From contig CM049320.1 of the NCBI GenBank assembly GCA_026874595.1, positions 44,466,714 to 44,530,713 of the forward strand: DNA of 64,000 nt, given 5' to 3'. Under the pieces are notes generated by a model. That model was given only the letters and a program-made list of their open reading frames with translations, did no database searches and had not been told where the DNA came from. The DNA is from Sipunculus nudus. Taxonomy: Eukaryota; Annelida; Sipuncula; Golfingiida; Sipunculidae. Shown here one piece after another: positions 1-64,000 of this stretch (position 1 is the first letter of the stretch; every line of letters starts with the position of its first letter). A program made the position numbers and the translations under genes.

Positions 1-660
1 TAACAGAAGGTTGAGACCAGATGACCTGACCAAGTTTTGGAGAAGATTGAGAGGAAGAAAATAAGGTATTGTTTATGTAATTCAAGTTTACAGTTTCGGA
101 GATATGACAAAAAATGATATGTTGTAGTGTTTCAAGTGCAATTCCCCCTAGTGGCTATTTTCCGAAAATGAAAATTCACTTTCGAAATATTAGTACAAGA
201 CATAAGAGTATCAGTTTCAAAATGATTTCTGCAAAACTGTGGCCTGTAGAATAAGGACAACTGACACAAAGACAGACATAATGACGACACAAAGTTGAGA
301 CAAGATTACTAAACCATGATATGGATAGGATGCAGAGGAAGAAATGAGCCTAAGTTTGTGAAGATAGGACAAATATTGACAAAGTAATGATAAAAATAAA
401 ATTTCGACGTTTTAAAATGACCTTGACCTTTGACCAATGTTGACCAAACAAATAATAGACTTCCAGGACCTTTAACTTTCAATCAACCCTGTAAGTTTCA
501 GATCGATTGCTCTAAAATTGTGTCCAGGACAGTACTGAAAAACAGACAAACAAACAGACATACGCAACTGACCAACATGCTTTCTGAAATCGAAAATTTT
601 CGGCAAGCAAAAATATGGTGTAGTAAGATTAAGATTAGTATTTAGTAGTATTACAGCCAA
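1..660 (+). repeat. Family A tandem repeat, right end of an array
   Basis: Diverged copy of the repeat that fills 16000-21531. It shares the phrases 'cctgtagaat', 'gacaaacagacatac', 'gagacaagat', 'aaaataagct' and the run TGACCTTGACCTTTGACC at 418-435, and it ends with 'cggcaagcaa' near 601, the same phrase that ends copies near 21450 and 21521. Short open frames here have no counterpart in the other copies and look accidental. The array probably continues to the left of the window. Confidence 0.8.
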
Positions 661-2559
661 AAATAGAAGTAGATATACACAGAGCCTCTATAAATACACA
701 AAATCCTAATTTACCTGATGGCATATATTTGAGACCGCGGCAACTCATATAAGGAGCCCCACCCAAACCATTCAAATGTCAAGGTCATCAATACAATGGA
801 ATTTTCTACGAACCCATTAATGAACGAATAGGCGCTTCTGATTGCCCCGACTCCACATTTGTGCTACTGGAATGCGTTTGTGTGCATAATTACAACGTAG
901 CGCGTGTTAATGCTGTGTTCGAACTTTGCTGAAGTTGGGCGAATTTTGAATAAACTGTCTTGAATTTCTGTTGCCGGTATTTATAATAAATTTCTATAGT
1001 GTCAGACCGTTTGAATTGTGCCCTTATATCTGGGCAGAAGCTTGTTTTACTATGTTTGTTTTTGTGTTAGCCAATAGGAGGGTAGGTTTTCAGCATAATG
1101 AATACTTTGTGACCCCAGGCTTGTGGGTCACACATCGGACAATGTGGGTCGCGGCCCCGACTTGGTTTTGATTTCCGACCTTGAGTGGCTGGGGCTTGTT
1201 TTATTGCAAGCTGCGGCTGGGATTCTATGGATGATTTACAGTCTGCGTAAAGTCGACAGAAATAGGATGTTTAAATTTTCCATGGGTGTATTCTGAAGTA
1301 TTTTAGATTTTAATCTTAAGTTAGTTTAGATTTTACCAGACCTCTGGTAATTTTTAGTTAGATTTGTGTCAAAGAAGCGTCATTGCCTCTATAATTTTGT
1401 TGCATTTGCGGGTTAAAAATCGTAATGGTTCTGCCGGTAGGCCTCATTTGAAACGTGCAGGTGCAACTGGTCAAGCGTGACGGTGCCCAGACCTTCGCGC
1501 CAATAGGCAAACGTGCAGGTGTCAGGCTCCAGTTGATAAAACAAGGACTCGGACGGAGTCTAACGAAACGATCGGCAAACCCCGAAACAACAGCTTATAT
1601 ATATGTTGTATGGATTGTTGTTAAATAAACATTTTACATGTATTGGAAACTTTACTCCTATGATAAGCTGCTGTTTCGGGGTGCGATGATTATTACTGTG
1701 GAGTCCCCAGTCCGGAGTGCCAGTCCGGGTTTTACTAAGTACCGGTAACATGACGTTTGGGTGTGAATGAGATCCTGGATCTCAGCATTCTTAATTGTTT
1801 TAATGTGTTTAATTCAGATTTAGGTGTTCTAAATGAAATAAAAAAAAATGCTTCTAATATCAGATATTTTTTTATTGACTGGCCTGTAATGTGCGATTAT
1901 TAATTACGTGTGGAATCTTATAACTTCAACCTACCAAGAATTTTGCGGAGCTAAGGCCACCTCAGGTCTGGCAAACCTGGAGCTTCCTTTTGCTCTACCA
2001 GAGGGACCCCGTCAACTTGATGCTTGAACCAAGTAAGTATTCCAAGAAAACCTGAAGCTGAAGGACGAGGTAAGTTATTTTACAAATAAATTTCAGGGAA
2101 GAGGAAATGCAGAATAATTGTACGTGTGAAGTTTGACGGGGAAAGACCAGGTAAGTTGTTCAAATCTAATACTTATAAAAGGAATTCAGTTCACGTTTGT
2201 GCGCAATGTTCTCTAAAACCGCGCTGTGTACAATATTGTGCCATACATCATTTTAAAGGTTATTATCCCCGCAGTGACATAGGCGATATGAAAATAAATA
2301 ATTTTTAATATACATATAATTTTGAGTGATTTTTCCATTTTTTTAACGAGCAAAGCCGAACTGCCTTCGGCAATTACCGGAATGCGTGCATCGTGGTCAC
2401 TTAACCCCAAATACTAAGGACTATTGTTCACATGAATAGCGCTTGCCTTCAGTGAGGGATTTGACCCACGTGTGTGGTCAGTAAAAGAGAAAAACATGTT
2501 TCTCGCTTTATGAAATGGAGAGTTCAACCCAGGAGGATTAATGACAAAACCTTATTCAA
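661..2559. other. Anonymous non-coding stretch
   Basis: No open frame longer than about 65 codons and no recognisable protein motif on either strand. The only structure noticed is the hairpin at 1580-1681. A diverged transposon remnant cannot be excluded. Confidence 0.5.
1580..1681. repeat. Imperfect hairpin, 19-bp arms
   Basis: CCCCGAAACAACAGCTTAT at 1580-1598 is the reverse complement, with one mismatch, of the sequence at 1663-1681. The loop is about 64 bp and AT-rich. It could be the end of a small inverted-repeat transposon or a transcribed stem-loop; nothing else in the window matches it. Confidence 0.6.
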
Positions 2560-3335
2560 GGTTCCAATTTCAGGAACATGCGTGGGGTGGGGTGGAGTGG
2601 TGTCTGGGGTTTCAGGCCTCAAAATTTGCCTGATACGATGAAAAAAAAAAACATTGTGGCGGTTGAAAATGAATACGGACCCTCTGCATTGGGTCCGCTT
2701 CTGCTGCTTACGAGGTATGCATATTTCTGTTTCTTTCTACAGGAACAGTTTCCTTGCAACGTACATTTAATAAATCTTTCATGTGTTCCTCTCATCAACC
2801 TAATCTTTATACGTCCACCGATAGAATCCAGTCAAATATCATCGAAAACCTGAATGCCCCCGCGTCTCATTCCGGTTCGCAATGTCAACACCATCACTGG
2901 CCAGGTCATCAAGGTAAACATACCGGGGTATAAATTTCTTGCCACGAGGACAGAACCACAGAATGAATGTTAAAAATATTGGAGCGACTGCAGGATCACT
3001 CACGCACTGTCTCCACCAGATTATGAGTTTATACGGACGGACGGTATGATGTTAAGGATTCATGTAATTTAAAAGTAAGTGGCAAAATTAAGATACAAGC
3101 AGCTGGACGTAGAAACGTTTTCTGTTCACAGAAGTGTTTTGCCTCAGAGAGGTGCGTGAGTTATTCTGCAGTCGTGCCAAAATGTTTATACATATCTTAT
3201 GCAGACAGTTTCCCACATATTTCCAATATTTTCTGTTAACTTTAGGATTAAAAACATTGAGCCAACATTTCACATCTCAGTTAATAAATCTCCCCAACCC
3301 CGGCAATAAGCCCGGTATACCGGGTCTATCAGCTA
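2560..3335 (+). repeat. Family C dispersed repeat, copy 1
   Basis: Aligns by eye with 58500-59045 in the same orientation. Shared phrases include 'cttctgctgct', 'cgtacattta', 'catcgaaaacctgaatgccc', 'catcactg.ccaggtc' and 'tttcttgccacgag', and both copies end at 'cagctagtt'. The two copies differ by many substitutions and indels. No coding potential is seen, so this is probably a non-autonomous transposon. The ends are approximate. Confidence 0.75.
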
Positions 3336-4613
3336 GTTTAAAATATGTGCAAGGGACGACTAGATGAATATGGCGGTTCAGAAGCCTTTTTACCAGGGTA
3401 AGAAAGACGGGACAAAACAACCGTGCGAAACCTGTGTGTAAGTATGCTATTAAAATGTGAAACGTAGGAGGTAGGTTATAAGAAGGAGAATTTTTGTCGA
3501 AATGTGTTACCACATCGTGTTCATGAAAAGAATATTGGACATGTATCAGGAAATGCTTATTTTGGATATAAAAGGAAGATCGGTAGTGACATCTGCAAAT
3601 AAACAGTCATTTGTCAATTATGTACAGAATTTTATGATGTGAATAGGTAAAATTAGTGGACGGTCCCATGGCCTGACTGGTTCACAGTGTTGGGCAGCAG
3701 TGTTTGTAACTCTGTCTCAAGTTGGTGAAGGATACCAGGAAGTCGGAGAACAATTATTTAATATACTTTTACATATAAATGTAAAATGCTCCCTATGCTT
3801 ATTTGTGATGTACCATGAATAGATACAAGACCGAGAAGTGTTTCTTTACTTCGAATTCTGTAACATACATACATTTATATGTATGCACTTGTTTTTAAGA
3901 GTAATTATTTTGAAGATTTTGATATGAGCATGATCTTGAAAACAGTATTTTGGTTACTGCGAGTGTATAAACAGATGGCGTTTTTAATCTACAAATGTAT
4001 ATATTAGTTAACCGTTAAATATTTATTTAATACATAGTTGAAAAATGAATTAATAAATAAGAGGAATTTGTATTATTATAGTAGTTTATCGGAGAGAACT
4101 TCTTAAGAAGATTTATCCATGGAGTGTTTTTGTTCTAAAGTTTGATACAAATTGTATACAAGGCTTTTAGAAGGTATAATTTTTTAATCATTTGGAAATT
4201 GGACACTGGCTGTTACAAGAGGTTTAATTTATACTGTACTTTGATATGATCCCGAGAACATAAATATTACATGTTTACATGTTAGAGTGGGTTTCAATTC
4301 TAGTTTAAATTCAAATGTTGATGCTATTATTCCCACCGTTGCACAATATATGTTCAATATTGTTTCAATAAATCAGTAACATCAATTTGAAAATACCAGT
4401 GGTAGCTGTTAGCTATTAATATGTTATTTACTTTTCTTGATCTACAAATCTTGCTTTATATTCGTATGTAGGGTCAAATGGTGTTGTTACATGAATGTGA
4501 TTTTTGTTGTGTAGCGTCGCAGGTTGTTTTCAGGTGAGCATGATGATGCAATAATATTATTTTTGCCTTGATACTGATTATGAGTTATGGGTGGCTAGCA
4601 GTTTTAAACTGCA
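3336..4613. other. AT-rich non-coding stretch
   Basis: No gene, RNA or repeat was recognised. Open frames are short and unsupported. Confidence 0.5.
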
Positions 4614-4614
4614 T

Positions 4615-4616
<2 letters not shown>

Positions 4617-4671
<55 letters not shown>
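4617..4671. repeat. (TA)n microsatellite
   Basis: About 27 uninterrupted TA units. Confidence 0.97.
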
Positions 4672-4675
<4 letters not shown>

Positions 4676-4689
4676 TTGACACAAAAGTC

Positions 4690-6166
4690 TAAAATTGTCA
4701 AAATTAATCTGTAATTAATATACTTGCTATTGTGCTCTGATAGGGCCAGGGTATACGGACAATGAGTAGAACGTTGCTGTCTATTGTATCGAGTGATTGA
4801 AATACGTGGACTGTAGGAATAAAGTATCAATATCTTGTAGTATTGAATACACGTTGAGCAGGAGGCATTTGTTTTAATTTAATACGGATGTAGAATTAAT
4901 TTGTATTAAATGTAAATGAACTTCTTAGAAAACCTTGATATGTAAATAAATATCATAACGCGTTGTCACTTGATGTTCGGATTTAGGCTCCCAAGTTGGT
5001 GTTAATCCGAGTTTTAATGCATGGGATATACATTAAATTTAGCCTTGATGCTGATGATTCGCTGTGAAATAGTTTACTACAAGAGTACTGTAGTTGCTGA
5101 TTCTGTTTGATAGTTTGATTTAAAAATATGCAAATTCTAGTCTGTTTTTTTTTTAAATAATTTTATTATAAATTCATAAACTGGCTATTTTATTTTGACA
5201 TTGTTTGGACGGAAGAACTGTGTGTAATGTCGCTGTATATTGCATTGAATAATTGAATGACTACAAATAAAGTATATCTTGTTGTCTTGAACACACAATA
5301 AGTACGACAGTTATTTTAATTAATTACAGAGGTAAAATTAAATCATATTAGAAGGAAGTAGGTCTTTGGAAACGTGGATATGTAAGCAAATCTTTATCAC
5401 AACGGTTTGCATTTAAGTTATCACTTGTTGTTCGGATTCATGTTTTTGCATTGTATATATATTTAATTTAACGTTGCTACTGCTGATTCGTTATGATGTT
5501 TATGACGAAATTGCTGTTATTGCTAATTATGTGGACATTTTGAAAAACAAATGATAAGTATAACATTTGTCAGATATATTTTTATTGATTTTATTATAGA
5601 TTCGTAGATTTCATGTTGTTTTCTAAAACCTATTGGGCGGGAGCATAGTGTGTAGTGTCACTGTATATTGTATCGAATATCTAAAACAATTGAACTGTAC
5701 GAATAAAGTATGAATATCTTCTTGTCTTGTTGTCTTGAACAGGTAGTAAGTACGAGACGGTTATTTTCATTAAATACATAGGTGGAAGTAAAAAAAAATA
5801 TGATCAAAATAAATAAATAATAAAAAAATCATTTGTCAGATATGTTTTAGTAATTTTATTATTGATTCATAGAATGGCTGTTGTATTCAGACAGTGCTTG
5901 GGCGGAAGGAGATTTTATAGAGTGTCGCTGTATATTGCATTGAATAATTAAAATTACTGTACAAATAAAGTATGAATATCTTGTCTTGAACACATGGTAA
6001 GTACGACATGGTAATTACAGAGGTAGAATTAAATCATATTAGAAGGAAGAGGGTCTTAGAAAATGTTAATATGTAAGGAAATCTTTATCACAACGGTTTG
6101 CGTTTAAGTAATCACTTGGTGTTCGGATTCAGATTCCCATGTTTTGTGATTTGACCGATTTAATGC

Positions 6167-6216
<50 letters not shown>

Positions 6217-6575
6217 ATATAGATATTGACGATACGTTATATGAAGTTTATTACGAGACTGCTGTAATTGCTAATTTTATTGACATTTTGAAAACAAATA
6301 GAAAGTCTTAACAAATGTCAGATTTAATTTAATTATAGTTTTGTAGATTTTGTGTTGTATTGTAACACTTCTTGGACAGGAGAACAGTGTGTAAAGTGTC
6401 ACTGTACATTGTATCGAATATTTGAAAAACTGATATGTAGGAATGAAGTATGAATATCATATTGTCTTGTCTGGAACACGGTAAGTATGAGAGAGGTATT
6501 TTGATTAAATACAGAAGTGGAACTAAATCGTTATAAAGTAAACGTGTAGTTAAAAAGTGTGAGCATGTAAGTTAG
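4690..6575 (+). repeat. Diverged tandem repeat, unit about 430 bp
   Basis: Five successive blocks carry the same ordered phrases: 'gtgtcactgtatattg', 'atcgaat', 'acaaataaagtatgaatatc', 'gtcttgaacac', 'taagtacga', then 'aattaaatcatatt' and 'gaaaac.t.gatatgtaa'. The phrase 'aataaagtat' recurs near 4820, 5268, 5703, 5966 and, as 'aatgaagtat', 6441. The copies differ by substitutions and indels, so this is an old array. There is no coding frame. Confidence 0.75.
6171..6211. repeat. (TA)n microsatellite
   Basis: About 20 TA units inside one copy of the 430-bp tandem repeat. Confidence 0.95.
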
Positions 6576-7430
6576 TCTCAGGTGCTTCGATTAATCGTCT
6601 CTTTATGGTCTGATGTAGCCTATCAGTAATTTGTCTGTAATACACGGCAAGTGTTAGAAGGTTCTTATATTTAAATACGGAAAGGGTGGATTGTAGTAAA
6701 AATAACTATACGTCTTGCAAACGCTTACAACAGCGCTTTGAATGTAATTCTCACTTTCTTATGTGATGTTGCATACGATGTTGCGAGATGAAAGACTTTT
6801 TTGCTTTATATATATCTATAATATTGCCTTGATGTTCGCTTCTATTTCCCTACTTTTTTTTCAAGTAAAAATTATTAACGAATTACAGTTTGATCATTAT
6901 TAAACATGTTTTGGTGGTCTATGGACTTCAGGGTTATATGTTTAAATAGTCCCTTGTTAAAGAATGAATAGTTAATATGGGGTTGTTATGTTTAAAATAA
7001 AATGTTAGTTTCGTATCGGATAAATCAATGTAGGGAGTGTAACGTTTTGTTTTCCTAGTCTTCGGGGATGATATTTTACCAGCTTTTTGAGTAGATGGAT
7101 TATAATTTGAAAGATTTATATTATGCGTTTTTAATAAGTTTTCAAACACAAGTATTTTTTGTTGCAGGTGCTGTTTTTATCTCGCAGATTCGTTCATCAT
7201 CATTCATCTCACTCATCTTCATCTGCATTTGAGGAAACTTGCCTCGTTAAAAAAAGTCGCTCATATCATTTATCAGAGGGGAGGTAAGCCTCGATAAAAA
7301 GTTGCCGTCGGAAATGCCTCTGTCAAGCCTTGCTCAAGCATACCAAAACTTTGTCACGATAAGCTTCGCTATCAAGACCCTTGTCTCTAACACTTCAACG
7401 CTACAAACTAAGTACGGAAACCACGTTTGA
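6576..7430. other. Non-coding stretch
   Basis: No gene or clear repeat was recognised. Around 7180-7330 there are runs of 'catc' and 'cctcg' phrases but no structure that can be named. Confidence 0.4.
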
Positions 7431-7435
7431 CGCTA

Positions 7436-8215
7436 AAACTAGCTGACTGAATTTGACCAATCTATATTTGTGAACTTGCTATAGTAGTTGCTAATTCTAT
7501 TGACAGTTTAATACAAAAAGAGAGTCCGACACTGTGACATATTTGCACAATAAATTTAATAAACTTTGCTAGACTGACCATTGTTTATTACGAATCCGAG
7601 ATCAACATTTTTGTTAATTCGGGAAGTTGAAGGAAATTGTATTAAATTGGACATATTATACTGAGTTGACAGTTAACTACTTGAATATAAGCTTTGACGT
7701 TACAAACGTGCTGACTGAATTTGCTGTAGTAGTTGCTTCTATTGACGGTTTATATAAGACCGCATTTTGAATTTAGTACACTGTCAAGAAATTATATCAA
7801 AAGTAAATATATAAGTGGTAGAATAGGTGAATATATAAACCACTACCACAGCTCTTTGTCTTAAGAATCTAGAACAACGGTAACATTTTATTTAGAATTG
7901 TATGGAATTTATTCCTACTCGGATTTAATTTCGAGTGTTACAGTATACTATTTGAAGATAAGCTACGACGTTACATACGTGCTGACTGAATTTGCTGTGG
8001 AAGTTGCTTCTATTGACGGTTTATATAAGACTGCTTTTCGAATTGAGCACGTATCAAGAAATTATATTAAAAATAAATATATGTGGTAGAAAAGGTGAAT
8101 ATATAAACTATTACCTCAGTTCTATATCTTAAGATAATAGAACAGCAGTAAAATTTTGTTTGGATTTGTGTGTAATAAATTCTAACTTCTTGGATTTAAT
8201 TTCGAGTGGCTAAGC
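7436..8215 (+). repeat. Tandem repeat, unit 271 bp
   Basis: 'ctgactgaatttgctgt' starts at 7711 and again at 7982, and the two units are similar throughout ('attgacggtttatataagac', 'caagaaattatat', 'ggatttaatttcgagtg'). A more decayed third unit begins near 7441 ('ctgactgaatttgaccaat'). The open frame at 7898-8089 lies across the unit boundary and is not conserved, so it is not a gene. The array ends about 100 bp before the Helitron coding region. Confidence 0.8.
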
Positions 8216-8310
8216 GATTTTGGAAAGTATTTTTAAGTGACGTCTTCACCAGAATACAAAATATACGAATAATATAGTCTGTATCTTATTTAATGCCGCT
8301 TTCATAATAA

Positions 8311-9112
8311 TGCCGAGAACAAAAAGGAAGAGTCATGAACAAAATAAGAAGGCGATAATGCTGATGAAAAGGTAACAAAGATCAACGGAAACCGAAAATG
8401 AAAAACAAGAGAGACTCTGCTCACAAAGAAAACGACAAAGAGCATTACGTGATTCTGAAACCCCAGATGAAAAGCAAAAGAGAATTGTTGAACAAAGGGA
8501 AAGACAGGAAAAAGTACGTGATTCAGAATCCCATGATGAAAAGCAAAAGAGACTGTGAACAAAGGGAAAGACAGGAGAAAGTACGTGAATCTGAAATGCC
8601 TGACGAAAAGCAAAAAAAAAAGACTCTCTGAGCAAAAGAAAAGACAGGAGAAAGTACGTGATTCAGAAACCCCTGAGGAAAAGCAAAAGAAACTGTGACA
8701 AAAAGAGAAGACAGGAAAAAAATACGTGAATCTGAAATGCCTGGAGAAAAGCAAAACAGACTTTGTGAGCGGAGGAAAAGACAGGAGAAAGTACGTGATT
8801 CAGAAACTCCAGAGGAAAAGCAACATAGAATTTTAGAGCAAATGGAAAGACAGCGTGGACTGCGAAAATCTGAAACAAGTGAGGAAAAAAGAAAAAGACT
8901 TTCTTTAGACTCAACTCGTCAAAAGAAATTTAGAGTGCAAGAAACAGAACTAGAATCTCGAGAGAGATTAGGCAAAGCTGTGCATTTCAGTAAAAAGTAC
9001 CGAGATCAATGCCGCAATATTGTACCTGAAACTGAAATCGTCATTTCAGAATTCTTACAGAAAGTTCGTGATTCTGCAAACTATGTGTGCGTCAGTTGTC
9101 GTCAGTAGTGTA
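8311..9112 (+). pseudogene. Helitron N-terminal charged repeat region
   Basis: Begins at ATG 8311 (MPRTKRKSHEQ) with a stop after about 20 codons. Read with frame changes, the rest is about seven units of 25 residues (75 bp) of the type RDSETPDEKQKRIVEQRERQ. The phrases 'gaaaagcaaaagaga' and 'gacaggagaaagtacgtga' recur at each unit. The region is highly charged and would form a long helix or coiled coil. The breaks include an A-run near 8613-8622 and a stop after 'aagaaactg' at 8697, typical of slippage in a minisatellite-like coding repeat. Similar repeats occur at the start of other animal Helitron proteins. The last part, to 9108, leads into the Cys-rich segment with CVSC. The opposite strand is also open, but only because of the repeat. 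Confidence 0.75.
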
Positions 9113-10360
9113 TCTGAAAGAGGAGAATTATGATAAAATGTCCAAATCTTTATTGCAAAGTGTACTGGCATTTCGTCTAACATCTTACAACAACAAAGAA
9201 TGGATATGCAGAACATGCCATTTGACACTACAACGAGGAAAATTGCCTGCACAGTCCAAAGCGAATAATCTGACTTTGTTGGATCCACCGGAGGAACTTA
9301 GAGATCTGAATGCGCTTGAACTGAGACTTGTTTGTCAGAGAATTGCTTTCATAAAAATGGTAGGCTTACCTAGAGGGAAACAACATGGAATTCATGGCCC
9401 AGCAGTGAATGTCCAAGCTAAGCTTGATGTAATATGTGGTGTACTTCCAAGACTACCTTCAGAGTCGCAAATTGTTGCAATGAAATTAAAGCGAAGTTTG
9501 AAACACAGTTCTCACTACATGTATGATTCTGTAAGACCTGATATGGTAATGAATGCTCTGAGATGGTTGAAAAAAGAAAATCCACATTATAGTAATATCG
9601 ATATTAATGAAAATTGGCTTGAAGATTCAATAAATGATGATTTTAAACTAATAGAAGTTGTGTCATCGACGAACAAAAAGGATGGTTCAACTGAAAAACA
9701 TTCAACTGAAATGCACGAAGTAACTAAAAAGAAAAAAAATAATAGACCAGGAAATTTCAGTGACAAAAATCAACGACATACAGAAGTTTCTGTGACTGGC
9801 ATGTGTGATCATCAAAATGACTATGAAAGTCTTAATGTCATCGCAAATCGGAGCAATATGGATGTTTTAGATGTCCCAAGAGATGGAAATTGTATGTTTT
9901 ACGCATGTTGGTACCATCTTGAGAGATTGGGTATAACGGATACGAACGCCGTTCTCTTGCGTAATCAAGTGGCTGACTATATGAATTAAAACAAGGAATT
10001 TTACATCGATTTTGTTGCTACAAGACTGAAAAGTGAGGATCCTGCAAATGCTGACACAGAACAGCCCACTGCTGAAGATTTAGTCGTTAACCAAATAACA
10101 CATAGGGACACACAAAGAGAAATCCAGTGGATAAGGTACATAGATGACCTAAGAAATCGAAGTTGGGGTGATCATTTAGTGCTGCAAGCTTTAGCGGACA
10201 TGTATTCAGTGAAAGTTCATGTTCACTCAAGAAGTGCCCTAATGGTTCACACAATACGCCCAAGGTTTGAAAGTACTGAAACAAAGGAATTTGATCTCGG
10301 ACTTATGGGAAAGTTCCATTATGTGATATTTAACCCATACTCCGAAGCAGCTGTTGCAAC
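9087..10360 (+). pseudogene. Helitron Cys-rich segment and OTU-like protease domain
   Basis: The 9087-9989 frame holds WICRTCH, which pairs with CVSC in the preceding frame (a shift near 9100) to give a likely zinc-binding segment. About 200 residues follow that resemble the region before OTU in animal Helitrons. The OTU-like cysteine protease starts at about 9863 with VPRDGNCMFYACWYHL. DGNC contains the catalytic Asp and Cys (Cys codon 9891-9893), and the later KFHYVIFNP near 10310 would hold the catalytic His. A TAA at 9987-9989 interrupts the domain, and the same frame continues through 10179-10727. The role of OTU in Helitrons is not established. The domain is clear from the motifs, and the copy is dead. 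Confidence 0.8.
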
Positions 10361-12120
10361 GAATCTGCATGATGTTTGGCAAGACGATGATGAAAGTGTT
10401 CAGTGCATACAAACAGATAATAACAAAGCTGACCAAAATGTATTATGTTCTGAAGACGAGGAAGATCTCATAGAACAGGATGAATGCGCATTTGAAGAAG
10501 CATCTAAAGTGCGAGGCCTGCCATATGAAACAAGTTTGATGAACGAAGATCCTGAATTGCTTAATCAAATAATCAGTGTTGCCCCAGGTGAGGGAGCTAA
10601 ACCAATATCACTCTTAAGTGATCCTTACTTTGAGAAATTATCCAATCCTGACAAGTATCCTTATGGCACCAATGCTCTAACAGCTGATCGACCTGTGCAG
10701 TTGAATTCTCGAAGATATTTCAACTAAAGATTGCTTGATGTTGATGGCAGGTTTACAAGGTCTATTGACTACATTTTTAGTGGCCAATATGCAACTGAAT
10801 GTAAGCAGGTTACAGGTGACATTAACCACTACATATTTAGACGAGCTAGTGGAAAACATTATCAGGGCAAGCGACTTACTGCAGGAATGGTAAAGAATGT
10901 CGAACAGCTGAAAAGTTTTGAAAAATCAGATGAAGCCTATAAAATCTTGAAAAATGTCAGGGGAACTCCAGCTTATTTTCAGACTGTATTTTATGATGTT
11001 CTTGGCATGGTTCGACAACTGGGAATACCAACGTGGTTCTTTACAGTATCAGCTGCTGACATGCAATGGCCTGATGTGATTCAAACAATCGCGAGACAGT
11101 ATGGGACCATATTGACTGATGATGATGTGAAAGAATTATCGTTTTCCGAGAGATCTCAATGGCTGAGAAGGAACCCTGTAACTGGTGCACGACAGTACCA
11201 GTACAGATTAGAACTCTTGTTTCGAGATGTTCTCAAATCGAAAGCTTAACCACTAGGCGAAATAGTAGACTACGTGATTCGAATAGAATTTCAAGCTCGT
11301 GGTTCTCCTCATGCACATACACTCTTATGGGTGAAAGAATCGCCTAAAATTGACTCTGATACAGACAAGGTAGTTGCATCATTTGTGGACAAATACATCA
11401 CGTGCTATACCTGATGCTGAAGCCGAAACTCTGCAAAAGCTTGTGAAGGAATTGCAAACTCACACTCATTCAAGTTTTTGTAAGAAGAAAGGACCGTGCA
11501 GATTCAGCTTTCCTAGACCACCTAGCCCTGTAAAACTGATAGCAAAAGAACCAGACGATGAAATGGCAAATTGGAAGAAAGATTATGCATCCCGTGTGTT
11601 CCAAAAAGTAAAATATGTCATGTCTGATGATAACACACCAAAAGACGCCACACTGGAATATATTTTAGACGAGGCCGGTGTCTCGCTGCAAGAGTACGTT
11701 CAACAGTTATTGGTATCACAAAGGGGCAGAATGATAGTGTTAAAGAGATCACCAACAGAAAGGCTTGTAAATCCATACAATCCAGTGATTCTGAAAGCAT
11801 GGCAGGCAAACATAGACATACAGTACATCATAGATGCGTACGCATGTGTTATGTATATAGCTGCCTGTATGACGAAAAACGAGAAAGGCATTGGTGAACT
11901 GCTTAAACAAGTGTGCAAAGAGTACAAGGACAAAGAAATCAGAAGCAAGCTTCGGCGTGTAGGCTCAGTATTCCTGAATCATCGTGAAGTAAGTGCCCAA
12001 GAAGCTGTTTACCGAATATTGTCTATGCCGATGAAACGGTTCAGCAGAGAGGTTATATTTGTCAATACTGATGCGCCCAGTGTGCGCCCAGCTGTCCTTA
12101 AACCGCAGAAAGAACTGGAT
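10361..12120 (+). pseudogene. Helitron Rep (HUH nuclease) domain
   Basis: Rolling-circle replication initiator that would nick and join single strands. Visible parts are KYPYGTNAL (about 10655), DINHYIFRR (10827), GIPTWFFTVSAADMQWPD (11021-11075), and the metal-binding HUH motif in GSPHAHTLLW, with codons CAT GCA CAT at 11310-11318. FCKKKGPCRFSFPRPP follows at about 11478. The Y2 region reads MYIAACMTK, with tyrosine at 11854-11856 but TGT (Cys) at 11866-11868, where relatives have a second tyrosine. The breaks are in-frame TAA at 10725-10727 and 11247-11249 and a one-base frame change near 11390. Two TAA codons stand where Gln is expected in relatives (recalled, not aligned). Confidence 0.85.
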
Positions 12121-13670
12121 GATATGGCAGACGCAGAGGAAAACATTTTCCAGAGTAATATTACTGAGCGGTACTCGATTAGACCAAGCTCTGTCGAAAA
12201 TCTCTGTCTCGCAGACTTTGCATCTAACTATAAAGTGAAGTATGGAACCATGAATGAAGACGAAAATGACAGCATGCCAGTTGTACTAGATACTGATAAT
12301 GACCGAGAGGCTAATCAAGCAGAATTACCAAAAGAAATAAAGTTGATGAGTGGAGCTATGATGAATAAACGAAAACGTCCAGCAGTAATTAGATTTCATA
12401 AGTTTAGTATTGAAAAACATCCAAGTGACTTCTATCGAGCAAAGTTGATGCTATATCTACCATGGCGAAACGAAGATGTTGATCTGTTGGGTGGTTTTGA
12501 TGATTTTGCGTCACATTACTTTCGTATACAGGATTGGATAGCTGTAAATGAAGCAAAATACACAGAAAACGTAGAACTTGTGGACCAAGCGATCCACAAC
12601 AATGCACAGTTTGGACCGCCTGAACATGCGTGGGCAAATGTTGCACCTGGTGCTGAACATAGCAATTTGACGCTAATGCAGATTTGATCGAAAACCCCAT
12701 GTGCGATCATATTTCCGAAATTATTGCCCGCTATGAAGCAGAGGCTGTGAGACAAATCTTACCTGATGATGAATACAGAAAGATGGTGCGTGGTTTAAAT
12801 GAGAAACAAGCAAAAATCGTATTCTTCAACAGGAAATGGTGCAAAGAAGCTATTTTAGCTTTGAAACTAAAGCAAGTTACAAAGCCTTATCATGTGTTTA
12901 TGAGTGGACCATTTGCTGAAATGCTCTGTCGCATTAGAACCGGAAACCATACTGAAGCAGATATTGCATTACTAGAATCACGACAGATTACGGAAGATGA
13001 TCCAAATTATCCAGAGAACGCTTTACACGTTTATGCATACAATTGTGATGTTGATGAAAGAAATTTGAAGAAATTAAAAGAATTGGAGCCCAATGAAGAC
13101 AATTTGATATACATTCATGCATCAGATGATAAAACTAACAGCACTGGGCAAGTCAATCAAGAAAAGGTGGCAACATCACAAAAGCGATCGGAAACAGCGG
13201 GCTTACATACGGTTCTTATATTGACAGTTGGTGCCAGGGTCATGCTTAAATACAACATCGATACGGCTGATGGTCTGGTCGATGGTGTTATCGGCACATT
13301 ACAATATATAGTAAAGAATGTCAATGGAACTGTTCAAGTGATTTTGGTGAAATTTGATGATGAATCTGTTGGGAAAGGTGCGTTTTCTGCTAGTCAATGG
13401 AAACAAGAATACCCTAGCGGAGTGCCTATTAAGAGACATGAAGCAAGATACGAAAAAGGAAACCGAAAGGGAGCTCAGATTGCAAGGAGACTATTTCCAT
13501 TAACATTAGCATGGGCAGTCACCATCCACAAATGCCAGGGTCTAACGGTAGACAAAATTGCTGTAAACATGAAAAAGGCGAAGCGTTTTGCAAAAGGACA
13601 AGCATATGTTGCATTTAGTAGAGTGAAAACGTTAGAAGGTTTTTAAATCTTAGATTTTGATGCTGCTGGA
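12121..13670 (+). pseudogene. Helitron Pif1-like helicase domain with ATPase core deleted
   Basis: The linker and pre-helicase region runs 12121-12670, for example RFHKFSIEKHPSDFYRAKL and MLYLPWRNEDVDLLGG. A frame change near 12668 passes to the 12684-13646 frame with LNEKQAKIVFFNRKWCKEAI. The protein reaches YHVFMSGP, the residues that precede Walker A in this family, and at about 12910 jumps directly to FAEMLCRIRTGNHTEAD, which belongs well downstream. Walker A, Walker B and the motifs between them are absent. The C-terminal helicase motifs remain: VTIHKCQGLTVDKIAV at about 13522 and YVAFSRVKTLEGF at about 13606. A TAA at 13644-13646 is followed in the same frame by more coding sequence. 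Confidence 0.85.
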
Positions 13671-14498
13671 ACAAAAGCTAACAGCAATTTAGAAGGTGAA
13701 ATGGAGGAAATGCGGGAGAATACAGTACCAACAGATGAACTGAATCTGGTGAATCAAAACTCTGAATGGACACTTATTGGTCAGCTGAATATACGTTATT
13801 TTCTGCCAAAAATCCCCGACTTCTTGAGCGATAGACAAGCCCGCATTTTCAAACGCGCAGATCTAATGTGTTTCACGGAAACATATTTGACAGATGACCA
13901 CAATCTGGATATTTTTTTCTGAAAAGTACCAGTATGAGACATTCAGATATAATGTACCATCTGAACAGAAGCACAGTGGATTGCATGGTGTTATGATATG
14001 CGTAAAAAAGAAACTGGAGCCAGATGAAGTTACTGTCAACTGTGAGGGACTGGAATGTAAAACTGTGCAGTTGAAAATTCAGGAATCGAAAACCATTGTA
14101 GTTGTTGTATATAGAAAACCGTTATACCCTCTTGAACACTTTTGCCAAAGATTTCGTTCTGTAATCTCCTCTTCGCCATTGAATTTTCCAGTATTTATAT
14201 GGGAGACTTTAATGATGATTTGAATGAAAAGAAAGAAAGTAAATTATGTGTATTAATGAAGGAAATGGGATTTGAGCAATTTGTGAGGAAGCCTACAACT
14301 GATAGAGGCACACTGATAGACCATATATACCACATCAATATTGGTACAATGGAAGTTTCTGCAGAAGTTCATGATACATACTTTTCTGATCATGACATCA
14401 CATTTTGTACTTTCAGGAATAAAGAATTATGTTTGCATTCAATTCATACTGTCATTTTTAATAGACTGTCAAATTATTGTATTTATGATTATTTTTGA
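13671..14498 (+). pseudogene. C-terminal AP-type endonuclease (EEP) domain of the Helentron
   Basis: In frame with the helicase after one stop, the 13701 frame gives WTLIGQLNIRYFLPKIPDF and ADLMCFTETYL (metal-binding Glu). A frame change near 13915 leads to GLHGVMICVKKK and TIVVVVYRKPLYPLEHF. A second change near 14190 leads to IYMGDFNDDL, TTDRGTLIDHIYHI and TYFSDHDITFCTF. GDFND and SDHD are the standard EEP catalytic motifs. The domain is similar to LINE endonucleases, but its position directly after the helicase, in the same original frame, shows it is part of the Helentron protein and not a separate LINE. It is inactive as it stands because of the frame changes. Confidence 0.85.
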
Positions 14499-15410
14499 CA
14501 TTTTGTTATCATTTAGATGCATATACATTTATATTAGCACAAATTTGAATATATTATTGTGAAATGATACATATACAATTTACAAAAATGACATTTGGAA
14601 CAGTTTACTGGATAATGACATGCAATGATTATGACTAGTTTCTCTCCCAATGACCTTTTGTGTTTCCCGAGGATTTTCCCGAAAGAGAAACCTTTATTGT
14701 TAGTTTAAATTGAATATATTTCATATCAGTGCGGCATAGAAACTGACGGATTGTCTGGAATGTGTTCCTTATGTTAATTGCTAAACAATAAAAATTAAAG
14801 TCGGTAAAAACACACTGTTCAATCAACATAATACCACAAATAATAATCTCATTTATACATTCATATAAGTTTATAACTAAAATGTTTTGGCTCATCCTTT
14901 ATTTGATGAATTGAGACGGATACATAGAAAATGACTTTTTTAATTCTGTAAACACTGAAAAAATAAGATTTTTATTATATCGTCACAAATGGCTTGTGAT
15001 TCGAGAAATCTTATCAGCTTAATTTTTTAATGGAATTGAAATGCATCTGAATACCCAATATTACAGGCATAGGACTGTATTATTCAGTATGACATAATCT
15101 AACATAATATTGTGAAGCTTAAAGGAATGATGACGAAATGCTTGGGATCATCTGCACAATGCCATCACACTCTCTTTTGCAATTTTACCTAAGATTTCGT
15201 TGTTATCCTGAATAATAACAATTACTGATATATGTATTCGAAACATCCATCATCATTTTACTAAGACATGAGTGAGCACATTTTGCCAGATTCCGGAGTA
15301 AATGTAGAGTTTTAAAATATATAACACGTTACCGCAAATTTCTCTTTACTGATTTCTCAATTTCCCAAGTTCAATATTGAACTTCAATTTGAGCGTCATT
15401 TGGAGTGAGA
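14499..15410. other. AT-rich stretch after the Helitron
   Basis: No gene was recognised. The Helitron 3' end should lie in the first part of it, but no distinctive terminus was found. Confidence 0.4.
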
Positions 15411-15668
15411 AGATGGCAGGCTGTGTGATAAGCACGGTCGGTCTCTCCTCGAAAGACCAGTGGCATACCATTATTAATTTGGGACATGGCTAGTTACGGC
15501 ACTAGGGGACAGGACGTGGCAGACTGTTTGGTAAGCACGGTCGGTCTCTCATGAAAAAAAACAGTGGCCTACCATCACTCATTGGGACATGCCTAGTAAC
15601 GTCACTTGGGGCAGGAAGTGGGAGGCTGTGTAATAAGCACAGTCGGTCTCTGAGGGAAGAACCGGTAT
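15411..15668 (+). repeat. Tandem repeat, unit about 103 bp, 2.5 copies
   Basis: 'taagcacggtcggtctctc' starts at 15429 and 15532, and a variant 'taagcacagtcggtctctg' starts at 15634, giving spacings of 103 and 102 bp. The units share 'ggcaggctgtgt', 'cagtggc.taccat' and 'gggacatg.ctagt.acg'. No coding function is seen. Confidence 0.9.
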
Positions 15669-15953
15669 GTTTACAAAATAGTGCCTGCACAAAGTTGGCA
15701 AATGAGATGCATGTAAGCTATAAAAATTCATGTTCATAACATGTTACAGTATCACAAGAACTAACTATGTTGTATATACATATATCCTTTATGTAACCTG
15801 CCACCACTGTGCTATTTTACAAAATAAAATATATTATTAATTTGAATTCATTGTCGTTATCCATTAAGCCGTGCAACGCATACAAACTAACAGGTGGTCT
15901 GGTATGAATGTTTTTATACTTCTGTTATTTGGTATAGAAAAGAGAATGAAGTC

Positions 15954-15955
<2 letters not shown>

Positions 15956-15990
<35 letters not shown>
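15956..15990. repeat. (TA)n microsatellite
   Basis: About 17 TA units. Confidence 0.95.
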
Positions 15991-15992
<2 letters not shown>

Positions 15993-18900
15993 TAAAATTA
16001 CAACAGCAAAACTAATTAAATGCAGCCTGCTGCAAAATACTCTAGACCTCTCTGGCTTTAAAAATGAAAAGTTTTAAAAATAAGACGTATTCTTCAAATA
16101 TAAACCATTTAACCCCAACAATTTTGAACCGTGGTAACCGCAATGTTAGCGAGCCATGCCTAAGAAAAATGGCCATAGTTGAAGGGAAACACTGAGGTAA
16201 GTTAATGTGGTTGTGACAGTTTCGGAATAAAATGTGAAGAAAAAAGCAGTTGTGAAGTTTTAAGTAGCATTCGCCTTGGATCTATTAAAAAAGCTTCCAG
16301 AAATCATACATATATACAAGAGATGTAAAGGTTCCAAAGTTATTTATCCCAAACTGGACCCTCTTGAATGCTATATATTGGACAAAAGAACATGCGAGTA
16401 GGCAAAATTTAGGACAACTGACAAACAGGCAGACATACTGACAGAATAGCAGACGGGTAACTATAGATCATATCATAAGAAGACGAAAAGAAAGAAAATT
16501 AGCCACATACAGCTTCCTGAAATCGTTCCGATATACAATATGTGTATGTTACAAAGTGATTCCTGCATAACTGGTCTGTAGAACGTCAGAGGCAAGAAAC
16601 CGTTAACAGGGGAAAACTGACGAACAGACAGACATACTGACAACGTGACACAGTTGAAACCGACTAGACCAGGTTAAGAAGAGGATGCAGGAGAATAAAA
16701 TGACCTTAAGTTCGTAAAGATAGGGCCAATATTGGCAAAGTCACAAAGAATATAAAATGTTTACCTGTTTTGATGACCTTGACCTAGAACTTTGACCTAT
16801 AAACAAATACACAAACAGCTTCCACAAATCATTCTGAATACAATATCTGTAAGTTGCAAACTGATTCCTGTAAAACCGTGGCCTTTAGAGTGATATATGT
16901 AAGAAGCAATATACAGCAAGCAGAAGAAATTGGGGACAAATGAAAACAACACACCTACAGAAAAAATATACAAAGTTGAGACCAGTTTACTAGATCAGGT
17001 TTTGAAGATGATAAAGAGGAAGAAAATGGGCCAAAATTTGTAAAGATAAGACCTAAATTGACAAAGTTATGAGGAACATAATATTTTCAAGTGTTTTGAT
17101 CACCTTGACCTTGAACTTTGACCTATTGAAAATACAAACAGCTTCCACAAATCGTTCCGATATACAATGTGTGTTAGGTACAAAGTGATTCCTGTAAAAC
17201 CGTGCCCTTTAGACAGCTATTTGTAAGATGCAACATTCAGCGAGCATAGAGTAGGTGAAATGGAGAATAACTGACAAACATACAGGCATACTGACAAAGT
17301 TACCCAAGGATGAGACCACATGACTTAACCAACTTATGGAGAAGACTCAGAGGAAGAAAATAAGCTATAGTTTTTGTAATTCAGATTTATAGTTTCGGAG
17401 ATATGGCCAAAAATTGATACGTTGTGTTTCGTTTGCAGTGCCCCAAGCGACTCTTTTCCAAAAATGAAAAAATCACTCTCGAGATATAAGTGCAAGGCAT
17501 AAGATGTATCAGTTTCAAAAGGATTCCTTCAAAACTGTGGCCTGTAGAATTCTATATGTAAAACGCAAGATCCGGCAAACAAAAGAAATCAAGAACAATT
17601 GACAAACCAACAGACATACTGATAAAAAGTGACAAGTGGAGAAAAAAGATGACCAAGTCATAAGGAGTGCAAAGGAAGAAAATAAGCTATAGTTTATGTA
17701 ATTCAGATTTACAGTTACGGAGATATGGCCAAAAAATGATACGTTATTAAGGTTCGGGTGCAGCGCCCCCTAGCGGCCATATCCCGAAAATGGAAAATTG
17801 CTTTTGAGATATTAGTGTAAGACATAAGAGTCAACAGTTTCAAAAGGATTCCTGCAAAACTGTAGCCTGTAGAATGCTATATGTAAGACACAAGAACCAG
17901 CAAGAAGGCGAAATTGAGAACAACTGACAGACAGACATACTGACAAATTGACACAAAGTTGAGAAAAGATGAATTGACCATGTTATGAAGAAGACACAAA
18001 GGAAAAAAATGAGCCTAAGTTTGTGAAAATAGGACCAATATTGACAAAGTTATAATAAAAATAAAGTTTCGATGTTTTTGCGATGACCTTAACCTTGATC
18101 TTCGACCTATGTCGACCAAAAATAATAGGCTTCCAGGATTTTTTACTTTCAATCATCCCTGAAAGTTTCAGATCGATTGCTCAAAAATTGTGGCCAGGAG
18201 AGTACTGACAAACAAACAAACAAACAAACACACAAACTAGATGACCTGAGGTCACGCGCTTGCCGGAAATGATGTAAAGTTAGTCAGATAAACGAGCAGT
18301 GTCAAAGTGAAAGAAAATAATCCATATTTTGTGAAGAAAGAACCAATATTAACAAAGTTCTAAAGAAAATAAGATTTTGATATATTTTGATCACCTTGAC
18401 CTTTGACCTAATTGAATAATAAACATAGGACTTCCAGATATCATCAGAATATATGACAAGTGTTATTTACAAAACGATTCCTGCAAAATTATGGCAAGTA
18501 GAATGCTACATGTGAGACGCAAGAACCAGAAAGCAGTCGAAATTGAGGACAACTGACAAACAGACAAACATACTGACTAACTGACCCAAGATTGAGATTA
18601 GATGACTTAATCATGTTATGAAGAAACCTTAGAGGAAGATAATAAGCTATAGTTTATGTAAATGAGGTTAAAAGTTTTGGAGATATGGCCAAAAAATGAT
18701 ATGTTGTGCAAGTTTGAGTGCACCGCCCCCTGGCGGCCAATTCTGGAAAATGAAAAATCGGTTTCGAGATATTAGTGTAAGACATAAGATGTAATAGTTT
18801 TAAAAGGATTCTTTCAAAACTGTGGCCTGTAGAATGCTATATGTGAGACGCAAGAACTGGCAAGCAAGCGAATTTGAGGACAACTGAGAAACAGACGGAC

Positions 18901-19517
18901 ACACAGACAAAGTGACTAAAGATTGAGACCAAATGAATACACCAGGTTTTTGGAAAGACCCAGAGGAAGAAAATAAGCTATAGTTTATGTAAATGAGGTT
19001 TGTAGTTTTGGAGATATGGCCAAAAAAAGATATGTTGTGCAAGTTTGAGTGCACCGCCCCCTAGCGGTCAATTCTGGAAAATGAAAAATCGGTTTCGAGA
19101 TATAAGTGTAAGACATAAGATGTAATAGTTTTAAAAGGATTCTTTCAAAACTGTGGCCTGTAGAATGCTATATGTGAGACGCCAGAACCGGTAAGCAGGC
19201 GAATTTGAGGACAACTGAGAAACAGACGGACACACTGTCAAAGTGACTCAAGATTGAGTCAAAATGACTCCACCAGGATTTAGAAAAGACCCAGAGGAAG
19301 AAAATAAGCTATAGTTTATGTAATTGAGGCTCACAGTTTTGGAGATATCGCCAAAACATGATATGTTGTGGAGGTTTGCATACAGCGCCACCTAGCGGCT
19401 GCATTCAAAAAATGGAAAAACAATTTCGAGATAATAGTGTCGGACTTACGATATGTCAGTTTCAAAAAGATTCCTGCAAAACTGTGACCTCCAGGGCAAG
19501 ATTACTGAAATCTCGAA

Positions 19518-19538
19518 ATATCTCGTTTGACGAGATAT
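19518..19538. repeat. Perfect short palindrome in family A, copy 1
   Basis: ATATCTCGT, a 3-base loop TTG, then ACGAGATAT. The same palindrome is at 20943-20963, and a related one in reversed family A near 58077-58100. Confidence 0.85.
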
Positions 19539-20942
19539 TATACGAGATATCACGAAACTTTTAATAAAATCTTGCAGTACTTGTTAAATGTTACCTGATG
19601 CAAAAAACTAGACCTCTCTAGCTTTAAAACTGACAAAGTTAGAAAAATAAGACCCCTTATTTCAGAATATCATGACTTTTTCCCCCAAATGCGTAACCAT
19701 GGTTACGGCAAATTTAAAGGGCTACACACCAGAAGAAAGGCCTGGGAATGACGTTTAAAATGAGCTATGTTTGAAGAAGATACCACTAATAGTAAGAAAG
19801 ATATGAAGAAAAAACCGTTTTGTATACTTTTGATGACCTTGACCTTGACCTTTGACCTATATTGCCCAAAAACAATAGGCTTCCTGGAATTTTGATTATT
19901 GACCAGCTGTGTCAGATGGAAAGCTATTGCTGCAAAAGTGTGGCCTGTAGAGAGTCCACAGACAAACAAACAAACAAACAAACAAACAAACTAGATGACC
20001 AGAGGTCACGTGCTTGCCGGAAATGAAGTTAAGTTAGTAAGATAAACGATCAATGTCAAAGTGAAAGAAAATAATCCCTAGTTTGTAAAGATAGGATCTA
20101 TATTAACAAAGTTCTGAAGAAAAAAAATGTTGATATGTTTCCATCACCTTGACCTTTGACTTATTTGATTAATAAACATAGGGCTTCCAGATATCATTAC
20201 GAAATATGACAAGTGTAAGTTACAAAGCGATTCTTGCAAAATTGTGGCCAGTAGAATACTACATGTGAGACGCAAGAACCAGGAAGCAGGTGAAATTGAG
20301 GACAACTGACAAACAGACAAACATACTGACAAACTGACCAAAGATTGAGACCAGTTGACTTAATCATGTGATGGAGAAACCTCAGAGAAAGATAATAAGC
20401 TATAGTTTATGTAAATTAGGTTTATAGTTTTGGAGATATGGGCAAAAAATGATATGTTGTGGAAGTTTGAGTGCACCGCCCCCTAGTGGCCATATTTGGA
20501 AAATGAAAATTAGTTTCGAGATATTAGTGTAAGACATAAAATGTAATAGTTTTAAAAGGATTCTTTGAAAACTGGGACCTGTAGAATGCTATATGTAAGA
20601 CGCAAGAACCGGCAAGCAAGCAAGCGAATATGAGGACAACTGAGAAACAGACGGACACACTGACAAAGTGACTCAAGATTGAGTCGAAATGACTACACCA
20701 GGATTTAGAAAAGACTCAGAGGATGAAAATAAGCTATAGTTTATGTAATTGAGGCTCACAGTTTTGGAGATATGGCCAAAACATGATATGTAGGGGAGGT
20801 TTGTATACAGCGCCACCTAGCGGGTGCATTCAAAAAATGGAAAAACAATTTCGAGATAATAGTGTAGGACTTACGATATGTCAGTTTCAAAAAGATTCCT
20901 GCAAAACTGTGACCTCCAGGGCACGATTACTGAAATCTCGAA

Positions 20943-20963
20943 ATATCTCGTTTGACGAGATAT
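20943..20963. repeat. Perfect short palindrome in family A, copy 2
   Basis: Identical to the palindrome at 19518-19538, 1425 bp downstream. The palindrome is one of the best-conserved parts of the unit. Confidence 0.85.
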
Positions 20964-21531
20964 TATACGAGATATCGCGAGAATTTTAATAAAATCGTGC
21001 AGTACTTATTAAATGCTACCTGATGCAAAAAACTAGACCTCTCTAGCTTTAAAAATGACAAAGTTAGAAAAATAAGACCCCAGATTTTCGAATATCATGA
21101 CTTTTTCCCAAAAATTCGTAACCATGGTTACGGCCAATTTGAAGCTGCTACACACCAGAAGAAAGGCCTTGGAATGACGATTAAAATGAGCTATGTTTGA
21201 AGTAGATACGACTAATAGTAACAAAGATATGAAGAAAAAACCGTTTTGTATACTTTTGATGACCTTGACCTTGACCTTTGACCTATATTGACCAAAAACA
21301 ATAGGCTTCCTGGAATTTTGATTCTTGACCAGCTTTGTCAGATGGAAAGCTATTGCTGCAAAATTGTGGCCTGTAGAGAGTCCACAGACAAACAAACAAA
21401 CAAACAAACCAACAAACAGACATACGCAACTGACCAACCAACTTGCCGAAATCGAAGATTTCCGGCAAGCAACAAACAGACATACGCAACTGACCATCAT
21501 GCTTGCGAAATCGAAGATTTCCGGCAAGCAA

Positions 21532-21887
21532 TGAAGGCTGGACACAAACAGGCACAAAATACGGTCTGGAACCTCGAACTTAGGAGTATTGTACCAGCCA
21601 GCGTTCGCCTTCCCGTTTGCGCCATCTAGTTTGCGTGTCGTCATTTCCGTTCCGAACACACTGTAAACATGTCTCCCGAATCACCCGAGTGAGTGAATCG
21701 TAAACAAATCTCCGGATTCACCCGATTGACACCCAGTCACAAAAAATAACTACATAGAGCTCAAGCTATAGTCGGGACTAGGATTATAAAAATCTTTATC
21801 CAGTGAACATTATCTCAGCTCCAGGACATACTAGCAAATAATTTCAGCTCAGTAATATTCTGGCAACTACTGACGCCAGTCTTGCCA
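21532..21887 (-). repeat. gypsy-1 3' LTR (left copy)
   Basis: 356 bp, matching 29527-29878 closely, with a few substitutions and short indels. Read on + it begins TGAAGGCTGG and ends TTGCCA. Shared phrases include 'gtttgcgccatctagtttgc', 'catgtctcccg' and 'ctcagctccaggacatac'. Confidence 0.93.
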
Positions 21888-21893
21888 CCCCCT
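21888..21893 (-). promoter_or_regulatory. Polypurine tract of gypsy-1
   Basis: On the minus strand the bases immediately before the 3' LTR are AGGGGG followed by TGGCAAG, the expected position for the plus-strand primer of reverse transcription. The tract is short. Confidence 0.5.
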
Positions 21894-22446
21894 GTACTTT
21901 GGCACGTCCTCGTGTCAAGAAACAGTAGCTTAATGAACATAACGCAGTGGGAATTGAACCTTCCTTACGTGTAAATGGTTAAAAAACTATAAGAATAAGA
22001 CCCTTCCTTGCGCTTACAAAACATCAACGGGACATTCTTCTTAACATAAAATTACCCAGGACTGAAACACTCTTTTGTATATCCAGATACAAAGAAACTG
22101 GCAGACCTAATTGGATGCATAATACATGAACTAGGCATACACGGCAACCCTATGTGGGAGACTTAACCCCTCTCTAACATGCATGATACATCTAGTTAAC
22201 AAGTTTTACAATCACCCTGTTTTACAATCACCGAGGTTTTCAACACATCTTAAAACAAAACCAGTGTATTCTACATGGCAAACTGATAAACCCATTGTAA
22301 ACTTAGCAGGTTAATCATTACTTACATGAACCAGTGTCTACCATACGACACGGTCCCAACTACATATATGATAAATAATAAGCAAGTGAATAATGTATGT
22401 CAGCCTCGTACCCTAAGTTAATATCAAGTCCTCCTTATCGGTGAGT

Positions 22447-23826
22447 TTAAACATAAGTTGGTCCTATATTGGTAATACGTTGGTTCATTATTCTTGGCAC
22501 TTCTGTTATTGGTCTTGGCCAATGGCCAATATTTGAGTGCTGACCAGCATTCACACGTTGCGGACGTCTGTGGTCCGGGGGATCCGGTTCCTCCTGGGGT
22601 TCCGGCTGCCCATGAAGCTCTCTCATAACTCCTTGGGGTCGCTCCTGTGCATCAGACTGAGGAGGGATCTCAATTAGCAGATCATCATCTGTCTCGCTGT
22701 CCGAACTATCTGTGTCTCCAACATATGATTGTTTCTCTGAGCGGTTCGGTTGCCGAAAGAGCCTCTTTGGCTGTCCGATCATGAAGTTCCTTCCTCCGAT
22801 CTGCTGAAATCCCTAACTTCTTTTGTACTAGTTTGTACATCTCCCTCATTTTGTTTTGATGATTTGCTACCCACTCGTCATACGTGTCATGATCATCTCC
22901 CTTTGTCCTTGGGAATAGAGAATCTATAGGAAGCTTTGGTTTTCTTCCAAATAACAGGAAGAATGGTGAATGGCCTGTGGAAGCGTTAGGTGTGGTACTG
23001 TATGCGTAAACCACGTCCCCAAGGTACTCAGCCCATCTGCGTTTCTTCTCTGGTTCTAGAACTCGAAGTAGGTCATGGAGAGACCGATTAAATCGTTCAG
23101 CTTGTCCATTACCAGCAGGGTGCCACGGAGTGGTATGAGAGCGTTTTACCCAATACAGACGACATAGGTCCTTCACAATTTGGGCCTCAAAATCTCTCCC
23201 TTGGTCTGAATGTATTCGCTGTGGGGCCCCAAACCGATGAAACCACTCTTTCACGAGGATGCGAGCCACTGTGATTGCTTTTTGATCTCTTGTGGCGAAA
23301 GCAGCTGTCCACTTAGTGAACACGTCCGTGACCACTACATTTTCCCTACCATCCGAGGAAGGCTCCATAACCGTGAAATCTACAGCCACCACTTAAAGGG
23401 CTGTGTGGCACTTATACTGTCCAATGGGGTACGCACCTTCTGTTTCTTTGAGAGCACACAACGGTTACACCTGTCGATATGGGTCTTGATATCTTCATGC
23501 ATTCGTGGCCAGTAACACCTCTGGCGGACCACACTCTCCGTGCGCTCTAGACCCTGGTGCCCATGGGCCTCATGGCACCAACTGATGAGAGTGTCTCTTA
23601 GTTCTTGTGGCAATACCACTTGCATGACCTTGCCTCCATTGGGGTCGATCACCACCCGCTCGAGCACCTCGTCCACCAGTGTTAGCCTCTCCCACTGTCG
23701 GTACAAAAGTTGAGTCATTTCCGTTTCTTTTCGTCTCTCTCCAGCTGGGCTTCTGCTGTCTAAGAACGGCTGGGTACACAGGGGATATGTAGGGGTCGTT
23801 TCTTTGTAGCTTCCCCATGCTTTCAT
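22447..23826 (-). pseudogene. gypsy-1 integrase region
   Basis: Three overlapping frames. The 23380-23826 frame has the zinc-binding H..H..C..C segment (CHEAHGHQGLERTES then HIDRCNRCVL). The 22706-23392 frame has the catalytic core: VAVDFTVM (first Asp), RIHSDQGRDFE (second Asp) and NGQAERFNRSLHDLL (Glu), followed by TGHSPFFLLFGRKPKLP. The 22447-22782 frame is the acidic, Pro-rich C-terminal tail, ending near a dibasic RRPQRVN motif. It would join retroviral-type cDNA into host DNA in the nucleus. The catalytic triad is present, but the frame breaks prevent a continuous protein. Confidence 0.9.
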
Positions 23827-25250
23827 TTGTGAGTTCCGGTAGTACCGTAGCCTTCTGCTCTAAGCCTAAAAGCGTCATCTGTTTATTCTCACTTTGAATT
23901 TCACACAAGACAGCTTCTTGCAGTAGCAATGGTATCTCTACAGTATTGGCTGCTGCTGTCAGAATTGCTGAGGTGTCGACAGTGTTCACTTCCGCATCAT
24001 GGTCCCATGGTCTCTTCCTTTGCCTAGACAAGGCATCTGCATTGGCATTCTTCTTGCCACTGCGAAATCTGACTTTAAAATTATATCCAGCCAACGCCGA
24101 TGCCCACCGCTGCTCTACAACTGGCAACTTATCCTTTGTCATGAGATAACTAAGAGGGTTGTTATCGGTAAAGACAACAAATTCATTACCTTGCAAATAT
24201 TCCCTTACCTTCTCTGTAATGGCCCACTTCAAGGCTACTAGCTCTAGTTTCTTTGAGCTGTAGGAATCTGGATTCTTCTCCGGTCCACGGAGGGCTCTGC
24301 TGGCATATGACACCACCCGCTGTTTCCCATCGTGGACTTGGCTAAGCACCGCTACAAGCCCTTGGTGCGAGGCATCCGTTTCCAAGATAAAAGGCTTTGA
24401 GAAGTCTGGGAAAACTAGCACAACTGGTTCTGATGTTAGCGCATTCTTAAGCCTCCGAAAAGCCTGGCCATGCTCAGTGGTCCACTGTTCTACAAGACGC
24501 ACCTTCTTCCCTTTCTGTTTGCGCTTGCCTGCAGCAGGAGTTTGTTTCAGCTTACCCTCAAGCTGATGAAGTGGAGCTGCAATCATTGGAATATCCCTTT
24601 ACGAAACGTCGGTAATATGACGTAAATCCCAGGAACCGCCTCAGATCATACAATGTCTCGGGTTCTGGCCAATCATGTACCGCAGCCAGCTTTTCTGGAT
24701 CTGCCATCACCCACATGGCGAAATCACATGTCCAAGAAACTTTACTTCCCTTTTGAGGAAGACACACTTGGTTGGCTCCAGCTTGAGTCCATGTTCCTCA
24801 AGCTTTGAAAAGACACTGTTAAGGCGCTCAAGATGTTCATCTTGGGTTCTACTGAAAACAATTACATCATCGAGATAGACGAGAAGTGACTGCAAAATAT
24901 CGTCCCTGAGTATGTGTCCCATAAAGCGCTGCCAGGTGGCAGGGCTATATGACAAACCAAACGGCATTCGAAGAAATTCAACCCCCCCCCCCCCCCCATC
25001 GGCGTTGTGAAGGCTGTCTTATGCTGGGCGCATGGTGCCACCCTTATCTGATAAGCGGAAGCTAGGTCGAGGGTGGAGTACCACTTTGATCCGCCCCATG
25101 CCTCCAGGGTCTCCTGAATGCGTGGGAGAGGGTAAAGATCCCGCTTAACTTTCTCGTTCAAGCGTCGGTAATCTACTCACAGCCTCAGCTTGCCGTTACT
25201 CATACGGACTACAACTAATGGTGAGGCATAGTTGGAGCGGGACTCCCTAA
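23827..25250 (-). pseudogene. gypsy-1 reverse transcriptase and RNase H region
   Basis: [18 protein letters not shown] and [16 protein letters not shown] (25161-25020), then [17 protein letters not shown] and the active site [12 protein letters not shown], with YLDD at about 24865-24876. A run of 16 C on + (24982-24997) separates TAFTTPM from MPFGL and throws the frame. RNase H: FILETDASHQGLVAVLSQ, KLELVALKWAI, FVVFTDNNPLSYL and NANADALSR in the 23570-24586 frame. The connection region is damaged by stops near 25160 and 24600. The order and motifs are those of Ty3/gypsy pol. Confidence 0.9.
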
Positions 25251-26200
25251 TCACACCCTTTCTACACAAGTCTTTGAGATGCTCCCTGAGATGCCATTCC
25301 TGTGGAGGAATGCGACGGTTGGCATCTGAACCGGCTCTTCATCAGTGGTCCTTATTGTATGTTGGATAGTGTCAGTGCAGCCGAGATCATCTTCAGTTAA
25401 TGTAAAAACGCTGGCGTGTCGCTCGAGCATCTCACGGCTGTGCTCCTGATGAGAACTGGGAATGTTGCTCAAGTCTAAATGCTTTACAGCCTCCTGGTTC
25501 ACTATATTTTCCTTCTCAACTTGGATCTCCTCGCAAGACAAGGCAATGGATAGCTTAGGTCCTACAACCTCACCAATTGGACTCATTTTTCCAAGCCTTG
25601 TGCCAGTTGAAAGGATGATGTCAGAGTCACCCAAGTTAGTGACTTGCATTTGGAATGTCTTAGTATTTGGCTCCACAATCCCTGGGACTAACTTCATTGC
25701 TCGGGGAATTCCCATGCTCACTGGCTCTACTATTGCAGACTTGACAGCCGGGGGACAGACCAAGTGGACATAAATAACTGTTCGGGCAGGAACTAATACT
25801 TCTTCCGTCCCAGCGACCCTTGCGAAACCTGTTTGCCCTGTGTGTGAGGCTGGTTTACTTCCACCAATGTTCGATACTTGGGAATCATTCCCAGAACGCT
25901 CATACCCAAGATACCTGGTACTCTTGCTTTGATATCCTGTGTTTCCAATGTGTCTTTGACCACCAGGATGCCAACACCCTTTAGTATAACCTCCTCTGCT
26001 ATTACATCTATGATAACCAATCCTAAATAAGGAAATTCCAGGCCATTTGCGGCCTTCAGCTGTAGCCAAGCTCCAGTGTCTAGCATTCAAAGAAGGTCTG
26101 ACTGACTGTCGTGACTATACTTCCGGTATCGATTAGGCAAACTACATCAGCCTCACCAATCTTTACTGAAATAATAGGCCTTCCCCCAATAGTTCGTTGC
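25251..26200 (-). pseudogene. gypsy-1 protease and linker to RT
   Basis: The retropepsin motif VVCLIDTGSIVTTV is readable at about 26150-26105 (Asp-Thr-Gly-Ser), in frame with ISVKIGEAD before it. About 280 codons of linker follow, split over two frames (25793-26086 and 25251-26090). They include VLGMIPKYRTLVE and end with HTIRTTDEEP just before the RT domain. The protease would act as a dimer to cut Gag-Pol. Stops around 26090 break it. Confidence 0.8.
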
Positions 26201-26320
26201 CACATCTCCTCGGACAGTTCCCTCTTGGGTTCAGCCTCTACTACATTATTCCTTGGTCGGAACTGATATCCTCGACCTCGTGACGAACCTCTACTTTAGT
26301 AGCCACAACCTCGATTACCA

Positions 26321-27296
26321 CTAGCAACTGTTGCTGGATTGTCCCCCAACAAGGACTGGCAGGGCACCACCTTGTACCTGCCCAGGTGGCGGAGTCATGG
26401 GTGGCGCTAACGGTTGAGTATGTGACGATAACAACTGAGAGATCTGTCTCTGTTGTTCAGCAATTTGTTGCTGCTGTTGCTCTATGATGGTGGTCTGTTG
26501 CTGCTGTTGTCCCTCAAGCAGCTGAATCATTTTCTTCTGGCTCTCCACTAATTCATCAAGTTTGGATTGGCTCTTATTTGTAGCCTCTGCATAGTCTACT
26601 CTGGCCTCCCTCCTAGTAACTCTCCAGGGTGTATGGGCATCGGCGTCTTCACCAGAGTCCACATAGCGAAGGGCCTCTTCCCTGATGTCTCTGAAGGTCG
26701 AGTTAGGGAAATCATAGATTTGTTTCCTTGAGCAGTCTACGAAGATAAGCGTCCTTAACTTTCTCAGCAAAATTATCCCGTAGGACACGATCTCTTCCCA
26801 CAACACAGTTCGGGTCCTTATCAAGGGCTCTTTGCAACATCTCCATCAGGGCGTGGGAGAAGTCTCGGAGGTCTTCTCCTGGATGCTGCCTCCTGTGATG
26901 GAATAAATCAACTAACTGGGTGGCTGAGCGTTTTTCGCCAAAAGCTGCATCAAGCTGGTCAAAGATGCCCTGAGGATCAGCGCGTTCATTTTCAGGCACA
27001 TACTGTACTTCATACTTAGCTGATCCATCTAAGTGTAAAAGAAGGAAGTCCGCAGCCTCCTGATCATTTAGGGCCTGGGCTCGAAGTCCTGCTCTAACTT
27101 CTCTTTTCTAATCCTCTAATTTACTCTTATCCCCAGTATACTTCTCCAGTTTGCGCTTGGAGTAAAGTACACGCATATAAGGTGGCTCTACCTGACCACA
27201 AGCAGCCCCACGTTCCTCCTGAGCTGCCTCTAGTCCAGCTAGCCGTCGTCGTAACTCTGCTACTTCATTCTCTAATTCGTCCCCCATGATGTGCAA
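26321..27296 (-). pseudogene. gypsy-1 gag
   Basis: Starts MGDELENEVAELRRRLAGLE, a coiled-coil start. After RKLEKYTGDKSKLED comes an in-frame TAG (27108-27110), then in the same frame the capsid-like part with ADPQGIFDQLDAAFGEKRSA and LVDLFHHRRQHPGEDLRDFS (to 26712). After a frame change near 26735 the tail (26824-26321) is Gln-rich (EGQQQQQTTIIEQQQQQ) and then Pro-rich. No CCHC zinc knuckle was found in what remains. It would be the particle-forming protein. Confidence 0.8.
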
Positions 27297-29158
27297 TTAC
27301 AATCTTAAGGTCAAAATAATGAATCTTACTTTGAGCAAGTTCCTGAACAATATAACAAAATCTCAAGGAATGCTACACCAAAGGCTGTACCCAATGATCT
27401 AATGGTAGAGGTTTGATCAGAAAACGAATAACTCTGTCACCCTTCTGAAATCGCCCATTCTACACATCATAATCTGTGACAGTCAACAGCTGATTCAGAG
27501 CATTCTACTTATTCGACATTTGGTCATCAAGGTTCTTTTAAACCATTTAAAATCAACTGACAGCAATGTGTGAACTATCATACACAGGATTCAAACGGCA
27601 GTACCTCTTGGTTTTTGCTTTATACATTACATTAAATAAATGACTGCAACATTACGGGTTGATATGAGAAAAAAACAACTTTCAAGCAGTTTACATAGAA
27701 AATACGAACTATCCAGTACATTCACCAAAGATCAACAATAAATATATTAAAATGAGCCAACAAGTTCCACCAAGACTAAAAAAACCATCAAAATAATTAT
27801 ACAAATTCAATAAGTTTCACTTCTTGGGAAAGTCTCATTCTGTATCCAAGACAGGGTTCAACACAAGGTTCCAACTTGCAGTGTGACAACAAAGTCCTGA
27901 AATCTGTCGTCATCCCACCGCTGCCACCAGAAACGGTGGGAGGACTCAGATTCGACAATGACGACAACCCATCAAGGATGTATCAGTTTTATACCCGCAC
28001 TAGAAAACCCTAAAACATACAAAATAAAATTCTTTAATAAACAATGCCAGAGCATTACTGCTCAAAATAAGTATCCTTGGTTACATGACACAGTGCTTTC
28101 GTATTTAGTGTCTTTAAGTCACTTAATTAGTTATCATCTATTATTGTCATGCCTGGTCAAGGCCTGATGTTCCGTCAGCGAGTTTAATCTGTTGAATACT
28201 GTTGCACTGATTGTGGTACAGATGACTCTAATTACAAGTATATAAGAGCTTTATAAATTACAGTGTTAATAAAACTAAAGCAGACATGTGGACCCTTATA
28301 TTACAACGTTAAAGTTAGAAATAATACTACAGTGCACTGTTCCAGTTTGGGTGCCATTTGAGTAAAATGTAGGTCCATTATAGTATCCATCTGACAGTTA
28401 AAGAGAAACAATAATCTTAGATTCTACACATAAAGGTCTTACATGACAATGAGCAAATTTACAATGACCACACTTAACATGTTGGTAGAAATGTTACAGT
28501 ATACTGCTTGATGTTACAAACACAAACCGTAGTAACGGGTTCTAAATGCTGGGCTCCTCCATGGGCAATACACATCCAGGATAAGCAACACACATACATA
28601 TGTCAGCGTGACCTACAAACCGAACAAGGGAAATTCTCTGTAACTATACATTTACCCCAAACAGAAAGCTCATGTAGTAGGAACTGATCAGATCCCTACT
28701 GCTAACTGCTGGGAATTACCATAGAACTTTCACCGAGAAATTAGGCCTATGACTTAGATTTTCCATTGTAGCATTTACCCAAAACATCAGTGGCTCATGT
28801 CAAAACAGAGTTCACTACTAACCCTTGGTAAAATAGCTAGCACACTGATAGTCTTCTATCACAACAATGACAAACAATGATAAAAAATACTGCTGAATAT
28901 CCGTGTGTGTATGTAGGTGTTGGTAAAGCTTACCCCAGTGAACAAACATCATTCTGAACATAACCTCCTTCCTGTTTCTTTATATCACAGGGACCATTAA
29001 CATGGGCAGTTTATAGTATAGCATGGATGACACACATACAACATTGCAACATTCAATTTCCAGCTTAAATACTTTTCAGAGTGGTATTAAGTAATACAAA
29101 TAAATAGTCTGATACCGCTATGACCACCGTTTCACGACTTTGCAAGGACATTCAAGCG

Positions 29159-29233
<75 letters not shown>

Positions 29234-29526
29234 TAAGAATTTAAAAGACACACTCTACATGCCTGGGATCAACAATAAAAATATGTATCCCTGCCGATAA
29301 ATTCTCAGTACACAGGTTTAGTAGGCAATGAAATACTGTCTGTGACAAGATTGTTCTGGAATGAGCACAAATACAGGGACACATAAACCTAATGACGCAG
29401 TAGCTCTTGATACACGTGAAACAGAACGGACCAATCTGTAAGAAACCTATTTCACAATAAAACAAGTATATCTAAGCCCTTACGTTCACAAGCAGAGGTG
29501 TGGACCATCCTGAGCAAGTATCAAAA
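27297..29526 (-). other. gypsy-1 leader, no gene seen
   Basis: 2.2 kb between the 5' LTR and the first gag codon. It is long for a leader, AT-rich, and contains the (TA)n tract at 29166-29228, which may have expanded after insertion. No primer-binding site could be assigned with confidence: the nearest TGG on the minus strand is about 20 bases inside the LTR edge. Confidence 0.5.
29166..29228. repeat. (TA)n microsatellite
   Basis: About 31 TA units, the longest such tract in the window, inside the gypsy-1 leader. Confidence 0.97.
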
Positions 29527-29878
29527 TGAAGGCTGGACACAAACGGGCACAAAATACGGTCTGTAACCTCGAACTTAGGAGTATTGTACCAGCCAGCGTT
29601 CGCCTTCCCGTTTGCGCCATCTAGTTTGCGTGTCATTTCCGTTCCGAACACACTGTAAACATGTCTCCCGGATCACCCGAGCGAGTGAATCGTAAACAAA
29701 TCTCCGGATACTTCCGATTGACACCCAGTCACGAAAAAAACTACATAGAGCTCAGGCTTTAGTCAGGACTAAGATTATAAAAATCTTTATCCAGTGAACA
29801 TTATCTCAGCTCCAGGACATACTAGCAAATAATTTCAGCTCAGTAATATTCTGGCAACTACTGACGCCAGTCTTGCCA
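29527..29878 (-). repeat. gypsy-1 5' LTR (right copy)
   Basis: 352 bp, partner of 21532-21887. On the minus strand it begins TGGCAAG and ends CTTCA. Confidence 0.93.
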
Positions 29879-30138
29879 CAAGTGCCACAATTTGTTCCTG
29901 GTTTACGGACAACTAATTCTTTGTAGGTCTCAAAAAAAGAGAAGAAAATAATAAAAATTGGGAAAATCCAGGTGGCGTCACTAGTCTGCAGGAACTGATG
30001 AAACACTTTGATCAATATACATGCAAAAAAAAAATATGGTGATCTTTTGTATTTCAGCTTTTGTATCAAATTTTTAATAATAGGGGTGGGGGGTGGGGGA
30101 CTATCGAGCCCCATAGCTCGCAGGATATAGGTAACAGG
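29879..30138 (-). repeat. Family D dispersed repeat, reversed, left part
   Basis: The reverse complement matches 61250-61500: 'cctatatcctgcgagctatggggctc', 'aaaaatttgatacaaaagct', 'tcatcagttcctgcagact', 'gacgccacctgga', then 'gagac' and 'aagaa.agttgtccgt'. It is cut on the left by the edge of gypsy-1 and on the right by gypsy-2. The missing half continues at 35137. Confidence 0.85.
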
Positions 30139-30274
30139 TGTTTCAAACTCACACAGTCCATATGATTGAGTTACACTCAAGTCAAACTCCAACACGTGCA
30201 GGAGGATTCAGCCATACTTTTAATCCACATGAAACTGGCGCCCCCTGGTGGAGCAACCAAAATAGTACATCTCA
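30139..30274 (-). repeat. gypsy-2 3' LTR (left copy)
   Basis: 136 bp matching 34971-35106 with one difference (gcaacc against gcatcc). On + it begins TGTTTCAAAC. The part that should match 35107-35131 is not recognisable here, so the inner edge is uncertain and no polypurine tract was found. It contains the CTCF-like core TGGCGCCCCCTGGTGGA at 30236-30252. Confidence 0.85.
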
Positions 30275-30649
30275 ATGCCTGTAGATGGCATTTTTGAAAA
30301 AGAAAGAAATTAAATGGCCGATACACACAAAACCATACAGCTGTAATGTGTTCATGAAGAAATGTCTATATTGGCAAATTAACACTGGTGATCTTACTTA
30401 TACTAAACTGTCTATAGTTGTGAACATTGCAATTACTTGTTTCATGCACTCAGTGTCAGATGCCTCGACTCTGACATTAAATATAATATATACTGTCCTC
30501 AATGTAATTGTGTTCATTTGGGTCTATTTATGCTTAAACAGTGTAAGTACTTATCACATGATATAGATATGCTGTTGTCAGTAACAGGTCATTGGGGTAG
30601 ACTACCCTCGCTGTTACTATGGCATTATTCTGGCCTGACCACAGCAAAA

Positions 30650-33600
30650 TTATTTCACAAAATCTGCCAAGTATTTTGGTGGTTTCACTTGTCTCCTTGG
30701 TCTCACCGCTACAGGTGATGATGTTGGTACTGCTATTCTAGCTTTAGCTTGTTCTGAACTAGTCTGGGGTGGCTTAGTCAAAATTGCTGAGGTTGGCTCT
30801 TGTGTACCCTCAGTCACCTGAGAGTTTTCATGTAACTGTAGGCTGTCCCAGCCAGTGTCGGCTTGTGTGTCGACATTGTGGGGATGACTACTTGGCTGGC
30901 TTTTATCTTCAAACCTAGCATCACCTTTAGTTTTTTTTGGACATACAGTCTGATGATTTGTGACTGAAACCGACATCTCCTGTTACACTGGCAGTGTTGT
31001 TATTGAAGGGCTTAGGGGGTTCCTTAGTTTTTCTTATGTGTGCTCGATTCCGGCGCAGTAAGCCTAGTTCACTTTCGATCTCGTATGAACGATCATCAAG
31101 TCTCTTATTCACAACACTACTGTACCAGGTTTTCTTTCCAAGGACCATTGGTTTGAGACGTACTTTATCACCTTCTTGCAATGGCTCTAGATCTCTGGCC
31201 TTCCTATTGTAGTACCATTCACTTCTTGTATTTCTGAGGAGTTTATTCTGTTTGACTAGATGTGCGTCAATTCTTTATGGTTTTAGCAGATCAGCTTTCA
31301 TGGGTAATAGTGTTCGGGTTCTGCGTCCCAACATTCTTTGTGCGGGGCTTAGTCCCGAGTCCTGTGTGGGCGTGTTCCTGTGATCAAGGAGAGCCAAATG
31401 TGGGTCATTCCTACTGTCCAGTGCTCTCTTAATTAAGCGTTTGGCCATTTTGACAGCCGATTCTGCCATTCCATTTGCTTGTGGATGCCCTGGGCTACTT
31501 GTTCTATGTTCTATGTCCCAGGCCTGCATGAACATGTCAAACTCACCACACCGGAACTGTGGGCCATTGTCACTAATCAGAACTGTGGGGGATCCGTACC
31601 TGGCAAAATGTGCCTTGAGCTTTTTGATGACACATGTCGATTTTGTGCTTTTGAGGTAGTCGACTTCAAAAAAGTTGCTGAAGTAGTCTACTGTCACTAG
31701 GTAATTTTGCCCCTTTATATCAAATAGGTCAACCCCTATCTTTTCCCATGGACGAGCAGTCAGCTCATGGGATATCATGGTTTCTTTCTGTTGTGAAATC
31801 GAGTACTTACTACATGTCTCACATGCTGATATATACTCTCTGATTTCTGCATTCATAAGGGGCCAGAAGATGCATTCTCTAGCCCTGCGTAGACAAGCTT
31901 CAACTCCCATATGGGAAGAATGCAGGGCCCGTTTCATTTCACCTCGCAGGTTATGTGGCACAACCACTCTGTCTCCCTTGAAGATAAGACCATCCTGCAC
32001 TGTGTACTCGTCTCTTGAATGATAGTAGGGGCCCAGCTGACTTGGCACTTCAGTTTTGCTTTCAGGCCAACCAGACAGAATTGTGTCTGTCAACATTGTC
32101 ATCACTTCATCATCTTTAGTGGCCTGCTTTATTCTGTCCAACCTCTCCTTTCTAATAGGCAGATATGACACCATGTTGATCAGCTCAAATGTTTCACTCC
32201 CTTCAGTGGTATTTAAATGCGCCCTGGACAGAAGGTTCGCAATATACATCTCTTTTCCTGGCCGGTATTCTAAGCTGGTGTCATATTGCTGGGCCTTCAT
32301 TAGCATGCCTTGTAGTCGTTTGGGGGCCATATTCAGAGGTTTCCTGATGATTGACAGGAGTGGTTTGTGGTCAGTGTGTATCACAACGTGTCTGCCAAAA
32401 ACATACTGGTGAAATCTGCCCAGTGAAAACACAATTGCCAGCATCTCCTTTTCAATCTGGGCATATTTCATTTCTGCCTGAGTAAGGGCCCTGCTGGCGT
32501 AAGACAGTGGCCTGTTGTCTTGCAGCAACACTGCTCCAAGGCCTGACTTGCTTGCGTCGCACTGGATGATAAGGGGTTTCTCCATGTCGTAGTATGCGAG
32601 AACTGGAGCACTGGTCACAAGCCTTTTTACTTCAGCAAAGGCGTCTCTCTGTTCCTGGCCCCACATCCAGTCTGTGTCTTTGTTGGTCAGTTTTCGGATG
32701 GGGCTCAGTACATTTGACAGGTGTGGTAAAAAACGGGCCAGGTAGTTTACCATACCAAGTAGGCGCTGCACCTCAGTGATATTTGATGGCGCTGCCATTT
32801 CCTTGATGGCCTTGACCTTGTCAGGATCGGCTTTCAAGCCATCCCTCGTTATCACATGCCCAAGGAATGTGATTTCTGATTTACGCAGCTCTGTTTTTGC
32901 ACTGTTCAGTTTAATTCCATTTATACGACACCGCTGCAACAAGCGGTTCAGCTTTTCATCATGGTCATGTCGTGCATCTGCTTCAGTGGTTCTGACACCA
33001 TACACAAGGATGTCGTCAGCCACACATATGACACCTGGAAGGTTTTCCAATGCAGTATGCAGTCGTTTCTGAAATATTTCACTTGACACGGCTAGTCCAA
33101 AAGGGAGTCTAAGCCATCGGTATCTCCCATGTGGCGTTTGAAATGTGGTGACGTAACTCGACTCTTCATCTAATTTGCAGTGCCAGTAACCATTTTTCAG
33201 GTCGAAACGAGAGAATACTTTAGCTTTAGCTATGTCTGGCAAAATGTCATCCATTACTGGCAGAGGATGTAGCTCTCTTTGTAGTGCTGTATTGAGGACC
33301 ATTGGGTCGATACAGATTCTCAGGTCACCTGATTTTTTAGTACTAGTTACCATGCGACTACACCAGTCGGTAGGGGTCTCAACTTTAGCTATGACCCCTT
33401 GTTGCTCGAGTTCAAGTAGCTTTGATTTGACAGGCTTTTTCAGGCTGACAGGGACCCGACAGGAGGGTATAGCTATGGGTTTGATAGATTTGTCAACTGT
33501 GAGGCAAACCTCTCCAGGTAGTGTACCTAACTCATCAGAGAATACATCTCTATAATCTGCTGTGATGTCACTAACTGCGCTGATGTTTTCATAATTTATT

Positions 33601-33989
33601 GATATCAGTCCCATCGCTTCTGAGACCATCTTGCCAAGTAGCGGGGTCAGTCTATCTTGAACCACAACAAATTCTACGTTGTATTTTCTTTTGTTTTTTA
33701 TGTTCCTTATGGTAAGTCTAGCCTTACCAAGAGGATTGACCTTGCTCTTATTCCACATCTCTAGTGTAGTATTGCACGGGAGTATGGGTACATCAGGCAC
33801 CAAGTGCTTTGGTATCACATTAATACTTGCACCAGAGTCCACCTGGAAGCTGACTGGTCTGCCCCCCACTTCCATGTTGGCAAATACAGTTTTGCTGAGA
33901 GGGTGCTTACCAGAGTGTACACTTAGAATTGACTCAGCCTCAGAGTCAGAAGAGGGTGTGTCATTTTCATTGTGATCACTTTGTATCAT
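30650..33989 (-). CDS. gypsy-2 Pol (protease, RT, RNase H, integrase)
   Basis: The ATG overlaps the gag stop in the four bases ATGA (33989-33986) and lies in the -1 frame to gag, so translation is by reinitiation or by an upstream frameshift. The 904-codon frame has protease VDSGASINVIP (Asp51) and RT VFSRFDLKNGYWHCKL with active site ICVADDILVYG (VADD at 323-326, where many relatives have Y-x-D-D). RNase H has IIQCDASKSGLGAVLLQ and VIHTDHKPLLSII. Integrase has a zinc segment HSSHMGVEACL..CETC, then VDLFDIKG, LISDNGPQFRCGE and ANGMAESAVKMAKR. A TAA at 31275-31277 ends it. The same frame then continues with QEGDKVRLKPMVLGKKTW to about 30927, where an A8/T8 tract shifts the frame into the last part, ending VKPPKYLADFV (30650). 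Confidence 0.92.
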
Positions 33990-34861
33990 GTGTACCCGCT
34001 TTTTTGTCGTTTGCTAGAACTGCGTTGAAAGCACTTAATGGCAAAGTGATTTTTTCCATGGCATTTAGAACAAGTTTTCCCCCAGGCAGGGCATAATTCT
34101 TTGTCCACAATATGTCTTTTGCCACAGAACTGGCATTCTTGACTTCTTCTCTTAGGCTGCTCTCTAATTTTGTGAACAGTAGTTTCAGCTTTTATCATGG
34201 TTTTCATATGGGCCCTGGTTTGTTCAGCACCTTTACAAATGTCCACACACTGTTTAAGGGATAGATGCCTAATTTTCAAAAGCTCCTCTTGGGTATCTTT
34301 ATATCCATCAAATCTGATCCCATGGATTATTCTATCTCTTATTAGGCTGTCTTTGCAAAACCCACAAGTTTTAGCAAGAGTTCTCAAATTTGTTACAAAC
34401 TGGTCAACTGTTTCAGTGCTTTGCTGGGTACACTCCCCAAACAAGTACCTCTCACGTGTTTCATTAACCTCACCAACATATAGTTGATCTAGTTTACTTA
34501 GTACAGTGTCCAAATCATCATCCTCACCTGGCTTAAATTCAAAAGCATTCAGCTCACGCAGTATGTGGTCACCTGCTACATGTTTGAAGTATGCCATCTT
34601 TGCACCCTGAGGCAGCTTTCTTACATTGGAGATAGCACAAAAATTGGACCATTTCTGTTTCCAGAGTTTCCATCTATCAGATGTATCACTTGGGGTATCT
34701 CCAGGAAGGAATTCATTTGGTGGGTTAATCTTGGGAAGGTTAAAGTCAGGTTCATCGTCCATTGGGGCATTTGTGGCCTCCTGGGGTGGGTTACGGTGGT
34801 TTCCCTGACTCATGGTGGTATGCAAGGTGCGGGAGCTATAGATTGAGTCAAATGCTTCCAT
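33986..34861 (-). CDS. gypsy-2 Gag
   Basis: 291 codons, intact, ATG at 34861. The N-terminal part is acidic and Pro-rich (DDEPDFNLPKINPPNEFLPG). A capsid-like helical part follows with LWKQKWSNFCAISNVRK and RERYLFGECTQQSTETVDQF. The C-terminal nucleocapsid has a Cys/His segment CQFCGKRHIVDKELCPAWG and a zinc knuckle CSKCHGKNHFAIKC (C-x2-C-x4-H-x4-C). It would assemble particles and bind the RNA. The leader to the LTR is only about 110 bp. Confidence 0.92.
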   Translation of the reverse strand: MEAFDSIYSSRTLHTTMSQGNHRNPPQEATNAPMDDEPDFNLPKINPPNEFLPGDTPSDTSDRWKLWKQKWSNFCAISNVRKLPQGAKMAYFKHVAGDHILRELNAFEFKPGEDDDLDTVLSKLDQLYVGEVNETRERYLFGECTQQSTETVDQFVTNLRTLAKTCGFCKDSLIRDRIIHGIRFDGYKDTQEELLKIRHLSLKQCVDICKGAEQTRAHMKTMIKAETTVHKIREQPKRRSQECQFCGKRHIVDKELCPAWGKTCSKCHGKNHFAIKCFQRSSSKRQKSGYT

Positions 34862-34970
34862 TATCGCTCACCTTCGTAGTTTCTGGGAATGTAGTCCATT
34901 CACCTGTGGTGATACCAGTCAATGTGTGTCTACTTAGCTGAAGTGGACACATTTACCACCGCTGCCAGCA
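34862..34970 (-). promoter_or_regulatory. gypsy-2 leader with likely primer-binding site
   Basis: Read on the minus strand, the LTR ends GTTTGAAACA and is followed after three bases by TGGCAGCGGTGGTAAATG, the place and TGG start expected for a tRNA primer site. The tRNA was not identified. Confidence 0.5.
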
Positions 34971-35131
34971 TGTTTCAAACTCACACAGTCCATATGATTG
35001 AGTTACACTCAAGTCAAACTCCAACACGTGCAGGAGGATTCAGCCATACTTTTAATCCACATGAAACTGGCGCCCCCTGGTGGAGCATCCAAAATAGTAC
35101 ATCTCAAAATAGTACAAGCCATCATTAAACA
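34971..35131 (-). repeat. gypsy-2 5' LTR (right copy)
   Basis: On + it begins TGTTTCAAAC and ends TTAAACA just before ACAGG; the first 136 bp match the left LTR. The end is placed from the target duplication and the continuation of family D. It contains the CTCF-like core at 35068-35084. Confidence 0.85.
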
Positions 35132-35136
35132 ACAGG

Positions 35137-35286
35137 GACCTATTTTAAGGTTTCCAAAGAGATTTCCATGGACCTCCCTGGATGTCAAGTAAGAAGATTC
35201 TAGGTCTAGCAGTTATGATTTTTGCCTGATTAACGGACAGACAGACAGACGGACAGCTTGACAGCTATACGGACGACGGAGAAGCC
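35137..35286 (-). repeat. Family D dispersed repeat, reversed, right part
   Basis: The reverse complement matches 61100-61260: 'gtccgtctgtctgtctgtcc', 'ttaatcaggcaaaaatc', 'tagaatcttcttacttgaca', 'ccagggaggtcc' and 'tttggaaacct.aaa.taggtc'. It continues directly into 29879-30138 once gypsy-2 and one ACAGG are taken out. Confidence 0.88.
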
Positions 35287-38200
35287 ACCCCACCTAACCC
35301 AAGGTGAAAGATTCCGCCCTACCCAAGGTGAGAGAAACCACCCTGGTCCCCATCCTATACCTAAGGTGAGAGAAACCACCCTGGTCCCCATCCTATACCT
35401 AATATGAGAGAAACCACCCTGGTCCCAGTCCTATACCTAAGATGAGAGAAACCACCCTGATCCCCATCCTATACCTAAGATGAGAGAAACCACCCTGGTC
35501 CCAGTCCTATACCCTAAATGAGAGAAACCACCCTGATCCCCATCCTATACCTAATATAAGAGAAATCACCCTGGCCCCAATCCTATACCTAAGATGAGAG
35601 AAACCATCCTGGTCCCAATCCTATACCTAAGATGAGAGAAACCATTGTGGCCCCCATCCTGTACCTAAGATGAGAGAAACCACCCTGATCCCCATCCTTT
35701 ACCTAAGATGAGAGAAACCACCCTGGTCCCAGTCCTATACCTAACATGTAAGAAACCACCCTGGTCCCCATCCTATACCTAAGATGAGAGAAACCACCCT
35801 GGTCCCCATCCTATACCTAAGATGAGAGAAACCACCCTGGTCTCAATCCTATCCTAATATGAGAGAAACCGCACTGGTCCCCATCCTATACCTAATACGA
35901 GAGAAACAACCCTGGTCCCCATCCTATACCTAAAATGAGAGAAACCACCCTGATCCCCATCCTATACCTAATATAAGAGAAATCACCCTGGCCCCAATCC
36001 TATACCTAAGATGAGAGAAATCACCCTGGTCCCCATCCTATACCTAATATGAGAGAAACCACCCTGGTCCCAATCCTATACCTAATATGAGAGAAACCAC
36101 CCTGTTCCCAATCCTATACCTAAAATGAGAGAAACCACCCTGATCCCCATCCTATACCTAATATAAGAGAAATCACCCTGGCCCCAATCCTATACCTTAT
36201 ATGAGAGAAACCACCCTGGTCCCCATCCTATACCTAAGATGAGAGAAACCACCCTGGTCCCCATGCTATACCTAATATGAGAGAATTAAACAACCCTTAT
36301 CCCCATCCTATACCTAATATGAGAGAAACCATCCTGGCCCCCATCCTATACCTAAGATGAGAGAAAGCACCCTGGTCCCAATCCTATACCTAATATGAGA
36401 GGCACCACCCTGGTCCCCATCCTATACCTAAGATGAGAGAAACCACCCTGGTCCCCATGCTATACCTAATATGAGAGAATTAAACAACCCTGATCCCCAT
36501 CCTATACCTAATATGAGAGAAACCATCCTGGCCCCCATCCTAAACCTAAGATGAGAGAAACCAACCTGGTCCCCATGCTATACCTAATATGAGAGAATTA
36601 AACAACCCTGATCCCCATCCTATACCTAATATGAGAGAAACCATCCTGGCCCCCATCCTAAACCTAAGATGAGAGAAACCAACCTGGTCCCAATCCTATA
36701 CCTCATATGAGAGGCACCACCCTGGTCCCCATCTTATACCTAAGATGAGAGAAACCACCCTGATCCCCATCCTATACCTAATATGAGAGAAACCACCCTG
36801 GTCCCAGTCCTCTACCTAAGATGAGAGAAACCACCCTGATCCCCATCCTATACCTAATATGAGAGAAACCACCCTGGTCCCAGTCCTCTACCTAAGATGA
36901 GAGAAACCACCCTGATCTCCATCCTATACCTAAGATGAGAGAAACCACCCTGGTCCCAGTCCTATACCTAAGATGAATGAAACCACCCTGGTCCCCATCT
37001 TATACCTAAGATGAAAGAAACCACCCTGGTCCCCGTCTTATACCTAAGATGAGAGAAACCATCCTGGTCCCAATCCTATACCTAAGATGAGAGAAACCAT
37101 TGTGGCCCCCATCCTGTACCTAAGATGAGAGAAACCACCCTGATCCCCATCCTTTACCTAAGATGAGAGAAACCACCCTGGTCCCAGTCCTATACCTAAG
37201 ATGTAAGAAACCACCCTGGTCCCCATCCTATACCTAATATGAGAGAAACCACCCTGGTCCCAATCCTATACCTAATATGAGAGAAACCACCCTGTTCCCA
37301 ATCCTATACCTTATATGAGAGAAACCACCCTGGTCCCCATCCTATATCTAAGATGAGAGAAACCACCCTGGTCCCCATGCTATACCTAATATGAGAGAAT
37401 TAAACAACCCTTATCCCCATCCTATACCTAATATGAGAGAAACCATCCTGGCCCCCATCCTATACCTAAGATGAGAGAAAGCACCCTGGTCCCAATCCTA
37501 TACCTAATATGAGAGGCACCACCCTGGTCCCCATCCTATACCTAAGATGAGAGAAACCACCCTGGTCCCCATGCTATACCTAATATGAGAGAATTAAACA
37601 ACCCTGATCCCCATCCTATACCTAATATGAGAGAAACCATCCTGGCCCCCATCCTAAACCTAAGATGAGAGAAACCAACCTGGTCCCAATCCTATACCTC
37701 ATATGAGAGGCACCACCCTGGTCCCCATCTTATACCTAAGATGAGAGAAACCACCCTGATCCCCATCCTATACCTAATATGAGAGAAACCACCCTGGTCC
37801 CAGTCCTCTACCTAAGATGAGAGAAACCACCCTGATCCCCATCCTATACCTAATATGAGAGAAACCACCCTGGTCCCAGTCCTCTACCTAAGATGAGAGA
37901 AACCATTGTGGCCCCCATCCTGTACCTAAGATGAGAGAAACCACCCTGATCCCCATCTTATACCTAAGATGAAAGAAACCACCCTGGTCCCCGTCTTATA
38001 CCTAAGATGAGAGAAACCATCCTGGTCCCGATCCTATACCTAAGATGAGAGAAACCATTGTGGCCCCCATCCTGTACCTAAGATGAGAGAAACCACCCTG
38101 ATCCCCATCCTTTACCTAAGATGAGAGAAACCACCCTGGTCCCAGTCCTATACCTAAGATGTAAGAAACCACCCTGGTCCCCATCCTATACCTAAGATGA

Positions 38201-38288
38201 GAGAAACCACCCTGGACCCCATCCTATACCTAATATGAGAGAAACCACCCTGATCCCAATCCTATACCTTATATGAGAGAAGCCACCC
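35287..38288. repeat. 38-bp satellite array, about 78 units
   Basis: Unit: CCCTGGTCCCCATCCTATAC followed by CTAAGATGAGAGAAACCA. Successive units are 38 bp apart (for example 35341 and 35379). Variants include CTAATATGAG, TTCCCAATCC, AACCATTGTGGCCCCC (35641, about 37100, 37900 and 38055) and a longer unit with GAGAATTAAACAACCC (36281, 36476, 36594, 37395, 37589). The same variants return in the same order about 1.1 kb apart, so blocks of many units have been duplicated. No transcript or protein is predicted: stops occur in every frame. Confidence 0.97.
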
Positions 38289-39424
38289 TTCACAATTTTC
38301 TTATTTACATTGACAGGTTTTAGTTATTCAGTCATTCAAACTATTGAAGATCTGTCAAACTAGAAAATATTCTGGAATTTTGAAAAATAATTAGAAAAAA
38401 ATCCGTGGAATTATTCAAACCTTAATGGATGTATTAATTAAATAAGGACTAAGAATTAAACTCAGTTTAGGTGCTTGGGTCCAACATTTATTGACAAAAT
38501 ATATTTTATATATGTTCATATAGCTATTTTGAGTGTTATGGCAATTTTTTTTATGGCAGTTTTCTGTCCACGTTTCATTGTGAAAATACTTTAACTAATA
38601 ATATATGCAATATTGACCTGAAAATAAAATACATTCATCCAAAATAATATTAAAAAAAATGTATTCTTCACAATAGACAAGTCATGAACAAAGGCCAATC
38701 ACTCTGGTTTAACATCAAAATTTTGTAAAATTAAAACTTAATTTATATCCGACAGTGCATACTGGAACTACGCAGTAATTCTTGATTCACAATCAGTTAA
38801 TATTCCTTTTATTAAAAACATACTTTTTAAATATTGTTTGTCTCTTTATTCCCGAAACATGTTTAAAACAAGGTTCTGAAATGTTGTTCAAGACTGACCT
38901 CTGTATGTTTTGTCCTGAGCAGGGATTTTAAGAAACATTTGTGTCTTTTATTCTCACTGAGTTGGGCATATTAATTTTTTGTATGAAAAACTACATATAA
39001 CCCAACTGAAAATATTATAACTGTATCATTATCAATATCATGCAGACATTACTCTGTCTACAGATCTGACAGTTTGTCAAGTTATTATGTTGATATTCAG
39101 TGTAGTGTTTATGAAGGGGTCAAGATACATGTACAAAAACACATCGATAACACAAGTTTGCCCAGTGCAGTAAACTCAGATTACAAAAGCTGAGTTTGAG
39201 TTTCATAGTTATTTCACTATATAGATAATTAAATAATCATGTTAATTCTGTTGATATGATAGCTATCAACGTGATATTTCAGAAAAGCGAAAAAAAGTCA
39301 ATTTCTGTAAATAAGCGAGTTACAGGGTTACTGTACTGGGGGTGCGTTATTTGCATGTAATGATAGGAAATAGGAAGGTCATACAATGGATAAAACTTTA
39401 TGATCAACATGCATAACAAATTTC
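38289..39424. other. AT-rich non-coding stretch
   Basis: No gene or repeat was recognised. Confidence 0.5.
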
Positions 39425-40060
39425 AAATAGATCCATCGTCCCTCGTCCGTCTGGTTGTCTGGCCGCCAGTTAACAGGACACAAACTGTAACCGTTGAACG
39501 AGAACTTCTAGAATTCTAACCTAAAATTCATGGAGGTCCTTAAAGTAATATACTGATTGTCATGGGTCTGGTTTATGCAAACCAGAAATAATTTTAAATT
39601 TGATATGAAACTCCTGTATCTCAATAAATGGGTTGCAATGAATCTTACTTTGATCATGGAAAGTTTCATCAGTTGCTATCTGTATTTCTTGTCAACCTTG
39701 CGCTTTTCTCTTCTTTTTTGAGACCATCAAATGAAAGCAGTTGTTTCAGTTTCTCAGCTGTCTTTTCAAATCCAGTGTCTTGTTCATTGAATATAATTAA
39801 TTTTATCAGTCTCTGAAAACTTGCGGCGCCACCTGTATTATATCAATTTTTAATGAAATAAACTTTATTTTTTAGACCATCAAATGAATGCATTTGTATA
39901 CGTTTCTCAGCTGTGAGCTCATATTGTGTCCTAGCAAATTGTATGTTCATTGATTATGACAGTTTTATCAGTTCCTGAAGACTGGTGGTGCCATCTGTAT
40001 TGTTCCTCACTTTTTGAGACACCCAAATTGAAGCAGTCAGTTTCTCACCTTAATTGTTGC
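39425..40060 (+). repeat. Family D repeat, two degraded units
   Basis: First unit 39430-39835: 'cgtccgtctggttgtctggc', 'gttaacaggacacaaactgtaacc', 'agaattctaac', 'ggaggtcctta', 'ctcctgtatctcaa', 'gatcatggaaagtttcatcag', 'ggcgccacctgta'. Second, shorter unit 39870-40000: 'agaccatcaaatgaatgc', 'ttttatcagttcctgaagact', 'ggtggtgccatctgta'. No gene. Confidence 0.8.
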
Positions 40061-40457
40061 TATTGATATATAATATTTGCAATGCTAAAACTGTCACATG
40101 ACTAAGTAATCGGTCTAAATAATCAGTAAATGAATCAAAATCATAGGTACAACCACAAGTTTCATACAAAAGATACAGCTGCTTTCCGTGTTGTAAAACA
40201 ATGGAAATTTCACGCAATCGTTATTTAATATTGGAGCTTTAGTGTACATTTTTTATTAAAAATGTACTCAATCAGTTTATTTTTTATTTGTTCAATATTT
40301 CAGGGATGACCTGGGAATCGGTTTACTTCTGACAGGTTTATTCTATATAAATCATATCAATCAGACATACGTGTGCACGTGTGCAGAGATAAATTGCCAC
40401 ATGAATGTCGGTTTTCAGTCTCAGAATCAAACTTGAACTTCCGTATAAACCGATTAT
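40061..40457. other. Non-coding stretch before the inverted-repeat element
   Basis: AT-rich, no feature recognised. Confidence 0.4.
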
Positions 40458-40861
40458 TAGGGGCCCATGCACTCGAAAATTCGAAACTGGTTTCTGTTCC
40501 GGGGAAACCGGTTCTGTTTGGTTTTACCTTGTATTTTTATGTGTACGGTTTAGTTTTTAATAGAAAATATTGATAACATTGTTAATTATTTATTAATAAA
40601 TAAAATAAATTAATGATGAAAATTTTATCTCAAAAGTAAGAGATTCATGCCTGGGCACTTTGAGACCAAGTGAGGGCATTTTTAATTGTGACTGGCTAAT
40701 ATACATTCATTTATTATGAAAATAGACTATTTCTCTGCGTCTTCGAACATGTCCACGTTTCAGACGACATGGAAGTACAGGATTCGTGCGGCTCATCAGT
40801 AGGGAATATTGAAATCAAAACACTTCCTAAGGAATGTTTATATCTTAATCATTGCTTATTT

Positions 40862-40966
40862 AACTCTAACAGGCAACAACAGTATCAATTAATAAAATAA
40901 TTAATAAAAGTGCACTACTTTGGCCCATCCCCGCCATCTTGCCAGTACTGCAGTATAATTATCGAG
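40862..40966. repeat. Long target-site duplication of LINE-1, left copy
   Basis: 105 bp, matching 47894-47997 with two substitutions and one one-base indel. It runs from 'aactctaacaggcaacaac' to 'gcagtataattatcgag'. Confidence 0.88.
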
Positions 40967-41313
40967 ATAGAGCACATAGGCTACCTGTTAAAAAGAGGAG
41001 GGGTAAACCTAGGCCTGTTATTGTAAAGTTTACTCGGTACAAAGAGAAAGAAATTGTAATGGAAAAGGCTAGGGAGCATTTAAGGGAATCAGAAATAAGA
41101 GTGGTAAACGATTATAGTGAAGCAGTGAGGAAAGTTAGAAGTAACTTAATACCACATATGTTAAAGGCCAGGGAAGATAGCAAATCAGCATACCTTAATT
41201 TTGACAAGCTGGTCATAGATGGCCAAACTTATGTATGGGACAATACCAGTGAGAACATAAAGCCAGTTAGGGGGAGATTCAAGGAAAATGGGGCCGGGGT
41301 CTTAGTAAACTAA
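40967..41313 (+). pseudogene. LINE-1 ORF1 C-terminal part (L1 ORF1p-like RNA-binding protein)
   Basis: Begins inside the protein at RAHRLPVKKRRGKPRPVIVK and goes on to TRYKEKEIVMEKAREHL, VVNDYSEAVRKVRSNLIPHM and YLNFDKLVIDGQTYVWD, ending at TAA 41311-41313. This is the pattern of the RRM and C-terminal domain of L1-type ORF1 proteins, which coat the LINE RNA. The in-frame ATG at 40939 lies in the target duplication and does not belong to the element. The N-terminal coiled coil is lost by 5' truncation. Confidence 0.8.
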
Positions 41314-44300
41314 ATTCATGTGAAAATCCTGATCAAATTAATCTGTTCTCTGTTACAGGTTCCCCTTTGGAGACTGACCTTCTAATACCTAACCTCCCAA
41401 CTACACAAACTAACAATGGAACCCCTGCACAACAGCCAGAGGTAAGGTGTACCTTTACTAATGACTCACATTTGACCCATAATACTGTTTTTACTAATAG
41501 TCACATTATATATACAAAAGGATGTATATCTCTGGTATCATGAAATGCTAATGGATTAAAAAATAAACTAGACACAAGTGACGTAAGAAAACTAGTACAT
41601 GAGAGTCATATAATAGGTATTACAGAAACTTGGGCAAATGATGATGATGACTATATACATGCTTTTACAGATTATAAAGGATATGGTGATGTTGTGATTA
41701 GGAAGGTTATTAAATACACAGATATTATTATTTTGATTATAAAGGAAGGTACGTTGGGTGTGTTGACTGATTTGGCTATAGTATGTTGTTATATTGCCCC
41801 GATGGGTTCTCCCTTTTATGAAAACGAGACAGAAAGTGATGGGATCATTAGACTAGAAAACATATTAACAGAAACTATTACAGAATATGGTGATTTAGGT
41901 TTTATCATTATGGGAGACTTTAATGCCAGAACTGGAAAGTTAACAGATATCATTGAAAATGATTCATTGAAATACCTTGGGGTGGACACCTCTGTATCGG
42001 GCATTACATGTAATGTACCAAGAATATCAAAAGAATGTGTAACCAACACATTTGGATATACTTTACAGCAGTTATGTTGTGAAACAGATTTATTTATACT
42101 GAATGGTAGGGCGAGTCCAGATATACCGGGTGAATTCACTTGTATAACACACAGTGGTTGCAGTGTGGTTGACTATGTAATATTTAGTAGCCAGATATTT
42201 AGTTTAATACAAAGTTTTAAGCTTTTGAATTGTGATATCTCTGACCACTTTCCCGTAAGATGTATACTTACTGTTGACACAATGGAAGAAAGGAGTGAGG
42301 AGGCATTACCAAAATTCACTGAATTAAAGAAATGGGAAAAATATAAGATTTCTACAATGGATTTGGATAAAATATGTTCAGAATTACAACAAGGTGTAGG
42401 TGTACAATTATTACATTCATTTAAGGAAGAGCTAGAAACAAATCCTGATAAAGCAGGTACAATATTCACAATGATTCTTCAGAGACTCTCAACAAAGTGC
42501 AAAGTAAAGAATTTTGATAATAGAAAAGTATTACAACCAGATTGGTGGGATGCGGAATGTGAATTGATGAAAAATAATAAATACTTAGCACTAAACAGAT
42601 ATAGAAAATCGAATGTAATAACTGACCTTAACAAGAATAAGCATGCAAAATCAAAATTTAAACAAATCTGTAAAGTAAAGAAAGAGAAGAGATTAGCTGA
42701 TGAGGCAAACAAAATATTAAGTGCATCAGATATGAATACTATGTGGAAGAACATAAAAATGATTAATAGAAAATATAGAACTACAGGAATTGAACCCAGA
42801 AACTGGTATGAGCATTTTATGACACTACTGATAATTCAAAGACTGAAGTTGATATACAGTTTAAACAATACGTCAGTGACATCTTGAAACAGGAAAGTCA
42901 CTGTAATTGGGAAGATGATGAATTAAATAGTAAAATAACAATGGATGATGTTAAACAAGCACTTAATCAAATGAAAAATGGAAAATCGCCAGGCCCAGAT
43001 GGAATAACAGTTGAAATATTGAAACAGACATTCATATATTTGTCAGAATATATCCTACAGTTATTTAATAGTATCCTTAATAAAGATGTTTTTCCATCGG
43101 AGTTGTGTGAAGCTATAATATACCCTATTCATAAAAAGGGCCCAACAACAAATCCCCAAAACTATAGAGGAATCTCTCTTCTAAATACAATTAATAAACT
43201 TTTTACAAAGATATTAAATAATAGACTACAGCTGCATGTGGAAGATAAATGTGTCTTGTCAGATGCACAAGGTGGATATAGGAAAGAACATATGACAGTG
43301 GACAATGCTTTTACTCTGATGGGGGCAATACAGAAATACTTGTTGAAAAAGAAAGTAAAGGTTTTATTGTATATACATAGATTTTACAACAGCGTTTGAT
43401 TGTATACAACATGATTTATTATGGTATACACTAATTAAATCTAGTATAAGAGGGAAAATATTAAAGGTTTTACAATCTATGTATAGTAACATGAAATCAT
43501 GTGTTCTGACAGATTATGGATTAACTAATTATTTCAGGTGTAATAATTGGACACGTCAAGGATGTATGGTGAGTCCATTGTTGTTTTCTATTTTTATAAA
43601 TGAGTTTCATACACAAATTAATGATGCAGATTGTCAGGGAATCTTTATAAATGAAAATCTACCAAATCTGAACACGTTAATGTATGCAGATGATCTAGTT
43701 AATTTTAGTGATACCGTATATAGGGAGATTACAAGATCAAATTAATCAGTTATATAATTATTGTTTGAAATATGGTATGAGGGTTGATGTTGATAAGACA
43801 AAGATAATGGTGTTCAGGCATGGTGGACCTCTGAAAAAAAGTTGAAACATGGTATTATAATAATAGAAAAGTTGAAATTGTGCCATTTTATAAATATCTG
43901 GGTATATATTTTACAATGAAATTAACATGGTACAAAACTCAGCGACAACAGGAACTACAGACAGAGAGAGCATTTGGTATTATTAAAACATTTCATAGAA
44001 AATGTAGTCACTTAACGATGAAACAATGATTTTATTTGTTTGATTGTTTAATTAAACCAATATTGTTGTGTGGGTCTGAATTATGGGATTATGAGAGGAG
44101 TGAGATTATAGAAAGAGTTCAGTATAAATTTTGTAAATATGTCATGAAATTATGTTCATCTACATCCAATTTAGCTGTATTAGGGGAATGTGGTAGATAT
44201 CCATTGTATGTTAATCAAGTAATCAAATGTATTCAGTACTGGGTTAAATTAATCAGATATTCAGATTCGAGGTACCCAAAGCACATTTACAATATGTTGT

Positions 44301-44525
44301 ATAAAATGGATGAAAAGGGAAAATTAACATGGGCAACACAAATAAAACATATACTTTTTAGTGCAGGACTTGGATATGTATGGATGGCACAAGATGTAGG
44401 GGACCCAAATTTATTTATACAAGGATTAAAATTAAGAATAAGGGATATGGTTGTGCAAAACTGGTATAGTGATGTTCAGAAAAGTAGTAAATTGGAACTA
44501 TATAGTAGTTTTAAATCAATGATTA

Positions 44526-46870
44526 TTTTATTTTAAACATATTTATTTCTGCTGGATCGACCAAGTAGCTTAATAAAGCTAGAAGACGGCTTCTCCAGTA
44601 TAAAGCAGGTACATGAACAAGAATTAAATACAATAATACATATATACAATACATAAGGATGACCGAAGTAGTCATGTCATTTACAAACATGTCTTTTACG
44701 CAAATCATATACTGAAAAACGAAACATAACAAATTATATGTAGGAAACAACTAAGTAAAACTAATTGAATTCCGATTCGTTGTGGTAAAATTAAATACAA
44801 GGTGGAAATCTACAAGTACCGCTGCCACGGCAAAATGCTAAATCTTCTGGTTGCCATTATATATTCCTGCGTACATGACAATAAGCGAGTGTTGATCTCA
44901 TCTGAGAGAGTCGATGATCCATGCAGCAAAATATATGTTAAATATGTGGGACATATTTCAACCCATAAGGAAAAATTGACATTTGGAGAGAGGAGACAAG
45001 AGAGATTATTAAAATAACGTTTCCTTTGATTGAAATACAGGGAACAACACAGGAGGTAATGTTCGTTTGTTTCATTTAATGCCCCACAGTCACAACGTGG
45101 GGAAGGCACCGCCCCAATTTTGAATAAGTATTCGTTTAATGCTGATGCATTTAAACGAAGTCTTGCAAGTAAGATATTTCCGATTCTGTTATCATGTTTA
45201 TAATAAGAAGGAATCTGGCACTTGCTTGTTATACTCGCTTTGAAAGTCTCGAGTATAGAGACGAGCCGCGTTTTTCCCTCCAAGTTATTCCAGAGCAATA
45301 GAGTAGAAGGAAAAAAAAATTTCCCGAACCTGTTGGTTCTGTGGATGATCGGAACAAATGGTATATTAGATCGTCGGCTGCGAGTCGTAGCCGGTTTGAC
45401 GATCTTCTGGAAAGTGTTAATCAAATAATTAGGTGCCAAAGCATTGCTAATTTTATAAAATAATGTAATCTTGTGGTTTGTCCTACGAGCTTTTAGAGAC
45501 TCCCACCCAGTCTCTTCGAATATTGACTGTTTACTGGTGCCCCGCAAGGCGCCCACGCAAATACATGCCGCCCGGTACTGAACTGAATCTAATGTTTCCT
45601 CAAGATACTGCGGCATGCCATCATATATCACGTCCATATACTCTAAAATCGGTCGACACATAGAAAAATAAAGTCGTTCCAATGTTTGTCTTGGCAGTTT
45701 ATACTTCAGTGTGCTCAAAACATTAAGGCATTTATGAGCTTTAATAACAATGTTGTTGATATGACTTTCCCAATTCATTTTATTATTTAAAATAAGACCC
45801 AAATGCGAATGTTCAGTGACCTCAGGCAGCAGTTCGCCGTTTAGATAAAGCGGCGGGTGCGGGTCCCTATTTGCTTTATAAGATACCGTAAGTACTTCAG
45901 TTTTGGTGGGGTTAAAAGTAATCCTCCACAGTTTCGCCCAGTCGTTCAGGGTGGCTAAGTCACTTCTCAATGTAAGCGCAGATTCTACTGGGTCGCATAC
46001 CTTGTTTACTAAGGTTATAACATCGGCATATATATAAACATCACTTTCCAGATGGTGTGCGACATCATAGGTATATATCAAATAAAGCAATGGCCCCAGT
46101 ATAGATCCCTGTGGGACCCCTGCGTGAACTCGTTGCCAGCCCGACTTTTGACCCTTTACAACAACCCGTTGGTACCTATTACATAGATAACTCTTTGTCC
46201 AGTCGATTAGATCTTCGGAGAAACCTAATTCTCTCATTTTAAATAAAACCCCTTCATGCCAGACTCTATCGAAAGCTTTGGTCGCATCGAGGAAAACAAA
46301 TCTAACGTCATTCCCGGATTCCAGAGCATCATATATATTATGAGTTAATTGCACCATTTGGTATGTCGTGCCGTCTTTTTTCTTGAATCCTGAATTTCGA
46401 GGGCAGAGTAAATCGTATGTTGATAAATATTTATAGAAACGATTAAAAACTAGCTTTTCCATCACTTTAGATATACTATTAAGTAAAGAGACTGGTCGAT
46501 AATTAGATACTAATCGCCTGTCTTTCTTTTTAAATATTGGGATCACGTTTGCTAGTTTCCATTTAGAAGGAAACGTCCGCTGGGCAAGCGATTCGTTAAA
46601 AAGGTCACAGAAAGGTTGAGAAAGAGATGAAGCACATTCGCTTAAAATTCTATTACTGATCCCATCAGGTCCGCATTCCTTCACCACGTTTAGTGCTGTG
46701 AGAACGTTATAAACTTCGTCATTAGTGAACTGGAACAAGTCTAATCTATTTGATGCGACGATATTTCTTGATTGATACAAATTTACTGCATTGTCTTGAT
46801 TTTGACACTGACTTGCAAAATAGTCATTGAATAGTTCAGCCTTGGCTACTGCATCATGTACAGATGTGTC
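44526..46870 (-). mobile_element. Non-LTR retrotransposon (LINE-2) nested in LINE-1
   Basis: Minus-strand, 5'-truncated LINE inserted in LINE-1 ORF2. The host frame stops at 'tcaatgatta' (to 44525) and resumes at 'attacttta' (46871), so ATTA or microhomology is repeated at the junctions. Its 3' end, read on the minus strand, is an A-rich 'gtttaaaataaaa'. The RT style is jockey/CR1-like. Confidence 0.88.
44810..46870 (-). pseudogene. LINE-2 reverse transcriptase, long open frame with mutated active site
   Basis: Open without a stop for about 685 codons, from the 5' truncation point to TGA/TAA at 44810-44812. Visible motifs are CGPDGISNRILSECASSL, VSNYRPVSLLNSISKVMEKL, VRFVFLDATKAFDRVWHEGV and AGVPQGSILGPLLYLIY. 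The active site reads SDVYIYADVITLVN (46019-46030): Val replaces the second Asp of YADD. After the RT come LNDWAKLWRITFNPTKTEVL and a C-terminal Cys/His segment, RCDCGALNETNEHYLLCCSL. With YADV the enzyme should not polymerise, despite the intact frame. The endonuclease part is missing through truncation. Confidence 0.9.
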
Positions 46871-47893
46871 ATTACTTTAGAGAAATATCTTATTTATGTA
46901 CCAAATAAAAAATATAGACAAGCATTAGCTCAAATAAGATGCTCAAATCATAACTTGCTAATAGAGAAGGGAAGACACATTAATATGGATAAAGAAGAGA
47001 GAGTATGTCAGTATTGTATGAACTATGGTATAAATGAGATAGAAGATGAATATCACTTTTTGTTAAGATGTTTAATGTATGATGATTTAAGAGAAACATA
47101 TTTGAAGAAAACATGTCGTAATGCATCAATTGAAAATTTTTTTACATATACTTCAGTCTGACAATAAAATAGAGATTTGTAAATTAGCAGCATACACTTA
47201 CCATGCCTTTAGGAAGAGGGAAGCAACTATTTAGTTATAAAGTCAGAAATTAAATAAATACTCATATAATAATATTCCGATTACATATATTCTAGAGCCA
47301 AATTATCTCTGTTTAATGTTTAAAAGTCTGCACTTTAAATTCAAGAATTCTGCTGAATATATAAATACTGTATTATATAATTTTTATACTGTAACGGTTC
47401 ACTGAACTGTAATAAAACTTGTTTTATATTTTATATTTTATATTTCCATAAAGAAGACATGCAGTGGTAAGATATCTCTAGCTATCATTTAAGTGTTTAT
47501 ATATTTTTCTGTTCATCTGTTTGTTTGTTTATTTGTTTACATATTTTCTATTATATTCAATTTTGTTATATATATACTGGTAAATGTTAAATATTTTCAG
47601 GCAGATAGCATGTGTAGAACTTACATGTGCACACAGTTTATTTAAAGAAAATATATGCATATGTTATTGTCAGCATTTATTTTGATAATTGTCATTTTGT
47701 TTGCATTCACTGTCTATTCTGCTTTAAGAATTCTGCTTTATTTAGTTCTCTGTGTTTATATTAAGTTTGTTCAGTTAACTGACTGTATTCAGATCATTTT
47801 CATTCAGTTGTTCAATAAGAACTTGAAATATGTCAATCATGTTGGGAACTGTAGGCCCTGTGGCCGTTTTTCCTGAATAAAGTTCTGTTCTGA

Positions 47894-47997
47894 AACTCTA
47901 ACAGGCAACAACAGTATCGATTAATAAATAATTAATAAAATTGCACTACTTTGGCCCATCCCCGCCATCTTGCCAGTACTGCAGTATAATTATCGAG
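47894..47997. repeat. Long target-site duplication of LINE-1, right copy
   Basis: 104 bp, partner of 40862-40966. The MITE-1 sequence resumes after it. Confidence 0.88.
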
Positions 47998-48010
47998 TGG
48001 ACGGGTTTGG

Positions 48011-48030
48011 CGAAACCGAAACCGAAACCA
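48011..48030 (+). promoter_or_regulatory. Tandem GAAACC, IRF/ISRE-like
   Basis: CGAAACCGAAACCGAAACCA fits the GAAANNGAAA pattern bound by interferon regulatory factors. A shorter copy is at 48111-48125. Both lie within MITE-1, so this may be sequence chance in the transposon; function is not shown. Confidence 0.35.
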
Positions 48031-48150
48031 TCTCCGGAGATGATTTCGCTGTTTCGCCAAAATCAGTTTCGGTTTTGCTATTATTAAGTGGACGGTTTCC
48101 CGGAAGTGGCCGAAACCGAAACCAGTTTCGAATTTTCGTTTGCGCCCCTA

Positions 48151-48637
48151 GACCTATATTTAGGTGGCGCCACTAGTCTCATACTGAAATATTTATCTCC
48201 AAGATGAATAAACACAACAAATTTAAAAGCGCTCTATGCATTAATTATTTGGAAATTTAAGCTTTTGTATCTTTTTATTTAAAATTGACTGATTAAAGTG
48301 AAGTGGCAGTCCTGTACAATAAGTGGATGAAGTACATTGATTTACTTGACACAATGACATATAAGAGAACAGTCAATTCCTTCACGATTTGTTTATTGTG
48401 ACAAACGTTGATTAGATGATGATTAGCCTAGAATTAGTACAATAAGTGCTATAAAATATATCATCATCTAAAATGAGCCACGCAGCTCTGAAAGGCGTCC
48501 AGAAAGTCTTTAAGTGTAAAATAAAAACATTTAGATAAAAAATTTCATGAAAGGGATTATGCCGACTCATGCTTACACTTTGCTTTTTCCGGGAGCGGGT
48601 TACCCTTCCATTCACAACGTGATTTGTTGGCCGGATA
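48151..48637. other. Region upstream of the TSP1 gene
   Basis: Starts with a scrap of family D ('taggtggcgccactagtct' at 48171-48180), then AT-rich sequence. The transcription start of the host gene probably lies toward the right end, but no TATA box or initiator could be placed. Confidence 0.4.
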
Positions 48638-48645
48638 TGACGTCA
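48638..48645. promoter_or_regulatory. Full cAMP response element TGACGTCA
   Basis: A perfect palindromic CRE 68 bases before the start codon of the signal-peptide exon, in the most GC-rich part of the neighbourhood. CREB/ATF binding is known for this octamer; use here is inferred. Confidence 0.5.
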
Positions 48646-48712
48646 CGTAAAATCGTTGCCTGGGTGACGACTACAAGGTTATTTGTCAGTTACGCTAATA
48701 CCGGGCTGCGCC

Positions 48713-48773
48713 ATGGACCGCTGGCTGACGACCGCTCTCCTGTTCGGATTCCTGGCACTATATTCTACAGCTG
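48713..48773 (+). CDS. Signal-peptide exon of a secreted TSP1-domain protein
   Basis: The ATG at 48713 has a strong context (G at -3, G at +4). The 20 codons spell MDRWLTTALLFGFLALYSTA, a standard signal peptide with a short polar start, a hydrophobic core and small residues for cleavage. A GT donor follows at 48774 (G|GTAGTG), with an alternative at 48780; both leave phase 1. This phase fits the acceptor at 62611-62612, where the next exon starts with the last two bases of an Ala codon. Without splicing the frame runs 23 more codons to TAA, so a tiny secreted peptide is the alternative. Joining to the downstream TSP1 exon is inferred from phase, strand and the need of a TSP1 protein for a signal peptide; an intervening exon cannot be excluded. 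Confidence 0.6.
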
Positions 48774-48866
48774 GTAGTGGTAGGACTAGTATTCCATATT
48801 GTGGTTATGACCCTAGAATGTCTACCCATTTGTATACTGAAAAATGTGGGTTCAATGCCTAATAGA

Positions 48867-49301
48867 CACCCAACTAGTGAACCAACATTTTTTTATTTTT
48901 TTTTTCTCCACAAAATCCCTCATTTCTGCCTGTGAACCCACATTTATTTTGTGCAAAGTGAACAAACTTTTGCACTTTTTGGTATTTTTGTCAAAATGTG
49001 ACGCCTATTTTTTACTGCATATTTTTAACTTATAAAATACTATTATATTTTACTTATATAAGTATATTATAAACATACTGTATCACCCAACTAGTGAACC
49101 AACATTTTTTTATTTTTTTTTTTCTCCACAAAATCCCTCATTTCTGCCTGTGAACCCACATTTATTTTGTGCAAAGTGAACAAACTTTTGCACTTTTTGG
49201 TATTTTTGTCAAAATGTGACGCCTATTTTTTACTGCATATTTTTAACTTATAAAATACTATTATATTTTACTTATATAAGTATATTATAAACATACTGTA
49301 T
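48867..49301 (+). repeat. Nearly identical 217-bp tandem duplication
   Basis: 'cacccaactagtgaaccaac' starts at 48867 and again at 49084. The copies differ visibly only by one T in a poly-T run. It is recent, and lies in the intron of the TSP1 gene. Confidence 0.95.
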
Positions 49302-49477
49302 GCATACATATATATTACTTATATACCGTATGAATGTGTATATGTTGAACCCACATTTGTTTTTTTTGTCAATGACGTCGCGTAAACATATCACATCAAG
49401 AAAAATAAGTCATGAAATTACGCTTATTTTTCCTATATAACTTAACAAATGATAATATATTAATATATTATTTATAG
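49302..49477. other. Intronic AT-rich spacer
   Basis: Nothing recognised. Confidence 0.4.
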
Positions 49478-49790
49478 TAGGGGTAAAAATGCAGTATAGG
49501 TGACCTGCCCAAAACTGGCTTCCTCACTGATGGTCTGTCCTCATTATTCTTGATTCCACATGGAGCTTACTAAATGAGTCAATCAACATGCACACATCTT
49601 TGTAAGAATTACATATAAAGAATATATAAGAATTATAAGAATCACATTTTTATAAGAAACACATAAAGAGAATATATAAGAATTATAAGCATCACATACA
49701 GCAGTCTTGATTCAAGGAAAAAATTAAGTATGAGTTATGCCAGTTTTGGGCAGGTCACCTATATTGCACTTTTACCGTTTTAGCCCCCTA
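49478..49790. mobile_element. Small TIR element (MITE-2)
   Basis: 'tataggtgacctgccc' with 'aaaactggc' at 49494-49519 is matched in reverse complement at 49739-49763, extended outward by 'taaaa.tgca' on both sides and by TAGGGG at the extreme ends. The arms are about 40 bp and the total about 310 bp, non-coding. The inside has two similar blocks with 'gaatatataagaattataag'. The target duplication was not resolved. Confidence 0.8.
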
Positions 49791-50092
49791 AATTTCATCC
49801 CCGTATAATGCCCCTATACCATAAATTTTCGTGAGATTGAAAGTACTTAATTTTAATTAGGAAAATTAATTGCTGATTCGGGGGTTCAGTTTCAGATTGA
49901 ATTTCAATGATACATCAGTTTATATATATTTTTAGGCTATATACGATTACTAGCCTATAGTGGCAAGGGTAATTGTGTATTTTCGAGTTTTTTTTAAAGC
50001 CTTATTTCACAGCCTCCTGACAATATTCTTGAAGGAATTATATTATAATCATAATTAACATATGTATAATTAAGCAAAATTAAGGGTTATTT

Positions 50093-50136
<44 letters not shown>

Positions 50137-50387
50137 ATATATATGATGTTTTCATAAAAGCACCGTTAAATTGGACAAATGTAGTGGAAAATTGTGTATT
50201 CCGCCTTAATGTCGTTCATGACTTTTTTGTATATCGTCAGGTAAACAAGAGCATTCAAACCCCTATTTACATGTTTAACGCCTCATTTACAAGGTACAAA
50301 AGGAAATATTTGTCTTATTTTTAATATTATCTTATATTAAAACCTTACCTCATTATATTTAGTATAATTGTTTCATATAAATATGCC
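49791..50387. other. Intronic spacer with (TA)n
   Basis: AT-rich. (TA)n of about 18 units at 50098-50133. No gene. Confidence 0.6.
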
Positions 50388-50918
50388 AGTCACCACATAA
50401 ATGGCTTCTGTCCAATCTCCACCAGAGATCACTGCCGCTGCGCTCCACCAGAGGTCACTACCGCTTCGCTGATTTATTTATTTAATAACTTCCAATATGA
50501 GGAGGGGATGTTCATGCTAAAACAATACATATATATCACAAGTTCAGGATATGAACACAATAATCATGAAAATATATTAAAAAGCCTTTAAGAGCATTTT
50601 CAGTAATGCCATGTTCTTACTAAAACCAGGGTTTAAAATATTACGAATACTATCAACCAGACCATTTTTACCCTCCTCTACTCTTTCCACATGATTTCTT
50701 TTCACAGACAGAACATATTTTCGATTTAGAATAACAATTATATAATTATTTCCATGTGTTTAGCATATGTTTTCAACACGTCTTGTTCACAAATTAGGGG
50801 ACTGACTATTTTTACTGTAAAATGTTTTAACCCCTGATCTGTATTTAAATATATTATTTAATAACATTATAGTTTGCACATCGACATAGTGAGACACTGG
50901 CGGCAAGTCTAACGCCTG

Positions 50919-53900
50919 GATTTATGGACCAAATAATGACAACCCAGATTTTTTTATTAATATTATGGATAAAATAGAATTACTACCAAATGACAATAGA
51001 ATATTAGCAGGTGACTTCAACTTAGTTCTTAATATCACTAAAGATAAAAAAGGAGGCAGGGCTAAAACTCATAAAAAAGCTCAAACAGTGGTGAACCTAT
51101 GGATAAAAAACTTAGACTTAGTGGATATATGGCGTAAACAACACCCAAATTTATCGCAATATACCTGGAAAAGATTAAACCCTAAAATTATTTTATGCCG
51201 ATTAGATTTTATACTTATTTCTAAAGGTCTTTCCGAACGTGTACATAAAACAGATATCCAATCAGGTTTTAAAACTGACCACTCTGCTGCTACAATAACA
51301 ATTGATATGAAATTAAATAAAAGAGGACCGGGCTTCTGGAAATTTAATCGTAACCTGTTGAATAACTCAGATTATATAAAACTTATTAAAGAAACTATTA
51401 AAGAAACTAAAGAATATAATAAAAGTGCCAATCCATCTTTGCTATGGGATACTATTAAATGTAAATTAAGAGGGGCATCCATTATTTATTCTCATAGACT
51501 AAACAAGCAAAAAAGAACAAAACTACAACAACTAGAAAACAAATTAAAAATATTAGAGGAACAATATGCAGATAGCCTAGATGATGCTTTAACAGTAGAA
51601 ATAGACCAGCAAAAAGTAGAAATTGAAAATATTATAAAAGAAAAAACAGAAGGAGCAATGTTAAGGTGTAAAACTAAATGGTTTGAGGACGGCGAGAGAC
51701 CGTCTAAATATTTTCTGAATCTGGAAAAGAGGTTATATAACAGAAAGACTATTACTAAACTTAAAGTTGATGATCACTATGTAACAGACCACCATGAGAT
51801 TTTAAAAGAAACAGAGAAATTTTATAAGAATTTGTATACTTCAACACAGTTTAATTTAGATGAAAATTTTTATACAGAATTCTTTACACAATCACACAAA
51901 ATACTAACAGAAGAAGAAAAAAACCTTTGTGATGCCGATTTATCTGAAAACGAAATCTTAGAATGTCTTAAATCTTTTAAAAATGGGAAAACTCCTGGAA
52001 CAGATGGTCTTACAGTTGAATTTTATAGATATTTCTGGGAAGATATCAAACAATATTTAATCAGTGCCTTTGAATACTCATACCTAAAAGAAAAGCTCAA
52101 TATTTCTCAACGTCAAGGGATTATTACACTGATTCCAAAAAAAATAAAAAAACCCACTAAGTTTGAAGAACTGGAGACCAATTTCTTTGCTTAATATAGA
52201 TTATAAAATACTTACTAAATGTATGGCAAGAAGGTTACAATCAGTTCTTCAAAGAATAATCCATCCAGATCAAACTGGATTTTTAAAAAGTCGTTATATA
52301 GGAGAAAGTCTTAATAGAATTTATAACTTAAATAACTATTGCAGTAAAAACAAAATTAAAGCTAATTTAACCCTTTACTGTTTACAAGCCACTAAAGAGC
52401 ACTCTAAATGGGCAACTAGAATGCCATGATATGTATAGATTCTTTCAGGATAAAAATATTGCATATTATTTCTAAGTTTCAATGATTTTCAATAATCTTC
52501 AGCAAACCCTCTTAGTTGGAACTGTTGAAAATTTGATAAAGATACAGAAAAAGCTTGAAAAGATATGGCTGTTAGTGTAAATATAAATAGTGTCAGAATT
52601 TGTCAGAAATCTAAAATAAATGTAAACAGTAAAGGGTTAATAACAATCGACTTTGAAAAAGCATTTGATTTATTAGAATGGTCTTTTATAAACAAAACAC
52701 TCCAGTACTATAATTTTGGAACTATATTCTGTAAGTGGGTTAAAATTTTTTATACTGACATATCATCTTGTGTTATTAATAATGGGTGGAGCTCTTGTTT
52801 CTTCCCAATAAGCAGAGGAGTACGGCAAGGTTGCCCTATGTCTCCTTATTTATTTATAGTCTGCGCAGAAATTTTAGCATCGAGTATTAGAAATAATGTA
52901 AATATTAAAGGTATAGAAGTAGAAAATTCTGAACATGTAATATCTCAATATGCAGACGATACGACTCTATTTATTAAAGGAGGAGGGCCAGTGATTCATG
53001 AGACTATTGAACAGTTTAAGAGATTCAATAAATTAGTGGTTTAAAAATTAACATAGAAAAAACCGCAGTAATGCCTATGGGTAATCACGAATATGGAAAA
53101 GAAGAAATAAAACATTTAGGGTTACAATGGACAGAGGGACCAATTACACTTATAGGAATTAATATTAACAGTACACTCCAAAATCTTAGCGAACTTAACT
53201 TTAAACCTTTAATAGGAAAAATAAATAAATTAGTGGAAACATGGTCAAAACGAAAATTGACACCAATTGGTAAAATTACAGTAATTAAATCCGATTTAGT
53301 ATCCCAATTACAATATCAATTTTCTGTTCTACCAAATCCACCCGCCTCCATAATAAAAGAAATTGAAACTATTCTATATAACTTTATATGGAATAGTAAG
53401 ATAGATAAAATAAAAAGAGAAACTCTTATAGCTTCTAAAGATAATGATGGATTGGATATGACAGATATTTGGTCAAAAATACAGGCAACAAAAATCATGT
53501 GGATTTATAGACTACTAAATTCAAATATTAAAGAAGGATGGAGGCAATTAATTAATCACAGCCTAAATAATTTAACTAAATATTTATTCACATGTAATAT
53601 TAAATTTGATGATGTAGATCAGATACATATACTCAGAAAACTAAACATATTCTGGAAAGAAATAGTACAAGAATGGTGTAAATATAACTTTTATATCCCA
53701 GAAACAACAAATGAATATCTTAATCAATCATTATGGATAAATTCCCATATCAAAATAAATGGTAAAATCGTATTTTATAAAAAGTGGTATGATTCAGGGA
53801 TCCGATATATACACAACTTGACTAAGATGGTGAATAATGCATATTTCTTCTATTCAATTCAAGAAATAAAAAGGATTTATGATATTGAAATACACCAAAT

Positions 53901-54555
53901 GCCCTACAATAGCATTATACATGCGATCCCTGTAAAATGGAAAAAAGAATTAAAGATTTGCCAAAGTTATCATAATTGTGAATTTAAACTCGAAAATAAC
54001 ATTGATAAATTATTAAAAATAGCTAAACCTGTTAAGTCCGTCTATAGCGAAGTTATAAGGGAAAAATATAAATCTCAAGTTAAAAGCATTTTGAAATGGC
54101 AAAAAGACTTGGCAGTATGTAACCAAAATAGTATACTTGAAGCTTTCAAGAATATAGGTTTTATAACAATATCTTCAAAATTAAGATATTTTCAATTTAA
54201 AATTTTGCATAGAATTTTAACTCTAAACCCTTTTCTTTTGAAGGCAGGAATTATAGATCAGGATAGTTGTACGTTTTGTATGAGAGACAAAGAAACTTAA
54301 CTGCATCTGTTTGTTAAATGTACAATCATAAATGATATATGGACAAAGTTAGCATTATGGCTGAAGAATTTCAATATAAATACAAATTTTGATAGTAAGA
54401 ATATAATTCTGAATAATAGCACAAATAAATTATTAGATAAAATTATTCTCTTAATGAAATATTATATATACACCACAAGATGTAATAAGAAGCAATTAAC
54501 TATTAAAGGTGCCACACAGTTTATTACAAAATATTACTGTGTGGAAAAGAAGTAG
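50919..54555 (+). pseudogene. LINE-3 ORF2 (endonuclease, reverse transcriptase, zf-RVT)
   Basis: EN part: ILAGDFNLVLNITKDKKGG (51000), LCRLDFILISKGL and SGFKTDHSAATI. Connector: WFEDGERPSKYFLNLEKR. RT: FKNGKTPGTDGLTVEFYRYF, then a frame change near 52170 to NWRPISLLNIDYKILTKCMA and HPDQTGFLKSRYIGESLNRI. After the inserted element come ITIDFEKAFDLLEW, RGVRQGCPMSPYLFIVCAEI and SQYADDTTLFIKGGG with an intact YADD. Another frame change near 53045 leads to HLGLQWTEGPITLIGININS and, at 54260, the zinc segment CTFCMRDKET, where a TAA (54298-54300) precedes LHLFVKC in the same frame. The layout is that of Tx1/L1 ORF2. Dead, but only a few lesions. Confidence 0.9.
52371..52636. mobile_element. piggyBac-like TTAA MITE (MITE-3) inside LINE-3
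   Basis: 266 bp with inverted ends CCCTTTACTGTTTACA (52371) and TGTAAACAGTAAAGGG (to 52636), flanked by TTAA at 52367-52370 and 52637-52640. A TTAA target and ends starting CCC are hallmarks of piggyBac. It has no transposase. It sits inside the RT domain, and the LINE frame is the same on both sides (insert plus TTAA is 270 bp). Confidence 0.93.
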
Positions 54556-54811
54556 CCATCACCAAAGGAAAGTTAGCTGTACATAAAACTATATGGGGAA
54601 AATTAGATATTATTATTGGGGAAACAAATTGAATTTTTACTGCTAGATTAAGGATGTTTATGTCTGCTTTGTTGTATATGTCACATGTTTGTGTATTTGA
54701 TGTATTATGCTAATGTAAAATTTTACAGTGATGTTATGTAACATATGTCATGTATGTTTGATTGTTTGTACAGTATTGTAAGTTTTGTTCTGTTGGTAAT
54801 AAAAAAAAAAT

Positions 54812-55211
54812 CAGTCCGTCTAAATACCCCCCCCCCCCCAAAAAAAAAAAAAGTCTGGAGTTGCCCAGATGGTTTATTCAGAACAAGCTGCTGAAGACGG
54901 TGGATAAAATGTCATATCTTGGTTCAATTATGAGTAACAATACTGCAAAGGACCATTGTGAGGCAAGAATTAGCGCATACATGTCGGAAAGTATTTTATA
55001 GCCTACAAGGTGCAGGTCTTTGTAATAAAGGATTAAACCTTTATGGTTTAATAATGCATGTATAGTCGATATGTTTTAAGAGTACTTTGGTGTACGGCTG
55101 TAATCCTATTAATTAACGAAAAGTCAAAGGCATGAATTGGACTGCCTGAAAGCCAGATTGATAAAAAGCATTGAAGGAATAGGTCCCTGTTACCGCACAA
55201 AGCCGCCACTC
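54812..55211 (+). pseudogene. Fragment of another LINE (post-RT region)
   Basis: After a C13-A14 tract (54827-54853), the frame 54870-55001 gives NKLLKTVDKMSYLGSIMSNN and HCEARISAYMSES, the segment that follows the RT in several LINE families ('YLGS.IS..G....I..RI'). SLQGAGLCNKGLN follows with stops and shifts. Only a remnant. Confidence 0.65.
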
Positions 55212-55704
55212 CAGGCCATAGACTTACCGCCAGTGCCTCACTATGTGGATGTGCAAACTATAATGTTATTGAATAATATATTTTAATATAGATCAGGGAC
55301 TAAATCATTTTACAGTCTCATGCTCAGTAAAAATGTCAGTCCCCCAAAAAATAGTCAGTCCCCTAATGTGTTCTGTCTGTGAAAAGAAATCATGTGGAAA
55401 GAGTAGGCGAGGGTAACAATGGTCTGGTTGATAGTGTTTTGAACCCTGGTTTTAGTAAGAACATGGCATTACTGAAAATGCTCTTAAAGGCTTTTTTTAT
55501 ATATTTTCATGATCATTGTGTTCATATCCTGATCTTGTGATATATATATGTATTGTTTTAGCATGAATATTCTCTCCTGATATTGGAGGTTATTAAATAA
55601 ATAAATAAATTAGCGTAGCGGTAATGATCGCTGGTGGAGCGAAGCGGTAGTGACCTCTGGTGGAGCGTAGCGGTAGGGACCTCTGGTGGAGATTGGGCAG
55701 AAGC

Positions 55705-56263
55705 CATTTATGTAGACTGGTACCCTGCTCTATTATGGCCCTCAGCCAAGCATAGAGACAGGCGTATAACGCCATCTTAAGTACTCCCAGTTGCAACTCC
55801 TGATTTACCTATAGACTGGTTCCAACTCCAGTATGCACGCTCATACCGGTTTTCATGGACGTTCACGCGATCCTGCTTGATTATCCGTGAAGATTTCTTA
55901 TAAAATAACTTTCTTTGGAGATTTCTAGTTTTAAAATATTGAAGAATAAGTTGTTGCACAAAAATTGAATGATGGATGTATAGATAATTAGATATACTGA
56001 ATCTTTGATATTCCACTGTGCGTAGCAGTTATTTAGTATTAATATATATATATTAATCTGATCATAAATGTTACACTTAATGTACAGCCAACTTTTGGTA
56101 ACTTCTCTGAGCAAACGAAATGCTTATTTTTATCATATAATACATACTGGAGTTGGAGCAAGTCTGCCGGGAATACATAAGATGGCGTTGTACGCCCGCC
56201 CAGAGCAGCGATGCCATAATAGAGCGGGGTACCAGTCTACCATTTATGTGGTGACTGGATTTC
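55705..56263. repeat. Inverted repeat, arms about 120 bp
   Basis: 55705-55845 reads in reverse complement as 56145-56245: 'catactggagttgga.c.agtct', 'taagatggcgtt.tacgcc', 'ccataatagagc.gggtacca'. The loop (about 290 bp) is AT-rich. The right arm ends with 'ccatttatgtggtgactgg', the same terminal phrase as the left end of the fold-back element at 50388, so the two structures are related. Confidence 0.8.
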
Positions 56264-57544
56264 TGTCTGACAATCTCAAGAGCGACACCTGTGGGGCTTT
56301 TACTTAACTAGTAATCTCCAAAATTTTCACATTTTTTCATGATATTTGAAAATTAACCAATTGATATACATATTTTTGTCTTTCAATTAGATTAATATTT
56401 AATTCTGCTTGTTTATGTAGAACATTATGAAAAATCTATTGGTCGATTATCTGAAATGAGAAACTGTTGTGTCCCCCTTAGTTATAAAATCATATTATAA
56501 TATTATACCATTTTTATTTCATAATTTAACATGGTATGTCATGTATATATCATTTGCAAAATATCTAAGCAAATCCGTCAGCGGAAAAAAAGTGTCAATT
56601 TGCCCCTATAAAACTATATACTTTATTTTACATTCATTAACAACAATAGTCTCTCCAACAGTGGGGCGTCCATTGAAATTTGTAAATCTTTTCTTAAATT
56701 TATAGATCAGATCCAGAAAGTAAGTTGCAATAGAGCGATAAGGCATAGGCCTTATTAACAAGAAAATACTAGAATGAAACCAAAACCATACCTTGTAAAA
56801 TATTATTTTTTGTAATTCATAAAAATCAATATATCTGAGAACACATTATTTTTTAAACATCTCAACCAAACTAATAAAGGCCAAGGTAAGTGGTCACATG
56901 CTCAAACGAGTACATTTAAACGCTGATGCATGGTTGTTGAGTGTCATAAATATTCTAAAATGCAATTTTCAAAGTGAGACTGCTACATGTCACTTTGCCA
57001 AAATATGCAAAATATCAATGTTGTTTTTCGCATTCTCCATGGTTCGGATGGTGGCGTTCGGTAGTTTGCAGAAAACTGGAGAACAACACCAACCTTGGAC
57101 GGGCCGCCTACTCTCATAGCAACGCCAGTGGAGACAGCCGAGCATTTTATCACTCGAATGTCCAGGCTGTAGGCCTAATTAGCTACTTCTACCATCCGTC
57201 AGATGGAAAAAATAAAAGGCGTCGTAATGGATCAGTCCATTCAGGGTATACTTTAATGACTAGTGGAACCCTTTTGTGCAGTTGTAAATGGACGAGTAAA
57301 GTTGTACCTCTGGTATTGTGTATTCTAAATTTTAGAGTTTTGTTCCGCTCTCACACACACAAAAATAAAAGTTTGTGCCAGTTAGTATCACTCGTGTCTG
57401 GCTATCAAGGCTATAAACCGTAAAAAGTAGGTCTGGGAGGAGACTGCAGTCAATCTGTGCACACTGTCCTGTGCCCACTGTCCTGTGCCCACTGGTCCCT
57501 TGCTCATTAGGGATTCGGTCTGCCTTTGAGGACTGAGGATTTCT
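56264..57544. other. Intronic stretch without recognised features
   Basis: Contains a 149-codon open frame at 56974-57423 that resembles nothing known to me and has a composition like its surroundings. A short repeat of 'cactgtcctgtgcc' occurs at 57455-57495. Confidence 0.4.
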
Positions 57545-58450
57545 AGAAGTCCTATGTTTATTATTCAAATAGGTCAAAGTCATCTAAACGTATAAAAATC
57601 GGATTTTGTCCATAACTCAGTTAATATTGGACCTATCTTTACAAGGTATGGCTTATTTTCTTCCTCTTCGTCGTAACTCATTCATTTGACTCCTACGTCA
57701 TTTCCAGCAAGCGCGTGACCTCTTGTCGTCTAGTTTGTATGTTTGTTTATGTGTTTGTCCCTACTCAACAGGCCACAGCTTTTTCTTCATATTTTTGTCG
57801 AAATCATCATAGCTGCATATGAACTGCAGCTCATGTTACTCGCCATTCAATGGTCGTTCCTCTGATGTATAGCTGTTATAATCTGCTGTTACCATGGTTA
57901 CACTTTTTGGAAAAAATTCATGACATTTCAAAATGTGGGGTCTCATTCTTCTAACTTTGTCCCTCTCAAATTTAGAGATGTCTGTTTTTTTTTTTATTTT
58001 TGCTTCAGGTAGCATTTGGTCTGTTTCACACTACTTTTTTTTTTTACAAAATATGTCCAAATCTTGTACCGTTTCTCGTCAAACGAGATATTACGAGATT
58101 TCACTTTCTTTCACTCTATAGGCCTCAATTCTCGAGCAATTATACAATTGAAAGACGAATAAAACCCCTACAAATCTTTCGTTTTGAATTGAGACAGGCC
58201 AAAGGTCAAGGTCATCAGAAAACGCAAAAATTTTATTTTGCTCATAACTTCGTCAAATATTGTCCTATCTACACAAACTATAGCTCATTTTATTGGTGTA
58301 TGCATTCCGCATTACGAGGTCTAATCATATGTCATCTAGATTGTATCAGTCTGTCAGTATGTCTATCTGTTCGTCTGTTGTTGTCAACTGCCTGCTAGAT
58401 CTTTGGTCTGTCATATGTCATTCTGGAGTCCATATTGTTATACCAATGAT
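57545..58450 (-). repeat. Family A, reversed
   Basis: The reverse complement shows family A phrases: 'atgacctt.gacc' (58198-58214), 'aataagccata', 'gcttgc.ggaaatgacg', 'aggtcacgcgcttgc', 'aacatgagctgc', 'gtaaccatggtaaca', and the palindrome 'tcgtcaaacga' near 58078. Two or more degraded units. Confidence 0.8.
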
Positions 58451-58499
58451 TCTGAAATGCATACAGTTGAAAGAAATATCAGGAAATATGTTCTGTCTG

Positions 58500-59045
58500 T
58501 CTCCCCGTTCGTCAGCGACTTTTCCGTCCGCGACGGGAGGTAGTCCGAGCCTCAAAAACTGGTCTGAAACGATTAAAGGTAAAAAAGGTTGCGGCTACTG
58601 AAGAGGACTCCTCTTGGGTCCCCTTCTGCTGCTAACGAGGTTTGCATATTTCCGTGTCTTTCTTGAGGAACAGCTTCCTTGCCTTAAAACGTACATTTAT
58701 TTGATCTTTCATGCCTTTCTCACTTCAATCTATTCTTATACCTCAAACCATAACAACAAGTCAAAGATCATCGAAAACCTGAATGCCCCCGCGTCCTATT
58801 CCGGTTCACTAATGTAAACAGCATCACTGACCAGGTCTTCAAGGTAAACATTTACCGATGTATGAATTTCTTGCCACGAGCACAGTGCCACCAATTAATG
58901 TAAAGATATTTGTACATATCTTATTGAGACAGTATCTCACTGATTTTTTTATTTAAACTTTAAGAACAACAACAAAAATCAGCCAACATTCCTCATCTTT
59001 GTCGATACATCGCCTGGTTACAGGGTTTTTCAGCTAGTTGTATAA
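58500..59045 (+). repeat. Family C dispersed repeat, copy 2
   Basis: Partner of 2560-3335: 'gggtcc.cttctgctgct', 'cttgc....aacgtacattta', 'catcgaaaacctgaatgccc', 'ttccggttc' and 'cagctagtt'. It lacks about 150 bp present in copy 1. Confidence 0.75.
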
Positions 59046-60205
59046 AAATTAGTTGTGGCTATCAAGACTTAAAGAAATTAGGCAGTCATTTTATATTTCA
59101 AATAAAAAAGCGCACTATCAAATACATCACGGCTGCTAATATATATTTGCAATTATGGTTCAAGGTCAACCAAAGGAATCGCCGAGCAAAGGTTGCAACA
59201 CCAGGAACGTTTTGCGATCCCAGAATTAGAGGACCAAGACAATGTTTGTAGCTGGCGGCGTTTCTCAGGCACAAATCGGTTCAATATTATATATATATAA
59301 AATGGAATTTTGTCCCACCTTTAGGCACACGTGTAAGGTTCCTTTGGCGTTTTAAAATCCATATTCACACTTTAACGTTTCAGTTTTAGATGGTACATAT
59401 TCCAGCTTGAACATGTTTCAGGAAGAAGGCTGAGACACGTTTTCAACATGTTTGGCATGTATTACATGTTCTATATGTCCTGCTGCTTGTATGTCTCAGT
59501 CTGAAACACTTGCCTGAAACACATGATCAGGAAAATCGGCTAATTACGAAAAACATGTTCTTGCGACATGTTTCAAATGATAACCATCCCCCTACCTTTT
59601 CATCTTGAAACTGGAAATAGTTTGAAGCACCAGTATGTCCCAATTTTTGGCACACGTGTTCCTGTTACACGTTCTTCATATTTCAAAGTTTGAGAAACAT
59701 GTTTTAAAACACCCCGCTTTATATTAAGTCTTTATGAGAATCTTAGGTAATACACAATATGATACACACGACCATAAATAAGGGCCAAAGGTTTAAAAGC
59801 TCACCTGTGAATTTCTCATATAAGACAATACTGGAAAAGCACGAGTTATTCTATTTAATAAAAAAAGTTTCCTGAAATTTAATAGATCATTCCAACTGCA
59901 AAATCTGCAGAGAATTCTTAAGAATATAGATACTTAAGGCATAACTATCCTATTTCATTTTACAAGTACAATTTAATAATTTATATGCCTGCTATCAGAC
60001 ATATATCTCATGCAATTTTCAGCATTTTGCTATTTTGTCATGACTGCTATATTTAAAATTCGTGAATATGCCCATTACAGTTTTGAAGAAATGACTTGAC
60101 TGACTATCGTAAATAAATTGCATGCCATCAGGACATGACTAAAATAAGTTTTTTATTTTGCAATGCTAATACAGCTAATGTCTCCCCTCTATATGGGTCT
60201 CACAT
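59046..60205. other. Intronic stretch, ACATGTTT-rich in part
   Basis: 59390-59720 has many 'acatgttt', 'gaaacac' and 'acatgttc' words (about ten), a low-complexity patch without a fixed period. The rest is plain AT-rich DNA. Confidence 0.5.
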
Positions 60206-60955
60206 CCCTAAATACGAGGGAAAAATACGGACTTTTTCAAAAGTCACAGCATTCACAAATAATTTCCATTCCGGCTGGTATGACCTTGAAGATGAAGGTC
60301 AAGGTCATCGGCTTTTGAACACTTCCGAGATTTTTAAGAAACACTTCACATATCAAATGTCATGAAAATAAATTGGGTGGTTCAAAAGTGAAAGTGTAAA
60401 CAAAATATTTCTATTTCTGTTGATTTGACCTTGAAAATGAAGGTCAAGGTCACCGGTTGTTGAACACTTCTGAGTTGAAAGTAGAAACATTGCACAAGTC
60501 AAATTTCATGAAATGTTTCAAAAGTTATAGCTTCACCAATAATTTCTATTCCGGCTATTTGACCTTGAAGATCCAGGTCCGTGAAGATCACGGGTTTTTG
60601 AATAGTTCTCAGATTTTGGTAGAAACCTTTCACGAGTCGAATTTTATGAAAATATACTATGTGGTTCAAAAGTTATAGTTTTCACAAATAATTTTTTATT
60701 CCAGCTGATTTGACCTTGAAGATCCTGGTCAAGGTAACCAGTTTCAAAGAACTTGGTTGAAACAGTTTGAGGAAAAATAAGCGACACTTCAAAAGTCATG
60801 GGGTTCACAAAATATTTCTGTTTCGGCCTATTTGACCTAGATGATGGTTAAGGTCACCGATTTTCTAACCCTTCAGAGTTACTGATACAATTTATTTTCA
60901 AAATTCATGAAAACAATGTTGAGTCGTTCAAATGTTATCACGTTCACAAGAAATG
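60206..60955 (+). repeat. Diverged tandem repeat, unit about 140 bp, with TCAAGGTCA
   Basis: Five units share 'ttcacaaataatttc.attc', 'cggct.atttgaccttgaagat', 'aaggtcaaggtca.cgg', 'ttttgaac.cttc.gagtt', 'cattttcatga' and 'ggttcaaaagttatag'. The first two keep a full TGACCTTGA...TCAAGGTCA pair (60281-60307 and 60426-60452). No gene. Confidence 0.85.
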
Positions 60956-61020
60956 TCATAGACGACGACGACGCCGCCGACTACGGACACGGTCGCCGAC
61001 GAAGACGGACTAAACGATAT
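60956..61020 (+). repeat. GAC-rich low-complexity patch
   Basis: 'catagacgacgacgacgccg' and similar words, coding nothing recognisable. Confidence 0.7.
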
Positions 61021-61084
61021 ATGTCTCCCCCGACCCATGATGTTCTAATGGACTATTTGAGACCATTCCGTTTTTTAAGCTCAG

Positions 61085-62520
61085 GTTCCTTTCAGTCATG
61101 CTAAGCCATAGCGAACACTTTTTGTCCGTCGTCCGTCTGTCGGGCCGTCTGGCTGTCCGTCTGTCCGTTAACCAGGCACAAATCGTAACCGCTAAGCGTG
61201 ACATCTAGTAAGGTCCCTGAAAAAAATCTCCTTGGAAACCTGAAATTAGGTCTATGTTACCCATATCCTCCGAGCTATGGGGCTCAGAAGTACCCCCAAG
61301 AAAAATTAAAAATTTGATACAAAAGCTCCTGTATCTGAACAACTAATGGATTGATCAACATGATTCTTTGTATGCATAGTGATCATGGAGTGTATCATCA
61401 GTTCCTGCAGACTGGTGGCGCCACCTTGATTATTTTTTTTAATTTTTACTTTTTTTTAAACTATATTTTAGACCTTCAAAGATGCAGTCGTCCGTTACCA
61501 GGGCACATATCATAACCATTGGACCTAGAATCTTCTAACTTGACATTCAGGGGGGTTCTAGTAAAAAAAATTCCTTAGAAACCTGAAATTAGGTCTCTCT
61601 TACTCATATCCACCGAGCTATGGTGCTCATAACTACCCCCGGGAATAATTAAAATTTGATAAAAAACCTCCGGTTTGTGAACAACTTATGCATATATCTC
61701 CATGATCCTTTGCATGCACATTCATCATGGAGTATTTCATCAGTTCCTGCAGCATGGTGGCGCCACCTGGATTTTTTTTTGTCAAATGTTTACGCATTTT
61801 TATACGCCCGTATACCCACAGTCCGTCCGTATGTCCGTCCGTTAACTTTAGTGTCGCCTTGATAACTTACCGGGGCTTCATGGAATTTTGGGAAACTCAA
61901 CATAACTACTTACCAACAGATCACCTCGCCTGAGTTCGATTTTGGAAAAATCCACGCTTATTTAATAAGGTCACGGATAACGCGGCTACTTTGTGGTGTC
62001 GCCGCGATAACTTACGAAGAATATGAAGGATTATGATAAAACTCAAATGTTAATCAATAAAAATATCTCGCCTAAGTTCGATTTCCAGCGAAATCCATGC
62101 ATATTTAATGAGGTCAGAGGTCACCGCACTTTGGAAGCCCCTGTTGATTTACCTAAAATCCTTTGGATTTTCATGAAACTTATTATACATATTTACCAAT
62201 ATAGTTTCTCACCTGAATTACATTCTCATAAAAGGCATGCATATTTAATGTGGTAAGAGGTCACCAGATTCACAGCGAGCGTATTATGCACGTTTGCGGT
62301 GTTCTTGTCTTTTAATTTTTATTGTTGAGACCTTCAAAGAAGCAGTCGTCCGTTAACAGGACACAAATCGTAACCATTACACTTAGAATCTTCTAACTTG
62401 ACATCCAGGGAGGTCCGTAAAAAATCTCCTTGGAAACCTGAAATTAGGTCTTTGTTACCCATATTCTCCGAGGAATGGGGGGGTACCATCTACAAAATTT
62501 GACATTCAGATGATAAAATT
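61085..62520 (+). repeat. Family D tandem units plus a 130-bp sub-family
   Basis: Family D units begin near 61110, 61490 and 62335, each with 'gtccgttaacaggacacaaa', 'ttctaacttgacat.cag', 'ctccttggaaacctgaaatt' and 'aggtc..tgttacccatat'. The first two end 'ttcctgca..atggtggcgcc'. Between them, 61850-62280 holds three diverged 130-bp copies with 'cgataactta', 'tcgcctgagttcgatttt', 'atccatgcatatttaa' and 'gaggtcaccg'. No gene. Confidence 0.85.
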
Positions 62521-62612
62521 CCTTTTGTCAATGTCTTCCTATTCAGCTGAGCGTCATGACCTCTGGGTCATTTTTTTTTGTGGGATGAATTATATTTTTT
62601 TTTTCTTTTCAG

Positions 62613-64000
62613 CTTCACCTGCAACCAAAGTAACCTGGTCAACCTGGGCTACTTGCACGGTGTCATGTGGTGGCGGTATACGCATCAGAAGTCGGCCGTG
62701 TGTGCCTGGTCCCCGGACAGCTTGCAGCTCCAGTCACGCTGTCATGGTGAGGGCTTGCGCAACTAAACCATGTAGACCGAACGAGAATTGGTCTACACGA
62801 CCAAAAAAATATAACAAACACAGTCAACCAGAATACGAACAACAAGGGGGGGAAATCGTGTCGAAGAGAGGGAAGCATTTGGAAAAAACTCTATCCTACA
62901 AAACCAAAAGTTTTCAAGAGGCAGAGAAACTAAAAAAGACGCCCACTAACGATGAAAGAAAATATGGCGTTCATCACAAAGCAAATACATCGAAAAGCAA
63001 AGAATGGAAGCGTATGGCAAGACTTCTGGAAAAGTTGACACAAAAATTACACTTAAAGGAAAAGTTACAAAATATGCGGACAAAACGTGACGTAACGTCA
63101 CGTGGCACACGTAGTGCAATCATTGTCAAAACTCGCACAGAAGGAGTGAGCAATAATGGTGCTGCTCCCACTCGTTTAACCAGAAGTGTACATACAGTAT
63201 CCAACATAAATGAAGAACCAAGACAACAGAATAGCGGAGATACCGGGAAGAGAGCAAAAAAACTCAAGAAAATTGACACACGAGGAAAAACCTTAAAATA
63301 CACTAAAATTAATAACGGTCATATAAGACAGAGACAAAAAGATGGTCTGCTCAGGAGAGGCAGACACAGGAAACCAGAGTTCAACACAGGTCGAAATGCG
63401 GGAGAAAAAAAAACAACACAACGTATCAAAACGATGGCAGCGGATAGACACGCCAGCAAAACCAAGCACCCATACCATTCAGGTCAAGGTGTTTATGGAC
63501 ATGAATCTTATGGTGTCACCAACAAATCCAAGCTCCCTGAGTATAGCAAAATGTTTGGCCGCAGGAAATCTTTAGGTGAACTGAATACAGAACAACAGCC
63601 TCAAGATTCATTTCTCGTTCAAACGACCCACGTAGATAAATCAAATGACACTAAATCTGATTCTGTTGCTACAACCAAGGCTCACCTTTCAGAAATGTCA
63701 ACTCAGTCGAATAATTCTGATGAGCCCTCTACCCCATCGGCTGTCACAACAGACGTCCCAAAAACCAGTCGACGTCCTCTCAGTAACCACGACCTGAAAA
63801 TACCAGCAGTGCCGAAGAATGTCAGTAAACAGGAACTACAAAACATATTGTATAAAGTGGACAACATCACTAAATACCGGAAACGACAAAAAAAGGTTCA
63901 CAAAGGTGGTCAAAGGAAATACTCCAAAAGGGCGCGGAATGGTCACCATATAACGGAATCCCCCGAAAATACTACCGGTTCAACGAATAAAAATTACCAA
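62613..64000 (+). CDS. Secreted TSP1-domain protein with long basic tail (exon runs past window end)
   Basis: The acceptor is a T-rich tract and CAG ending at 62612. From there 462 codons are open to 64000, far beyond chance. The first part is one thrombospondin type 1 repeat (62630-62773): VTWSTWATCTVSCGGGIRIR, then RPC, TAC, RAC and KPC, giving six cysteines. WSTW fits C-mannosylation and CTVSC fits O-fucosylation of such domains. The rest, about 400 residues, has no Cys, is rich in Lys, Arg, Thr, Ser and Asn, and looks disordered. It has N-glycosylation sequons (ANTS, NDTK, NNSD, NVSK, NITK, NTTG) and a furin-type site RTKR (63078-63089). TSP1 domains bind matrix and glycosaminoglycans; a matrix or ligand role is inferred. 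No known protein is recognised. The 5' partner is probably the exon at 48713. Confidence 0.85.

Follow-up and report, generated by a model that had tools for sequence, protein, structure and literature searches.

A TSP1 domain followed by a long, basic, cysteine-free tail in an incomplete gene of Sipunculus nudus

What kind of protein begins in the open reading frame that is cut off at the edge of this 64,000-nucleotide stretch of Sipunculus nudus DNA (hereafter, the window)? The frame occupies 62615–64000 of the forward strand, contains 462 codons and zero stops, and runs off the window end. As the initial annotation had it, the frame starts at a good candidate splice acceptor; here a T-rich tract precedes the CAG, and the bases CT are left to fill a phase-1 codon. 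The surrounding stop-to-stop frame opens at 62402, upstream of the acceptor. An open run of 462 codons has a chance probability of ~2.4e-12 at this base composition if the bases are treated as independent. Codon periodicity changes at the acceptor, from 0.13 (62402–62612) and 0.06 (61400–62612) upstream to 2.45 in the TSP1 part and 2.85 in the tail downstream. The tail value exceeds all 150 background windows (maximum 1.91), which were overlapping, of equal length, and drawn from five stretches picked to avoid large transposon frames. When each third of the tail is judged separately, the periodicity of the last is significant (P 0.004) and that of the first and second is not (P 0.57 and 0.21, respectively). 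Exon 2 is a real part of an animal gene, truncated by the end of the window at 64000. The features of the locus are collected in Table 1.

Table 1. Coordinates of the candidate gene and its parts (window positions; residues are numbered in the exon 2 frame).
Feature	Coordinates	Strand	Remarks
Candidate exon 1, signal peptide	48713..48779	+	starts MDRWLTTALLFGFLALYSTA, phase 1; end 48779 or 48773
Candidate intron, 13.8 kb	48780..62612	+	LINE-type element inside; acceptor CAG 62610–62612
Exon 2	62613..64000	+	coding from 62615; first two bases complete split codon; open at window end
TSP1 domain	62636..62773	+	residues 8–53; Pfam PF00090
Cys-free basic tail	62783..64000	+	residues 57–462, pI ~10.8; ends with window
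Predicted cationic amphipathic helix	62996..63100	+	residues 128–162; hydrophobic moment, AlphaFold2
Three R-x-x-R sites	63077..63184	+	RTKR 155–158, RGTR 163–166, RLTR 187–190

The first module encoded by exon 2 is a TSP1 domain, matched by Pfam TSP_1 at 30.9 bits (cut-off 21.6, E 3.1e-7). Two specialized models fall below threshold on it, namely TSP1_spondin (PF19028; 21.6 bits versus a cut-off of 41) and TSP1_ADAMTS (16 bits versus 23.8). TSP1 repeats are recognized by six cysteines, a W-x-x-W before the first Cys, and a C-x-x-[ST]-C-x-x-G motif. This domain has all of them: the six Cys, WSTWATC, CTVSCGGG, and residues W8, W11, R25, and R27 are in place, in agreement with the six-cysteine repeat and modification motifs reported initially. 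Judging from the consensus motifs for these modifications, the domain is probably C-mannosylated and O-fucosylated. Its nearest solved chains are the type 1 repeats of thrombospondin-1 (7yyk), which match the domain at the six Cys and at the W and R positions; the E-value of 6.8e-13, obtained with the domain alone, is summed over three repeats, which taken singly give ~E 0.001 to 0.03 (best single stretch, ~E 0.001). Next come circumsporozoite protein, semaphorin-5A, ADAMTS-5, and properdin, with UNC5D, isthmin-1, and CCN3 ranked lower. Thrombospondin-1 carries three TSP1 repeats amid many other domains, whereas here one domain is followed by a basic tail. A loose two-motif pattern applied to the window in six frames gave 6 matches, of which only the one at 62636 is TSP1-like, and no second TSP1 exon was found. 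‘One TSP1 domain’ is nevertheless a lower bound, since the gene continues past the window end at 64000.

Beyond the domain, 406 residues contain 0 Cys and 90 K+R versus 39 D+E, which upholds the earlier description of a strongly positive, Cys-free tail of about 400 residues. Motif counts in the tail were judged against 5000 shuffles of its own sequence. The tail had been called glycosylation-rich; the count of N-glycosylation sequons is right, at 8, but is not significantly above that expected from composition (mean 4.8, P 0.08). Likewise, the annotated furin-type RTKR is present, but a single R-x-[KR]-R compares with 0.57 in shuffles (P 0.43). RxxR sites number 5 versus 2.6 (P 0.11), heparin-type basic clusters 7 versus 5.5 (P 0.30), and dibasic pairs 20 versus 19.8 (P 0.53). 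We therefore reject enrichment for every one of these motif classes, and the sequon and furin-type counts add little information beyond the composition of the tail. An internal repeat was also rejected, as the two halves of the tail score 52 against each other, below the shuffle 95th percentile of 59. Compared with solved structures, the tail gave 4 matches up to E 10, the best at E 0.27, which we read as chance.

Our preferred reading, which we consider about evenly poised between right and wrong, is that the window contains the 5′ portion of an animal gene, exon 2 included, whose secreted product binds extracellular matrix and is retained there by the charge of its tail. A secreted protein combining a TSP1 domain with a long basic tail finds support in the Pfam match, the open frame, its periodicity, and a phase-matched signal-peptide exon upstream. 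We infer that, once the two exons are spliced, the signal peptide would direct the protein to the secretory pathway, where the TSP1 domain would fold and probably acquire its C-mannose and O-fucose. Outside the cell, the domain would provide a specific contact, and the charge of the long basic tail would anchor the protein to sulfated glycosaminoglycans or to acidic polymers of the matrix. TSP1 domains and basic regions are established heparin binders in other proteins, and mineral or matrix binding is possible for this one. Weighing against this reading, heparin-type basic clusters are no commoner than in shuffles, two of the three thirds of the tail lack significant periodicity when taken singly, and the donor scores of the signal-peptide exon are moderate. 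If the protein ends in the tail, its design is a simple one, with one adhesion domain and a long polycationic chain, suited to tests of how an animal matrix can hold a protein through charge alone.

The open end of the frame also leaves room for a different reading, in which exon 2 opens a longer multidomain or membrane protein, further TSP1 repeats or other modules lie past 64000, and the basic stretch serves only as a linker. At least 406 Cys-free residues follow the TSP1 domain, which is beyond the usual length of a linker and makes this a possible, if rather doubtful, account. In its favor, many animal TSP1 proteins have extra modules, as do an abalone shell protein (PMC6003135) and coral skeletal proteins (PMC4890752).

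Whether the proposed matrix-binding protein would be secreted depends on the candidate exon 1. Its ATG has G at −3 and +4, and two phase-1 GTs follow, at 48774 (donor score 0.0) and 48780 (2.4), both of which keep the frame; the donor at 48779/48780 is better than that at 48773/48774, the one chosen initially. Scanning both strands for an ATG, a hydrophobic core, cleavage-like residues, and a phase-1 GT returned 115 rows, in which ten distinct ATGs, 48713 included, reach the signal score of 48713, and some of those on the reverse strand score higher. A filter combining a signal score of 2.0, a donor score of 0, and a Kozak score of 2 passes two forward-strand ATGs, 17069 and 48713, the latter topping the former in both signal and Kozak scores. 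The earlier claim of a phase-matched signal-peptide exon therefore holds as to phase, but its donor was the weaker of the two (0.0 versus 2.4), and the match may be due to chance, given that the loose filter also admits 17069 and that higher signal scores occur on the reverse strand. On just two features, phase and signal score, joining this exon to the TSP1 exon is plausible.

The opposite case, in which 48713 lies outside the gene of exon 2 and is either a chance frame or the start of a separate short secreted peptide, strikes us as unlikely. It draws on the moderate donor scores, on the passage of 17069 through the identical filter, and on the unspliced frame, which stays open from 48713 to 48859 and spells a 49-residue peptide of secreted type with two Cys. 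The phase nevertheless fits, 48713 has the best signal and Kozak scores among forward-strand ATGs with a donor score of at least 0, and a Pfam scan of the first 48 unspliced codons gave no match. Two further observations concern the surroundings of this ATG. A full cAMP-response-type palindrome, TGACGTCA, lies at 48638, 75 bases upstream, and is the 1 copy in the window, versus 0.77 expected by chance. About 90 bases past the candidate donor, a 218-base unit occurs twice in tandem (48867–49301), with 99% agreement between the copies; it was either duplicated recently or produced by a join in the assembly.

The candidate intron contains a LINE-type element (50893–54300) between two inverted-repeat arms (50395–50920 and 55210–55713). 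Its frame at 50893–52191 has an endonuclease-family match at E 0.001, which falls short of the cut-off, and the reverse-transcriptase part was judged by eye. The arms, several hundred bases long and 88–95% complementary in pieces, are unusual for a LINE, and the whole may be a composite or nested insertion. In the pieces of the intron examined, we found neither a furin-like exon nor a second TSP1 exon.

Within the tail, one segment stands out that was absent from the initial annotation, a predicted helix, cationic and amphipathic, that has RTKR close to its end. Residues 128–145 have a hydrophobic moment of 0.741, above 0.715, the 99th percentile for the best segment in each of 500 shuffled tails. 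AlphaFold2, run twice without an alignment, predicted a helix in both runs, at 128–162 (block pLDDT up to 91) and 129–163 (up to 96). The TSP1 domain is folded in neither run, and therefore the models neither confirm this domain nor gauge disorder well; in the first run, 332 of the 462 residues, those of the TSP1 domain included, have a pLDDT below 50, which is weak evidence for disorder. RTKR, RGTR, and RLTR, possible proprotein-convertase sites by their motif, span 36 residues at and just past the helix. They invite a bolder scheme that we regard as very improbable, a two-part precursor in which the TSP1 domain would take the protein to a matrix or surface and cleavage at these sites would part the TSP1-plus-helix portion from the basic tail. 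Were it true, a membrane-active or signaling cationic helix would be delivered at a place defined by the TSP1 domain.

Among known systems, the R-spondins (RSPO1–4) share a secreted layout of one TSP1 domain and then a basic region, as described in PMC12111769, and to this end of the R-spondins our protein bears an analogy in logic. That paper defines the family by the furin-like PF15913 together with the TSP1 model PF19028, describes genes of RSPO4 type from molluscs, annelids, and brachiopods, and cites a structural simulation for RSPO4 heparin binding. R-spondins have two furin-like domains before a spondin-type TSP1. Here, the basic C-terminal region is present, with the charge balance given above, but PF19028 scores below its cut-off and PF15913 was found in none of the four Cys-dense forward-strand pieces between the exons (segments of at least 25 residues), and so, in the range scanned, the protein is not filed as an R-spondin. 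The tail, moreover, is far longer than R-spondin tails. A diverged ligand of R-spondin type, with its furin-like domains lost or elsewhere, is accordingly disfavored and barely credible, even though the TSP1 domain and basic region correspond to how R-spondins are laid out in their C-terminal half.

TSP1 domains also occur in secreted proteins of shell, skeleton, and byssus. In published reports, an abalone shell protein combines VWA, TSP1, and chitin-binding domains (PMC6003135), coral skeletal proteins contain TSP-1 and VWA (PMC4890752), and the green mussel foot has proteins similar to a TSP1-domain protein whose function is termed hard to guess (PMC7971044). A TSP1 box also appears in a figure of a pearl oyster paper (PMC3893171), and its likely carrier is the SCO-spondin-like gene 000098. 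The abalone and coral proteins differ from ours, by their descriptions, in carrying VWA, chitin-binding, F5/F8C, or mucin4 modules. With TSP1 proteins already described in abalone shell, coral skeleton, and mussel foot, a matrix role would be ordinary. As it stands, the gene is an incomplete member of a very large superfamily defined by this domain, and its product is probably a matrix-binding protein of an ordinary kind.

Protein searches yielded no match for the whole frame at E 0.001 (2538 word-sharing candidates), nor at E 10 for residues 1–60 (5 candidates) or residues 57–462 (3141 candidates). Because the TSP1 query itself drew only 5 candidates, animal proteins of this length are probably scarce in the collection searched, and the lack of homologues is no evidence for an orphan. 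In viral contigs, 4 stretches fitted a pattern and 0 were confirmed. Among the open-licence PMC papers listed for the term sets used, none dealt with a TSP1-plus-basic-tail architecture. Over the window, there were 0 Rfam matches at gathering cut-offs and 0 tRNAs.

Repeats and mobile elements occupy other parts of the window. A large minisatellite with a period of 38 (77.7 copies, 86% matches) spans 35320–38289, and a strong GC skew of −0.38 in 36001–38000 falls within it. Helitron-like remains at 8677–13646 are broken into several frames, with DUF6570 above cut-off (80.1 bits) and OTU-like and Pif1-like stretches below. On the reverse strand, 31278–34013 is a nearly intact Gypsy-type pol, in which reverse transcriptase, RNase H, and integrase exceed their cut-offs and a protease-like stretch does not; a gag-like frame (33986–34867) adjoins it. 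Also on the reverse strand, 44813–46876 is a LINE reverse-transcriptase frame of 688 codons (RVT_1, 98.5 bits).
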